A DNA stretch of 44,315 nucleotides from a virus. The notes under the pieces are model-generated. The model was not told where the DNA came from. It saw only the letters and a program-made list of their open reading frames with translations, and made no database searches. The stretch lies in IMG/VR virus record IMGVR_UViG_3300010413_000062, positions 1 through 44,315 of that record; one strand, 5' to 3'. Shown piece after piece: positions 1 to 44,315 of this stretch. The position numbers and the translations under genes are program-made. The first letter of the stretch is position 1. Every line of letters starts with the position of its first letter.

Positions 1-1904
1 TCAACGCCCTTACTGCGTCTCGTCTCGTGTGGACTGACGCATCGAAGATACTGGAATCCAAGGATTTGATTGATCTGATCGCCGGAACTGCTGACGAGAT
101 TGATGTCGCTGATGACGCCGCTGGTGGCGTGGTGATCGGTCTTGTCGATCCCCTGATTGTCAGTAAGGGCGGAACAGGCCGAGCCACTTCGACTACGGCT
201 TATGGACTCCTGGCAGCAGGGACAACAGCTACTGGGGCACACCAGACGCTCGCGGCGGGACTAACAACTCAGATTCTCGTAGGTGGCGGTGCGGCGGCAC
301 TCCCGGCTTGGGGCACAGACATCCCTACAGCCGTTACAATCGGATCAGCCTACATTTATCGGGTCGGGGGCACAGACGTATCGGTGGCAGACGGCGGAAC
401 GGGTGCTTCGTCGTTGACCGACCACGGTATCCTGTTGGGATCAGGAACGGGTGCAGTTACGGCCCTCGGAGCAGCTACGAACGGTCAGTTGCCCATCGGC
501 TCGACGGGGGCTGATCCGGTATTGGCCGCGATTACGGGGGGGACGGGGATCACCGTGGCCAACGGAGCCGGGTCGATCACTCTGTCTACCACTGATGGTG
601 AGATCGTACACAATAGTCTGTCAGGATTACAGGGAGGAACGGCGGGAGAGTACTATCATCTGACTGCTGCCGAACACACAGAGTTAACGGCTTGGCTGGA
701 TGATGTGACTCTCTCTGATGGTGGGGCGGTCGATCTCGGAACAGGAACGATCACTGCGGCCAACTACACTGCGGCCAATCTTTTGACCGCGTGTGCTACC
801 AACGCCGGTGCTCTGGATTTCAGTGCTGTGTCGAAGACGTTGATCGTCGAAGATAATGCTGTCGTATCACAAGATTATTCGACCGATGCCAGCCCCACAT
901 TTGCCACTGTTGATCTGACAGGCATTACTGATAGTTACCATGTTTACATGGGTGCTAGCGGCGCCGGATTTGGGACCAGTATTCTCCATGAAAATGTGAG
1001 TGGGCAACTTTCCACTAACAGTGTTACCGATAAATTTGGTGTTTTGAATATCAGAGGCACCCCGGCTTCCGCCGGTGATCTTATGACTGTTATGAGTGTT
1101 ACTGATGGTAATACTGCTTATGGGAGCAGCCCTGCGGCGGGTATTATGTTTCGTTCAAAATATAATACTGCGGGTGATATAGCCAATCTTTCAGGAATCG
1201 CAGGGGGCAAAGAAAATACGACTGATGGGAATTATGCTTCTTTTGTTGGGCTTTATACACGGGCAAACGGATCAACTCCTAAACTCAGGTTGCTGATAGA
1301 TAGTGCTGGCAGTACATACCTTGGTGACGGCGGTAGCACTAACTATGCACAGTTCGCTACCGATGGCGAACTAACACTGGTTGGTACTGCCAGAGTCCAA
1401 AAAGAGTTTCAGTTAGCGGCTGTGGACCTTAGCCCTGGAGCATCGGGTGCTACGCTTACTAATTTCGGCAACTACTATGGGTACGCCTTTACCGTTAGCG
1501 ATGATATGATCGCCACGTTCGAGGTTCCCCATGATTGGGATTCAACAACCGATCTTAACGTGGTTCTTTATTGGGCGATTGACGAAGCCTATGCGACTAA
1601 CAGCGGCGAAGTTCAGTGGCAAGTGGCGTGGGCGGCATGTCCTCCTGATGCAACTGAAGCCATAGACGCTCCTACGCACACAGGTACGATTGACTACGGC
1701 GATCAGAATATTCCGGCAACTGCTAAGTACCTCACCAAAACAGGAGATGGGGCTATTGCTGCGGCCAGTTTGGCCGCTGATGACTTAGTAGGTCTTACGA
1801 TTAGCCGAGTAGCACTTGATGATGGCAGCAACCCAACAGCCGAGCCTATTATCTTTCATATCGAAGTCCATTATACAGCCAATAAACTTGGCGAAGCTAC
1901 ATAG
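1..1904 (+). CDS. Tail fibre-like structural protein, 5'-partial
   Basis: The frame is open from the left edge (first full codon at base 3), so the true start is outside; the GTG at 27 is only the first start-like codon. At least 634 residues are visible. The N-terminal half has the Gly/Thr/Ala-rich repeats usual in phage fibres, such as KGGTGRATSTTAYGLL followed by similar GTGA and GGTG blocks. The C-terminal 200 residues are a mixed beta-rich region. No peptidase, lyase or chaperone motif is recognised. It is the first gene visible of a late run followed by two more virion genes. The role as a host-contact fibre is inferred from composition and position. Confidence 0.75.
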   Translation, partial: NALTASRLVWTDASKILESKDLIDLIAGTADEIDVADDAAGGVVIGLVDPLIVSKGGTGRATSTTAYGLLAAGTTATGAHQTLAAGLTTQILVGGGAAALPAWGTDIPTAVTIGSAYIYRVGGTDVSVADGGTGASSLTDHGILLGSGTGAVTALGAATNGQLPIGSTGADPVLAAITGGTGITVANGAGSITLSTTDGEIVHNSLSGLQGGTAGEYYHLTAAEHTELTAWLDDVTLSDGGAVDLGTGTITAANYTAANLLTACATNAGALDFSAVSKTLIVEDNAVVSQDYSTDASPTFATVDLTGITDSYHVYMGASGAGFGTSILHENVSGQLSTNSVTDKFGVLNIRGTPASAGDLMTVMSVTDGNTAYGSSPAAGIMFRSKYNTAGDIANLSGIAGGKENTTDGNYASFVGLYTRANGSTPKLRLLIDSAGSTYLGDGGSTNYAQFATDGELTLVGTARVQKEFQLAAVDLSPGASGATLTNFGNYYGYAFTVSDDMIATFEVPHDWDSTTDLNVVLYWAIDEAYATNSGEVQWQVAWAACPPDATEAIDAPTHTGTIDYGDQNIPATAKYLTKTGDGAIAAASLAADDLVGLTISRVALDDGSNPTAEPIIFHIEVHYTANKLGEAT

Positions 1905-1913
1905 GAGTAGACA

Positions 1914-2834
1914 ATGGCCGAAGAAATTCTTTCAGGTCGGATAAGTCCAATCGGGGCAGTCGGTGGTCGGGCTGGAGCGAAACCTGCTTTGATTAAGCCA
2001 CAGCAACCCGAAGCGTTTCAACTGATCGACAACGATCTCAAACAACTTGGTGAGTATCACAAGGCGCAGTATGAAAGAGCGCGTACTCCAGAAGAGGCGG
2101 CACAGTGGCAGGCCAAGTGGGATGAGATCAAGGTTGTACGACAGCGCGATAAGAACAATATTGCAGCAATCCAACAGCTTGCCGACTCCGGCGGTCTCAC
2201 ACCCGAACGGGCCAGGGCGTTGCAGTTCGAGATCGCTACTGGGATCAATCTACCGACTGAACGCGAGATGACAGTCTCGGCGGCTGGCTTGTCGCCTGGT
2301 CAGTCACAGGCATGGATGAAGAAGTTTAGTACCTATGAGGATTCCGTGGTTCACAAACCGTGGTTGCACCGCAACTACGTTGATAAGGACAAACTTAAAG
2401 ACCTATACGAGCGCCAGTTCAAAGTAGCCAATCTCAGCGATCCACGTAACGTAGCTGATCTGGCCGGATTCAATGAGGCGTTCTATCTGTGGGCATCTGA
2501 GCTTCCAGGAGGAAGTAAGGCTCTTGAAGAGTTGCTCGGCCCAGCCGGTGAGGTGAACTTCATGTCACATATGTTTGGCCCTATGGCTCAGACTGATATT
2601 GGTCGAGGAGTCGGTAAGAAACTCGAATCTCCAAACACAAAAGGGCCATTAGGTAAGGCCGTCATACAATGGAGCAATAAAGTCACTAAACCCGCAGGAA
2701 CTCCAGCCACGGGTATGACGTTTCCGTATGTACCTAAGAATCAACGAGGCGTACAGCCACGCAAACAATTCAATCAAAAGACTGGCCAGTATAGAGTATC
2801 GTATGACGGGGGTAAAACGTGGCAGATCGAGTAG
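1914..2834 (+). CDS. Putative virion protein (306 aa)
   Basis: It starts at ATG 1914, nine bases after the fibre stop, with TAGGAG about seven bases upstream. The product is soluble, mostly helical by composition, with charged segments around residues 40-80 and a Gly/Pro-rich C-terminal tail (from about residue 245). There is no signal peptide or membrane helix. Its last 16 bases overlap the next gene. Placement between a fibre gene and a large ejection-type protein suggests a virion or internal-core component. No family is recognised. Confidence 0.7.
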   Translation: MAEEILSGRISPIGAVGGRAGAKPALIKPQQPEAFQLIDNDLKQLGEYHKAQYERARTPEEAAQWQAKWDEIKVVRQRDKNNIAAIQQLADSGGLTPERARALQFEIATGINLPTEREMTVSAAGLSPGQSQAWMKKFSTYEDSVVHKPWLHRNYVDKDKLKDLYERQFKVANLSDPRNVADLAGFNEAFYLWASELPGGSKALEELLGPAGEVNFMSHMFGPMAQTDIGRGVGKKLESPNTKGPLGKAVIQWSNKVTKPAGTPATGMTFPYVPKNQRGVQPRKQFNQKTGQYRVSYDGGKTWQIE

Positions 2835-5800
2835 ATAGTGATTGGATAGATGTTCCTATTGATACCGGTGCAGATTGGATAGATGTTCCTATTGATACCG
2901 GTGCAGATTGGGTAGACATTCCCGCAACACCGGCTCCTGCGGCTCCCTCTGAATCAGATTGGACCGATGTACCTGTTGAGCCTACCCTCGGATCACGGCT
3001 ACTTGGCGGGTTAGCCAAGGGCGAAATGCGTCTTGGCCGTGCTGCTTTAGGTGTACCGGCCAACGCTGTGCGACAGGCCGGATTCTTGCGGCAGTGGGCA
3101 GCGGCGGAAACCGTACTTCGGGAACCTGATCCGCAGAAACAGGCCGAACTACTCAAGGATATGTCCGAGTCCAAGAAGGCGTTCGATGCTACGGCCAAGG
3201 CTTTGGAAGAAGCCCAAGACTGGCATCAACAGGGCATGGAGACTATTATCGCCCGACACCCGGAGTGGGAATCAGCACCGCCTGAATCGTTCAAAGACCT
3301 GTTCACACATCCAGACAAACTGGCTGTGGCCATTGCTGAATCTATGCCTTTGCTTGTCGGGGCAGGTGTTCTTACCGCCGCAGGCCAACCACAGATCGCT
3401 ACCGGCTTAATGGTCGCGTCCGAAGGCCAAGACGCCGCAGATCAGGCCATTGCAGATGGCGCAACAGAAGACGAAGCAGCCCTGGCCTACGGTATCTACG
3501 GTGTTGTGGCTGGCGCTCTTGAGCAGATGCAGCTTGAGGGGTTGGTCAAGATCGGCAAGGGGATGTATAACGCCGTTCTCAACCGCACAGTACAGAAAGT
3601 GGCGAACAAGGGCCTCAAAGCGGCAGTGTATGGAACGATCAAGGTCGCTGCCCAAGAAGCTATCGAAGAGATGGCCCAGGGGCAGTGGCAAGAGATCACG
3701 GCCAAGATGGTCTATGACAAGGACATCCCCGGCACACTCGCTGACGTGATCGACCGACGTGCTCAGGAGGCATACATCGCGGCTGTGATGAGTCTACTTC
3801 CCGGTGTGGGTGGTGGGATCACGGCCCGTGTCCAGGCTCGTGCCCCTATCGAGGTGGGTGCTCCGGTTGAGGCTGGAGTTGAGCCGGGGCCGATGGCTGA
3901 ACCTGTCGAAGCAACGCCAGAGCAACCTGTTACGGAGGTAGAGAAAGATGTTGTATATAGAGCTGGTGACATCAAAGAGGGACTAATAAACTTTGGTACA
4001 CAAGCCGCAGCAGAAAAAGCCGCTGTTGGTCGTGACATTAAAGCATATAAGTTGGACATAAAGAACCCGGCTAAACTTATAGACTCAGGAAGATCGCATG
4101 ATGTAAACCCGGTTGCTCTCGCAGAAGACATAGTCGCAGCTAAAAACGAAAACATAAATCCGCAACTTGTTCCTGTGATACGTAAAATACAGAAGGATCA
4201 GGGTAGTGCAGCCGCGTTCGATGCAATTAGCCAGGCTCTTCAAAATAATGGGTATGACGGCATCGAATATACTAACGTAAACGAAGACCCTGGTTCAACC
4301 TCGTATGTGGCTTTGAGTCCCGAACAAGTGACGGAAGTCCAAGTCTCATCAACAGAAGCCACCCCCGCCGCCCCAGGGCAGGCAGGAGTAGAAGCCACCG
4401 CACAACCAGAACAACCCAAGAAACGCCGTATCTCCAAGCGCAAAGCTCTCACGATAGGCCATGAACTCCCCAAGAAGATGGGCTGGTCCGAGGCCCAACG
4501 GCGTGACTTCATGCAGTCGATTACCGGCAAAACCAGCATGAAGGGTATGAAGACCGCCCAGATGCGACAACTGGTCGAAGCCCTGGAAGAACAAGCCAGG
4601 GACATGGGTGTGCTCGCTCCAGAGGATTACGCCAAGACTATCTTCATAGGGACACGAGAAGTCAGGACTGACGAGTTCATTGATGAGACTAAAGCCACGG
4701 TTGAGGAACTCAAAGACCTCTCGACCAAAGCGCCTAAGATGGGCCTGCGTACTAGGGCCGAACGTGGGCGCGGTGTCATAGGGACCGCCAAAGCCATCTT
4801 AATAGGTATCGACAACCTCAATGTTCCTTATCTGATGGAAAAGATCGGGGCCATCAAAGACGGTATCATGCGTGAGGTTGGCGTCACTAACTGGCGGCGA
4901 AGCAAACACCACATATCGTCTGTGCTTCGCGGTGGCGTAGACATGCTCAAAGAAGCGACTAAGGCCGCTGGTATCACCGATGCTGATCTGGCTCGGATCA
5001 GTGATTCGCTTGATCCCCGGATGGCGCTCATCAAAACCGTGCGGGAGAAGTTAGGTGTTTCCAAGACGGCCTCTTATAAGTTTGAGGTCAACGGTAAGAA
5101 GTTCACAGCTACAATGGACGAACTGATGGATATGTACCTGGCTTCTTTACAGGATACGGGGCCGGGACATATAGAGACCGGAGGGTTCATCATACGCGGT
5201 TATCGAACTGGCGGTATTGATGAAGCCAAAATGGATGAGATCAGAGCCATCGTAGAAGCTGATGAAAAAGCGATGAGTATTATGAACGCCGTCATCAAGA
5301 TCGCTGATGAGTACAACGCACCACAGTTGAACTACACCCACGGAAGACTTAATCCTGAATCGACACAACTCCTTGCTGATAAAACTAACTACTGGCATCT
5401 CGAACCATATCACCGGCTAAAGGTCAGAGGCAAGATGACCTATGCCATTTCTCTATTAGAGAACAAAGGCATCCTCAAACCGAGGACCGGGGGCAAGCAG
5501 CCGCTTGTGGTTCGCGGTCTGTTCCCGCGGTTCTTCGCCGTACAGTATGCGGTTGCCGAGTATGTAGGTATGGCCGAGGAACTACGATTGATGAATATGA
5601 TCCTCAACAATGATGAAGTCATCGACACATTGGAGGCCAAAGGCTACACCGACGTTCGCAAGAACCTCAAGACCTTACTCGAATACGTACAGAGCAAGGA
5701 CAGTAGTTCGACCAGCACTGATCGCCTGTTAAGTAAGATACTCCACGGGGCGTACCGTGCGTTACTTCACTACTCTCCCGAAGTCATCGTGGCTCAGTAT

Positions 5801-6805
5801 ATGTCTACCATGCACTACGCCGGTATCGTCAACCCCAAGTACGCCAAACTGCTTGCTGTGCCGCCCACGCCCAAGCTCGTCAAAGAGATGTTGGATCGTA
5901 ACCCAGTGGTATGGCAACGATATTATGCCGGAGGTCAGAGTGCCGAACTGGCTGAACTTGGTCATCTTGACGTATCATTGCGATTGATGACCGGCAAACA
6001 CGCTGATCTTAACAAGACCGGCATCGCCGCTCAACAAACCGACCTCGCTGCGTTCGCCCAAGGCTGGAAGGTGGCGAAGGCTATTATCAAGGACTCTGGT
6101 ATCACAGAGAGCGATCCGCTCTACTGGGAGTATGTAAGCGACAAGGCCGAAGAATTGTGGGACACGCAACCCTCTTGGGACAAGTGGGGTAAGTCAATCA
6201 ATACGTCGCAACGTGGAATCAAGAAGATACCGTTCCTATTCCGGTCTTACTTCGAGAAGTCTTTGATGATGCTCCACTCGGCGAACGCCCGATATGCGGC
6301 CAGCGAGAAGACTGCCGCTGATCGGGCCAAGCAGGCACAGGTTTACGGTGCGGTATTGGGTAGCCAAATGGCTACGGCGATTGCTCGGTTTCTGATTGGC
6401 CGTTTGATCTGGCGCAAACGTAAGGACGTGTGGGATTTTATAGGAGCTATTACCAGTGCTCCGTTCCCCATGATGGCCGTGGTCGGCCCTTACATGGGCC
6501 GGGTCGTGGGGAGCATGGTCAAGATCATGGCCGGAGAGAAAGAACAGTTCGAGGGAGAACCGATCTCTACGCTGCCAGGTCAAGTGCTCGCTGACATCGT
6601 GACGGGTAGTGTTGATTTCGGCAAAGCGTTCTCCTATTACGTGGCTGGCGACGAAGAGAAGGCCATCAAACGAATGAAGACCGGAACTCGTAAACTCATC
6701 CTCAACGTAGGAACTGTGATGGGGGTTCCGGCCAAGCAGATCAACAAGATCATCAAAGCCCTCGAAGAAGAGGACGACAAGAAGTTTGGGAGTAAACTAC
6801 TATGA
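2819..6805 (+). CDS. Large polyvalent ejection-type virion protein with ART-like segment (1328 aa)
   Basis: The start is GTG 2819 inside the end of the previous gene, with GGGGGT about seven bases upstream. Residues 1-45 carry repeats of DWIDVP/DWVDIP/DWTDVP. Residues about 160-340 contain Ala/Gly-rich hydrophobic stretches that could span membranes. Residues about 380-510 resemble the ADP-ribosyltransferase fold of phage polyvalent proteins: VVYRAGDI near the start, NNGYDGIEYTN and a closing YVALSPEQVTEV. The rest is long and helical, with a hydrophobic C-terminal part (FLFRSYFEKSLMMLHSANAR, then Ala/Gly helices) and a basic tail. Length, position at the end of the late operon and mosaic make-up fit proteins carried in the virion and injected with DNA. 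ART activity is an inference from motif spacing. Confidence 0.75.
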   Translation: MADRVDSDWIDVPIDTGADWIDVPIDTGADWVDIPATPAPAAPSESDWTDVPVEPTLGSRLLGGLAKGEMRLGRAALGVPANAVRQAGFLRQWAAAETVLREPDPQKQAELLKDMSESKKAFDATAKALEEAQDWHQQGMETIIARHPEWESAPPESFKDLFTHPDKLAVAIAESMPLLVGAGVLTAAGQPQIATGLMVASEGQDAADQAIADGATEDEAALAYGIYGVVAGALEQMQLEGLVKIGKGMYNAVLNRTVQKVANKGLKAAVYGTIKVAAQEAIEEMAQGQWQEITAKMVYDKDIPGTLADVIDRRAQEAYIAAVMSLLPGVGGGITARVQARAPIEVGAPVEAGVEPGPMAEPVEATPEQPVTEVEKDVVYRAGDIKEGLINFGTQAAAEKAAVGRDIKAYKLDIKNPAKLIDSGRSHDVNPVALAEDIVAAKNENINPQLVPVIRKIQKDQGSAAAFDAISQALQNNGYDGIEYTNVNEDPGSTSYVALSPEQVTEVQVSSTEATPAAPGQAGVEATAQPEQPKKRRISKRKALTIGHELPKKMGWSEAQRRDFMQSITGKTSMKGMKTAQMRQLVEALEEQARDMGVLAPEDYAKTIFIGTREVRTDEFIDETKATVEELKDLSTKAPKMGLRTRAERGRGVIGTAKAILIGIDNLNVPYLMEKIGAIKDGIMREVGVTNWRRSKHHISSVLRGGVDMLKEATKAAGITDADLARISDSLDPRMALIKTVREKLGVSKTASYKFEVNGKKFTATMDELMDMYLASLQDTGPGHIETGGFIIRGYRTGGIDEAKMDEIRAIVEADEKAMSIMNAVIKIADEYNAPQLNYTHGRLNPESTQLLADKTNYWHLEPYHRLKVRGKMTYAISLLENKGILKPRTGGKQPLVVRGLFPRFFAVQYAVAEYVGMAEELRLMNMILNNDEVIDTLEAKGYTDVRKNLKTLLEYVQSKDSSSTSTDRLLSKILHGAYRALLHYSPEVIVAQYMSTMHYAGIVNPKYAKLLAVPPTPKLVKEMLDRNPVVWQRYYAGGQSAELAELGHLDVSLRLMTGKHADLNKTGIAAQQTDLAAFAQGWKVAKAIIKDSGITESDPLYWEYVSDKAEELWDTQPSWDKWGKSINTSQRGIKKIPFLFRSYFEKSLMMLHSANARYAASEKTAADRAKQAQVYGAVLGSQMATAIARFLIGRLIWRKRKDVWDFIGAITSAPFPMMAVVGPYMGRVVGSMVKIMAGEKEQFEGEPISTLPGQVLADIVTGSVDFGKAFSYYVAGDEEKAIKRMKTGTRKLILNVGTVMGVPAKQINKIIKALEEEDDKKFGSKLL
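2840..2905 (+). repeat. Perfect 33-bp tandem repeat, two copies, coding
   Basis: Two identical 33-bp units begin at 2840 and 2873 and encode DWIDVPIDTGA twice. A third, degenerate unit follows (DWVDIPATPAP), and a fourth DWTDVPVEP appears after a short linker. The repeat keeps the reading frame and forms the N-terminal tail of the 1328-residue virion protein. Confidence 0.95.
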
Positions 6806-6981
6806 CTGGCGGCCCGACCCTTAGAGAACGTATCGCCCGGCTGGAAACCCTGATGGAGAACCACATCAAGCATCATGAGGTCAGAGACGCTTGGTTCCTA
6901 CGCATCCTCGGTGCATTGGTCGTTGGGATCATCTTGACCGCTCTGCCGGGGTGTTTCCGGCTGTTGGCTGGGGTTCTTTAA
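6802..6981 (+). CDS. Small membrane protein, holin-like (59 aa)
   Basis: ATG 6802 overlaps the stop of the 1328-residue protein by four bases (ATGA), indicating coupled translation. The N-terminal 30 residues are charged and helical (RERIARLETLMENHIKHHE), followed by one hydrophobic helix (FLRILGALVVGIILTALPG). This coiled-coil plus single membrane helix layout is common in phage holin-like or XhlA-like proteins at the end of late operons. No endolysin is adjacent, so the lysis role is inferred. Its 3' end overlaps a convergent minus-strand gene. Confidence 0.6.
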   Translation: MTGGPTLRERIARLETLMENHIKHHEVRDAWFLRILGALVVGIILTALPGCFRLLAGVL

Positions 6982-7122
6982 GTGAATACCGTGCGATTTT
7001 AAGAACACCCCATTAGTAGCACACTTAAAACACCAAGGCTCCTTTGGTGGTTGTTCCCAGGGAAAATTAGTTCGCCACAGATAAACTCGTGTTTGCTGAC
7101 CGCAACAGGCGCATGTCACCAT
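6898..7122 (-). CDS. Cys-rich zinc-ribbon-like protein (74 aa)
   Basis: The N-terminal half has two Cys pairs, CACC and CFKC, spaced about 26 residues apart, as in a small zinc ribbon. The C-terminal third is polar and probably disordered. It is the last gene of the minus-strand operon; its final part overlaps the plus-strand 59-residue gene in antisense. The start has a GGGG stretch about eleven bases upstream. The overlap with a convergent gene lowers confidence in the full length. Confidence 0.5.
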   Translation of the reverse strand: MVTCACCGQQTRVYLWRTNFPWEQPPKEPWCFKCATNGVFLKSHGIHLKNPSQQPETPRQSGQDDPNDQCTEDA

Positions 7123-7126
7123 CTCT

Positions 7127-7396
7127 CTAATCCCCTTTCGCTAAAACCCCTTCGCCGCCTATATAGTCACCCCACGGCACGGCCTTCAGCAACCCGCACA
7201 CCAACCTAGGCGGAAGGCCCACAGGTCGGATACCGAGCACCCACGTCTGGCCCCGATACCGGGCCGAGATCACCCACCCGTCTTTGAATCGACCGTGATG
7301 AGTGACCTGGCCCCGATCGAGGGCACGCTGAACACACTTGGCGGGGGCGTGTTCAGCGGCCCACTCAATCAGTTGGTGTCTGGAGGTGAGGTGCAT
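7127..7396 (-). CDS. Hypothetical protein (89 aa)
   Basis: ATG 7396 overlaps the upstream stop (TGATG) and has GGGAGAG upstream, so it belongs to the coupled operon. The product is small and basic, with alternating helix and beta-like segments (GWVISARYRGQTWVLGIRP). No family is recognised and no membrane segment is seen. Confidence 0.6.
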   Translation of the reverse strand: MHLTSRHQLIEWAAEHAPAKCVQRALDRGQVTHHGRFKDGWVISARYRGQTWVLGIRPVGLPPRLVCGLLKAVPWGDYIGGEGVLAKGD

Positions 7397-7845
7397 CAGA
7401 CTCTCCCATTCTCCAACTCGGCAATCCGCTTCTTGTCCGAAGGACGCGGTATCAAATACGCCCCAAGACCCAAGGCCGGGACTGCGGCAAACAGGATACT
7501 CAGCGGTCCAGTTGGTGAGAACAGTGTGTCTCGCAGTTCTTCAGCCGCCTGGATGTTAGTCTGCATGGCATCTTGCAAGTGTTTGTACCGTATCTGATCG
7601 TCCTCCAAGTCTCGCGCTATTCTGGTCTGCTCTGATAGGTGTTGGAAATCCAGTTCTCGTTTGATCCGTCGAGCATCCCAGAGAGACGTGTACGGCAGAA
7701 AGACCGTGGGTTTGGCGTCCGCGTACTCGATGGCCGCAGGGTCCACGTAAGCCGGGGTCAGTCCCTCCATCCAGGCAGCACAACCAAGGACGGTGACGAG
7801 GATGACCGCTGATATGAGCGTGAGTAGTTTTTGAAACCAGTTCAT
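7396..7845 (-). CDS. Lipoprotein with C-terminal membrane helix; unimolecular spanin candidate (149 aa)
   Basis: The N-terminus is a lipoprotein signal peptide: basic start, hydrophobic core, then VTVLGC with Cys22 as the predicted lipid-bearing residue followed by Ala, which favours outer-membrane sorting. Residues about 55-110 are charged and helical (ARRIKRELDFQHLSEQTRIA). Residues about 112-133 form a hydrophobic helix (LSILFAAVPALGLGAYLI) followed by a basic tail. An outer-membrane lipid anchor at one end and an inner-membrane helix at the other is the architecture of unimolecular spanins, which fuse the two membranes at lysis. Length is close to the phage T1 type. GGAGAA precedes the start. 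The role is inferred from topology alone. Confidence 0.6.
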   Translation of the reverse strand: MNWFQKLLTLISAVILVTVLGCAAWMEGLTPAYVDPAAIEYADAKPTVFLPYTSLWDARRIKRELDFQHLSEQTRIARDLEDDQIRYKHLQDAMQTNIQAAEELRDTLFSPTGPLSILFAAVPALGLGAYLIPRPSDKKRIAELENGRV

Positions 7846-8036
7846 CAGTTTTCTCCTAATTCAGTTAATATCCAGTCAATAACGTCTTGTGATTGATGAT
7901 GGTGACATTCATCGAGCACTCGTTCTAACGCAGCACGCCACGTTAATTTACAATTATTGATTACCATTGCTTTTTCTACTTCGTGTAGATAAGTAGGAAT
8001 ATCTTGTTTGTTTATCCACTCTTCAAACGCTTTCAT
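7845..8036 (-). CDS. Small hypothetical protein (63 aa)
   Basis: The chosen start at 8036 has GGAGGAAAGACG directly upstream; a longer frame from 8102 lacks such a site. The protein begins MKAFEEWINKQDIPTYL and is helical and acidic, with a HHH stretch near residue 45. The stop overlaps the start of the spanin candidate (TGATG). Function unknown. Confidence 0.65.
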   Translation of the reverse strand: MKAFEEWINKQDIPTYLHEVEKAMVINNCKLTWRAALERVLDECHHHQSQDVIDWILTELGEN

Positions 8037-8161
8037 CGTCTTTCCTCCATTCGTTCCAGCACCTGTGAGGTGCAGTACATTATCACAGCGGCCAAAGCCC
8101 ATTCCCCGTCTCCGGTGAGAAGCCCGGCTGTGGCGAACGCTACGGCGAGTATGTAGATCAT
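8033..8161 (-). CDS. Very small membrane protein (42 aa)
   Basis: ATG 8161 follows GGAGGTAGAAG and the stop overlaps the next start by four bases (ATGA). The peptide begins MIYILAVAFATAGLLTGDGE and continues with a second short hydrophobic stretch (WALAAVIMYC), then ends in charged residues (LERMEERR). Two membrane passes are possible. Because it lies two genes upstream of the spanin candidate, a lysis-related role is conceivable but unproven. Confidence 0.65.
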   Translation of the reverse strand: MIYILAVAFATAGLLTGDGEWALAAVIMYCTSQVLERMEERR

Positions 8162-8172
8162 TCTTCTACCTC

Positions 8173-10434
8173 CTAACACTGTCCAAAACTTGTCTTAGCC
8201 CATTCTGTTACCTGTATTCCCATAATCATCCGGTCTGGGTTGCCCACCTCTCCGTCGAGTATCTGAACTGTGTGGGGCAAGCATGACTGGATGTTACGCA
8301 ACAGAGTACTCTTGTCGTCTGAGGGGATGCCTTCTCGTTTGCACCACCATCGCCAAAGTTCGTAGAGATGATCTGCTGACACGCCCGGCCCTTCTGTAGT
8401 CTCTTCCAGACAGTACTGAGCAAAATACGGGATCGGTGATGTGAGTTGCTTGAACGCTCGCATGGCCATCCGTGATTCTTGTGGCTCGATGAATTTGCCA
8501 TTCTCATAGAGACTTTTCAACCCACGTAGCGCCCAATTAATCAGCTTGCCTTCTGATGCTTCCTGCGTAAGTCGGTCCTTGAGGGTGGTGTCGGCGTGAC
8601 CTACGAACGATTTATTGAACGGCAAGATCATGGTTCGGCGTTCGAGTGATCCGCTGTTGTCAGTGAGGGCCGGATAGTCGTTCATGGCAAAAGTGAAACG
8701 ACAATTTAGATGTACCTTGGGGAGATGCGCTTTGCCTTTCAGGTTGACAACCACGGCATCTCGGCCTACGATAGTCAGAATCTTGGCCAGTACGGATCGT
8801 TCCTCGCGCTTGGACGCCGATACCACATCCCCCATCACGACACTCAGCTTGTTCATAAGAGGATGTAATCCAAAATCCCCAGACAACGATAGAAACGAAG
8901 ACTCGCCTGCATTACAGTCGCCCATCATAGCCTGAAGGGCTGTTGTTACTGTACCCTTGCCTGCTCCGGTCAAACCCTTCAGCATCAAGAGTTTTTCCTG
9001 TGACATATCAGCGACAGTGTTGTACCCGAACCACTGTTGGAGTAAGAGCATCCGTTCTTCATCATCCTCTACGATGCTTGCATACACCTGTTCCCATAGT
9101 TCTGACTCGGCGTTTTCATCGAACTTGTAGGGGAACACGTTGAACGTGAAAAGGTCGGGTGTTGGTGGATACAGTTTGATATGCCCGGCCATGTACTCGT
9201 CTACATTGAGGATGCCGTTTTGAAACACGATCAGGCGTGATGGATCGGGGTGGTCGCCTGGTGTCAGCCAGCAAGGTGGGTCGGGTTCGATCAGACACTC
9301 AGCAGTACAGGCTTCCATGATGTCCCGGACCTTGGCGCTGGTGAGTTTGTACGGCTTGACGGCATTGGTTGCGTCGAGGAACTTTCGGCCTCCGATACCT
9401 TGGTATATCCGTGATTTGATCTGGTTCTTAGTCAGCTTCTCGTACACACCACCAGTGAACTCTACGAAATCTTCTCGGTAGATACCGAGCGTCTGCTTGC
9501 CCTCATCGGTTCTTGTATCTCGTAACCAAGTCCGGGCCACGACCAAGGCTTCGTCGCTCTCGAATATGTCGCTGTCAAGTGTTTGATCGCCCTGATTCTC
9601 AATATACCGTAGCAGTTCCTCTTTGGTTAGCCCTTTGTTCACCCACTGCCGCAAGTCCTTGACTCCTTCCGGGGGCATCAGTTTGGTACAGTCGGGGCAC
9701 TGATTCTTGAGTTGAGCAAACGTGGACTCCATCCCGGCCCGACCTGCCCCGGCGTCGTTCTCGCCGATGACTACAACTCGTCTACTGGTCAACAAGCCGA
9801 TCAGGTCTTGGCTCTTGCTGGCCGCACTCGGCTTGCCTACTACCACGAAGCCGAGGTCGTAGGCTGCACAGACATCAGAATGACCTTCTACGACCAGCGT
9901 TGGGTGTTCGGATGGGGCGAGGATCGACCAACTTCGGGTAACGAGTTTCTGACGAACAGGATCAAGGATGTGGAGATAACCGAGTTCCATCGGTTTGGCT
10001 GATCCTGCTTTGATGTGGACACAGATCACCGAGTTCGGGTTGTGGTGCTCGCCTTTGGGGTAGAGACAGCCATCAGGTTTGCCACAGAGCGGGCACGGGT
10101 ACGTTTTCGAGACCCGCGCCCAACCGTGTGGTTTCTCATACATGGAGGTGTCGTGACTAACAACGTAGACCAACCCACGTTTGCTACCAGGAACCATTAA
10201 CTTCTTACCGTTGGCGAATCGTCGGTTGAGGCCGATCACCTTACCCTCGGCGTTGCGTTCAGGTGTGACCCAGGACCAGCTACCATACTCATCACAGGGG
10301 ATCAAGCCGACTCCCGTGCTGTAGATGGATTCTACTGAGACCCCAAGCTGTTCGGCGAGAGCTTCGTACAAGGCCGGGAACCGGGCGATGTTGGCTACGT
10401 AGATGTTGTAGAGTTTTTCGATGTCAGTTGGCAT
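8173..10434 (-). CDS. Primase-helicase: zinc finger, TOPRIM and SF3 helicase (753 aa)
   Basis: This is the replicative primase-helicase. In order: a zinc-binding segment near residues 114-140 (CPLCGKPDGC, later Cys138); a TOPRIM domain at about 178-265 with VVEGHSD (Glu183) and VVIGENDAG (Asp227); a linker; then a superfamily 3 D5/P4-type helicase at about 400-680. Helicase motifs are Walker A GLTGAGKGT (Lys493), a Walker B-like VVMGDV, and the SF3 motif C/sensor FAMNDYPALTD (Asn585) followed by LERRTMILPF. The start at 10434 has GGAG ten bases upstream; a TTG one codon earlier is less likely. It belongs to the coupled replication operon. Confidence 0.92.
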   Translation of the reverse strand: MPTDIEKLYNIYVANIARFPALYEALAEQLGVSVESIYSTGVGLIPCDEYGSWSWVTPERNAEGKVIGLNRRFANGKKLMVPGSKRGLVYVVSHDTSMYEKPHGWARVSKTYPCPLCGKPDGCLYPKGEHHNPNSVICVHIKAGSAKPMELGYLHILDPVRQKLVTRSWSILAPSEHPTLVVEGHSDVCAAYDLGFVVVGKPSAASKSQDLIGLLTSRRVVVIGENDAGAGRAGMESTFAQLKNQCPDCTKLMPPEGVKDLRQWVNKGLTKEELLRYIENQGDQTLDSDIFESDEALVVARTWLRDTRTDEGKQTLGIYREDFVEFTGGVYEKLTKNQIKSRIYQGIGGRKFLDATNAVKPYKLTSAKVRDIMEACTAECLIEPDPPCWLTPGDHPDPSRLIVFQNGILNVDEYMAGHIKLYPPTPDLFTFNVFPYKFDENAESELWEQVYASIVEDDEERMLLLQQWFGYNTVADMSQEKLLMLKGLTGAGKGTVTTALQAMMGDCNAGESSFLSLSGDFGLHPLMNKLSVVMGDVVSASKREERSVLAKILTIVGRDAVVVNLKGKAHLPKVHLNCRFTFAMNDYPALTDNSGSLERRTMILPFNKSFVGHADTTLKDRLTQEASEGKLINWALRGLKSLYENGKFIEPQESRMAMRAFKQLTSPIPYFAQYCLEETTEGPGVSADHLYELWRWWCKREGIPSDDKSTLLRNIQSCLPHTVQILDGEVGNPDRMIMGIQVTEWAKTSFGQC

Positions 10435-10437
10435 CAA

Positions 10438-10605
10438 TTACTCCAATCGGTGTCCGCATACATGACAGTAATCTGGATTCGGGAAACGTATATCAAACGC
10501 ACGTTTGGCCCTACGCTTAACGAAATCAGCTTCTTCTTTCGATAGAGACTCGGCTCGTGCGTATTCGAGTATACACCAGTCTGTCAGTTCTTTGTCAGTC
10601 ATCAT
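10438..10605 (-). CDS. Small CxxC protein (55 aa)
   Basis: The start at 10605 follows GGGGAA in the end of the upstream gene; a GTG at 10620 would add five residues. The helical acidic body ends in YCHVCGHRLE, one half of a zinc ribbon. The end of the gene supplies the ribosome-binding GGAG for the primase-helicase, so the two are likely coupled. Function unknown. Confidence 0.65.
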   Translation of the reverse strand: MMTDKELTDWCILEYARAESLSKEEADFVKRRAKRAFDIRFPNPDYCHVCGHRLE

Positions 10606-10616
10606 GAGGTTCCCCG

Positions 10617-11381
10617 TCACACTTTACTCACTTGCTTCAGGATCGTATCCTTGATCTGGAACCACTGTTCCTCGGTGATCTTGGCTTCGTCCTCGTTGAC
10701 CTTGGCCACTTCGGCCAGCCACAACTCGTTCAAGGCGTCGTTAGTCACATCGTCCCGCTTGAGGTTGAAGCACTCGTTGTAGGCTTCGTCAGCCGTACAC
10801 TTGCCCACGGGCTTGCTGGCCTTGGGCGGCTTCGGGGCTGTCGGCTTAGATGGCTTCTTGCCCTTGGCGGCTGGCTTCTCGGCCTTCTTACTCTTGGCCG
10901 AGACTGGTTTGGCCGGGGTCTTGTTCGCGGCCAGGACTGAGGCGTATCGGGCCTGTAGAGCCATAGCGTCTTCCTTGCTGATGCTCTGGACGGTCTTGGT
11001 CGGCGGGGCGTCGGCTTCGTCTATCCACTGAACCTGAAGGCTGGTGTTCTCGTTGTAAGTCCGCTCTTCGACGCGGAAGGACAGGGGCAGGTCCGCCATA
11101 TCCATGTCCATAAGTTCCACGAAGCTGGCTCCATCCCAACCTGTTATCTTCTTGAGTTGCTGACTGTTCTTGGTCTCCTTGTCCTTGGAGTCGATCAGGA
11201 CGCCATACCATGTGATCTCATCGTGTTCGGAGTCTACCGGCAGGAACTCGCCGGTGTCCGGATCGTGGACCTCGGTTGCCCGGAGCATGAGTACTTCCTG
11301 CGGGAAGCCGTTTGTGGACTGGGTGAGGGCGTTACCTGTTATTACGCCACGATAGAAACCTGTCGTGTTGATTAGACCCAT
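10617..11381 (-). CDS. Putative single-stranded DNA-binding protein (254 aa)
   Basis: The N-terminal 135 residues are beta-rich and look like a compact OB-type or DUF669-type domain (GFYRGVITGNAL, LSFRVEERTYNENTSLQVQW). Residues about 155-195 are a Lys/Pro/Ala-rich linker, and the C-terminal 60 residues are helical and charged. The arrangement Sak4-like ATPase, this gene, then primase-helicase is the usual place of a phage SSB partner. It starts one base after the upstream stop, with AAAGGGGAA. The fold call rests on position and composition, not a clear motif. Confidence 0.5.
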   Translation of the reverse strand: MGLINTTGFYRGVITGNALTQSTNGFPQEVLMLRATEVHDPDTGEFLPVDSEHDEITWYGVLIDSKDKETKNSQQLKKITGWDGASFVELMDMDMADLPLSFRVEERTYNENTSLQVQWIDEADAPPTKTVQSISKEDAMALQARYASVLAANKTPAKPVSAKSKKAEKPAAKGKKPSKPTAPKPPKASKPVGKCTADEAYNECFNLKRDDVTNDALNELWLAEVAKVNEDEAKITEEQWFQIKDTILKQVSKV

Positions 11382-11382
11382 G

Positions 11383-11595
11383 TTAGTTCCCCTTTCGCTT
11401 GATTAGTTTGAGTTCTTGTGCTTTGAACTGATTAATCATTCCGTTTCTACGTTTTACCGTATACGGGTACTCTTCATTTGATTCATAGTCCGTTACTTTT
11501 CCCCGGTGCCCTATTCTAAAGAAACTCGACTGACTATATGACCCTAGTTCTTTCACAACCTCTACAGTGTCTCCTACTTTGAACTTGCGTGCCAT
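11383..11595 (-). CDS. SH3/KOW-like small protein (70 aa)
   Basis: A small beta-barrel-like protein: FKVGDTVEVVKELG, then GHRGKVTDYE and YPYTVKRRNG resemble an SH3-like or KOW fold of the kind that binds nucleic acid. ATG 11595 overlaps the ATPase stop (TAATG) with GGAGGTGA upstream. It sits between two recombination/replication genes. The specific role is unknown. Confidence 0.65.
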   Translation of the reverse strand: MARKFKVGDTVEVVKELGSYSQSSFFRIGHRGKVTDYESNEEYPYTVKRRNGMINQFKAQELKLIKRKGN

Positions 11596-12452
11596 TATTC
11601 ACCTCCAAAAAGCAATTGCCATAAACTATCATCGTCCTTGGTTTCAAACGAGATCACTGGATCATCCAAGGTCCGCGATTTGGCTTTGAAGTAGGTCTCT
11701 TCCTTGGTCTGAACCACGCGGGTAGTATCGCCTGATACCTTACCAAACGCCGCGTTCTTGTCCTGCTTCTTGACCCACGTTCCTTGATAATCAATACGGA
11801 AGATGTGGTCGGCCCACTCACACCAAAGAAGAAGAATCGAATACTGGCGACTATGATAAAGCCGAGGTTCATTGCAGAGATAATCGTCTCCCGCAGGATT
11901 GGCGATCTTGTTGTTGATCGACTGACAGATCACGATTACATTCTTACCGGCTTCGATCAATTTATCGCAATCAATGAGAGGCAGGCGCATCGCATCATAG
12001 AGGTGCTTGTAGCCTTTGCCATAGCCATAGGATTCGAGATTGGACGGTTTCGATCCTTGAGGACCAGATACAGTGTTGAGCACATGACGTTCGGCCAAGG
12101 ATTCAAGAATCGTTCCCGTGTCGATCACGACCGTCTGACAATCAAAATCGAGACAAGCACTGATGGCCGCTCGGACATCCTCGAATGTCTCTACGCTGGG
12201 AATGTGCTTGAGTAATTCCCCAGTCTTGGGATGTCGCAGCTTGCGGCCTCCGTCATCAAGGCCGATGAACACAGGATCAGGGGCCATGCTTGCAAGCGTG
12301 GTCTTGCCCATGCCGGTCTCGCCGTAGAGTATGATCTTCTCTCCACTGGTCGCGCCGTCCCACGCTTCGATGGAGAAGGTCTTGGCCTGATTAGGCTTGG
12401 GCGGTATCTTTGTTGTTGGTTTTATTATGGTTGGTGGTTTGGGTCGTAGCAT
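11595..12452 (-). CDS. Sak4-like RecA-fold ATPase (285 aa)
   Basis: A single P-loop ATPase domain: Walker A GETGMGKT at residues 44-51, Walker B TVVIDTG around Asp111, and a short FIGLDDGGRKL strand between them. The size and motifs match the Sak4-type phage recombination ATPases, which load onto single-stranded DNA with an SSB. The adjacent SSB candidate supports this. ATG 12452 has AAAGGAGATAACC upstream. The first 20 residues are Pro/Lys/Thr-rich and overlap the preceding small gene in another frame. Confidence 0.8.
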   Translation of the reverse strand: MLRPKPPTIIKPTTKIPPKPNQAKTFSIEAWDGATSGEKIILYGETGMGKTTLASMAPDPVFIGLDDGGRKLRHPKTGELLKHIPSVETFEDVRAAISACLDFDCQTVVIDTGTILESLAERHVLNTVSGPQGSKPSNLESYGYGKGYKHLYDAMRLPLIDCDKLIEAGKNVIVICQSINNKIANPAGDDYLCNEPRLYHSRQYSILLLWCEWADHIFRIDYQGTWVKKQDKNAAFGKVSGDTTRVVQTKEETYFKAKSRTLDDPVISFETKDDDSLWQLLFGGE

Positions 12453-12570
12453 TGGTTATCTCCTTTGTTCTTCTGATTCGTTCAGCTTCTTCTAATCGTT
12501 CTATGCGTATCGTTAGAACCAAAAACGACGCTAAGTAAACGACACAACCTACTATAATCAAATAACTCAT
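12391..12570 (-). CDS. Small single-pass membrane protein overlapping the ATPase (59 aa)
   Basis: From ATG 12570 (GAGGAAGGTGAGAAAG upstream) the peptide begins MSYLIIVGCVVYLASFLVLT, one N-terminal membrane helix, then a charged helix (RIERLEEAERIRRTKE) and a Thr/Asn-rich tail. The last 62 bases overlap the Sak4-like gene in another frame. Repeats at both sides suggest it entered as a cassette. Function unknown. Confidence 0.5.
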   Translation of the reverse strand: MSYLIIVGCVVYLASFLVLTIRIERLEEAERIRRTKEITNATTQTTNHNKTNNKDTAQA

Positions 12571-12573
12571 CTT

Positions 12574-12789
12574 TCTCACCTTCCTCTCTTAGTTGTTGGT
12601 TTGGGTCTCATTGGTTATCTCCTAAATATCCATTGCACATTGATATTCACATTCTTCGCAACAAGTACATGAAGAATCAGGATTATTATTTACATCTTCA
12701 TCATAGGGACATGGATGTGGGTCTGATGCTGGATTAACCCCACAATGAGGACACAGTTCTTCACTCATATCTCACCTTCCTCTCTTAGT
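12574..12789 (-). repeat. 20-bp direct repeats around a small Cys-rich gene
   Basis: The same 20 bases (TCTCACCTTCCTCTCTTAGT, plus strand) lie at 12574..12593 and 12770..12789. A second shared sequence, CATTGGTTATCTCCT, lies at 12450 and 12609. They place the same ribosome-binding leader before two different small genes and leave an 11-codon mini frame resembling the start of the ATPase joined to the end of the nuclease. Confidence 0.8.
12622..12768 (-). CDS. Cys-rich small protein (48 aa)
   Basis: ATG 12768 follows GGAAGGTGAGAT. The peptide has CPHC near the start, then a cluster CTCCEECEYQC near the end, eight cysteines in 48 residues, so metal binding is likely. It is acidic and has no membrane segment. 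It is preceded closely by the RecB/Cas4-like nuclease. Function unknown. Confidence 0.65.
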   Translation of the reverse strand: MSEELCPHCGVNPASDPHPCPYDEDVNNNPDSSCTCCEECEYQCAMDI

Positions 12790-13938
12790 AAAGTTATCAG
12801 GAACTTCATCCGACCCCAACTCGACGTGGTTGTAGCACAGATCACAGAACTCGCAGCGGTACGTAGCCTCGCAGGACTGTTCGTTCCTCCACCACCTGTT
12901 GTGCTTGTTCATCGACCTGATCGACTGGTAGATGTTAAACAACTCCCACTGGAACGCCTCGATGTCGTTCGACTGGTGTACGATCTCCTTACGAGCGAAG
13001 TAGAACTCCGGGCGCTCGGTGATGTCTTGTAGGAGTCTGGCCCCGAACATCTGGGGTGTTTCTCGGATGGTGAAGGTGCCGGGTTTGGCTCCGGGTTCTA
13101 CTTCGGTTTTTGTTCTGTTTACTGTCAATATCTCTGGTTGCGGATCATCTTGGGTAATCTTGAATTTCTCCCCACAGTACTCCCCGGTCTCCACAAACTT
13201 CTTACTGTCAGTCTGCGATAGCTTCTTCGGCTTGATCCCCGGCTTGTGCCACGCATCATACACCACACCACAGGCTCCCAGTCCAAGCTGGGCAGCGGCG
13301 TAGGTGTAGAGCCGGGTCTGGGTGTCGAGGGTGAGGTGGGACCAGAACGTAGAATCAGAGTCAATGCTCTTGCTGGTGCTCTTGTAGTCGTGGACGAAAC
13401 GGTTGTTGCCAGCGGCGAACACCTTGTCGATCTTGCCCAAGAGCCGGGCCTTGAGCGAGTGTCCGGTGATGGGCGACAGGAGTGGCAGCTTGAAGGACTG
13501 TTCGAGGGCTTCGACCTCGTACCCCTGATCCTGCTGCTGATACCACCACCTGTATCCGACCAGCGTGTAGAGCAGAGTGATCTTCTCGGTCTCCCACTCT
13601 TCGATGGTCTTGGAAATCGGAGGTGTATTGTACCGCTCGTTCAAGTGTCGGATCACGGCGTCCATCGGGTCGTCGGGATTGCGGCCCGTGCCTTCGCAGA
13701 GGGGGCAGTTGGGGTTGGGATAACTGGGATCACCAGCAGCCAAGTTGACTTCATCGCACTTACATACCCTACCTGGCTCGGCGTCATATATCTCTTGGAT
13801 TCGATGATAGTTCGTTCCCACTCGCAGGGCATCGGTGTCTTCGATGGGCGTGAGACCGAGAACGTAGCGGTAGTAGTAGCGCATCGGACACGCTTTGAAA
13901 CACGCCATACTGGTAGCTGATAGGCTGATCTTGCTCAT
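12772..13938 (-). CDS. RecB/Cas4-like PD-(D/E)XK nuclease (388 aa)
   Basis: Motifs of the RecB-family exonuclease fold are present: VGTNYHRIQE (His45, Glu49), LLGKID (Asp171), HDYKS (Asp184, Lys186) and DTQTRLYTYA (Gln207). N-terminal CFKAC and a C-terminal group Cys356, Cys362, Cys365 and Cys368 (RCEFCDLC) resemble the iron-sulphur ligands of Cas4 and AddB. An inserted zinc-finger-like loop (CKCDE, then CPLCEGTG) lies at 59-84. ATG 13938 overlaps the upstream stop (TGATG) with GGAGG before it; a GTG one codon earlier is less likely. A role in DNA end processing or host DNA degradation is inferred. Confidence 0.88.
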   Translation of the reverse strand: MSKISLSATSMACFKACPMRYYYRYVLGLTPIEDTDALRVGTNYHRIQEIYDAEPGRVCKCDEVNLAAGDPSYPNPNCPLCEGTGRNPDDPMDAVIRHLNERYNTPPISKTIEEWETEKITLLYTLVGYRWWYQQQDQGYEVEALEQSFKLPLLSPITGHSLKARLLGKIDKVFAAGNNRFVHDYKSTSKSIDSDSTFWSHLTLDTQTRLYTYAAAQLGLGACGVVYDAWHKPGIKPKKLSQTDSKKFVETGEYCGEKFKITQDDPQPEILTVNRTKTEVEPGAKPGTFTIRETPQMFGARLLQDITERPEFYFARKEIVHQSNDIEAFQWELFNIYQSIRSMNKHNRWWRNEQSCEATYRCEFCDLCYNHVELGSDEVPDNFTKRGR

Positions 13939-14129
13939 CACTCATCCTCCATAAGCAACAACTCAACGTCACTTACTGTCACATCAAGCAGTTCACCATA
14001 ATCCCCGCCGTCCGTGATCTGGTCGAGGTCCAGATTCTTGGCTGTTTCCTTGGCTTCTTGTTCGTCCCTAGCATGAACTTCTATGGCCCATGTCTGGGTT
14101 ACTTCGAGTGTTACCTTATATGGCTTCAT
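13938..14129 (-). CDS. Small hypothetical protein (63 aa)
   Basis: ATG 14129 overlaps the stop of the VRR-NUC gene (ATGA) and AGAGGA lies upstream. The peptide reads as a beta-alpha-beta unit (YKVTLEVTQTWAIEVHARDE, then a helix and VTVSDVELLLMEDE), like small ferredoxin-like phage proteins. Acidic C-terminus. Function unknown. Confidence 0.7.
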   Translation of the reverse strand: MKPYKVTLEVTQTWAIEVHARDEQEAKETAKNLDLDQITDGGDYGELLDVTVSDVELLLMEDE

Positions 14130-14578
14130 ATCAGTCCTCTCATATAATACTCTAACTCTGGAATCCCATGCACAACGAAGTATACTCCGCCAGCCTCTCG
14201 CACTCGCTTCATCCGTCGCTGCTGTCCTTTACTCTGACGACCACCCCGGCCTCTCTTGCACTCGATTTCAAATCCACGCCCATCAGGAGGAAGATACCCA
14301 TGAATATCCCCGCTATCTTTGATTCCATACCGGGCTTCGCCAGGACCACGGCCACAAGCATGAGGATCACAGAGAATACGTCTTGCTCGTAACCATTTTA
14401 CACACAAGTCTTGCACTCCACTTTTGCCTAATTCTGGCAGATCAGGACAGTCCACGACCGGGTGGGTCGGCACGCCTCCGTCCTTGGCCTCGGGCCGGGG
14501 GCGTCGGCCTTCCTTCTGGGCGAGGTAGGCAGCGTGGCAGTTGTCGAGTTTGTCGCGCTTAGTTTTCATCTGAATCAT
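14126..14578 (-). CDS. VRR-NUC type PD-(D/E)XK endonuclease (150 aa)
   Basis: The C-terminal 70 residues match the VRR-NUC fold: KDSGDIHGYLPPDGRGF with Asp91, EIECKRG with Glu106-x-Lys108, and a downstream Gln-rich helix (RQSKGQQRRMKRVREAGG) followed by YFVVHG. Such phage enzymes act as structure-specific or Holliday-junction nucleases. The N-terminal 70 residues are basic with two Cys. The start could be 14578 or 14569; both overlap the upstream gene, and neither has a strong ribosome site. Confidence 0.8.
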   Translation of the reverse strand: MIQMKTKRDKLDNCHAAYLAQKEGRRPRPEAKDGGVPTHPVVDCPDLPELGKSGVQDLCVKWLRARRILCDPHACGRGPGEARYGIKDSGDIHGYLPPDGRGFEIECKRGRGGRQSKGQQRRMKRVREAGGVYFVVHGIPELEYYMRGLI

Positions 14579-14717
14579 CAAACTCTATCGGGTCATCAAC
14601 ATCTGGACAAAAAATATTTTCTTCGGGATTTTCAATTTTATTCCATAGATTACAGCCAGGACCACCATGTTCAAAAGATAAATAATGCGTACAGTTTACA
14701 CACTTCATCTCTCTCAT
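14559..14717 (-). CDS. Small zinc-ribbon-like protein (52 aa)
   Basis: The peptide begins MREMKCVNCTHYLSFEHG, then GPGCNLW and FCPDVDD: a CxxC pair with two further Cys, as in short phage zinc ribbons. The tail is very acidic. ATG 14717 lies close to the AGGGG; ATG 14708 (49 residues) has better spacing. It directly follows the polymerase gene. Function unknown. Confidence 0.65.
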   Translation of the reverse strand: MREMKCVNCTHYLSFEHGGPGCNLWNKIENPEENIFCPDVDDPIEFDDSDEN

Positions 14718-14720
14718 CCC

Positions 14721-16661
14721 CTAAAGTGTCTCACTCAACTTAGCTTCGACGTCCACTGGTAACCCCTCAGCCCAGTCCGGTACGGTACGCATGATCTCAA
14801 CTTGCTTGGCCAGCAGTTCATCGGCCCGATCTACAGGAAGCACGGTCGTTATATCATCGTAGATATGGAGGATCACCGGGATGCCAGTAGCTTCGCATTT
14901 CAACACCCAGTCGGCTAACAGACATCGGCTGATGGCTTGGTCGATGTTCTCCGTCAGCGCTCCTCCCCACAACGCCCCATGATGCCACTTGATCGAACCC
15001 TTCCGGTCGATCTTGGCATGGCGGTAGTAGAGTATCCGGCCCGATGGAAGCACGATCTCAACCGTTCCGTGACTGTTACGAAATGTTACCGGGCCAACCT
15101 CGGCTTCGAGGTGGGGGAACCGGACCACTCGGCGAAAAGCGTTCTCTACCCGATCCCAATATTTGACCACCTTGGAACAAGTGTTGCGATAGAGGTTGAT
15201 GGCATCTTGACAGAACTTGAAGTTCCATTCACCCGAATCAAACAGAGGCCGAAGTTTAGGGTTGGACAAACAGTTGTTGTAAAATCGAGTAGTCCCAAGG
15301 CCGTACTGGTCGCCGAGCACGTTTGTCTTACCTATGACATTACGCATCAGATCAAACCGGGCGTAGACATCGGGGGGATCGTCACTCTTGGGTTTACGAC
15401 ACGGTTCTTTGAACAGTTTGGAGGCGTACTCTGAGTACAGGTCTTCGCCGTTGGCAAATTTATCCAGCATGTCCTGTTGCCCAGCGAGCCAGAACGCGAT
15501 CCGGGCTTCGATCTGGGCCGAGTCACAGACTCCCAGCACGTAGCCATCAGGAGCCGAGAGTGTCTTACGTGTCTCCTTCTTGAGAGGATCGGTCTCGATG
15601 CCACCCCGGTCACGCTTGGTCATGTTGAGTAGGTTGTACCCCTCACCCCCGGACCATCGACCCGTGTGACATCCGTGATAGTTCAGAGGCACGCGAAGCA
15701 GGCCGCCATTGGCGATAGACTGTGTGATGATGTGCCCCAGCTTCAGGATATGGGCGTTCCACTCGCTCGCCCCCATCTTAGCTTCCATCAGATCGCGGAC
15801 TTCCTTCTTGGGGTGAACCATGAGTTGCTGGCAGGCTTCGTCGGTCTTGGCAAGGGCCGGGATGTTGCCCTGCTTGCCTTGTTTCATCGGTATTTCTTCA
15901 CCATCAGGGAGTGCTTCCTGAAGGAGTTTCGGAAACAATATCCGAGACCTGAGTTCTTTGGGAGTACGGCCTGATGCCTGGATCGCAGTAGCGACCTTGG
16001 TTCGCATCTGAACCTGGAGCCTTCGGGCTAAGTCTCGGTCTACCTTGAACCGCTTGTGGAGCCAGAGGTCTAAAGTATGCCGGGCCAGGGCGAGTTCAGT
16101 CTTGGGATTGGACAGCTTTGGCAGCAGGATTTTGAAAAGTTCTGTTTCAAGTTCGACATCATGGATCGTGTACTCGGCCAGGGCTTGTCGTTGTTCGGGG
16201 GTCATGGTGTCCCAGTGCAGACCTTTGAAGTTCTGGGTTTCACCTTTGGGTTTGAGGCCGAACATCTTGGCCATGTCTTTGAGCCTGTGGGACATCCGAC
16301 TATCGTAGTGACTGGCCAAATCCTTGAGGTCGATGATGTACTTGGGGATGATCCTGAACTTTTCTTGGAGGATCGTGATGTCGAACCGGGCGTTCTGTAC
16401 GAGGACAGTATAACGGTCAAGGTGCGGCTGTGTCGCTTTGAGATAATCTTCAATCTCATTGGGAGCAAAGAAGATCGACTGTTCTGTAGTACCCGCACCC
16501 AACCCCGTGAACTCGAACCGATCATCCATGATGTACTCTATCACTGAAAGTTTTCCCAAACTATACTCGGCAGAGAAAAAAGTTTCAAAATCGAGGCATA
16601 AAACATCAACAGGATAACCGACATTTTGTAATATATCTTGCCACACTATACACTTCTCCAT
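14721..16661 (-). CDS. Family A DNA polymerase with 3'-5' exonuclease (646 aa)
   Basis: Exonuclease motifs: LDFE (Asp24, Glu26), QNARFD (Asp94) and YTIHD (Tyr164, Asp168), so proofreading looks intact. Polymerase motif A is CDSAQIEAR (Asp380); motif B is RNVIGKTNVLGDQYGLG (Lys445, Tyr453). By spacing from Lys445 and the YG pair, the site equal to E. coli Pol I Phe762 is Leu449. Motif C reads HIYDDI (Tyr601-Asp602-Asp603) in place of the usual HDE. No 5' nuclease domain is present, as is usual in phages. ATG 16661 has no good ribosome site and overlaps the end of a homing endonuclease remnant. Confidence 0.93.
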   Translation of the reverse strand: MEKCIVWQDILQNVGYPVDVLCLDFETFFSAEYSLGKLSVIEYIMDDRFEFTGLGAGTTEQSIFFAPNEIEDYLKATQPHLDRYTVLVQNARFDITILQEKFRIIPKYIIDLKDLASHYDSRMSHRLKDMAKMFGLKPKGETQNFKGLHWDTMTPEQRQALAEYTIHDVELETELFKILLPKLSNPKTELALARHTLDLWLHKRFKVDRDLARRLQVQMRTKVATAIQASGRTPKELRSRILFPKLLQEALPDGEEIPMKQGKQGNIPALAKTDEACQQLMVHPKKEVRDLMEAKMGASEWNAHILKLGHIITQSIANGGLLRVPLNYHGCHTGRWSGGEGYNLLNMTKRDRGGIETDPLKKETRKTLSAPDGYVLGVCDSAQIEARIAFWLAGQQDMLDKFANGEDLYSEYASKLFKEPCRKPKSDDPPDVYARFDLMRNVIGKTNVLGDQYGLGTTRFYNNCLSNPKLRPLFDSGEWNFKFCQDAINLYRNTCSKVVKYWDRVENAFRRVVRFPHLEAEVGPVTFRNSHGTVEIVLPSGRILYYRHAKIDRKGSIKWHHGALWGGALTENIDQAISRCLLADWVLKCEATGIPVILHIYDDITTVLPVDRADELLAKQVEIMRTVPDWAEGLPVDVEAKLSETL

Positions 16662-16844
16662 GTTTGATAGCTACATATTTTAGCAATATTAGATTGTGAA
16701 ACATTAAAATGCCAAGCAATGAGCCGCAACGTAAACTTAACAATATCCACCGCAAGGACGACCCAGACGATCTACGCGTTTCTTATTCCACACCCTGCCA
16801 TCCTTGGTGGCGCAATAGTTTGGAAACCCCGGTATCTGTTTCAT
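16646..16844 (-). pseudogene. Remnant of a NUMOD4/HNH-type homing endonuclease
   Basis: An intact frame from ATG 16844 (AGGAGGTGACAGG upstream) to TAA 16737 encodes 35 residues beginning [20 protein letters not shown], like the N-terminal NUMOD4 motif. One base after its stop, another frame (16735 to TAG at 16646) encodes LRLIAWHFNVSQSNIAKICS and ends YQTWRSV, like the C-terminal HTH of HNH homing endonucleases. The HNH core is missing and the frame is shifted. It lies directly before the DNA polymerase gene, a frequent homing site. The short N-terminal piece could still be translated. Confidence 0.7.
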
Positions 16845-17020
16845 CCTGTCACCTCCTCATACCGCTTCGCCCAGTACTGGGCTGTCTTTTCTCGTTCTCG
16901 TTTGGCCAGCGGAGACTCGATCTGTTGGCGGTCGTCGTAGTGCCGGGGCTGACAACAGTGCTTGTACTTCTTACCTGATCCGCAGGCACAGGGTTGGTTT
17001 CGGTATCGGTCGAGGGACAT
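16841..17020 (-). CDS. SEC-C motif protein (59 aa)
   Basis: Near the start is [14 protein letters not shown], the zinc-binding SEC-C motif found at the end of SecA and in many small proteins. The rest is a charged helix ([20 protein letters not shown]). ATG 17020 follows GGAGGTTTTG; a TTG one codon earlier is less likely. The stop overlaps the start of the remnant endonuclease by four bases. It may act as an adaptor, but no partner is evident. Confidence 0.8.
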
Positions 17021-17172
17021 CAAAACCTCCTCACTATCTTACCCTGCTTCTTGAGTTCCTTATACCGGCGTTCGTATTCAGCGAACGTGATCCGGCCATA
17101 CGCCAGTGCCCACTGTAGGTCTTCGTGTTCGCGGCTGATGGCCGGGGGTCGGCGTGTTGATCCTTTGCCCAT
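17020..17172 (-). CDS. Small conserved-type phage protein (50 aa)
   Basis: The peptide starts [20 protein letters not shown] and contains [20 protein letters not shown], a pattern I recognise from short phage proteins of unknown function. It is basic and helical. Start and stop overlap both neighbours by one base (TGATG), a sign of coupled translation. Confidence 0.75.
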
Positions 17173-17864
17173 CAGATACTCCTTTTGGTCAACTTAACGA
17201 AGTCCTTCATCGCCAAGAAGTTCTCTTCCAATTCCATCACGTCACGGAAATTGTGATCCAACACTTCGGCGATAGCCACCTTGTCGCCGCGTACTGCCCC
17301 GCGCCAAGCAGCACTGTTGATCCGGGTCTTGATAGATGGCCGGTTTTTGATGGCTTCGGCTATGATGTCTTGCCTACGTGAAGATAAAGACATCTTCTTT
17401 TTGGCTATTGGGAATGTATCAGCTACAAAAATTTCACCGTACTTCAAAAACTGGACGCCCATCATCATACAGCGAGTGCGAAGATAGGGAATGTCATGTT
17501 GATAGTCTTGGCCGTAATGTGTCACGATACGATCAAAGTCTCGCATTGTCTCGACACAAGTTTCAAGGATGCGTTTGTCTTCACTGGCTCCGTATTTATG
17601 GACATCAATGGGCGTGAGGTAGTCGTAATAGATGTAATCACTCTGCCCATCTTTGATCGCCCATGTTAGAACGATCCCGAAGTTAGCCTTGAGGTTGCTG
17701 GTCTCGATGTCGAGATAACCAATCCGCTCCTCTACCTGATGTTCACTAAGAAAACAATTGAAATGACTGATGTACTTGTGGCCGTGTTTGCACGTATGGT
17801 TGACCAGCCACAAGAGTTCGTCTTTATCCATTCGATTCAAATTGGTCTTCTGGGGCTTGTTCAT
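17172..17864 (-). CDS. RNase H-fold 3'-5' exonuclease, YprB/DnaQ-like (230 aa)
   Basis: The catalytic core begins at residue 48: GYLDIETSNL (Asp52, Glu54), then FDRIVTHYGQDYQHDIPYL (Asp124) and DHNFRDVMELE (His204, Asp208), the acidic set of DEDD exonucleases. The order is closest to the YprB/RNase_H_2 type. The first 45 residues contain a His/Cys group (TCKHGHKYISHFNC) that may bind zinc. The polymerase already has its own exonuclease, so this one probably serves repair or recombination. GGAGGAGTTAGC precedes ATG 17864. Confidence 0.8.
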   Translation of the reverse strand: MNKPQKTNLNRMDKDELLWLVNHTCKHGHKYISHFNCFLSEHQVEERIGYLDIETSNLKANFGIVLTWAIKDGQSDYIYYDYLTPIDVHKYGASEDKRILETCVETMRDFDRIVTHYGQDYQHDIPYLRTRCMMMGVQFLKYGEIFVADTFPIAKKKMSLSSRRQDIIAEAIKNRPSIKTRINSAAWRGAVRGDKVAIAEVLDHNFRDVMELEENFLAMKDFVKLTKRSI

Positions 17865-18382
17865 GCTAACTCCTCCAAACTGTTCTTAACTACTTGTAAA
17901 CTTTCATTCGTCCAACCCCGTAGTTTGTTCCAAGGTCGAGGGACCAAGATACCATGTCCTCCTGCGGCTATGAACTCGGCTATATTCTCGTCTTTGTCGT
18001 CGATCAAAAGTGTATCTGGTTTGGCAAGAAGATGTTTGGGTGCTGGTGTCACGATAAGTCGCCGATACAACTCTGGGAGCCATATTTCAACCCATTGGGC
18101 TTTGCCAGTCCAAGACTCGTCGTTGGGCATGGGTGTAGTAAGAAGGTAGATGTTGTCAAACTTAGACCGGATGGCTGTGTATATATCCCACCCGTCTTTA
18201 GTCCAATAGAGATTGAGCCAAAACGTTCTGTCACATACCGCGTCAACATCTTTGGTTGTCACACCATGCCAGTTTTCCCAGAACAGCCACCCATCTTCGG
18301 GGTCTGGTTTGCGGTTGAACTCTTCACAAACCCCTCGGCGAAAATCAGCCAGCACCCCGTCTATGTCAAGGTACACTATCAT
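17861..18382 (-). CDS. HAD-family 5'(3')-deoxyribonucleotidase (173 aa)
   Basis: Motif I is YLDIDGVLADF with the nucleophile Asp6 and Asp8; motif II is LLTTP near residue 80; motif IV is LLIDDKDENI near residue 128. Size and motif order match 5'(3')-deoxyribonucleotidase-type HAD phosphatases, which act on dNMP pools. It overlaps the exonuclease start by four bases and sits in the replication operon, consistent with nucleotide control. Substrate is not fixed by sequence. Confidence 0.85.
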   Translation of the reverse strand: MIVYLDIDGVLADFRRGVCEEFNRKPDPEDGWLFWENWHGVTTKDVDAVCDRTFWLNLYWTKDGWDIYTAIRSKFDNIYLLTTPMPNDESWTGKAQWVEIWLPELYRRLIVTPAPKHLLAKPDTLLIDDKDENIAEFIAAGGHGILVPRPWNKLRGWTNESLQVVKNSLEELA

Positions 18383-18383
18383 C

Positions 18384-18527
18384 TCACGCCCCTTTCATAA
18401 AGAACAACCACTGGACAACGCCCAGAAGCAAAGACGCAACACCTGTTCGCCAATTCTTCGCCATACAGTCCATGATCCCAAGACCAAAGAACGATCCCAC
18501 CATCATACCAAAGAGTAGCGTACGCAT
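18384..18527 (-). CDS. Small two-helix membrane protein (47 aa)
   Basis: ATG 18527 overlaps the upstream stop (TGATG) and follows GGAGGGTATTG. The peptide starts MRTLLFGMMVGSFFGLGIMD, then a short polar turn (CMAKNWRTG) and a second hydrophobic helix (VASLLLGVVQWLFFMKG). A hairpin of two membrane helices with charged ends is seen in small holins, but there is no lysis gene beside it. Function unknown. Confidence 0.7.
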   Translation of the reverse strand: MRTLLFGMMVGSFFGLGIMDCMAKNWRTGVASLLLGVVQWLFFMKGA

Positions 18528-18886
18528 CAATACCCTCCTTCGACCGGGGCCGAGCGGTCATACCATTCTCGTTGCTCGGCCAACAAAGCCCAGAGAAGGA
18601 TCGTGTAGTTGATGTGATCTGTGAGTTTCTCCTCCCATAACTCTCGGCTATGTGGTTGTGTACCATCAAGACAATCATCGAGCATGTCACTAATCGACGT
18701 GCGATGTTTGAGGTCCATGCCTCGTAAAGCTTCGATGGGGCTTATGCCATCCATCTCAGCACTTCGCTTGAAGTTATAGAGTTTGTCGCCACCGCGAGCA
18801 TATTCCGAACTCTTCTGACACATCACGGCTTTGATCTTCTTCTCGACTATGTAGTTTACTAACTCGTTAAATTTTTCGATTGTCAT
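18527..18886 (-). CDS. Hypothetical phage protein, nucleotide-metabolism-like (119 aa)
   Basis: The segment KSSEYARGGDKLYNFKRSAE followed by GISPIEALRGMDLKHRTSIS is a pattern I recognise from many phage proteins, possibly related to the DUF1599/nucleotide-modification-associated group; the link is uncertain. It is fully helical and soluble. AAGGAGGACTGAT precedes ATG 18886. Its neighbours are a HAD nucleotidase and a small membrane protein. Confidence 0.75.
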   Translation of the reverse strand: MTIEKFNELVNYIVEKKIKAVMCQKSSEYARGGDKLYNFKRSAEMDGISPIEALRGMDLKHRTSISDMLDDCLDGTQPHSRELWEEKLTDHINYTILLWALLAEQREWYDRSAPVEGGY

Positions 18887-18887
18887 A

Positions 18888-19214
18888 TCAGTCCTCCTTT
18901 GGTACGAAACTTCCGAAGATGGGGGTTATGTTGGAGTATAGGCGGGATATTTTATAATCCGGACGCCAATCGCCTATGCGCCCACCAGAACAAATCGTGA
19001 GTTGTTTTGTGTTGTCGTTCTTGATACAGTGAATCATACCAGGAGTCAAGTTGATAATAACTCGATCATTGGGTTTGTCGCGTGTCCCCCATGATATGAT
19101 CGGCACTTCTGCCTGTCGTTTGATCTCGGCCAACAGTTTCTTCTCTTCGGCTTCAATAGCCGCTTTGTCCTGGTGGCACTGTTCTAGTCTTGTCTGTAGC
19201 TCTGTTTTGGTCAT
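18888..19214 (-). CDS. Coiled-coil N-terminus, unknown protein (108 aa)
   Basis: Residues 1-35 form a charged coiled coil (TRLEQCHQDKAAIEAEEKKL). The remainder is beta-rich (DRVIINLTPGMIHCIKN). ATG 19214 overlaps the RecG stop (TAATG), with GGAGGTGTAGTC upstream. No family is recognised. Confidence 0.7.
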   Translation of the reverse strand: MTKTELQTRLEQCHQDKAAIEAEEKKLLAEIKRQAEVPIISWGTRDKPNDRVIINLTPGMIHCIKNDNTKQLTICSGGRIGDWRPDYKISRLYSNITPIFGSFVPKED

Positions 19215-21109
19215 TAGACTACACCTCCTAATTCTAAATTATACCTCATTCTCGCCATCTCCTTAACACCTTCTCCTACGTCTCCTGCTGCTACCATGTC
19301 ACGGGCCTCAGCGATCAGGTCGAAATCTTCGATCAGATCAAGGAACACAAGGTCTGGGAGTCCATGCTGGCGAGTGCTGAAGACCTCGCCTGGTCCGCGA
19401 AGCCGAAGATCGTGCTCGGCTATCTCGAACCCGTCGTTACACTTCTCGATCACCTCCAGCCGGTCGATGCTGGTCTGATTGGCTGTCTCGGCCACCAAGA
19501 AACAATAAGCTGTCTCCTTAGACCGGCACACTCGGCCACGAATTTGATGCAGGGTAGCTAATCCAAATCTATCGGCGTTTTCGATTACGGCCACAGTAGC
19601 GTTTGAACAATCCAAACCGACCTCCATGATCGTTGTACCAACCAAGATATTGATTTCGTTGTCTTTGAACGCTCGAAGAATGTCGTCTTTATTTTCTGTT
19701 CGGCTGGTTAGCAATGCGATTTTGTAATCAGAAAATCGTTTGCTTATCGTGTTGAATCCCCGAACGGCAGAGCCTTCTTGTTCCTCATCACCGATACGCG
19801 GGAATATCCAATAGACCTGATGGCCGTTTTGAAGTTCACGTTCGATGATCTCGCACACTCCCTCTCGTTTCTCCGGCAACACCCAGCGGGTGATAACTTG
19901 TCCCCGCTGGATTGGAAGTTGCCGGATCACGCTCACGTCGAGGTCGCCGAACACAGTCGCAGCCAGTGTCCGGGGGATCGGCGTGGCGCTTAGGAGGAGG
20001 AGATGAGAAGAGGGATGAAGTCGTGATCTCTGCTCAACGCCAAAGCGATGGAACTCGTCTATGATGACGAGAGATGCTGATTCAAGAAGGTCTGGGTCAT
20101 ACAATAAGTTGTGTGTACCGATAACTATGTTTTGCCGATGAGACCGTAAGTTACCCATGAGTCCAACATCGTCCCACCCCATGCTCCTTAGCGTCTCGTA
20201 GTGCTGTTGGGCCAGGATCGTGGTGGGAGCGAGGATCAGGGTGCGTTTGCCGTTCAGGGCTGCGAGCATGGCCGCGTAGAAAGCGACGGCAGTCTTGCCG
20301 CTGCCTACCTCCCCGTGGAGAAGGCGTTGCATGGGGACAGGTTTGGCCAGATCATCTATAATCGCGTCTATGGCGTCATCTTGATCTTGAGTGAAAGAAT
20401 ATGGAAAGTACTCTATGATCGTTTCATTTTCACAATGCGGTCCATATTTGAGCGGTTCGATCTTAACCCGCTCCCGCTTCGCCCGCCGCTCGGCCAAGGC
20501 CAGTTGTAAGCAAAGAGCTTCATCGAACTTCAAGGCTCCTTCGGCATCTCGTTGCGTCTCTTTAGAATCGGGGAAGTGGTAATTGATATATACACCAACC
20601 CGATCACATTCTGCTACTCCCACGTTGATCCAAGGCAACTCCAGATCAGACAGTACCTCCTTCAAAGCAGTCCTGATCGTGTTGTGGTGTGTCCCATACT
20701 GACCGCCGTAGACCTCGGCCATGCTCGGCTCTACAGTAGTCCATCGAGGATTTTGGATAAACCCATTACGATATTTACCGTAAAACACAGCAGTAGTACC
20801 TATTCGGAGATTAGCAAGAATCCAAGGTGAATGATAAAAAACTGCCTTACAACTTCCACTATCATCGGCCAGCACAAGCTCTACTGTTGGTTTGAACGGA
20901 TGTCTCTGAGCGTGTTTGATTTTTGCTTTTACAACTACGGTTTGATCGTTTTTGATTTCGTTGATGGGAATGGCCCCTGGATAAATATAGCTAAGTGGTT
21001 TGCGGTTAAGTAGATCGCCCACTATTTCGATGCCCAGCTTAACGAGTTCGCGGGATCGTGTGGGGCCAATGCCTTTGATGTAACGGACTGGTGTGGTCCT
21101 CTGATACAT
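19214..21109 (-). CDS. RecG-like branched-DNA helicase (631 aa)
   Basis: All parts of RecG are present. Residues 1-40 contain a helix-hairpin-helix (YIKGIGPTRSRELVKLG). Residues about 45-130 form the OB wedge domain. The helicase core has Walker A GEVGSGKT (266-273), DEFH (351-354; usual RecG has DEQH), SATPIPRTL (374-382), GTTIMEVGLD (491-500) and QIRGRVCRS (522-530). The RecG-specific C-terminal part reads EIAEHDLRLRGPGEVFSTRQ then HGLPD. Bacterial RecG is near 690 residues, so this is a slightly short full version. It acts on stalled forks and Holliday junctions. AAGGAGGTGTTCTG precedes the start. Confidence 0.92.
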   Translation of the reverse strand: MYQRTTPVRYIKGIGPTRSRELVKLGIEIVGDLLNRKPLSYIYPGAIPINEIKNDQTVVVKAKIKHAQRHPFKPTVELVLADDSGSCKAVFYHSPWILANLRIGTTAVFYGKYRNGFIQNPRWTTVEPSMAEVYGGQYGTHHNTIRTALKEVLSDLELPWINVGVAECDRVGVYINYHFPDSKETQRDAEGALKFDEALCLQLALAERRAKRERVKIEPLKYGPHCENETIIEYFPYSFTQDQDDAIDAIIDDLAKPVPMQRLLHGEVGSGKTAVAFYAAMLAALNGKRTLILAPTTILAQQHYETLRSMGWDDVGLMGNLRSHRQNIVIGTHNLLYDPDLLESASLVIIDEFHRFGVEQRSRLHPSSHLLLLSATPIPRTLAATVFGDLDVSVIRQLPIQRGQVITRWVLPEKREGVCEIIERELQNGHQVYWIFPRIGDEEQEGSAVRGFNTISKRFSDYKIALLTSRTENKDDILRAFKDNEINILVGTTIMEVGLDCSNATVAVIENADRFGLATLHQIRGRVCRSKETAYCFLVAETANQTSIDRLEVIEKCNDGFEIAEHDLRLRGPGEVFSTRQHGLPDLVFLDLIEDFDLIAEARDMVAAGDVGEGVKEMARMRYNLELGGVV

Positions 21110-21531
21110 CAGAACACCTCCTTAATCTGTCCATCGTGCCGCGCTGAATCGTACTGTGCCATCGTACTATCGTGTAGGAACTTGTGTTTGTAGAGCCAGG
21201 CGACTTTGCGGATCAACTGATGCCGTGTGATACCCAAAGCCTCGGCGATTGCTTTTTGGCTCGGTCGTTTCCATACATACTCGCCTTTGTGTGGGCCTTC
21301 GTCTTGGAGTTCAAAGTCTCCGCGATCATACCGCTCAAGAATAGCCCTGTGGAGCGGGGTCAGAATTGGAAACAACTGCGGGGCTTTGTGTTTGATGCGC
21401 TGAAGATGTCGCTTGACAGTACTGATTGATATGCCTAATTGGTGAGCGGCTTCTTCTACACCCAAGCCCCCGTGGTCGTGGTGGCACAGCCGAATGATCT
21501 CTTCTTCTCTTTTGGTAAGAAGTCGTTTCAT
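21109..21531 (-). CDS. HTH transcription regulator, sigma-region-4/LuxR-like (140 aa)
   Basis: The chosen start, ATG 21531, has GGAGGG six bases upstream; a longer TTG frame to 21627 would run through the promoter-like element. Residues 3-45 (RLLTKREEEIIRLCHHDHGG, then GVEEAAHQLGISISTVKRHL) are a sigma-region-4 or LuxR-type HTH. Residues about 88-115 (SQKAIAEALGITRHQLIRKV) give a second HTH. It is the first gene after the minus-strand copy of the 36-bp element and leads the RecG-polymerase operon, so it is a good candidate for a phage regulator or sigma-like factor. Confidence 0.8.
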   Translation of the reverse strand: MKRLLTKREEEIIRLCHHDHGGLGVEEAAHQLGISISTVKRHLQRIKHKAPQLFPILTPLHRAILERYDRGDFELQDEGPHKGEYVWKRPSQKAIAEALGITRHQLIRKVAWLYKHKFLHDSTMAQYDSARHDGQIKEVF

Positions 21532-21543
21532 TACATCCCTCCG

Positions 21544-21579
21544 TATATACGTGCTTTTCGTCGTTTTTGCTATGGTTTC
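21544..21579 (-). promoter_or_regulatory. 36-bp element, copy 1 (minus strand), upstream of HTH gene
   Basis: On the minus strand the 36 bases start GAAACCATAGCA and end AGCACGTATATA, and are identical to 28985..29020 on the plus strand. The TATATA ends 13 bases before the ATG of the HTH gene, and a transcript beginning just after it would start GGAGGGATGTA, giving an 11-nt leader with its own ribosome site. The layout resembles a single-subunit phage RNA polymerase promoter; a host-type promoter or operator is also possible. Confidence 0.75.
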
Positions 21580-21671
21580 TGGCGGAGAACCTGACTTGTT
21601 TTCCTGATTCTCTACTGTTTTTCTCAACCTTCGCCACTATAATCGGTGTAACCAGTATTATCATCGTTGTC

Positions 21672-21857
21672 TCATCTCTCTATCTCCTTCCGCCGTTTCT
21701 TTTCGGTTTTGATTAGCTTATTCAGATCATTTACGATCTTGCTGGCGTTTGCAAGACCCCAGCTACCGATTAGCTGATCGGATAGGTGTTTAGCCACAGC
21801 TTTGGCTTTAGTGTCAGTCAACCGAAGCCGAGTGGGCACTAGGTCTATACTGCTCAT
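21672..21857 (-). CDS. Small basic helical protein (61 aa)
   Basis: ATG 21857 follows AAGGAGAAGCT. The body is helical and ends in a basic run (LIKTEKKRRKEIER), suggesting nucleic acid contact. It is the last early gene before the 36-bp element. No family is recognised. Confidence 0.65.
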   Translation of the reverse strand: MSSIDLVPTRLRLTDTKAKAVAKHLSDQLIGSWGLANASKIVNDLNKLIKTEKKRRKEIER

Positions 21858-21916
21858 AGCTTCTCCTTGATGTTTCTTACATCAATAAACGGCCATACTT
21901 GTCCGTTGAGTGTCAT
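21854..21916 (-). CDS. Possible 20-residue peptide
   Basis: A short frame starting MTLNGQVWPFIDVRN overlaps the next start by four bases (ATGA), as do many genes here, and it fills the gap between two genes. There is no clear ribosome site, so it may instead be leader sequence. Confidence 0.3.
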   Translation of the reverse strand: MTLNGQVWPFIDVRNIKEKL

Positions 21917-21929
21917 CTGTATACAACTA

Positions 21930-22136
21930 TCAGAAAAACGTATGTGTAAACCTTGTTTCCAGTTGTTCGATCAACTTATATGACAACCAATTACTCTTTC
22001 TCTGTTGGGCGTACAACATCTTTAGCTGTAGGCTGTGGTCTGCAACATCGACGTTAGACAATTCAGGCTTCAGCTCATTAGGTTCTGGTTCTGGCTCTGG
22101 TCTTGGGTCGCCTTTCCATTCGTCACCTTCTAACAT
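21930..22136 (-). CDS. Small Pro/Glu-rich protein (68 aa)
   Basis: ATG 22136 has GGAGG upstream. The N-terminal 30 residues are a Pro/Glu stretch (DPRPEPEPEPNELKPE); the rest is helical. Likely a partly disordered adaptor. Function unknown. Confidence 0.65.
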   Translation of the reverse strand: MLEGDEWKGDPRPEPEPEPNELKPELSNVDVADHSLQLKMLYAQQRKSNWLSYKLIEQLETRFTHTFF

Positions 22137-22191
22137 GCGTCACTCTCCTCCCAAACCAGTACAGGAACTTCGCTATCAATGTGTTCATCAT
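22123..22191 (-). CDS. Possible 22-residue basic peptide
   Basis: ATG 22191 follows GGAGGAAGA and encodes a short amphipathic peptide starting MMNTLIAKFLYWFGRR. It overlaps both neighbours. A ribosome site supports translation, but the size leaves doubt. Confidence 0.35.
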   Translation of the reverse strand: MMNTLIAKFLYWFGRRVTHVRR

Positions 22192-22355
22192 TCTTCCTCC
22201 ACTAACTGAATACGTTCGCTCCGGCAGTGGGGGCAACAACGCCGGGGGAACCCATCTACGTGTCTGGTCCCCACATGGTCATCGTCCCCAAGCCAGCCGC
22301 ACACCTGGCAACGCCAGATCATCGGATGGTGGCCTGTTGGTTCGTCTGGTCTCAT
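22188..22355 (-). CDS. Zinc-ribbon protein (55 aa)
   Basis: The peptide has CQVC at about residue 16 and CCPHC at about 40, the spacing of a small zinc ribbon, with a His-rich loop between them. ATG 22355 overlaps the upstream stop (ATGA). Ribosome site: GGAGAAC. A DNA- or protein-binding adaptor is likely, but the target is unknown. Confidence 0.65.
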   Translation of the reverse strand: MRPDEPTGHHPMIWRCQVCGWLGDDDHVGTRHVDGFPRRCCPHCRSERIQLVEEE

Positions 22356-22486
22356 AGTTGTTCTCCGTTCTTTTTGCGTTCTCTGATTTTCTTACCGCAA
22401 CAATCACAGGTTTCCCAAGGAAATCTAAAACCAGTTATTGTTTTCAACCAAACAAGCAAAATTAATATTAGTAGTATCATTTTCAT
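22352..22486 (-). CDS. Small membrane protein with CxxC tail (44 aa)
   Basis: The peptide starts MKMILLILILLVWLKTITGF, a single N-terminal membrane helix, followed by ETCDCCGKKIRERKKNGE. GGAGGTAGAGAA precedes ATG 22486. A membrane anchor joined to a half zinc ribbon on the cytoplasmic side is inferred. Confidence 0.65.
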   Translation of the reverse strand: MKMILLILILLVWLKTITGFRFPWETCDCCGKKIRERKKNGEQL

Positions 22487-22920
22487 TTCTCTACCTCCTC
22501 ATTGAACGGTCCCGGCCACGTCACCGGAACCCACGTACTCTCATCAGCCGGATCGACACACCGATACACAACGGCGTCGGCCCCGAACCTACGCCAAGCT
22601 CGGCGCTTGGCTGTTCGCTCAGTGTTGGCCTGATACCTGATTCGTTGCCCGTTGGGTAAGTGAACACACCACCATAGCGGGGCATTGGCCGGGCCTCGGT
22701 ACGGCGGTACGGTGATCTGCTTCCAGGTGGTTCGGTCCATGAAGTTCTCGTAACTGTAGACCACAACATCAGGGCCGAGAAGTTGTTGTGCTCTGCGAAC
22801 CGCCATCGAACATCGTTGACGCCTGAATGTTATCCGGTTCGGGTTCGGCGTGCCATCCGGGTCCAAGTCGGGAGGTTCGGACCCGTCTGGAAGTGGTTTA
22901 TATGCGTAATAGGTTGTCAT
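22483..22920 (-). CDS. Hypothetical protein (145 aa)
   Basis: The start at ATG 22920 overlaps the upstream stop (ATGA); a longer frame upstream only reads the Ala-coding repeat of the neighbour in another frame. The protein has two similar halves: RRAQQLLGPDVVVYSYENF in the first and RRAWRRFGADAVVYRCVDP in the second, so an internal duplication is likely. Each half ends near a TWKQITVP or TWVPVTWP stretch. Function unknown. Confidence 0.65.
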   Translation of the reverse strand: MTTYYAYKPLPDGSEPPDLDPDGTPNPNRITFRRQRCSMAVRRAQQLLGPDVVVYSYENFMDRTTWKQITVPPYRGPANAPLWWCVHLPNGQRIRYQANTERTAKRRAWRRFGADAVVYRCVDPADESTWVPVTWPGPFNEEVEK

Positions 22921-23669
22921 TCGCTCACTGCCTTTTCTGCAAGGGTTTGGAGGTCGATGCTTGCTGCTGCCCGTGCTGCCCATGCTGCCTCTGCTGCTAT
23001 CCGTGCTGCCTTTGCTGCCTCTGTTGCTGCCCGTGCTGCCCATGCTGCCTCTGCTGCTGCCTCTGCTACTGCTGCCCGTGTTGCTGCCCATGCTGCTGCC
23101 TCTGCTGCCCATGCTGCTGCCTCTGCTGCTATCCGTGCTGCCTCTGCTGCCTCTGCTGCTGCCCGTGCTGCCCATCCTGCCTCTGCTGCTGCCTCTGCTG
23201 CTGCTGCCCGTGTTGCTGCCTCTGCTGCTGCTCGTGCTGCCCATGCTGCTGCCTCTGCTGCCTCTGCTGATCTATTTTTCCCCGATAACCAATCCTCAGC
23301 CCATTGTATAAAAGCAGGATCATCACAGACAGATAAAGCACAGAATATGGCGTACCGTATTCGCTGTTCCGTAGTTACATGGGGCAGATTAAGTTCTCTC
23401 GTCAAACGCATACTCCGGTAGCCGCACTTCAACCCCCAATCATTTTTCGTTTCACCGTCTACTTCAACTTCAAAAAGACGAGGGTTCTCAATACCCGCGT
23501 GTATTGGATTGTGTAATACAGCCAATAACGGGCTGTCATAGCAATGTAACCAGCCGTCAGAGCACAGGTTTTGTTTTGGGTCTCCTTCGGCTTCGCGCCA
23601 TACACCAAGTTCCCATTGATAACCATTGTGGGTCTGCATGTTCTGATCTGTTAACTTAAATTTTCGCAT
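22917..23669 (-). CDS. DUF7666-like protein with long Ala-rich repeat tail (250 aa)
   Basis: Residues 1-130 form a compact domain (KFKLTDQNMQTHNGYQWELG, then RLFEVEVDGE) similar to phage DUF7666-type proteins as I remember them. Residues about 133-237 are almost only Ala with Glu, Arg and Trp (AAEAAAWAARAAAEAATRAA), expected to form one long helix. GGAGAAAAACTT precedes ATG 23669. The tail is encoded by tandem GCAGCA-type repeats likely to vary in number between relatives. Confidence 0.7.
   Translation of the reverse strand: MRKFKLTDQNMQTHNGYQWELGVWREAEGDPKQNLCSDGWLHCYDSPLLAVLHNPIHAGIENPRLFEVEVDGETKNDWGLKCGYRSMRLTRELNLPHVTTEQRIRYAIFCALSVCDDPAFIQWAEDWLSGKNRSAEAAEAAAWAARAAAEAATRAAAAEAAAEAGWAARAAAEAAEAARIAAEAAAWAAEAAAWAATRAAVAEAAAEAAWAARAATEAAKAARIAAEAAWAARAAASIDLQTLAEKAVSE
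22959..23273 (-). repeat. Ala-coding low-complexity tandem repeat (about 315 bp)
   Basis: On the plus strand this reads as many TGCTGCC and TGCTGCT units. On the minus strand it codes the Ala-rich helix of the DUF7666-like protein. Frame is kept throughout, so it is under coding selection. It creates long false frames on the other strand. Confidence 0.9.
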
Positions 23670-23692
23670 AAGTTTTTCTCCTTACTCTCCCG

Positions 23693-23905
23693 TTATTCCA
23701 CCTCTCTGAACTGTTCGCAGTTCTTCTCGTGTAACATCTGTTCCCCGTGCGGTCCGTTGGACATACGCACACACCACAAGCCATGCCGATCCTGGCGGGG
23801 TTGGTCTGTGATCCTGAACCTAACCGGCTGGCCGGTCTTGTCGGTGGCCGTTCGGTGTTCGATGGTCTGGCCCCGCTTGAGTTGTTGTAGCTGTTGGAGG
23901 GTCAT
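23693..23905 (-). CDS. Small hypothetical protein (70 aa)
   Basis: ATG 23905 overlaps the upstream stop (ATGA) with GAGGA upstream. The peptide starts MTLQQLQQLKRGQTIEHR and then forms beta-like strands (PVRFRITDQPRQDRHGLWCV). Basic N-terminus, acidic end. Unknown. Confidence 0.65.
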   Translation of the reverse strand: MTLQQLQQLKRGQTIEHRTATDKTGQPVRFRITDQPRQDRHGLWCVRMSNGPHGEQMLHEKNCEQFREVE

Positions 23906-24108
23906 GGTCTTTGGTCCTCGGCTTTGGCGATGACGTTAAGTAATTCCAAAGCTAATTTATCTCGACCGTAGAAACAGTTGTCACAATAGCAACCTATTCT
24001 TGGCTCTCGCGGTTTGCCTGTATGTATGTCCTCTGTCCAATAGGGATCATACAATGGGTTTCGTGGATCATAAGTACACAGGTTCTCGAAAATATCTTGT
24101 TCTGTCAT
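23902..24108 (-). CDS. Small Cys-containing protein (68 aa)
   Basis: It overlaps both neighbours by four bases. It contains GCYCDNCFYGRD, a Cys cluster that could bind metal, and a helical C-terminus. GAAGGAC precedes ATG 24108. Unknown. Confidence 0.65.
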   Translation of the reverse strand: MTEQDIFENLCTYDPRNPLYDPYWTEDIHTGKPREPRIGCYCDNCFYGRDKLALELLNVIAKAEDQRP

Positions 24109-24404
24109 ATGTCCTTCTCCTCCTCGTCTTCGTCCTGTTCCGCTGCCCAGTCCTCCAACGCCTGATCCACATCGTTGGGGTCGTAGTAGTCCCCGTCTAT
24201 CTCAATCAAGCCGAGGCTGTCCTCGTAGTCCACCTTACCACAGCGATAGGCTGTGGGGTCGACTTCTTTGAGTGCTCGGCTGGTGCTGTACTCTATGCCT
24301 GCAATGTTTGTTGTATAGCACTCGTCCAGCATATCATCGTATGATTCATCGATGTCTACTGGGTTACAGTTGTCTTTGATGTACTGTTCTTGTTCTGGTG
24401 TCAT
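24105..24404 (-). CDS. Very acidic small protein (99 aa)
   Basis: About a third of residues are Asp or Glu (32 by count, against six Lys/Arg), ending AAEQDEDEEEKDI. Such charge is seen in DNA mimics and in proteins that block host nucleases, but no known family is recognised. It sits in the early region, where anti-host genes are common. ATG 24404 follows GGGGTAGAGAACC. Confidence 0.7.
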   Translation of the reverse strand: MTPEQEQYIKDNCNPVDIDESYDDMLDECYTTNIAGIEYSTSRALKEVDPTAYRCGKVDYEDSLGLIEIDGDYYDPNDVDQALEDWAAEQDEDEEEKDI

Positions 24405-24446
24405 GGTTCTCTACCCCGCCTCCGGTACTCTGTTCTTGTTTTGTTC

Positions 24447-24974
24447 TTACGCCAGCTTACCGTTTTCGGTAAACTCGTACTCATTCGCTTCGATAATCTC
24501 TCGGATCGCTTCTTCACTGGTCAGGTAGTCATACTCGTTCTGTAGGATGATCCGGTAGTCTTCGAGAAGGTCGTGGAGGAACTCATCACAACGATTCTCA
24601 TATTCCTGTGTTTCCCAATACTCCTCATAATCAGGATCATAATCGGGCGAAGATTTGTGTTTCTCTTGGCCTGTTGTAACGTCAACCAAAAAGGCTTGTG
24701 CCGTCTTGTATGTCTCGCACTGATCCCCATGTTCGGCAAGGATCGCTCTAGCAACCGTCTCTGGATCGTCTATCCATTCACCACGGCAGTAAGCTCTTCG
24801 GCCAAGATCAAACTCGGTTAGTTTGAGCCCGATCCGTGCAGCATCTTCATAAGTGGCGTCCCACCAGTCAAAACATACGTTGATGTCCCAAAGTTGTTGA
24901 CGTGCCACCTGTTGTGCTTCGTCTGACAGTTCGTCAAACTCATACAGTATTCTTGTTGTCGTTTCTTCTCTCAT
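24447..24974 (-). CDS. Conserved-type acidic phage/plasmid protein (175 aa)
   Basis: The start of the protein (ILYEFDELSDEAQQVARQQL) and the following FDWWDATYEDAARIGLKL are a pattern I recognise from a widespread family in phages and plasmids with no known function. The protein is acidic and helical. AGGGGACAGAACG precedes ATG 24974, the shared early ribosome context. A counter-defence role is possible but unsupported. Confidence 0.75.
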   Translation of the reverse strand: MREETTTRILYEFDELSDEAQQVARQQLWDINVCFDWWDATYEDAARIGLKLTEFDLGRRAYCRGEWIDDPETVARAILAEHGDQCETYKTAQAFLVDVTTGQEKHKSSPDYDPDYEEYWETQEYENRCDEFLHDLLEDYRIILQNEYDYLTSEEAIREIIEANEYEFTENGKLA

Positions 24975-25010
24975 CGTTCTGTCCCCTAGTGCTTCGTTAG
25001 TGTTCTGTTC

Positions 25011-25733
25011 TCAAACAGCCAGCACCTCAAGCGCGGCCAAATCCTCAAAGTCTACACCAATACTGCTGTCCCAAAACGGCCTAAGTTCCGGGTCAAACAA
25101 ATCAGGTATGCCTGTTGCCAGGGCCTGGTTGTGAACGGCGCGGAGCACTGACTCGGCGTATTTGGCCAGCGGGCCGTCTAACAGGTCCACTTCAGTCAGA
25201 CCGGCTACGGCTTCGTCTATGAAACAGTACGCGCCCCCGCTATCGCACTCGTAAGGATTGTCTACGCACTCCTCATAGAACTGGCGCAACGTGTCGTTGT
25301 CTATGTCGTCAAGGGCACATTCGGCTTCCCACGGCAGATCAAACGTATCCACAATGGCCTTGCGGAAGTCCGAAGCGTAGTAGTTGTCCCAGCTTTCGCA
25401 GTAGTCGTCCCACTCAGCTTGTGAGAGTGCTTCGTCGTCGAGCACTGGATAAGACTCTAGGCATGCTTCTATGTCTTCAGCTTTGGCCCGCTCTGGGCTA
25501 TCAGGATCGACTATGATAATCTCAAACCAACCCGGTCCCCAGTGCCCGAAGCGGTGTACTTCTACGGAATTGCCTTCACCCCCTAATATATCAAGGGCGC
25601 TCTGAAAGTTGGTTTTATTGAACGGTCCTGAGTCTCGTGTTTGAGATACTGGCACTACAAGCCAGTGCTCGCGGTCCTCAACTTCTATGTGGTTATCGAA
25701 TTGTGTTGGTTTGAACTCTTTGTAAGTCTGCAT
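25011..25733 (-). CDS. Acidic conserved-type protein (240 aa)
   Basis: Contains HRFGHWGPGWFEIIIVDP then ESYPVLDDEALSQAEWDDY, a segment I recognise from phage and plasmid proteins of unknown role. It is rich in Asp and Glu, with a Cys pair near residue 185. AGGGGACAAGAACG precedes ATG 25733. Soluble; no catalytic motif is seen. Confidence 0.75.
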   Translation of the reverse strand: MQTYKEFKPTQFDNHIEVEDREHWLVVPVSQTRDSGPFNKTNFQSALDILGGEGNSVEVHRFGHWGPGWFEIIIVDPDSPERAKAEDIEACLESYPVLDDEALSQAEWDDYCESWDNYYASDFRKAIVDTFDLPWEAECALDDIDNDTLRQFYEECVDNPYECDSGGAYCFIDEAVAGLTEVDLLDGPLAKYAESVLRAVHNQALATGIPDLFDPELRPFWDSSIGVDFEDLAALEVLAV

Positions 25734-25760
25734 CGTTCTTGTCCCCTAGTGCTCTGTTCT

Positions 25761-25793
25761 GTTAGTGTTCTGTTAGTGTTCTGTTAGTGTTCT
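25761..25793 (-). repeat. Three perfect 11-bp tandem repeats in an early leader
   Basis: Plus-strand unit GTTAGTGTTCT occurs at 25761, 25772 and 25783, flanked by degenerate units (GCTCTGTTCT). Similar units occur before other genes of this block near 24990 and 26405-26440. They lie between a stop codon and the next gene's AGGGGAC ribosome site. Confidence 0.9.
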
Positions 25794-25797
25794 GTTC

Positions 25798-26091
25798 TCA
25801 TATCCTCTTAATCGGTCTCGTGTCCTGGTCTTTGACCGTATACGTCTTGCCTAAAGCAAGGTGGACAAGGTAAAACTCTCCGTCTCTCAGTAGACGGTTA
25901 ACGGCTGTATGCTGTTGAGTAGACAAGGCCGTGCCGCACTCGACTACAAGGTGTGTAGCATAACAGGCAACACGGACACCACCACTACGCAAGAACGAAG
26001 CGAGAGTCTTGCCAAACGTCATCTTGCACTGTATGACATGTTGAGTCGTGCAAATTGTCTGTTTGCCTTGTCTGTCTATCAGGAGGTTCAT
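25798..26091 (-). CDS. Small early protein (97 aa)
   Basis: The product starts MNLLIDRQGKQTICTTQHVI and contains FLRSGGVRVACYATHLVVE, a small alpha/beta protein that I think has many phage relatives of unknown role. The ribosome site is weak (GAGACAGAGCT). The gene follows the 92-residue gene closely and is probably coupled to it. Confidence 0.65.
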   Translation of the reverse strand: MNLLIDRQGKQTICTTQHVIQCKMTFGKTLASFLRSGGVRVACYATHLVVECGTALSTQQHTAVNRLLRDGEFYLVHLALGKTYTVKDQDTRPIKRI

Positions 26092-26103
26092 AGCTCTGTC
26101 TCG

Positions 26104-26382
26104 CTATATCAGTTCTGTTTGTGATTCGATGTACTGGACTAACACGGCGGCTTGCCGATTGTACCCTCGAATCTGCTGACACACCTTCTTAACTTTGCCT
26201 TTAGCAACGACAAAACCAATGCCGTATACCTCCAACAAGTCGATCTCGATACACAGACTTTTCTCACGTTGGCCTTGCCAATATCCGGTTGTGTTGTAGA
26301 CCGTAAAACCCGGAAACACGTCGCCAACAAATTCTCGTATTGCCTTAACGTTCTTGCGTTCAGTGAATATTCTGGCTATCAT
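26104..26382 (-). CDS. Small early protein (92 aa)
   Basis: Sequence VYNTTGYWQGQREKSLCIEI is typical of a small phage protein family I recognise but cannot name. The C-terminal half is helical. AGGGGACAAAGACG precedes ATG 26382. Function unknown. Confidence 0.7.
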   Translation of the reverse strand: MIARIFTERKNVKAIREFVGDVFPGFTVYNTTGYWQGQREKSLCIEIDLLEVYGIGFVVAKGKVKKVCQQIRGYNRQAAVLVQYIESQTELI

Positions 26383-26444
26383 CGTCTTTGTCCCCTAGTG
26401 CTTCGTTAGTGTTCTATTAGTGCTCTGTTTTGTTAGTACTCTGC

Positions 26445-26522
26445 TCAGCACAAAGCCATATAGCAGAGCACAGTAAACCAAAATAAGCGTCTCAGCTCTT
26501 GCGTTACTTTTTGTGCGTTCAT
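26445..26522 (-). CDS. Very small hydrophobic peptide (25 aa)
   Basis: ATG 26522 follows AGGGGACAAGAACG exactly as in neighbouring genes. The peptide is MNAQKVTQELRRLFWFTVLC followed by YMALC: a basic amphipathic half then a short hydrophobic one. The shared ribosome context is the main support. It could be a membrane-active peptide. Confidence 0.55.
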   Translation of the reverse strand: MNAQKVTQELRRLFWFTVLCYMALC

Positions 26523-26544
26523 CGTTCTTGTCCCCTAATACTGA

Positions 26545-26718
26545 TTAGCGTTTCGTATGGTCAAAGCGGGCCGTGACTTGTGACGGGTCGAGCCCATAAC
26601 GTGTACAGAATTTGCGTTTTGCTTCTTTGCACGTCTTTGCCGCGTTTGTGCTGCACTCGTATTGCCATTGGTTTAACATGCCTTTGCCCCGTGTTAGAAT
26701 GTCTATTTTCTTGTTCAT
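26545..26718 (-). CDS. Small basic protein (57 aa)
   Basis: ATG 26718 follows CAGGGGACAAGAACG. The peptide starts MNKKIDILTRGKGMLNQWQY; it has three Cys and ends basic (ARFDHTKR). It lies after the amber-hairpin element that closes the 91-residue gene. Unknown function. Confidence 0.65.
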   Translation of the reverse strand: MNKKIDILTRGKGMLNQWQYECSTNAAKTCKEAKRKFCTRYGLDPSQVTARFDHTKR

Positions 26719-26746
26719 CGTTCTTGTCCCCTGTGTTCTCTATTCT

Positions 26747-26797
26747 GTTAGCCAATCGGTCTACCCCGTCCGAGACGGGGCAGTACGACGGACTAAC
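26747..26797 (-). other. Stop-codon-linked RNA hairpin element, copy 1
   Basis: On the minus strand it begins at the TAG stop of the 91-residue gene. The central stem is CCCCGT (plus 64-69 of 26764..26769) with ACGGGG at 26775..26780. Outer bases GTTAG (26747..26751) and CTAAC (26793..26797) also pair. A second copy at 28426..28475 has a different stem sequence that still pairs. There is no T-run, so it is not a typical terminator. Confidence 0.7.
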
Positions 26798-27068
26798 ATT
26801 TGCCGAGGATCGCAGCAAAGCCCGCAGCCTTTTTGGCCTTGCTCGGTTTTTTCAGGTTCTCGATTGTCTCTGCCAATTTGGCAAGTATTGTCTCGCTGAT
26901 TTTTTCCAGTTGGGCTTCTGTGTACTCGTAGCTCTTGCCGTGTTGCTTGCCAAGTCGGTCAAGTTGGTCGAGTATCGCATCGACACGATACCCTGCCGTT
27001 TGGACGAAGTTCTGACTTGGCGTTACTTCAAACTTTTTGCCGTTCTTTTGCTTTTGTACCATTGTCAT
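26793..27068 (-). CDS. Basic helical early protein (91 aa)
   Basis: First gene after the promoter at 27131..27159. It starts MTMVQKQKNGKKFEVTPSQN and is helical (ILDQLDRLGKQHGKSYEYTE), ending in a Lys/Ala region (KPSKAKKAAGFAAILGKC). AGGGGGG lies upstream. The stop TAG is the first codon of the conserved hairpin element. Basic charge suggests nucleic acid binding. Confidence 0.7.
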   Translation of the reverse strand: MTMVQKQKNGKKFEVTPSQNFVQTAGYRVDAILDQLDRLGKQHGKSYEYTEAQLEKISETILAKLAETIENLKKPSKAKKAAGFAAILGKC

Positions 27069-27130
27069 TGTACCGCCCCCCTAATTCTTTTGGCCGGATT
27101 CGCTACAATAGCAACCGCGTGCCTGATTAT

Positions 27131-27159
27131 AGTATACGATACATTCTACTGAAGTGCAA
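27131..27159 (-). promoter_or_regulatory. Sigma70-type promoter P-A
   Basis: On the minus strand: -35 TTGCAC (27159..27154), 17-bp spacer, -10 TATACT (27136..27131). Downstream at about +1 is a GGCA/TGCT short hairpin (27110..27123). The -35 is inside the 3' end of the upstream 50-residue gene. It would drive the 91-residue gene and those after it. Confidence 0.85.
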
Positions 27160-27298
27160 ACAATTTCTCAAAAATTTCTTTATTGTACTCTGTTGACTGT
27201 CTAATGCGTTGTTCGTTTGTGTTCGTTCGTCTACCTTGCTTGCGAAGTGCATTTGCTTCACGTTCAGCATCGGCGTCTATTGCGTTCTTGTCATACAT
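27146..27298 (-). CDS. Small charged protein (50 aa)
   Basis: ATG 27298 follows CAGGGGACAAGCC. The peptide starts MYDKNAIDADAEREANALRK and continues QGRRTNTNEQRIRQ, a charged helical protein. Its first seven codons are also in the 48-bp repeat at 27557..27604, where they lead to a 12-codon dead end. Its end contains promoter P-A. Unknown. Confidence 0.6.
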   Translation of the reverse strand: MYDKNAIDADAEREANALRKQGRRTNTNEQRIRQSTEYNKEIFEKLFALQ

Positions 27299-27604
27299 GG
27301 CTTGTCCCCTGTGGTCTCACTAAACCGTTGGTCTCACTTTCTGCTTGGGTGATGGCGGTCAGTTTGGCTCTAGCCAAACATCGACTGCAATATATCTCTT
27401 CGTCCACCGACTGCATCCTTATACGCTCTAGGGCGTATGCAGCATCATCTATGGTCTGCCAGATTTGTGTTCGGCACAATGGGGGGTCCTTATCAAGATC
27501 AACGGCCAAATGTATTTTGTTGCGTGTTGCCATATTTTCACCTTCTTTCGTTCAAAATTGCGTTCTTGTCATACATGGCTTGTCCCCTGTGGTCTCACTA
27601 AACC
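27279..27604 (-). repeat. 48-bp direct repeats (27279..27326 and 27557..27604) around an 80-aa gene
   Basis: The two 48-base copies are identical and lie 278 bp apart. Each holds the end of one gene (coding GLVRPQGTSHV then stop) overlapping the start of the next (MYDKNAI). This layout points to a cassette gained or duplicated by recombination between the repeats. Confidence 0.92.
27291..27533 (-). CDS. Small CxxC early protein (80 aa)
   Basis: ATG 27533 follows GAAGGTGAAAAT. The peptide starts MATRNKIHLAVDLDKDPPLC and has IYCSRCLARAK, a CxxC pair. The C-terminal 11 residues (GLVRPQGTSHV) are shared with the next upstream gene because both ends lie in the 48-bp repeat. Unknown function. Confidence 0.6.
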   Translation of the reverse strand: MATRNKIHLAVDLDKDPPLCRTQIWQTIDDAAYALERIRMQSVDEEIYCSRCLARAKLTAITQAESETNGLVRPQGTSHV

Positions 27605-27961
27605 TACTTTGTATTCGCATAGGTGTTGTGCTCGGCGTTCGTCAAGCTGTTTGTAAAGACTCGGGTTTTCAATACGTTTGTGAACGTTTTCTGATAACAA
27701 ATCACGTGCTTTACTTTGGCGTTTGTGCCGTACCTTGACGGCATGCGGTACGACGGTGCCTGCGACGGCTTGACGCCGATGCTTTTGTCCCGTTGGAAAA
27801 CGTTCACCGTCCATCGTATAGAAATAACGTAGTCGTTTGCCAAAATCGATTGTATGTGGCTTGAAGCTTGCCGATACTGCCAGTGCTTCGTGTTCGGCCA
27901 TGTAGTCGATCGTGCCGTAGGTTTTTCGCCGATGGCGTTTTCTCTGATTAGATGTTGACAT
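27569..27961 (-). CDS. Basic early protein (130 aa)
   Basis: Start chosen at ATG 27961 with GAGGAGAGAGAAT upstream; earlier starts lack a site. The N-terminus is very basic (MSTSNQRKRHRRKTYGTIDY) and the middle has KRLRYFYTMDGERFPTGQK. The C-terminus ends GLVRPQGTSHV inside the 48-bp repeat. It is the first gene after promoter P-B and may bind nucleic acid. Confidence 0.65.
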   Translation of the reverse strand: MSTSNQRKRHRRKTYGTIDYMAEHEALAVSASFKPHTIDFGKRLRYFYTMDGERFPTGQKHRRQAVAGTVVPHAVKVRHKRQSKARDLLSENVHKRIENPSLYKQLDERRAQHLCEYKVGLVRPQGTSHV

Positions 27962-28020
27962 ATTCTCTCTCCTCATTAAGCTGGATTCACCTATCAAGGC
28001 AACCGCATGCCACTAAATAG

Positions 28021-28049
28021 AGTATACCATACAAAAAACCAAAGTGCAA
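28021..28049 (-). promoter_or_regulatory. Sigma70-type promoter P-B
   Basis: On the minus strand: -35 TTGCAC (28049..28044), 17-bp spacer, -10 TATACT (28026..28021). The predicted transcript starts with GGCATGCGGTTGCC (28011..27998), able to form a small hairpin. It drives the 130-residue gene. Confidence 0.88.
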
Positions 28050-28087
28050 ATAAAATCTGAAAATTTTTTTGTTTGGCGTTCACTTAT

Positions 28088-28425
<338 letters not shown>

Positions 28426-28475
28426 GTTAGCCAATCGGTCTACGCCGTTGAAAACGGCGTAGTGCGACGGGCTAC
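28426..28475 (-). other. Stop-codon-linked RNA hairpin element, copy 2
   Basis: It begins at the TAG stop of the 72-residue gene. The stem is CTACGCCGTT (28440..28449) with AACGGCGTAG (28453..28462) around a 3-nt loop. Compared with copy 1, the stem bases differ but remain paired, while the flank (GTTAGCCAATCGGTCTA, plus strand) is identical. No T-run follows. Confidence 0.7.
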
Positions 28476-28690
28476 ACGAGGTTTTGTTCGATATAGGTCT
28501 CTAGGGCCTCATAGGCCAACTCTTCAAAGCCCGCGTCAGTACGAAAATATGAAGCATATTCAGTACTGAATCTGATCTCGTCTGACTCGTTCGGAATATC
28601 TACCGGACAGACAGATACTACTGTGTCCATTGTCCCGTCGTCTTCGAGATATATGTCGAATCTGCCATATTCATTATCTGTTAGTCTCAT
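28472..28690 (-). CDS. Acidic early protein (72 aa)
   Basis: First gene of the early region, after promoter P-C. It starts MRLTDNEYGRFDIYLEDDGT and is acidic (EELAYEALETYIEQNLV at the end). AAGGGGAAAGATA precedes ATG 28690. It ends in TAG, which is the start of the conserved hairpin element. Small, soluble and acidic early proteins often target host enzymes, but none is indicated here. Confidence 0.7.
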   Translation of the reverse strand: MRLTDNEYGRFDIYLEDDGTMDTVVSVCPVDIPNESDEIRFSTEYASYFRTDAGFEELAYEALETYIEQNLV

Positions 28691-28728
28691 TATCTTTCCC
28701 CTTGATTGGGCACCATTGCCCTACATAG

Positions 28729-28757
28729 AGTATAGCATATATTTGGCTTAGTGCCAA
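28729..28757 (-). promoter_or_regulatory. Sigma70-type promoter P-C
   Basis: On the minus strand: -35 TTGGCA (28757..28752), 17-bp spacer, -10 TATACT (28734..28729). The transcript would start with GGGCAATGGTGCCC (28721..28708), a 5-bp hairpin at its very 5' end. It drives the 72-residue gene. Confidence 0.85.
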
Positions 28758-28876
28758 GTGCCCTGTCAAGAACATTCTGCCAGATCGCAAAATTCTGTTA
28801 TCGGACCCCCAGGGTAGTACCTTCGGTTATGGGACGTGGGAGGACCCGGACTCCCTCTTGGACCCCCCATCCGCAG

Positions 28877-28920
28877 CCCAAAAACGGCCCAAAAACGACC
28901 CGCCGTAACCCCAAAAACAG
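28877..28920 (+). repeat. 11-bp-phased CCCAAAAACG repeats upstream of the late leader
   Basis: CCCAAAAACGG at 28877 and CCCAAAAACGA at 28888 are adjacent; a third, CCCAAAAACAG, starts at 28910, exactly 33 bp from the first. Between 28758 and 28984 no gene is seen. The A-tracts share one helix face, so they could be an UP element or activator sites for the 36-bp element about 65 bp downstream. Confidence 0.7.
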
Positions 28921-28984
28921 CCTCCGAAAAGGAGTCTCTGACATCCACCAGAAAAAATTGACATAATCCGAAAAATCCCTACTG

Positions 28985-29020
28985 GAAACCATAGCAAAAA
29001 CGACGAAAAGCACGTATATA
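28985..29020 (+). promoter_or_regulatory. 36-bp element, copy 2 (plus strand), upstream of late operon
   Basis: Identical over 36 bases to the reverse complement of 21544..21579. It ends GTATATA and is followed by TAGGAGAG, so a transcript starting there would begin with a 5' stem-loop, as phage RNA polymerase transcripts often do. It directs transcription to the SPFH-protease-terminase operon. Confidence 0.78.
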
Positions 29021-29127
29021 TAGGAGAGTAGTAGTTTTTCTCTCCTGGGAATCGGGAGCACTCGCGTAGATGTCGCCGATCCCAACGCCGGAACCGGGCA
29101 TGCAGGTTCGACTCCTGATCCGGCTTT
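29021..29127 (+). ncRNA. Structured late leader with three hairpins and a tRNA T-arm-like minihelix
   Basis: Hairpin 1: AGGAGAG (29022..29028) with CTCTCCT (29040..29046). Hairpin 2: GGGAATCGG (29047..29055) with CCGATCCC (29076..29083). Hairpin 3: GCCGGA (29087..29092) with TCCGGC (29119..29124), enclosing CAGG-TTCGACT-CCTG (29103..29117). The inner arm matches the tRNA T-arm/B-box consensus GGTTCGANTCC with a 7-nt TTCRANY loop. D and anticodon arms are missing. The whole leader ends three bases before the next ATG, which has no ribosome site. Confidence 0.6.
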
Positions 29128-29670
29128 ATGAATTGGTTATCGCAGGTACTCGAACGTCTATTTTGTTGGTTTCCAAGGTTGTGGATCATCAATCCTGATG
29201 AATCAGGCGTTCGCATTACCCTCGGTAAACACACCAAAGAATGTCCTCCGGGCTGGTACTGGTTTCTTCCTCTGATCCATACCAAGTTCAAGGTGAACAC
29301 ATCTACCCAAGGTGTCAGATTCGCCATCCAGTCGGTTACGACCAAGGACGATCAGGACGTAGCTATCCGTGGAGCCGTCCTTTATCGGATCAACAATGCC
29401 TACAAGGCTCTTTTCGAGACCAACGACTTCGATCAGAGCCTCGAAGCCGTCGCCGGAGGTGTTATAGAGGCGTTCGTAGCTTCCAAAACCTATGATGAAC
29501 TCAGAGATCGTGAGACGATCCGGACCGAACTGGCTAAGGCACTTCGGGCCGAAGCCGCAGGATGGGGTATCAGACTCCTCCGGGTCTATGTACCGGACAT
29601 CGGACGAGTTCGGAACATCCGAGTTCTCTCAGATAGTACACAGACAATACTACCGTTTTCTCAAGAATAG
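29128..29670 (+). CDS. SPFH/Band-7 (stomatin-like) protein (180 aa)
   Basis: The N-terminal 25 residues are hydrophobic and aromatic (WLSQVLERLFCWFPRLWIIN), as in monotopic membrane anchors. Then comes a Band-7 domain: SGVRITLGKHTKECPPGWYW, the DDQDVAIRGAVLYRINNAYK core, and a helix ending in RETIRTELAKALRAEAAGWG and IRLLRVYVPDIG. Usual family members are 250-350 residues; here the coiled-coil tail is missing, leaving a minimal domain. It is the first gene of the late operon, two genes before an exported protease. ATG 29128 has no ribosome site. Such proteins scaffold membrane microdomains and regulate proteases. A phage copy at this location is unusual. Confidence 0.82.
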   Translation: MNWLSQVLERLFCWFPRLWIINPDESGVRITLGKHTKECPPGWYWFLPLIHTKFKVNTSTQGVRFAIQSVTTKDDQDVAIRGAVLYRINNAYKALFETNDFDQSLEAVAGGVIEAFVASKTYDELRDRETIRTELAKALRAEAAGWGIRLLRVYVPDIGRVRNIRVLSDSTQTILPFSQE

Positions 29671-29680
29671 GAGACCACAC

Positions 29681-30046
29681 ATGCAGATCGACAATGCGGG
29701 GTACAATGCCGCTCCTAGCGCCGAACAGAGTCAGCCCGTTATAGCCTCAGCAGACGGGGCTACCAGTCAGAAGCTCACCAACGCCTCAGCAGACACCAAC
29801 ACGACCGCCACGGTGGTTGCCGGGGCCAGATACAGGTTCTCGGCTACCAAGACCGGATCGTTCCTGTTTGGCCTCGCCACGACTGCCACAGCGACCAATA
29901 TCAGGTGGGTGTGCCCTCTGTCGGCCAGCATTGAGATACAGGTGCCCATCGGCTATACGACCCTTCACTATCAGACTGATACGAACAACGGCGTAGGTTG
30001 GCTGGTTCGGATCAAAAGCCAGATAGACGAGGAACCGACCCAGTAA
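29681..30046 (+). CDS. Putative beta-rich structural protein (121 aa)
   Basis: ATG 29681 follows AATAGGAGACC. The sequence (KLTNASADTNTTATVVAGAR, then FLFGLATTATATNIRWVCPL and IPIGYTTLHYQTDTNNGVG) is beta-rich and Ala/Thr-rich, like small phage head decoration or fibre-base proteins I recognise. No signal peptide. It lies between the SPFH gene and the protease. Confidence 0.7.
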   Translation: MQIDNAGYNAAPSAEQSQPVIASADGATSQKLTNASADTNTTATVVAGARYRFSATKTGSFLFGLATTATATNIRWVCPLSASIEIQVPIGYTTLHYQTDTNNGVGWLVRIKSQIDEEPTQ

Positions 30047-30074
30047 CCAGTAACCAATATCAGGAGACACAGCC

Positions 30075-30773
30075 ATGAAGCAGGCCATGAAGCGAGCACT
30101 GATTGTAACAGTTATAGTGATTGTATCGGTTTTACTGGCAGGGAGCCAACTACCTGAGTACTCGAATCCGTTTCCTACTGAGGTTCTCAAGTACTGTGGG
30201 ATTATCACTGATGGTCATGGTTGTGGTTCTGTCGTGGTCATCGGACCTGATCTTCTGCTTACGGCGGGGCACTGTATCGGCTACCCGGATATGTACGTAG
30301 AGATTAACGGACAGCGATATGAGATCGTAGAGGATTGGGCAGACCCGGAAGAAGATGTGGGGTTCCTCAGAATCGACCCGAATGGAGCGCTCCTGGTCCC
30401 CATCCAACTTGGCCCGATGCCGGAGCTACTCGATACAGTTTATCTGGTGGGTAGCCCGTATGGCCCGGATTTTGCCAACACCATCACCAAAGGTGTCGTG
30501 TCACACCTTGATCGAGATATTTATGGTCGGGATGACCTCGTACAGACTGATGCCGAAGGAGCGCCTGGGTCCAGTGGAGGGCCGCTGTTCGATGAACAAG
30601 GCCGAATCGTGGGTATTTGTGTGATCGGGCCGAACCCCGGAGGCGGGGTTACGCTCTGTGAGCCGGTAATAGACATCCGGGCTGCTCTGGGCAGGTTTCA
30701 GCACCGACCAGAGAAGGCAGCCCCTAACGCCGTCGTGGAGGATTCGACTGATGCCGAACAAGGCGACCAGTAA
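30075..30773 (+). CDS. Exported trypsin-like serine protease (232 aa)
   Basis: An N-terminal basic start and hydrophobic core (KRALIVTVIVIVSVLLAGSQ) form a signal peptide or membrane anchor. The trypsin-fold catalytic triad is complete: TAGHC (His66), EEDVGFLRI (Asp94) and GSSGGPLF (Ser167). Four Cys (41, 50, 67, 182) could form disulphides, which fits an envelope location. The C-terminal 25 residues are acidic and disordered. No prohead-type (U9/S14/S49) motif is present, so it is not the usual capsid maturation protease. AGGAG precedes ATG 30075. The substrate could be host envelope proteins or the SPFH neighbour's complex. Confidence 0.9.
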   Translation: MKQAMKRALIVTVIVIVSVLLAGSQLPEYSNPFPTEVLKYCGIITDGHGCGSVVVIGPDLLLTAGHCIGYPDMYVEINGQRYEIVEDWADPEEDVGFLRIDPNGALLVPIQLGPMPELLDTVYLVGSPYGPDFANTITKGVVSHLDRDIYGRDDLVQTDAEGAPGSSGGPLFDEQGRIVGICVIGPNPGGGVTLCEPVIDIRAALGRFQHRPEKAAPNAVVEDSTDAEQGDQ

Positions 30774-30978
30774 AGCCCAGTGGCGTCTCCTGAAGGGAAT
30801 ATCCGAAGGTAGCATCCCGCCCAAGGGCCATCTGACCAAGACCAAGGCTGCGGAGATGCTCGGCGGACAGACGCCGGAAGGACTGCCGGAACGATCTGAT
30901 AAGGGGTTGACCAAGCGAGCCAAGGCTAAGAGAGCGCAGACCCGGAGGAAGAAGGGACAGAAGCACAGGTTCAAGTGA
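30751..30978 (+). CDS. Small basic protein (75 aa)
   Basis: The first 23 bases overlap the protease end in another frame. It contains SKAQWRLLKGISEGSIPPKG, a pattern I recognise in short phage proteins near terminase, and ends in a Lys/Arg tail (KRAKAKRAQTRRKKGQKHRF), suggesting DNA binding. GGAGG lies upstream. Confidence 0.65.
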   Translation: MPNKATSKAQWRLLKGISEGSIPPKGHLTKTKAAEMLGGQTPEGLPERSDKGLTKRAKAKRAQTRRKKGQKHRFK

Positions 30979-30979
30979 T

Positions 30980-31099
30980 ATGCAGATGACCGCGCAGGAT
31001 TTGGTCATACTTGCCAATCTCTTTGATCGTGGTGTCATCACCAAAGAACAGATGCAGCAAGCAGTGACGATTTACCTGGAACAGTTTAGTAAGAAATGA
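30980..31099 (+). CDS. Very small protein (39 aa)
   Basis: The peptide starts MQMTAQDLVILANLFDRGVI and continues TKEQMQQAVTIYLEQFSKK, a two-helix unit. It follows the stop of the basic protein by one base and overlaps the next start by four bases (ATGA), so it belongs to the coupled operon. Unknown. Confidence 0.6.
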   Translation: MQMTAQDLVILANLFDRGVITKEQMQQAVTIYLEQFSKK

Positions 31100-31431
31100 G
31101 CAAGAAAAGCCTGAGTGAGTGTCTCAAGAAAATCGGCGAAGAAAAGGTAACGGTCATCATCGACGGCATCATGCACGAATGTTCGCAGACCGAGGCCACG
31201 GCTCGCAAGCTCTACCTGTTGGCCAACGGCGGCACCGAAACCCTTGAAGTAGACGGCGAGATGGTCACGGTCCGATATAAGCCCAACGCCAGTGCAGCCA
31301 AGACACTCAGAGAGTTCACCGAAGGCAAAGCCGCGCCGGAGCCGCCCAAGGAGAGCGAACCCCCGCTGACACCGGGTAAGTACAAGAGTTCGATAGGCCG
31401 TAAGCTCAACGAACGGTTTGGAGCCAAATGA
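31096..31431 (+). CDS. Putative terminase small subunit by position (111 aa)
   Basis: Ends four bases into the start of the large terminase (ATGA). Residues 1-75 are alpha/beta (KKIGEEKVTVIIDGIMHECS, then TARKLYLLANGGTETLEVDG), the rest Pro/Lys-rich and flexible (PPLTPGKYKSS). No HTH is obvious, so the terminase small subunit role rests on position only. Confidence 0.55.
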   Translation: MSKKSLSECLKKIGEEKVTVIIDGIMHECSQTEATARKLYLLANGGTETLEVDGEMVTVRYKPNASAAKTLREFTEGKAAPEPPKESEPPLTPGKYKSSIGRKLNERFGAK

Positions 31432-33350
31432 GCAGGCATCTACAGGAACTACGCCCGAATTTACCAACGCCGTTTCCGAACATCCCTGATATTTGGACTG
31501 ATCCGAAAACGGGTATCGCCATCCCGAAACGCAAGGAGGAGAATATCAAGTGGCGCATGGATCTGCTCGAACAGGCCGAGTATGACAAGAAGCTACAACA
31601 GCAGCTTTTTGATGCCTGTGCTGAGTCGCAGTTGTTCTGGGTGAACGCCTTTTGTATGACGTTTCACCAGTTTGACGTGGCTGAGGACGGAACCAGGACA
31701 GAATCGAAGGCGGCGGACCAACCGATGATAACATGGCCGATTCAGGATGAACTCCTGTCTCGGTTTGAGACGTGTATAAAGACTGGTGAGGATGTACTGA
31801 TCGACAAGGCTCGTGATATGGGCGCGAGTTGGTGTTGTGTGTACTTCATGCACTGGTTGATGCTCTTTCGCAAGTCAAAAAAGCCGACAGAATTGCTTGA
31901 GATGTCCCGAAACGAGGACTACGTAGACAAGTCCGGCAACATGAAAGCCCTTTTTCAGAAGCACGACTACATCAACAAGTGGCTTCCTGATTGGATGCGG
32001 CCCCCGGATTGCCTCAAAGGACAGAAAAACCGCTCTCACATGCACTGGTACAACCCCATCACCAACGCTACGCTTGATGGCGAGTCAACAACTAAGCACG
32101 CGGCCCGTGGTGATAGGCGTTTGGTGGGGCTTTTGGACGAGTTTGGTGCTGTTCAAAACGGTTCGGCCATGCGTATGGCGTCCAGAGACGCTTGTTTGGT
32201 CCGAATCATCAACTCGACCAGTGTTCCGGGGTCCGAATACAACAAATGGCGGTCTGATGGGACCATCAAGGTCTTCATTATGCCTTATTGGGAACACCCG
32301 GAGAAAGGTAAAGACCGATACACGAAGCAAACAGCGAGTGGAAAGTGGGAAATCCGGTCTCCCTGGTTCGACAAGGAAGAAGCAGCTCGTGGGGCGAAGT
32401 ACATGGCAACCGAAGTGCTCCGCGAGGACTCCGAACCCGGCCAGATGTTCTTCACAGCCGACATTGATGGGCACGAAGTCCTGTATGCCCGGCCTCCGGC
32501 TACGATCTGGGATGTCGGATTCCGTAAGATGTTGAATTACAAGGAACTTATGAAGGCCACTCATAACCGTGATGTGAGTTCGGTGCTGGCCGTTCAGCAT
32601 GGGACCGGGTTGTTGAAGGTCTGGTGTGACCTAATAGACGGACGCCCGGATCAGACCAAGACCTACATCTTCGGAATTGATACCGGCAAGGGCCAGGGAG
32701 CCTCGAACTCGGTTATCAGTATCAAGTGCCGGGAAACCGGCGATAAAGCGGGTGAATGGACGAGCGCGGAATATCCGCCTTACGAGTTTGCCCAGTATGT
32801 CATCGCTATAGCAATTTGGTTTGGCGGGGCCAAGCCGTATCGGTTGCCGTTTCTCAAATGGGAGAATAATGGTCCCGGCTGGGATTTGGGGCGGATCATC
32901 GTCAAGAAGTGCCAGTATCCGTACTTCTACCGCCACGAACGGACGGGGACTACGACCGACAAGAAGACCCAGCAGTACGGGTTCCAGATGAGTCGCGAGA
33001 GCAAGTACATCCTCTTGTCGGCCTACGACCAAGCTCTTTCGGACGGCACGTATGCCAACAGATCGGCCATCGCACTCGAAGAAGCCCGGACGTACATGCA
33101 CTATGCCAACGGGGGCATCGGCCCATCGCACATGATGATGGAGTCACAGTCGGCCAAGAAGACACACGGCGACCGGGTGATAGCCGATGCTCTGACTATC
33201 GAGAATAAGGACATACCGGGCAAGAAGAAGGAGAAAGGCCCGGAGTTGCCACAGAATACCGCAGGATACAGGTTCATGCAACACAGAAAGAACATGCAGC
33301 GGCGTATGTATAAGACCGGACGCCGTGGTTTTGATTTTAGGGGAATATGA
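31428..33350 (+). CDS. terL: Terminase large subunit (640 aa)
   Basis: The ATPase half has a Walker A-like DKARDMGASW (about 124-133) and Walker B GLLDEFGAV (about 234-242). The nuclease half has FGIDTGKGQGAS (about 415) and a closing HGDRVIADAL (about 605), the acidic residues of the RNase H-like headful or cos nuclease. Size and domain order are normal. It packages DNA through the portal next to it. Confidence 0.93.
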   Translation: MSRHLQELRPNLPTPFPNIPDIWTDPKTGIAIPKRKEENIKWRMDLLEQAEYDKKLQQQLFDACAESQLFWVNAFCMTFHQFDVAEDGTRTESKAADQPMITWPIQDELLSRFETCIKTGEDVLIDKARDMGASWCCVYFMHWLMLFRKSKKPTELLEMSRNEDYVDKSGNMKALFQKHDYINKWLPDWMRPPDCLKGQKNRSHMHWYNPITNATLDGESTTKHAARGDRRLVGLLDEFGAVQNGSAMRMASRDACLVRIINSTSVPGSEYNKWRSDGTIKVFIMPYWEHPEKGKDRYTKQTASGKWEIRSPWFDKEEAARGAKYMATEVLREDSEPGQMFFTADIDGHEVLYARPPATIWDVGFRKMLNYKELMKATHNRDVSSVLAVQHGTGLLKVWCDLIDGRPDQTKTYIFGIDTGKGQGASNSVISIKCRETGDKAGEWTSAEYPPYEFAQYVIAIAIWFGGAKPYRLPFLKWENNGPGWDLGRIIVKKCQYPYFYRHERTGTTTDKKTQQYGFQMSRESKYILLSAYDQALSDGTYANRSAIALEEARTYMHYANGGIGPSHMMMESQSAKKTHGDRVIADALTIENKDIPGKKKEKGPELPQNTAGYRFMQHRKNMQRRMYKTGRRGFDFRGI

Positions 33351-33565
33351 TGAACGAACAGACAGACGCCAGTACTGGAACAACGAATAGCGATCAGACA
33401 AGTAATCTTACCGCTGAAGAACTAATGGCGCAAGTCTATGAATGGGGTAGTCAATCAGCGGTTTGTCCTCACTGTGGCCGATGTCCGACTTGTGGACAAC
33501 CACATTGGCCAAGACCTTGGTACGCCCCCTATCCCTCTTGGTATGACTGGACTATAACCTACTAA
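33347..33565 (+). CDS. Zinc-finger-like small protein (72 aa)
   Basis: It overlaps the terminase stop by four bases. CPHCGRCPTCGQPH near residue 41 is a tight Cys cluster likely to bind zinc, followed by an aromatic Pro/Trp/Tyr tail (WPRPWYAPYPSWYDWTITY). The N-terminus is Thr/Ser/Gln-rich. It lies between terminase and portal; an accessory packaging role is possible. ATG 33350 is an alternative start. Confidence 0.65.
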   Translation: MMNEQTDASTGTTNSDQTSNLTAEELMAQVYEWGSQSAVCPHCGRCPTCGQPHWPRPWYAPYPSWYDWTITY

Positions 33566-33575
33566 GGACGAGAAA

Positions 33576-35375
33576 ATGCCAGAGACTATATCACCAGACA
33601 AGCTCGAAGACATCATCCTCCTGGGTTTCGACCGGGTAGAGCGGTTCCACCGGGCCACCCGGATGTTCTTCAAGTCGTATGTGCCAGAATACTATCGAAT
33701 GGAGTCCGCTATCGACGTGGAGGAACCCATCAACCTGGTTTTCAACACGATCCGGGCCTACGTCCCCAATCTGGTGATGAAAAACCCGCTTACGAAAGCG
33801 ACCACCCCCTATGCTGCGCACAAGATGTATGCCGAATTGCTCAGTCTCGGCCTTGATGCGACGGCTCGGCAGATCAGACTCAAAGACGAACTCCGGGCTT
33901 GGATTACCAATGCTTTGTTCGGCTGGGGTATCATGCGAGTCGGCATCAAGGCGACGGGCGAGATGCTCAACTTTGATGATGTTTGGGTGGACAACGGCCA
34001 GATATACGCCCGCAACGTCAGCCTTGACAACTTTGGCTTCGATCCTACTTGTACTCGGATAGATCGGGCGAAGTGTCTGTGGGATCGGGTGACAGTTCCA
34101 CGTCAGATACTCCTTGATATCGATGGCTACAACCACGATGTTATCAAGGAACTACCATCGTCTCCATCGAACAAGACCGACCGGCTGGCTGACATGAGCC
34201 GGGACAGCACATCCAAGTTCAAGATGGCCAAACTTCAGGATGAGGTGGACGTGGTTCAGTGCTACATTCCCGAAGCCGAATCGTGGGTCTTGCTTGGTGA
34301 TCCGAAACAGAGGCGGCAGGGTAAGTACATCCATGTAGGTGAGTTCAACGGTCCCAAGGAAGGGCCGTATGTCTTTCTGTCTTTCGCACCTCCGGTAGAT
34401 GAGAGTCCATTCCCGGTCCCCCCGGTGAGTATCTGGTACGAATTGGCTCGTGTGGCCAACCGGGTGTTCAATAAGATGGTGCGTCAGTTCGAGTCTCAGA
34501 AAGACATCGGACTCTACAATCCGGCACAACTCGATACCGTGAGTCAGATCGAGGAGGCTGTGACGAATGAGTGGGTTCCGACGATGGACCCCAAGGGTAT
34601 CCAGGTCGTGTCGTTCGGCGGACAGAATCCGAACAACGAGCGGTTCCTGTCTGAACTCAACAGCATCTACAATACGATGGCCGGGAATCCCGAACTCATC
34701 AGTGGGTCTGACATACCGGGCGGTAAGAGCACTACAGCCACGGCTGTTCAGGCCCTTCAGAACAATGCCTCGATCAGCATTGAGGATGCTCGTGATATGG
34801 TCTATGACGGGACCGCCGAGATACAGCGGCGGATCGCGTGGTATCTGCACACTGATCCGTTCATCGAGTTACCGCTTACCAAGCGGACTACTGGTGGCGA
34901 CGAGGTACAACTCGTCTTGACGCCGGAACAACGGATGGGCGACTTCCTCGACTACACGTTTACCATCGTGGCCCGGTCGATGAGCAAGCTCGATCCAATG
35001 GTTAGATCGAAACGTGTAATCGACTTCTGTACCAATATCATCCCCGGTGCTGCTCAGACTGCTATGGTCCTAATGCAGATAGGCCAGCCGTTCAATCTGA
35101 ACCGTTATCTGACTCAGGTTGCCTTTGAGATGGGGATAGAGGACGTGGTTCAGGAGATTTTCAACGATCCTGAATGGCAACAGAAGATGGAGATAATGAT
35201 GATGCTTGGCCCACAGAATCCTGGCAAGGCGGGATCAGGTGGGTCGATAGCCGGGGCACAACAGAACCAGGGCAACGCGATGGCCCGGCCCATTGCTACG
35301 CCGACGCAGGATTTCAGACAGCAGGCGCAATCGTCTGCTGCTATGGCACAGAGCACTAATCAAGGGGTTTACTAA
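33576..35375 (+). CDS. Portal protein (599 aa)
   Basis: Position after terminase and size are typical. Sequence features include an N-terminal INLVFNTIRAYVPNLVMKNP stretch, a central FLSFAPPVDESPFPVPPVSI region, and the helical stem/clip region (ARVANRVFNKMVRQFESQKD, then GSDIPGGKSTTATAVQALQN). The last 60 residues are Gln/Ala-rich and flexible. It forms the dodecameric ring that passes DNA. AAGGACGAG precedes ATG 33576. Confidence 0.9.
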   Translation: MPETISPDKLEDIILLGFDRVERFHRATRMFFKSYVPEYYRMESAIDVEEPINLVFNTIRAYVPNLVMKNPLTKATTPYAAHKMYAELLSLGLDATARQIRLKDELRAWITNALFGWGIMRVGIKATGEMLNFDDVWVDNGQIYARNVSLDNFGFDPTCTRIDRAKCLWDRVTVPRQILLDIDGYNHDVIKELPSSPSNKTDRLADMSRDSTSKFKMAKLQDEVDVVQCYIPEAESWVLLGDPKQRRQGKYIHVGEFNGPKEGPYVFLSFAPPVDESPFPVPPVSIWYELARVANRVFNKMVRQFESQKDIGLYNPAQLDTVSQIEEAVTNEWVPTMDPKGIQVVSFGGQNPNNERFLSELNSIYNTMAGNPELISGSDIPGGKSTTATAVQALQNNASISIEDARDMVYDGTAEIQRRIAWYLHTDPFIELPLTKRTTGGDEVQLVLTPEQRMGDFLDYTFTIVARSMSKLDPMVRSKRVIDFCTNIIPGAAQTAMVLMQIGQPFNLNRYLTQVAFEMGIEDVVQEIFNDPEWQQKMEIMMMLGPQNPGKAGSGGSIAGAQQNQGNAMARPIATPTQDFRQQAQSSAAMAQSTNQGVY

Positions 35376-35389
35376 TGGAGGCGATCCCG

Positions 35390-35617
35390 ATGCGAGACCA
35401 GAAAATAAACGGCTTTGAAAAGTATGAAGTTAGAGACGCGGCAGATACTTTGATAAGAGCCGAAGCCATTAAGAACGACAAACGCAAAGGATTCTACGAA
35501 ACAGTTAAACGGGAACTTGTCCGAAAGACTCAAGATGCCGAACAAGCCGTTGTCAATGCCAAATCTGCGGCAGGACTGACAGAACGAGCTAAAATGAGGC
35601 GGCAAAAGAGGGGATAA
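35390..35617 (+). CDS. Small charged helical protein (75 aa)
   Basis: Start chosen at ATG 35390, which has GGAGG eight bases upstream; ATG 35375 overlaps the portal stop but has no site. The product is a charged helix (MRDQKINGFEKYEVRDAADT, then KGFYETVKRELVRKTQDAEQ). A position after portal suggests a head-assembly accessory. Unknown. Confidence 0.65.
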   Translation: MRDQKINGFEKYEVRDAADTLIRAEAIKNDKRKGFYETVKRELVRKTQDAEQAVVNAKSAAGLTERAKMRRQKRG

Positions 35618-35619
35618 AC

Positions 35620-35790
35620 ATGAAGACGAGTCTCTACAATAAGATGTGTTGGGATAGATGGGGCTATAATATTCATATTAGTGTCAACATTAGTCGTTGG
35701 TTGATTGGTTTTGGTTCTGTTCCCGAAGAAAAATATGGGCATATAAACATAGGACCATTAGCCATTTACTTTTATAAACAGGGGGGATAA
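35620..35790 (+). CDS. Small hypothetical protein (56 aa)
   Basis: ATG 35620 follows GAGGGGATAAAC. The peptide starts MKTSLYNKMCWDRWGYNIHI and has a hydrophobic aromatic middle (SVNISRWLIGFGSVPEE). It fills the gap between two genes with correct spacing. Unknown. Confidence 0.6.
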   Translation: MKTSLYNKMCWDRWGYNIHISVNISRWLIGFGSVPEEKYGHINIGPLAIYFYKQGG

Positions 35791-35792
35791 AC

Positions 35793-36134
35793 ATGGCCGA
35801 ACACCGATTCATCTGTGACCGGGACTACACCGAGGTAACAGACACCACAATCAAAGGCATACACAAGTGCCCGACGTGTGGCGATGACATGCGTATGCTA
35901 GCGGCAGTATCGGGATTGCGTGGAGATTATCGGCATGTGAGTGATTCACTCGCCTTTCATCCTGATGATATTCCAGAGCACCGAAAACTCTACCCTGATA
36001 TTGAGGTGACGCCGGAAGGTCAGCCGGTATTCACAAGTCCGAAACAACAGGAACGGTACGCGGAGCAATCTGCTGGATGTTATAAGAAACCACAAAGAAC
36101 CAAGTCCCAGTTGGGACGAACGAGGATCGCCTAA
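35793..36134 (+). CDS. Zinc-ribbon head-region protein (113 aa)
   Basis: Residues 1-30 have FICDRDYTEV and KCPTCGDDMR, an FmdB-like zinc ribbon. The middle (VSDSLAFHPDDIPEHRKLYP) is a motif I recognise from proteins coded between portal and capsid genes in other phages. GGGGGGATAAAC precedes ATG 35793. Role unknown. Confidence 0.7.
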   Translation: MAEHRFICDRDYTEVTDTTIKGIHKCPTCGDDMRMLAAVSGLRGDYRHVSDSLAFHPDDIPEHRKLYPDIEVTPEGQPVFTSPKQQERYAEQSAGCYKKPQRTKSQLGRTRIA

Positions 36135-36188
36135 TAACCTACCCCAGCGTAAAGGGGAAGCTGGCAGACTTATTTATCGGAGATCAAA

Positions 36189-37268
36189 ATGCTTACAGAA
36201 GACGAACAAAAACAGTTAGACGCAGAAAAGGCAGAACAGGAAGCAAAGCACCAGTCGGTGCTCGATCACGCCAGAGAGAATCTGGATGCGTTACGTGATG
36301 AAGACGACCCTACCCCGGATGAGCCAGAGCCTACCCTGGAACCTGATGATGAGCCGGAGGACGACCCTCAGCCTGAAGAGGATGAGCCGGAACCCGAACC
36401 TGAATCAGACGATGAACCGGCAGGTGACAAGCCAGAAGATGAACCGGCAGGAGATGAACACGCTCTAACGCAGGCCGAAATCCGTGCGGCCATACACAGC
36501 GGATGGACCCAGGATGACATCGAGGAGTTGGCACAGGCCAATCCTGGGTTGGCAAAAAAGACCTGTGCTAAAGCGCTGGAGAGCCAGAACAACCTGAGCA
36601 AGAAATTCTCAGAACTTGGTAAGGCCAGGGCTACTACCCCGGAATCTCCGGCAGAGCCTAAGCCAGAACCGAAGCCGAAGGCGAGTAAGATCGACTTCAC
36701 CGCTTTAGAGAAAGAGTATGAGAACGACCCCATTGTGGGTGTGCTCAAGCAGGTAGTAGAGCAGAATCAGAGTCTCTCTGATGAGGTCAACTCTCTCAGG
36801 GAGACCAACGCCAAGGGCGAGGATAAGGTATCCAAAGCCCAGGCAGCACAGGACGCGGCTATAGTACAGCAGATCGACAGTTTCTTTGAACGACCTGATG
36901 TTGCGGCATATAAGGAGACGTATGGCGAAGTGGAGAAAGGTTCTAGGGACTGGGACAATCTCACACAGGGTCAGATCAAGAAACGGTACGAAGTTGCCGA
37001 ACAGGCCAATCTGATTATGCTCGGTGCTCAACAGCAAGGAGTAGATATGTCTCTGGATGAGGCATTTGAGCGTGCGCATTTCCTCGTCACGAAGGACGTA
37101 CAGGAGGCGACAATCCGAAAAAGCATCAAAGCAAAAGCGGTCAAGCGTAGCAAGGCCATTACTCTTGAGCCTTCTGCGACCAAGAAAGTGGCTGACTCGA
37201 ATGTGAAGACGAAAGAGAAGGCCGAGCAAAACGCAGGACGGCGTTTGCGAAAGTTGTTTGGGAGATAA
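36189..37268 (+). CDS. Scaffold-like protein (359 aa)
   Basis: Residues 40-95 are almost only Glu, Asp and Pro (EPTLEPDDEPEDDPQPEEDE). Residues 95-345 are helical with coiled-coil character (LKQVVEQNQSLSDEVNSLRE), ending in a basic tail (KEKAEQNAGRRLRKLFGR) that could touch capsid. Acidic, helical and encoded directly before the major capsid protein: this is the usual scaffold layout. CGGAGATC precedes ATG 36189. Confidence 0.8.
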   Translation: MLTEDEQKQLDAEKAEQEAKHQSVLDHARENLDALRDEDDPTPDEPEPTLEPDDEPEDDPQPEEDEPEPEPESDDEPAGDKPEDEPAGDEHALTQAEIRAAIHSGWTQDDIEELAQANPGLAKKTCAKALESQNNLSKKFSELGKARATTPESPAEPKPEPKPKASKIDFTALEKEYENDPIVGVLKQVVEQNQSLSDEVNSLRETNAKGEDKVSKAQAAQDAAIVQQIDSFFERPDVAAYKETYGEVEKGSRDWDNLTQGQIKKRYEVAEQANLIMLGAQQQGVDMSLDEAFERAHFLVTKDVQEATIRKSIKAKAVKRSKAITLEPSATKKVADSNVKTKEKAEQNAGRRLRKLFGR

Positions 37269-37271
37269 ATA

Positions 37272-38366
37272 ATGGGTTACAGACCGGAAGATATTGCAGA
37301 CCTGTTGACGACTACGTTGGCCGATCTGCCGGATCAGGAGCTTGAGTATGCTCTTGACCATAATGAGTATTTCTGGTGCTCCATGTTCGAGAAGAACAAC
37401 GTCTCGATAGATGGCGGAACCAGCATACAGCGTAAAGTCTCGTTCGACACCTCTGGCAATGCCCGTTATCGTACCATGTACGACACGGATGAGCCGAAGT
37501 TTGGTGATTCGATCCAGACTATTGATGTCCATTGGGCATTGCTTGGCACTAATGCTTCTTGGGACGAGTTTGAGATCGTCCAGCAGATGAACTCGGAGAA
37601 GGGTTACGTCAATCTCGTTCAGACTCGTAGGGACAAGTCTATCATCGACCTCGCTGATCTGATCGAAGAGACGATGATCGGTGTGCCCGATAGTGCTACG
37701 GATAAGACCAAGCCGTTCACGTTGCCGTATTACCTGCGTGTTCTCAATACGTCGGGTACGATCAACAGCACGGCTGGGTTCAACGGTGCTACCGTCACGT
37801 TCGGTGATGCGACTACTGGCACGATTATAGCCGGTATCGACGCTAACACCGAGTCCAAGTGGCGTAACTGGGCCGCTCCGTACACTGCCATCAACAACGC
37901 TTTCCTCAAGGCGTACCGCAAGGCTTGTATTAAGACCAAGTTCCGCGTGCCGATCATACTCAACACTCCGTTGATGCGTGAGCGGGCCATGAAGATGAAG
38001 GCAGTTGCGGGTACTGACAGCGTGTTGGACATCATGGAGTTGGTGGACAACAAGGACGACAACCATGTTAGCACGGGTAAGGAAGCTCTGGGTGGTCTGT
38101 TGGTGGTAGACGGTGATCTGGTGCGCATCAACCGTGTTCCGGTGATCCCGCTGGACACACTCGATAGTGCGTCCTATACGCCGATCTACACCTTCGACCT
38201 CAGTTATTTCAAGCCCGTGGTCCATGACGGCTACTGGATGAAGAAAACCCCGGCTATGGTTGACCGTAGACAGCACACCACATTTACCTCGTTCGTTGAT
38301 GGTGCTCATAACGTGCTGGTCGAGAACATCCGTAAGTGCGGTCATGTCCTGCACAAAACCTCGTAA
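37272..38366 (+). CDS. Major capsid protein (364 aa)
   Basis: Directly after the scaffold-like gene with GGGAG upstream. Size and composition fit an HK97-fold capsid protein: charged N-terminal helix (DQELEYALDHNEYFWCSMFE), a central beta/A-domain part (FRVPIILNTPLMRERAMKMK, then GGLLVVDGDLVRINRVPVIP) and a C-terminal HTTFTSFVDGAHNVLV. No protease domain is fused. The fold call is inferred from location and pattern. Confidence 0.88.
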   Translation: MGYRPEDIADLLTTTLADLPDQELEYALDHNEYFWCSMFEKNNVSIDGGTSIQRKVSFDTSGNARYRTMYDTDEPKFGDSIQTIDVHWALLGTNASWDEFEIVQQMNSEKGYVNLVQTRRDKSIIDLADLIEETMIGVPDSATDKTKPFTLPYYLRVLNTSGTINSTAGFNGATVTFGDATTGTIIAGIDANTESKWRNWAAPYTAINNAFLKAYRKACIKTKFRVPIILNTPLMRERAMKMKAVAGTDSVLDIMELVDNKDDNHVSTGKEALGGLLVVDGDLVRINRVPVIPLDTLDSASYTPIYTFDLSYFKPVVHDGYWMKKTPAMVDRRQHTTFTSFVDGAHNVLVENIRKCGHVLHKTS

Positions 38367-38380
38367 TCAAGGAGAATCTA

Positions 38381-39196
38381 ATGAGTAAGTACACTGTAAG
38401 ATCGGTTCGCCTTGGCGAAGCCGGTTTGGTTCAGAGTTCTACGCAAGGCTCTTGGGACTTCCTTTACCGGCAGTCTACGGTTAAGGACGCACACTGGAAC
38501 ATCGGCGATTCTGTCGAACTTCCTGATGGTAGAAAATTTGTATACTGCAAATCTGCCGGTGCGTGTTCTGTCGGTCGTGGAAATGTGTTTAACAACGCTA
38601 TTCCTGCGACTGGTATTGACTACGCAACCTTGGCCGCTGCTTCGGCTTTGGGTGCAAAATCAGTACAGATGACGGCGGTAGTGACACATACCGCAGACGA
38701 CCTTGCAAATGGCCATATTGTATTGAAGCCGACTTCGACTTCAACGGACCATGAACTACAACAGCGCATGGTAGTCGGAAATACCGCCGCTGCCATCGGA
38801 GCGACTGTTACGATCTACCTCGACGCTCCTCTAACCGAGGCTCTTACGACTTCGAGTTATGCTTTCGTTATGCCGTCACCGTACTCGGCTGTTAAGTACA
38901 GTGAAGGCTCTGACGCATACAACAAGAGTCATATCGGTATCTCGGCAGTTGAGGTTACTGCGGCTAATGTGTATCACTGGGAGCAGTATGCTGGTCGTTG
39001 CTGGCTCGCGCCTCAAGGCGAGTGCGGTACGACCGATCATGGACGCGAGGTTGTGTGGCGCTACGATGGTAGTATCCAGTTGCGTGATTACAGTTCTGCC
39101 ATAGGTGGAGCCTACGGCCAGGTAGCTGGTTACATCCTCGACGATAACAGTCTTGCGAATGGTGCGACAGAGATCATGTTAACAGGTAGTTTGTAA
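38381..39196 (+). CDS. Head decoration or head-fibre-like protein (271 aa)
   Basis: Start chosen at ATG 38381 with AAGGAG upstream; a longer frame from 38336 would run through the end of the capsid gene. The protein is beta-rich (FLYRQSTVKDAHWNIGDSVE, then VTIYLDAPLTEALTTSSYAF), suits a virion surface protein, and is followed by a strong terminator. Confidence 0.75.
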   Translation: MSKYTVRSVRLGEAGLVQSSTQGSWDFLYRQSTVKDAHWNIGDSVELPDGRKFVYCKSAGACSVGRGNVFNNAIPATGIDYATLAAASALGAKSVQMTAVVTHTADDLANGHIVLKPTSTSTDHELQQRMVVGNTAAAIGATVTIYLDAPLTEALTTSSYAFVMPSPYSAVKYSEGSDAYNKSHIGISAVEVTAANVYHWEQYAGRCWLAPQGECGTTDHGREVVWRYDGSIQLRDYSSAIGGAYGQVAGYILDDNSLANGATEIMLTGSL

Positions 39197-39208
39197 ACTG
39201 TTTTGTTC

Positions 39209-39244
39209 GCTGTCCTGGGGCTTCGGCCCCAGGGCGGCTTTTTT
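39209..39244 (+). terminator. Rho-independent terminator after the head genes
   Basis: A 13-bp stem with two G-U pairs (29 bases 39209..39221 and 39226..39238), a UUCG tetraloop and a run of six T (39239..39244). It would end or reduce transcription after capsid and decoration genes, allowing high head-protein expression relative to tail genes. Confidence 0.93.
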
Positions 39245-39254
39245 GGAGTTTACG

Positions 39255-39428
39255 ATGAAAGCAGAAGTTACCGCAACAGTAGATCAGCTTGAGTTCACGA
39301 CCAAGACCAACGGCGATAGATTGACTATAAGAGGTGTGCATTTCGGTCAGACCGAAGCAGGTAAACTGGCCCAACTCATCAACTCTGGTCAGGAACTCAA
39401 AGTTGTGATTAAAGACAATGTAGGATAA
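39255..39428 (+). CDS. Small beta-rich protein (57 aa)
   Basis: ATG 39255 follows GGAG seven bases upstream, inside the tail of the terminator. Sequence starts MKAEVTATVDQLEFTTKTNG and has LTIRGVHFGQTEAGKLAQLI. Unknown; a connector accessory is possible. Confidence 0.65.
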   Translation: MKAEVTATVDQLEFTTKTNGDRLTIRGVHFGQTEAGKLAQLINSGQELKVVIKDNVG

Positions 39429-39439
39429 AGGGGAATCAA

Positions 39440-39706
39440 ATGGACAAGAAACAAGTTCAAGAAGCGATCAATCGAATTGACCAAGCGCTCGCTACATTGC
39501 ATTGCGATAGAGCGACACATATCGCGCTGGTCAATGATCTGAGACAGGTGCAGTTTTGTTGCATGGAATATTTCGAGGTAGAAAATGAGCGAACCTACGT
39601 CAATTCTAACTGTACTCCAACTGGCGACGAGAATAGCGAAGGAAGCGGGGACGGCATACCGGGGAGTGAACGGGACGAGTCGGGCGATGCCCCCAGCCAA
39701 CCATGA
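39440..39706 (+). CDS. Small protein overlapping the connector gene (88 aa)
   Basis: AAGGGGAATCAA precedes ATG 39440. The first 50 residues are helical (VQEAINRIDQALATLHCDRA). The last 40 residues overlap the connector gene in another frame by 122 bases and are acidic and disordered (TPTGDENSEGSGDGIPGSER). Confidence 0.6.
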   Translation: MDKKQVQEAINRIDQALATLHCDRATHIALVNDLRQVQFCCMEYFEVENERTYVNSNCTPTGDENSEGSGDGIPGSERDESGDAPSQP

Positions 39707-40874
39707 TGACCTCGAAGACATAAAACAAGTCATCAACGACGGTATCCGGCAGTTCATCGCTGATGCTCCGCCTACTGGTTGGGAATGGCGTAAACGGATA
39801 CTTCAGGTCAATATCTCGAACGTACAGGAGACAGGTACGGCTGACGCCGCAGATAGCACGTCGCTGACAGATGCGACGTTGGAGGATACTTATGACGCAG
39901 ACGACGATCTCAACGACTACTGGATATACATTACCGGGGGAACAGGGGAGGGAAGTTACGCCCAGATCACCGACTATACCGCTTCAGGCGGAATCGTCAC
40001 CGTTGCCGACTGGCTTGACGCCTATGGAAACGCGGGAGGCACGGACCCCGCCGCTTCAAGTACATTCACTATCACTCAGTACGAGACTGTTGCTGGAGAC
40101 ATAGGCCGGTATCCGTTGCCAGAGTACTACGGCGGCGAAGTCAGCGGAGACATCAGTTACGACAAGGACGCGGTTCACCGGCAACGTATCTTTTGGGCGG
40201 CAGAGAACATAATCCGAAAGAAACGACAGAACAGCAACGACACTGGCTATCCGTTCCTGGCCGCGATCCGACCTCTCGAACCCGTAGTTGGCACGCTCGG
40301 ACCAACTCGGCGACAGGAACTCATCGTTTACCCTGATCCTGTCCAGGCTGATACTTTGGAATGGCCTTACGTCCTCGACTTCAACAAAATCGACTTGGAG
40401 CTTGGCCTGGCGACTGGAGCCTCGACTACAACTGTAGTCGATTCGACACGAGACGAGGCCGATGACTACTTCAACGGTTGGAAGGTTGAGATTATCGACG
40501 GTACTGGCCGCGGTTCGTATGCGATTGTTACCGATTATACCGGGTCCACCGGCACATTCACTGTTGCTGATTGGCTGAAGTCCGATGGTAGTGCCGGTGG
40601 CACAGACCCGGTTGCGAATGACAGTGTGTATGTCGTCCAACCACTAAACAACCTGATTCCGAGCCCCAGTCAGTTCGACGAAGTTGTGAAGGCGTCATGC
40701 CTATCAGAGGCCGAACAGTTCTTCTCGAATATCCAGGCCGGGCATATCGAACGATACATCCAAAAGGCGTTGCCGAGAGCACACGAGGCCGACGCCCGTA
40801 GCCGTATGTTCACCCGAATCGGTGGGCCTCGGCATCGTATGTTGCGAACATGGCAAACAGTAACCAAATCATAG
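39585..40874 (+). CDS. Head-tail connector/adaptor protein with inserted repeat domains (429 aa)
   Basis: GAGGT precedes ATG 39585. Residues 1-75 and 355-429 are helical (TSILTVLQLATRIAKEAG; later SLSEAEQFF-like and ERYIQKALPRAHEADARSRM), like phage adaptor proteins. Between them lie two beta repeats at about 84-165 and 275-352, with GEGSYAQITDYTASGGIVTV in the first and GRGSYAIVTDYTGSTGTFTV in the second, each ending near ADWL and GGTDP. Adaptor position after capsid genes fits. The repeats may decorate the neck. Confidence 0.75.
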   Translation: MSEPTSILTVLQLATRIAKEAGTAYRGVNGTSRAMPPANHDDLEDIKQVINDGIRQFIADAPPTGWEWRKRILQVNISNVQETGTADAADSTSLTDATLEDTYDADDDLNDYWIYITGGTGEGSYAQITDYTASGGIVTVADWLDAYGNAGGTDPAASSTFTITQYETVAGDIGRYPLPEYYGGEVSGDISYDKDAVHRQRIFWAAENIIRKKRQNSNDTGYPFLAAIRPLEPVVGTLGPTRRQELIVYPDPVQADTLEWPYVLDFNKIDLELGLATGASTTTVVDSTRDEADDYFNGWKVEIIDGTGRGSYAIVTDYTGSTGTFTVADWLKSDGSAGGTDPVANDSVYVVQPLNNLIPSPSQFDEVVKASCLSEAEQFFSNIQAGHIERYIQKALPRAHEADARSRMFTRIGGPRHRMLRTWQTVTKS

Positions 40875-40884
40875 GAGAGCACTG

Positions 40885-41136
40885 ATGGCAAGCGAGAGTT
40901 TTGAACACGAAAACATGATCCCCGGACCCGCAGCTTCTACTACGGTTATCCCGATCTGGACAATCGAAGACGGTATCCTCATAGCCTACGGTAACACTGT
41001 CCCTACAGATGAGGCTTCTGGTTATGCGATTGGCTGTATCTTCATCCATACTGATGGTGGTGATGCTACCGCTTTGTATGTCAACGAGGGTACAGCGTCA
41101 AGTTGCAATTTCAACGCAATCACTGTTGCTGCGTAG
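40885..41136 (+). CDS. Small virion protein (83 aa)
   Basis: TAGGAGAGCACTG precedes ATG 40885. Sequence starts MASESFEHENMIPGPAASTT and is beta-rich (IAYGNTVPTDEASGYAIGCI). Similar short proteins near adaptor genes in other phages are virion parts. It is followed by a terminator. Confidence 0.7.
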   Translation: MASESFEHENMIPGPAASTTVIPIWTIEDGILIAYGNTVPTDEASGYAIGCIFIHTDGGDATALYVNEGTASSCNFNAITVAA

Positions 41137-41150
41137 TTTCTTTTGTGTTA

Positions 41151-41188
41151 GGGAGCGGACTGTGCCCCCTTCGGTTCGCTCCCTTTTT
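41151..41188 (+). terminator. Rho-independent terminator
   Basis: GGGAGCG (41151..41157) pairs with CGCTCCC (41177..41183), with a 19-nt loop and five T (41184..41188). The ribosome site of the next gene starts right after it. Confidence 0.85.
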
Positions 41189-41196
41189 AGGAGCGC

Positions 41197-41430
41197 ATGA
41201 TGGAAATACCATTCCCCCTCAGCGGATTGCACGAAGGGTTAGCGGCTGAACGACAACCACCCACTACGTCTCCGCAGTTGCAAAATGTCCGTCCTTATGA
41301 CATAGAAGAAGGGCGGGCGCGTGGGGGACAACGGCCAGCCTTAACCAAGGCGTATACTACCCAAATTGGCGGCGAATACCCCGTATTAGTTATTGGGGTG
41401 ATTACAACAACTTACATCGAGCCTGCTTAG
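41197..41430 (+). CDS. Short tail-protein N-terminus homologue (77 aa)
   Basis: TAGGAGCGC precedes the two possible ATG codons (41197, 41200). The segment IPFPLSGLHEGLAAERQPPT then SPQLQNVRPYDIEEGRARGG looks like the start of much longer phage tail proteins as I remember them. Here it stops after 77 residues, so it is a stand-alone module or a truncated gene; no continuation in another frame is obvious. Confidence 0.6.
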   Translation: MMEIPFPLSGLHEGLAAERQPPTTSPQLQNVRPYDIEEGRARGGQRPALTKAYTTQIGGEYPVLVIGVITTTYIEPA

Positions 41431-41439
41431 GAGAATAAC

Positions 41440-41856
41440 ATGGCAGCAGAACTCCACCAAGAGGGACTTCAGTTTCTACTCGAAGTCGCTCTTTCAGAGG
41501 AACAAAGCGTTCCAGCAAATTTCTATGTTGGTCTTGCGACCGATGCTTCACTGGCTGAAGATGCCAGTCTCGGAGATCAGACTGAAGTATCTGGTACTGG
41601 TTACGCCAGACAGACGGTAGCTTCTGATAACGTGGACATAACCTCGGCTACGACTGGGACCGCAGATTGGAAGGTGACAACCAAAACCGTGACCTTCACG
41701 GCTGGCGGCAACTGGACCGGAGCAAACACCGTCTTCTTGGCTACAACCGTCGATGACACTGGCAAGTTGATAGCGTCGGCCCCGTTGAGTGCTACACGAA
41801 CACTTGTCGATACTGACACACTGACCGTGGCAATCGAGATAGATTTGACCGGATGA
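41440..41856 (+). CDS. Putative tail-associated structural protein (138 aa)
   Basis: TAGGAGAATAAC precedes ATG 41440. It starts MAAELHQEGLQFLLEVALSE and is then beta-rich (NFYVGLATDASLAEDASLGD, FTAGGNWTGANTVFLATTVD). The pattern is common in phage proteins near fibre genes. Unknown. Confidence 0.7.
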   Translation: MAAELHQEGLQFLLEVALSEEQSVPANFYVGLATDASLAEDASLGDQTEVSGTGYARQTVASDNVDITSATTGTADWKVTTKTVTFTAGGNWTGANTVFLATTVDDTGKLIASAPLSATRTLVDTDTLTVAIEIDLTG

Positions 41857-41857
41857 T

Positions 41858-42724
41858 ATGGCTGACTTGCAGGATTATTATAATACTGGCGATAATGGGC
41901 ACCAAGCTATATACGGCGCGATATGGTTAGCCCAAACGTTTACACCAACTGGGGCATATGATATTACCTCAGTCAAACTTAAATTTGCTTTCGGAGCCGG
42001 AGGATCAGGAAAAGTAGTCACTCTTGGTATTCGTGCTACAGACGGAAGCGGGCTACCCACTGGTGCAGATTTGACATCTGCTACAGCAGCCGCCGATACA
42101 ATAGCTGCTATCAATAATGATTGGTACGAATTTACTCTTAGCGTCCCTTACTCATTGTCATCAGGAACCAAATACGCTATTGTGCTGCGAAACCCGGATG
42201 GTGTTTATCCTACCCACATAATAAATTGGCGTAGTGATTCGACATCTCCAACTTATGCTGGGGGCGCTTTTATTAGTTCAGTTAACAGCGGCTCAAGTTG
42301 GACAGAAAATACTGCACTTGATTTCATGTTTGAAACGTGGGGAACCGCCGGAACAGTTTATGCCGAAGGAACCAAAACAGTAACAGCCGCAGGAACGGCT
42401 AGTCTAGCGTCAGAAACAACGGGCAACGACGAAGGTACACTTACGGTCACTGTAGCCGGAGTTGTTAGTCTATCGACAGAACAACTCGCATTAACCGAAG
42501 GGACTCTAACAGTAACAGCAGCGGCTAGTGTGTCGCTCGATACAGAATCGTACAAGAGCAACTCGACGTTTCCATCGGCTCGACCCAGCGACTATGACGG
42601 AGACCTTTACTGGCACGAGTCTACCGGGACATGGACGAGTACGCGGACACAGATCGCTGGGGCGTGGGTACAGAGTGTGGTAGTCGTAAGTGAAGAAGGC
42701 GAGATTTACTTTAGGTCTATCTGA
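41858..42724 (+). CDS. Fibre/carbohydrate-binding-like protein, paralog A (288 aa)
   Basis: Residues 1-160 form a jelly-roll-like beta domain (QTFTPTGAYDITSVKLKFAF; SSGTKYAIVLRNPDGVYP), like phage and bacterial carbohydrate-binding modules. Residues about 165-235 are three tandem units: EGTKTVTAAGTASL, EGTLTVTVAGVVSL and EGTLTVTAAASVSL. The end (DLYWHESTGTWTSTRTQIAG) is another beta unit. It shares its N-domain and first repeat with the next gene. A surface or receptor-binding role is inferred. Confidence 0.72.
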   Translation: MADLQDYYNTGDNGHQAIYGAIWLAQTFTPTGAYDITSVKLKFAFGAGGSGKVVTLGIRATDGSGLPTGADLTSATAAADTIAAINNDWYEFTLSVPYSLSSGTKYAIVLRNPDGVYPTHIINWRSDSTSPTYAGGAFISSVNSGSSWTENTALDFMFETWGTAGTVYAEGTKTVTAAGTASLASETTGNDEGTLTVTVAGVVSLSTEQLALTEGTLTVTAAASVSLDTESYKSNSTFPSARPSDYDGDLYWHESTGTWTSTRTQIAGAWVQSVVVVSEEGEIYFRSI

Positions 42725-43743
42725 TGGCTCTGATTGATTCTTATAATACGGGTGATAGTGATAAGAGACAATTTGCCGGTGCTGTCTGGAACGGCCAAGT
42801 GTGGACCGCTTCTCAGTCATATACGCTCACTTCAGTCAAAGTCCTTATTTATCGAGTATTTACTCCGTCTACTGTCACCGTTCATATAAGAAACGCATCT
42901 GGGTATCTTCCTACCGGGGCTGATCTCGCTTCTGAGACATTTGATGGTGATACCCTCACAACCAGTAGTTCAGGAGAGTGGAAAGAAATAACATTTAACC
43001 CTACAGTTTCGATAACCACCGGACAGCAGTATGCGATTATTCTCAGCGCCGCCGACTATTATCTTGAGTGGCGCGTTGATGATATCGTTCCGTCTTATAC
43101 AGGTGGACAACGAGTCGGTTCGACCGATAGCGGAAGTAGCTGGACTGGATACAATGGCGATGATTTCATGTTTGAAATCTACGGAGACGCTGGTACAGTC
43201 TACGCAGAAGGAACCAAGACCGTCACCGCAGCCGGAACAGCCAGTCTGGTAGCAGGACCGGGCAAGGCTACAACTCCGGGGCCGACTGACGACCAAACCA
43301 ACATCTACATTGCCGGTAGTTCGGCGATCAACGCATTTACGTGGGTTGCGCCAGTAGGCGAGACACCTGATTATCTGGTCTATTTTCGAGCATCTGGCGG
43401 GACATGGACACTACAAGAGACGATCACCGATGATTCAACAACGCACTATTTATCGGCATCGGTACGCGGTTCTCTCAGTTATTATTCGATCTACGAGTGG
43501 CGTGTTGATACTCGTGATCCTGATACTCTCTTGGTTACAACTGGAGATACGTGGACGTTCATCACGCAGGTTTCTCCATCGTTTACTGATTTCACACGAC
43601 GATCTGATTATGACGCCGATCAAGTATGGCAACCAGGTACGGGCTGGGTTGACATCAATAGTTTCGAGTTCACAGGAGGTGGGCGATACAAAGGACGGAT
43701 CGTAGTTGTGGGACACCAGACAATTTACTTCGGAGATTTGTAA
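42724..43743 (+). CDS. Fibre/carbohydrate-binding-like protein, paralog B (339 aa)
   Basis: Overlaps paralog A by one base (TGATG). The N-domain parallels paralog A (DSYNTGDSDKRQFAGAVWNG; ISITTGQ-like then YAIILSAADYYLEWRVDD) and has one EGTKTVTAAGTASL unit. Residues about 190-285 form a fibronectin-III-like domain (INAFTWVAPVGETPDYLVYF). The C-terminal end again parallels paralog A. Likely a tandem duplication whose tail diverged. Confidence 0.72.
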   Translation: MALIDSYNTGDSDKRQFAGAVWNGQVWTASQSYTLTSVKVLIYRVFTPSTVTVHIRNASGYLPTGADLASETFDGDTLTTSSSGEWKEITFNPTVSITTGQQYAIILSAADYYLEWRVDDIVPSYTGGQRVGSTDSGSSWTGYNGDDFMFEIYGDAGTVYAEGTKTVTAAGTASLVAGPGKATTPGPTDDQTNIYIAGSSAINAFTWVAPVGETPDYLVYFRASGGTWTLQETITDDSTTHYLSASVRGSLSYYSIYEWRVDTRDPDTLLVTTGDTWTFITQVSPSFTDFTRRSDYDADQVWQPGTGWVDINSFEFTGGGRYKGRIVVVGHQTIYFGDL

Positions 43744-43744
43744 G

Positions 43745-44071
43745 ATGGCGAAGGACAAGAAACCCAAAGGTCTGACGGTGCGGGCGTGGCTCAAGCGCAA
43801 GGCCAAAGAACTTAAAGGCGGAGAGAAGACATACATCGGTGAGAAGCGACAAAATGAGATGAAGGTGGCCCGGCTTATCAAAGGATATGAGGCGAAGCAG
43901 GCTAAGAAAAACGAAACAAAAGCCAAGGCTAAGGCTGAGGCTAAGGTTAAGGCTAAGGTTGAGGCTGAGACTAAGCCCAAGGTCAAACATGCTATCACAG
44001 CCGAGGAACGAGTCAAACAGACCGGCATGAGTGTGGAAGAATTTAAGCGTAGATTAGGAAAACACAAATAA
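43745..44071 (+). CDS. Lys/Ala-rich coiled-coil protein (108 aa)
   Basis: Start chosen at ATG 43745 with GGAG upstream; the earlier frame from 43706 overlaps paralog B. A basic N-terminus (MAKDKKPKGLTVRAWLKRKA) is followed by repeated KAKAEAKVKAKVEAETKPK units and a final helix (TGMSVEEFKRRLGKHK). Highly basic; may contact DNA or act as an assembly chaperone. Unknown. Confidence 0.65.
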   Translation: MAKDKKPKGLTVRAWLKRKAKELKGGEKTYIGEKRQNEMKVARLIKGYEAKQAKKNETKAKAKAEAKVKAKVEAETKPKVKHAITAEERVKQTGMSVEEFKRRLGKHK

Positions 44072-44315
44072 TGGCAACGCTAACGCAGTTAGGTGCTACA
44101 CACGGATTCACGGCAGGAGACCTTGATACATCTGGCCAGGTAGCCATACAACCCGCGTATCAGAAAATGTACTTCGCTGATGGGCGGGCATATTCAGCCA
44201 CCAAAGCCGATTCGGGTTATCACAAACTCGATTTTCTCAACACACGACTGGTCGGCAATGCTTCGGGTGCGTTCACAAAAGGCGAGGTTATGACCCAGGC
44301 TGTGTCCGGGGCTAC
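44071..44315 (+). CDS. Structural protein, 3'-partial
   Basis: Start overlaps the upstream stop (TAATG). The visible 81 residues (MATLTQLGATHGFTAGDLDT, then YQKMYFADGRAYSATKADSG) are beta-rich and continue beyond the window. Part of the late tail block. Joining the right edge to the left edge would create an early stop, so the two edge genes are not one gene. Confidence 0.65.
   Translation, partial: MATLTQLGATHGFTAGDLDTSGQVAIQPAYQKMYFADGRAYSATKADSGYHKLDFLNTRLVGNASGAFTKGEVMTQAVSGA

Follow-up and report, generated by a model that had tools for sequence, protein, structure and literature searches.

A minimal stomatin-type SPFH protein gene is paired with an exported HtrA/DegS-type protease gene across distant phages

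SPFH proteins occur in all domains of life, and the way in which they control proteases is disputed. In E. coli, HflK/C combine a TM helix and a coiled-coil dome with SPFH domains in the periplasm, and they work in the context of FtsH, an AAA metalloprotease whose active site is cytosolic. SPFH genes of bacteria and archaea also pair with NfeD-type protease genes (PMC2636767). In phages, Band-7 proteins were noted earlier in the T4-like phages 44RR, Aeh1, and RB43 (PMC1524935), and the Band-7 protein of Salmonella phage SH19, 263 aa long, adjoins a gene annotated as superinfection exclusion (PMC3220722); in the available portions of the sources on 44RR, Aeh1, RB43, SH19, and ctgrD200, no trypsin-like protease is reported beside the Band-7 protein. 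Trypsin-like proteases of phages are annotated as well (phrog_9683 and phrog_11383, with a member in phage pCB2047-A), and no SPFH gene is annotated near the pCB2047-A protease. Both protein families are already annotated in phages; on their pairing, a literature search that covered mostly papers outside subscription returned no report of a phage SPFH-HtrA/trypsin pair. An earlier note on this DNA, which described the module as not known to its author, was fair with respect to the pair and too broad with respect to its two parts. A very short SPFH protein travelling with an HtrA-type protease in fast-evolving phages would offer a small, tractable test case for protease control. Should the two act on the envelope, proteolysis would join the known means of phage takeover, exclusion, or lysis.

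The window analysed here is the whole 44,315-base IMG/VR virus record IMGVR_UViG_3300010413_000062 (positions 1 to 44,315). Its late genes, on the plus strand, begin at 29128 and extend to the right end, and a plus-strand frame at 3-1904 that is open at the left end suggests that they carry on there; in a circularity check, the two ends did not join in one frame. A minus-strand arm from ~7.1 to 28.7 kb holds primase, polymerase, and helicase genes. The SPFH and protease genes, 407 bp apart, both lie upstream of the terminase:

28700 to 29127, no strand: divergent intergenic region by ORF layout; the SPFH gene opens the late operon (plus strand), and the leftward arm (minus strand) lies below ~28690.
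29128 to 29670, plus strand: minimal stomatin-type SPFH/Band-7 protein, 180 aa, by Pfam PF01145, fold, and stomatin profile.
29681 to 30046, plus strand: small ~121-aa protein, predicted soluble, with a Shine-Dalgarno sequence; often found between SPFH and protease.
30075 to 30773, plus strand: exported/membrane-anchored HtrA/DegS-type serine protease, 232 aa, PDZ-less, by PF13365, triad, and fold.
30751 to 30978, plus strand: small basic protein g4, overlapping the 3' end of the protease gene and kept in part of the clade.
31096 to 31431, plus strand: g5, candidate small terminase subunit, directly before TerL, with 66 homologs.
31428 to 33350, plus strand: large terminase subunit (TerL), anchor of the clade comparison.

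The PHROG matches of TerL are weak (phrog_5989, E 0.004), and the call is supported by the portal-like gene behind it at 33576 (SU10_portal, E 2.2e-07). It is its position that makes g5 a candidate small terminase subunit; it gave no family match. Homologs of g4 are present in 15 of the sequences searched, and g4 matched nothing in Pfam or PHROG. The 121-aa gene has homologs in 29 sequences among the window and L001-L079, placed upstream of TerL in related loci, with a weak match to phrog_35541 (E 0.0014) and an alternative ORF start at 29492, an upstream in-frame ATG. An independent contig, L001, shares 99.5% DNA identity with the window, and purifying selection acts on SPFH (dN/dS 0.05-0.12) as well as on the protease (dN/dS 0.09-0.31), which together rule out chance or an assembly artefact. 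A TerL profile search of 84,980 genomes found no relatives or prophages, and no related DNA was found among cultured phages. By tblastn against 50,697 phage records, the window's SPFH protein had no match, that of L088 had one distant match (Podoviridae sp. ctgrD200), and a similar protease was found in only 26 records.

The SPFH protein matches Pfam Band_7 (PF01145) with E 9.7e-25 over residues 20-158; Band_7 is matched by 36/36 family members, and a profile of the 36-sequence alignment places human stomatin on top (E 8e-24), followed by QmcA and HflK. Its AlphaFold2 model (monomer, pLDDT 92.3) consists of an amphipathic N-terminal helix (residues 2-11/15), an SPFH1+SPFH2 core (residues 17-160), and a short tail; the best Foldseek match is human stomatin (9oh9, E 3.9e-14), and HflK/C, QmcA-YbbJ, and prohibitin are matched as well. 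With stomatin (human 9oh9/9z7u) and archaeal PH1511, it has in common the SPFH1+SPFH2 core and a presumed monotopic membrane attachment. In contrast to them, the phage protein stops right after SPFH2, has neither coiled coil nor C-terminal oligomer segment, and carries a short amphipathic helix in place of the hydrophobic hairpin. The chain ends ~20 residues past SPFH2, complete family members are 160-198 aa long, the phage Band-7 family phrog_200 being longer (379 positions), and a wall helix is missing in 36/36 members. Unlike the SPFH cage complexes (HflKC, prohibitin, stomatin, and flotillin), the phage protein has no coiled-coil wall helix, C-terminal cap, TM helix, or hairpin, and no signal peptide either; only 2/35 members reach a hydropathy of 1.6 (median 0.93). 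The N-terminal helix is amphipathic in nearly all members, with a median moment above ~99% of shuffles, which suggests that the protein binds the membrane at its cytosolic face. Where the earlier note spoke of a Band-7 membrane scaffold, the Band-7 assignment holds, and the scaffold was that reader's own deduction for a protein that has no transmembrane helix.

The missing wall helix, together with the short chain, is also what would be expected if the mini-SPFH were a dominant-negative partner of host SPFH rings (HflK/C, QmcA, or flotillin), independent of the phage protease, i.e., if co-assembly without a wall helix broke host membrane-protein quality control. The target would nearly always be present, since Band_7 genes occur in 14/14 control cellular genomes; however, the SPFH domains of HflK/C are periplasmic and the phage protein has no export signal, and we consider this reading rather improbable.

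The protease matches Pfam Trypsin_2 (PF13365, E 2.5e-22; Trypsin, E 5.6e-10), as do 51/51 family members, and the His66/Asp94/Ser167 triad reported earlier is invariant in the 26- and 51-sequence alignments. The 51 aligned proteases are ~20-57% identical to that of the window, and the family is too divergent for a conserved-stretch search (26-protease alignment). The N-terminal hydrophobic segment of the window's protease (19 residues, mean Kyte-Doolittle value 2.48) is flanked by positive charge, and it forms a helix (residues 2-23) in the AlphaFold2 model (monomer, pLDDT 91.9). The description of a Band-7 gene and a signal-bearing protease as the first and third late genes is borne out by PF01145, PF13365, and this segment. 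A near-N-terminal segment with a mean hydropathy of at least 1.6 is present in 55/56 complete protease copies, net positive charge ahead of it in 48/56; the L080 protease has a clear lipobox (LTGC) and that of L095 a Sec-like signal. With hydrophobic segments near-universal and these two variants beside them, export appears to be kept though the form of the anchor varies.

DegS/HtrA proteases are the closest in fold and sequence, having in common with the phage enzyme a trypsin-like domain and an N-terminal membrane anchor: Foldseek ranks DegS without its PDZ, Deg1, and other HtrA proteases as the best folds, and the profile matches HtrA1 (2.4e-49), with DegP/DegQ and DegS also among the closest relatives. 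A PDZ domain is found in 0/51 members, so DegS-type peptide gating is not expected here. All 51 also match both phrog_9683 and phrog_11383, the window's protease aligning with phrog_9683 from residue 1, N terminus included. The protease is expected on the periplasmic side. For an exported/anchored HtrA/DegS-type enzyme, work on the envelope is the obvious reading, and the kept active site, kept export, and HtrA kinship favour envelope proteins as its probable target. Neighbouring genes in other phages hint at a part in lysis or at the envelope: the protease homolog of the cultured Sulfitobacter phage pCB2047-A is encoded within a cluster with holin and endolysin genes, and that of Rhizobium phage RHph_TM3_3_14B ~3 kb from a lysozyme gene.

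A protease encoded upstream of the terminase, as in most relatives, may instead bring to mind head maturation, i.e., a prohead protease, particularly as no other one was recognised in the window and as the L109 record has its protease between portal and scaffold-like genes. A prohead protease would be cytosolic, packaged in the capsid, and free of an export signal, whereas nearly all complete copies here carry an export/anchor segment, and kept N-terminal TM, Sec-like, or lipoprotein segments make little sense in a capsid. The nearest kin are periplasmic HtrA/DegS enzymes rather than S14, S49, S78, or herpes-type head proteases, and the protease gene sits among replication genes in L083 and among fibre-like genes in L085. 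Several podovirus-like phages, moreover, need no head protease. This reading is hard to square with the anchor, and we consider it improbable.

Linkage of the two genes was then followed beyond the window. The TerL search of IMG/VR gave 78 relatives, of which 29 of the longer records were used for gene counts: Trypsin_2 is found in 26 and Band_7 in 9, and SPFH without the protease was never seen within the TerL clade. Among 20 TerL-anchored records with at least 4 kb upstream, 9 have both genes, 8 the protease only, 3 neither, and 0 SPFH only; the near-core status of the protease leaves the in-clade association short of significance (protease in 9/9 vs 8/11, Fisher p 0.22). SPFH-based scans brought in phages with very distant terminases, and SPFH adjoins the protease beside strongly diverged terminases in L080, L096, L105, and L112. 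The earlier note would have its proposal refuted by a lack of conserved linkage in related phages. Linkage was found in 27 records, with both gene orders represented (reversed in L112 and L105); the two genes are no more than 3 kb apart in 26 of these and no more than 1 kb apart in 20. The protease is present in 14/16 SPFH records of at least 30 kb vs 0/14 random virus contigs (Fisher p 8e-7, shared ancestry uncorrected), and in 5/7 long SPFH records outside the clade vs the same 0/14 (Fisher p 0.001, shared ancestry uncorrected). Please note that this control is small: 14 random viral contigs chosen by a 16-base pattern, 416 kb in total, five of at least 30 kb. The distribution of SPFH over the TerL tree takes at least 6-8 gains or losses (8 changes, 6 of them forced by well-supported branches), each time near the protease. 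The pairing of SPFH with the protease is genuine and is found repeatedly, also in phages that are only distantly related. Linkage peculiar to the window's phage is ruled out by the pairs across relatives and distant-terminase phages.

The main rival to joint action is that the two are independent accessory genes placed in one variable insertion region where the late operon begins, the protease having its own core envelope function and SPFH an unrelated one. The protease usually occurs without SPFH, and the locus is a general cargo site where GroES-like, HNH, and other optional genes are found in relatives. Within the clade, the two genes could be neighbours through inherited position, the protease being near-core and SPFH optional. 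SPFH without a Trypsin_2 gene is seen in L086 (44.8 kb) and L089 (331 kb), and four lineages, L083, L085, L109, and L116, carry the two genes with a separation of at least about 10 kb (~13-29 kb along the record, L109 being nearer if a circular map is assumed). Against independence stand the co-occurrence that reaches distant terminases (the 5/7 long records), the repeated SPFH gains and losses that stay beside the protease, and the lack of any SPFH-only record in the TerL clade. We regard independence as somewhat unlikely.

At the other extreme, the two proteins may form a viral complex like HflKC-FtsH or stomatin-NfeD, in which oligomers of SPFH would cluster the protease together with its membrane substrates, or shield or gate them. 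The stomatin-type fold is consistent with such a complex, as is direct adjacency, with intergenic gaps of 12-14 bp in L080 and L096, 2 bp in L112, and within the same 2-14 bp range in L046; bacterial SPFH genes are frequently paired with protease genes (PMC2636767). The phage locus has the SPFH fold and membrane protease context in common with HflK/HflC and FtsH, and gene linkage in common with SPFH plus NfeD/FtsH modules, but the phage protease belongs to neither the NfeD (ClpP-class) nor the FtsH family, and no NfeD, ClpP-class, or FtsH match was found in the 51 members. Without a coiled-coil wall or cap, SPFH could not build a closed cage of known type, and the predicted topologies set the SPFH and protease domains on opposite membrane faces. 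Distances among the SPFH proteins track those among the proteases weakly, and not beyond what TerL explains (partial Mantel 0.11, p 0.13); L080 and L096 encode the SPFH proteins nearest to that of the window (61-62%), and their proteases belong to another subgroup. Co-divergence as proof of partnership was rejected on this result, which agrees with independent genes, as do the unlinked lineages, and both count against a complex. The analogy with HflKC-FtsH and stomatin-NfeD drawn in the earlier note is not supported on these points, i.e., architecture, membrane face, peptidase family, and co-divergence, and we are doubtful of a complex of that kind.

Our preferred reading, to which we give an even chance, is a late module acting on the envelope, in which a mini-stomatin serves as optional modulator of the membrane process carried out by a PDZ-less DegS-like protease. 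It builds on the gene families, triad conservation, export/anchor segments, co-occurrence, and adjacency observed here. Anchored through its N-terminal segment, the protease would sit at the periplasmic side of the host inner membrane and cleave envelope proteins of the host or of the phage late in infection. The mini-stomatin would dock on the cytosolic face through its amphipathic helix and serve as an optional modifier of the membrane process of the protease, perhaps by membrane organisation, through the transmembrane anchor of the protease, or by interference with host SPFH assemblies. Localisation, late timing, the envelope target, and the action of both proteins on one process are what we infer. 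Our levels of confidence overlap and are not shares of one whole: the complex and the dominant-negative partner are sharper versions of this broad reading. A new-architecture machine, in which a wall-less inner-leaflet mini-stomatin controls an outer-leaflet anchored PDZ-less protease across the membrane to reprogram the host envelope as the late phase begins, seems to us unlikely.

Several features of related loci deserve mention. GroES (Cpn10)-like phage genes lie upstream of TerL in the same variable locus (L010:6845-7189, L041:7137-7403, and L046:2401-2664). At the protease position of close relatives, L004:8164-8490 encodes a 109-aa protein with a TM/lipobox-like start, possibly a functional replacement of the protease. 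L023 (near 3900) and L098 are 99-100% identical through SPFH and protease and ~60% inside TerL, a drop that reflects either recent recombination or a chimeric assembly. In L161 (the record of L109), ~7500-14800 holds TerL, portal, anchored protease, GroES-like, and scaffold-like genes, with the protease at the usual prohead-protease place, yet with a TM segment.

In the window itself, the SPFH start codon has no Shine-Dalgarno sequence. A tRNA-like mini hairpin at 29087-29127 (GCCGGA ... GGTTCGACTCC ... TCCGGC) abuts this start codon; ARAGORN and Rfam were empty for it, as they were for tRNAs and known RNA families at the start of the late operon, and its fold is no better than that of shuffles (z -0.26). 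The divergent intergenic region has 7 promoter-like sites vs 3.6 expected, which is no evidence on its own. A (TC)n simple repeat is at 28200-28230 (divergent intergenic region), with several imperfect inverted repeats nearby. No endolysin was recognised within the window. A holin-like 59-aa ORF with one TM segment (6802-6981, plus strand) sits at the end of the late genes, opposite a lipoprotein-like 149-aa ORF (7396-7845, minus strand), and 22917-23669 (minus strand) encodes a protein with long alanine/glutamate-rich A-A-E-A-A repeats.
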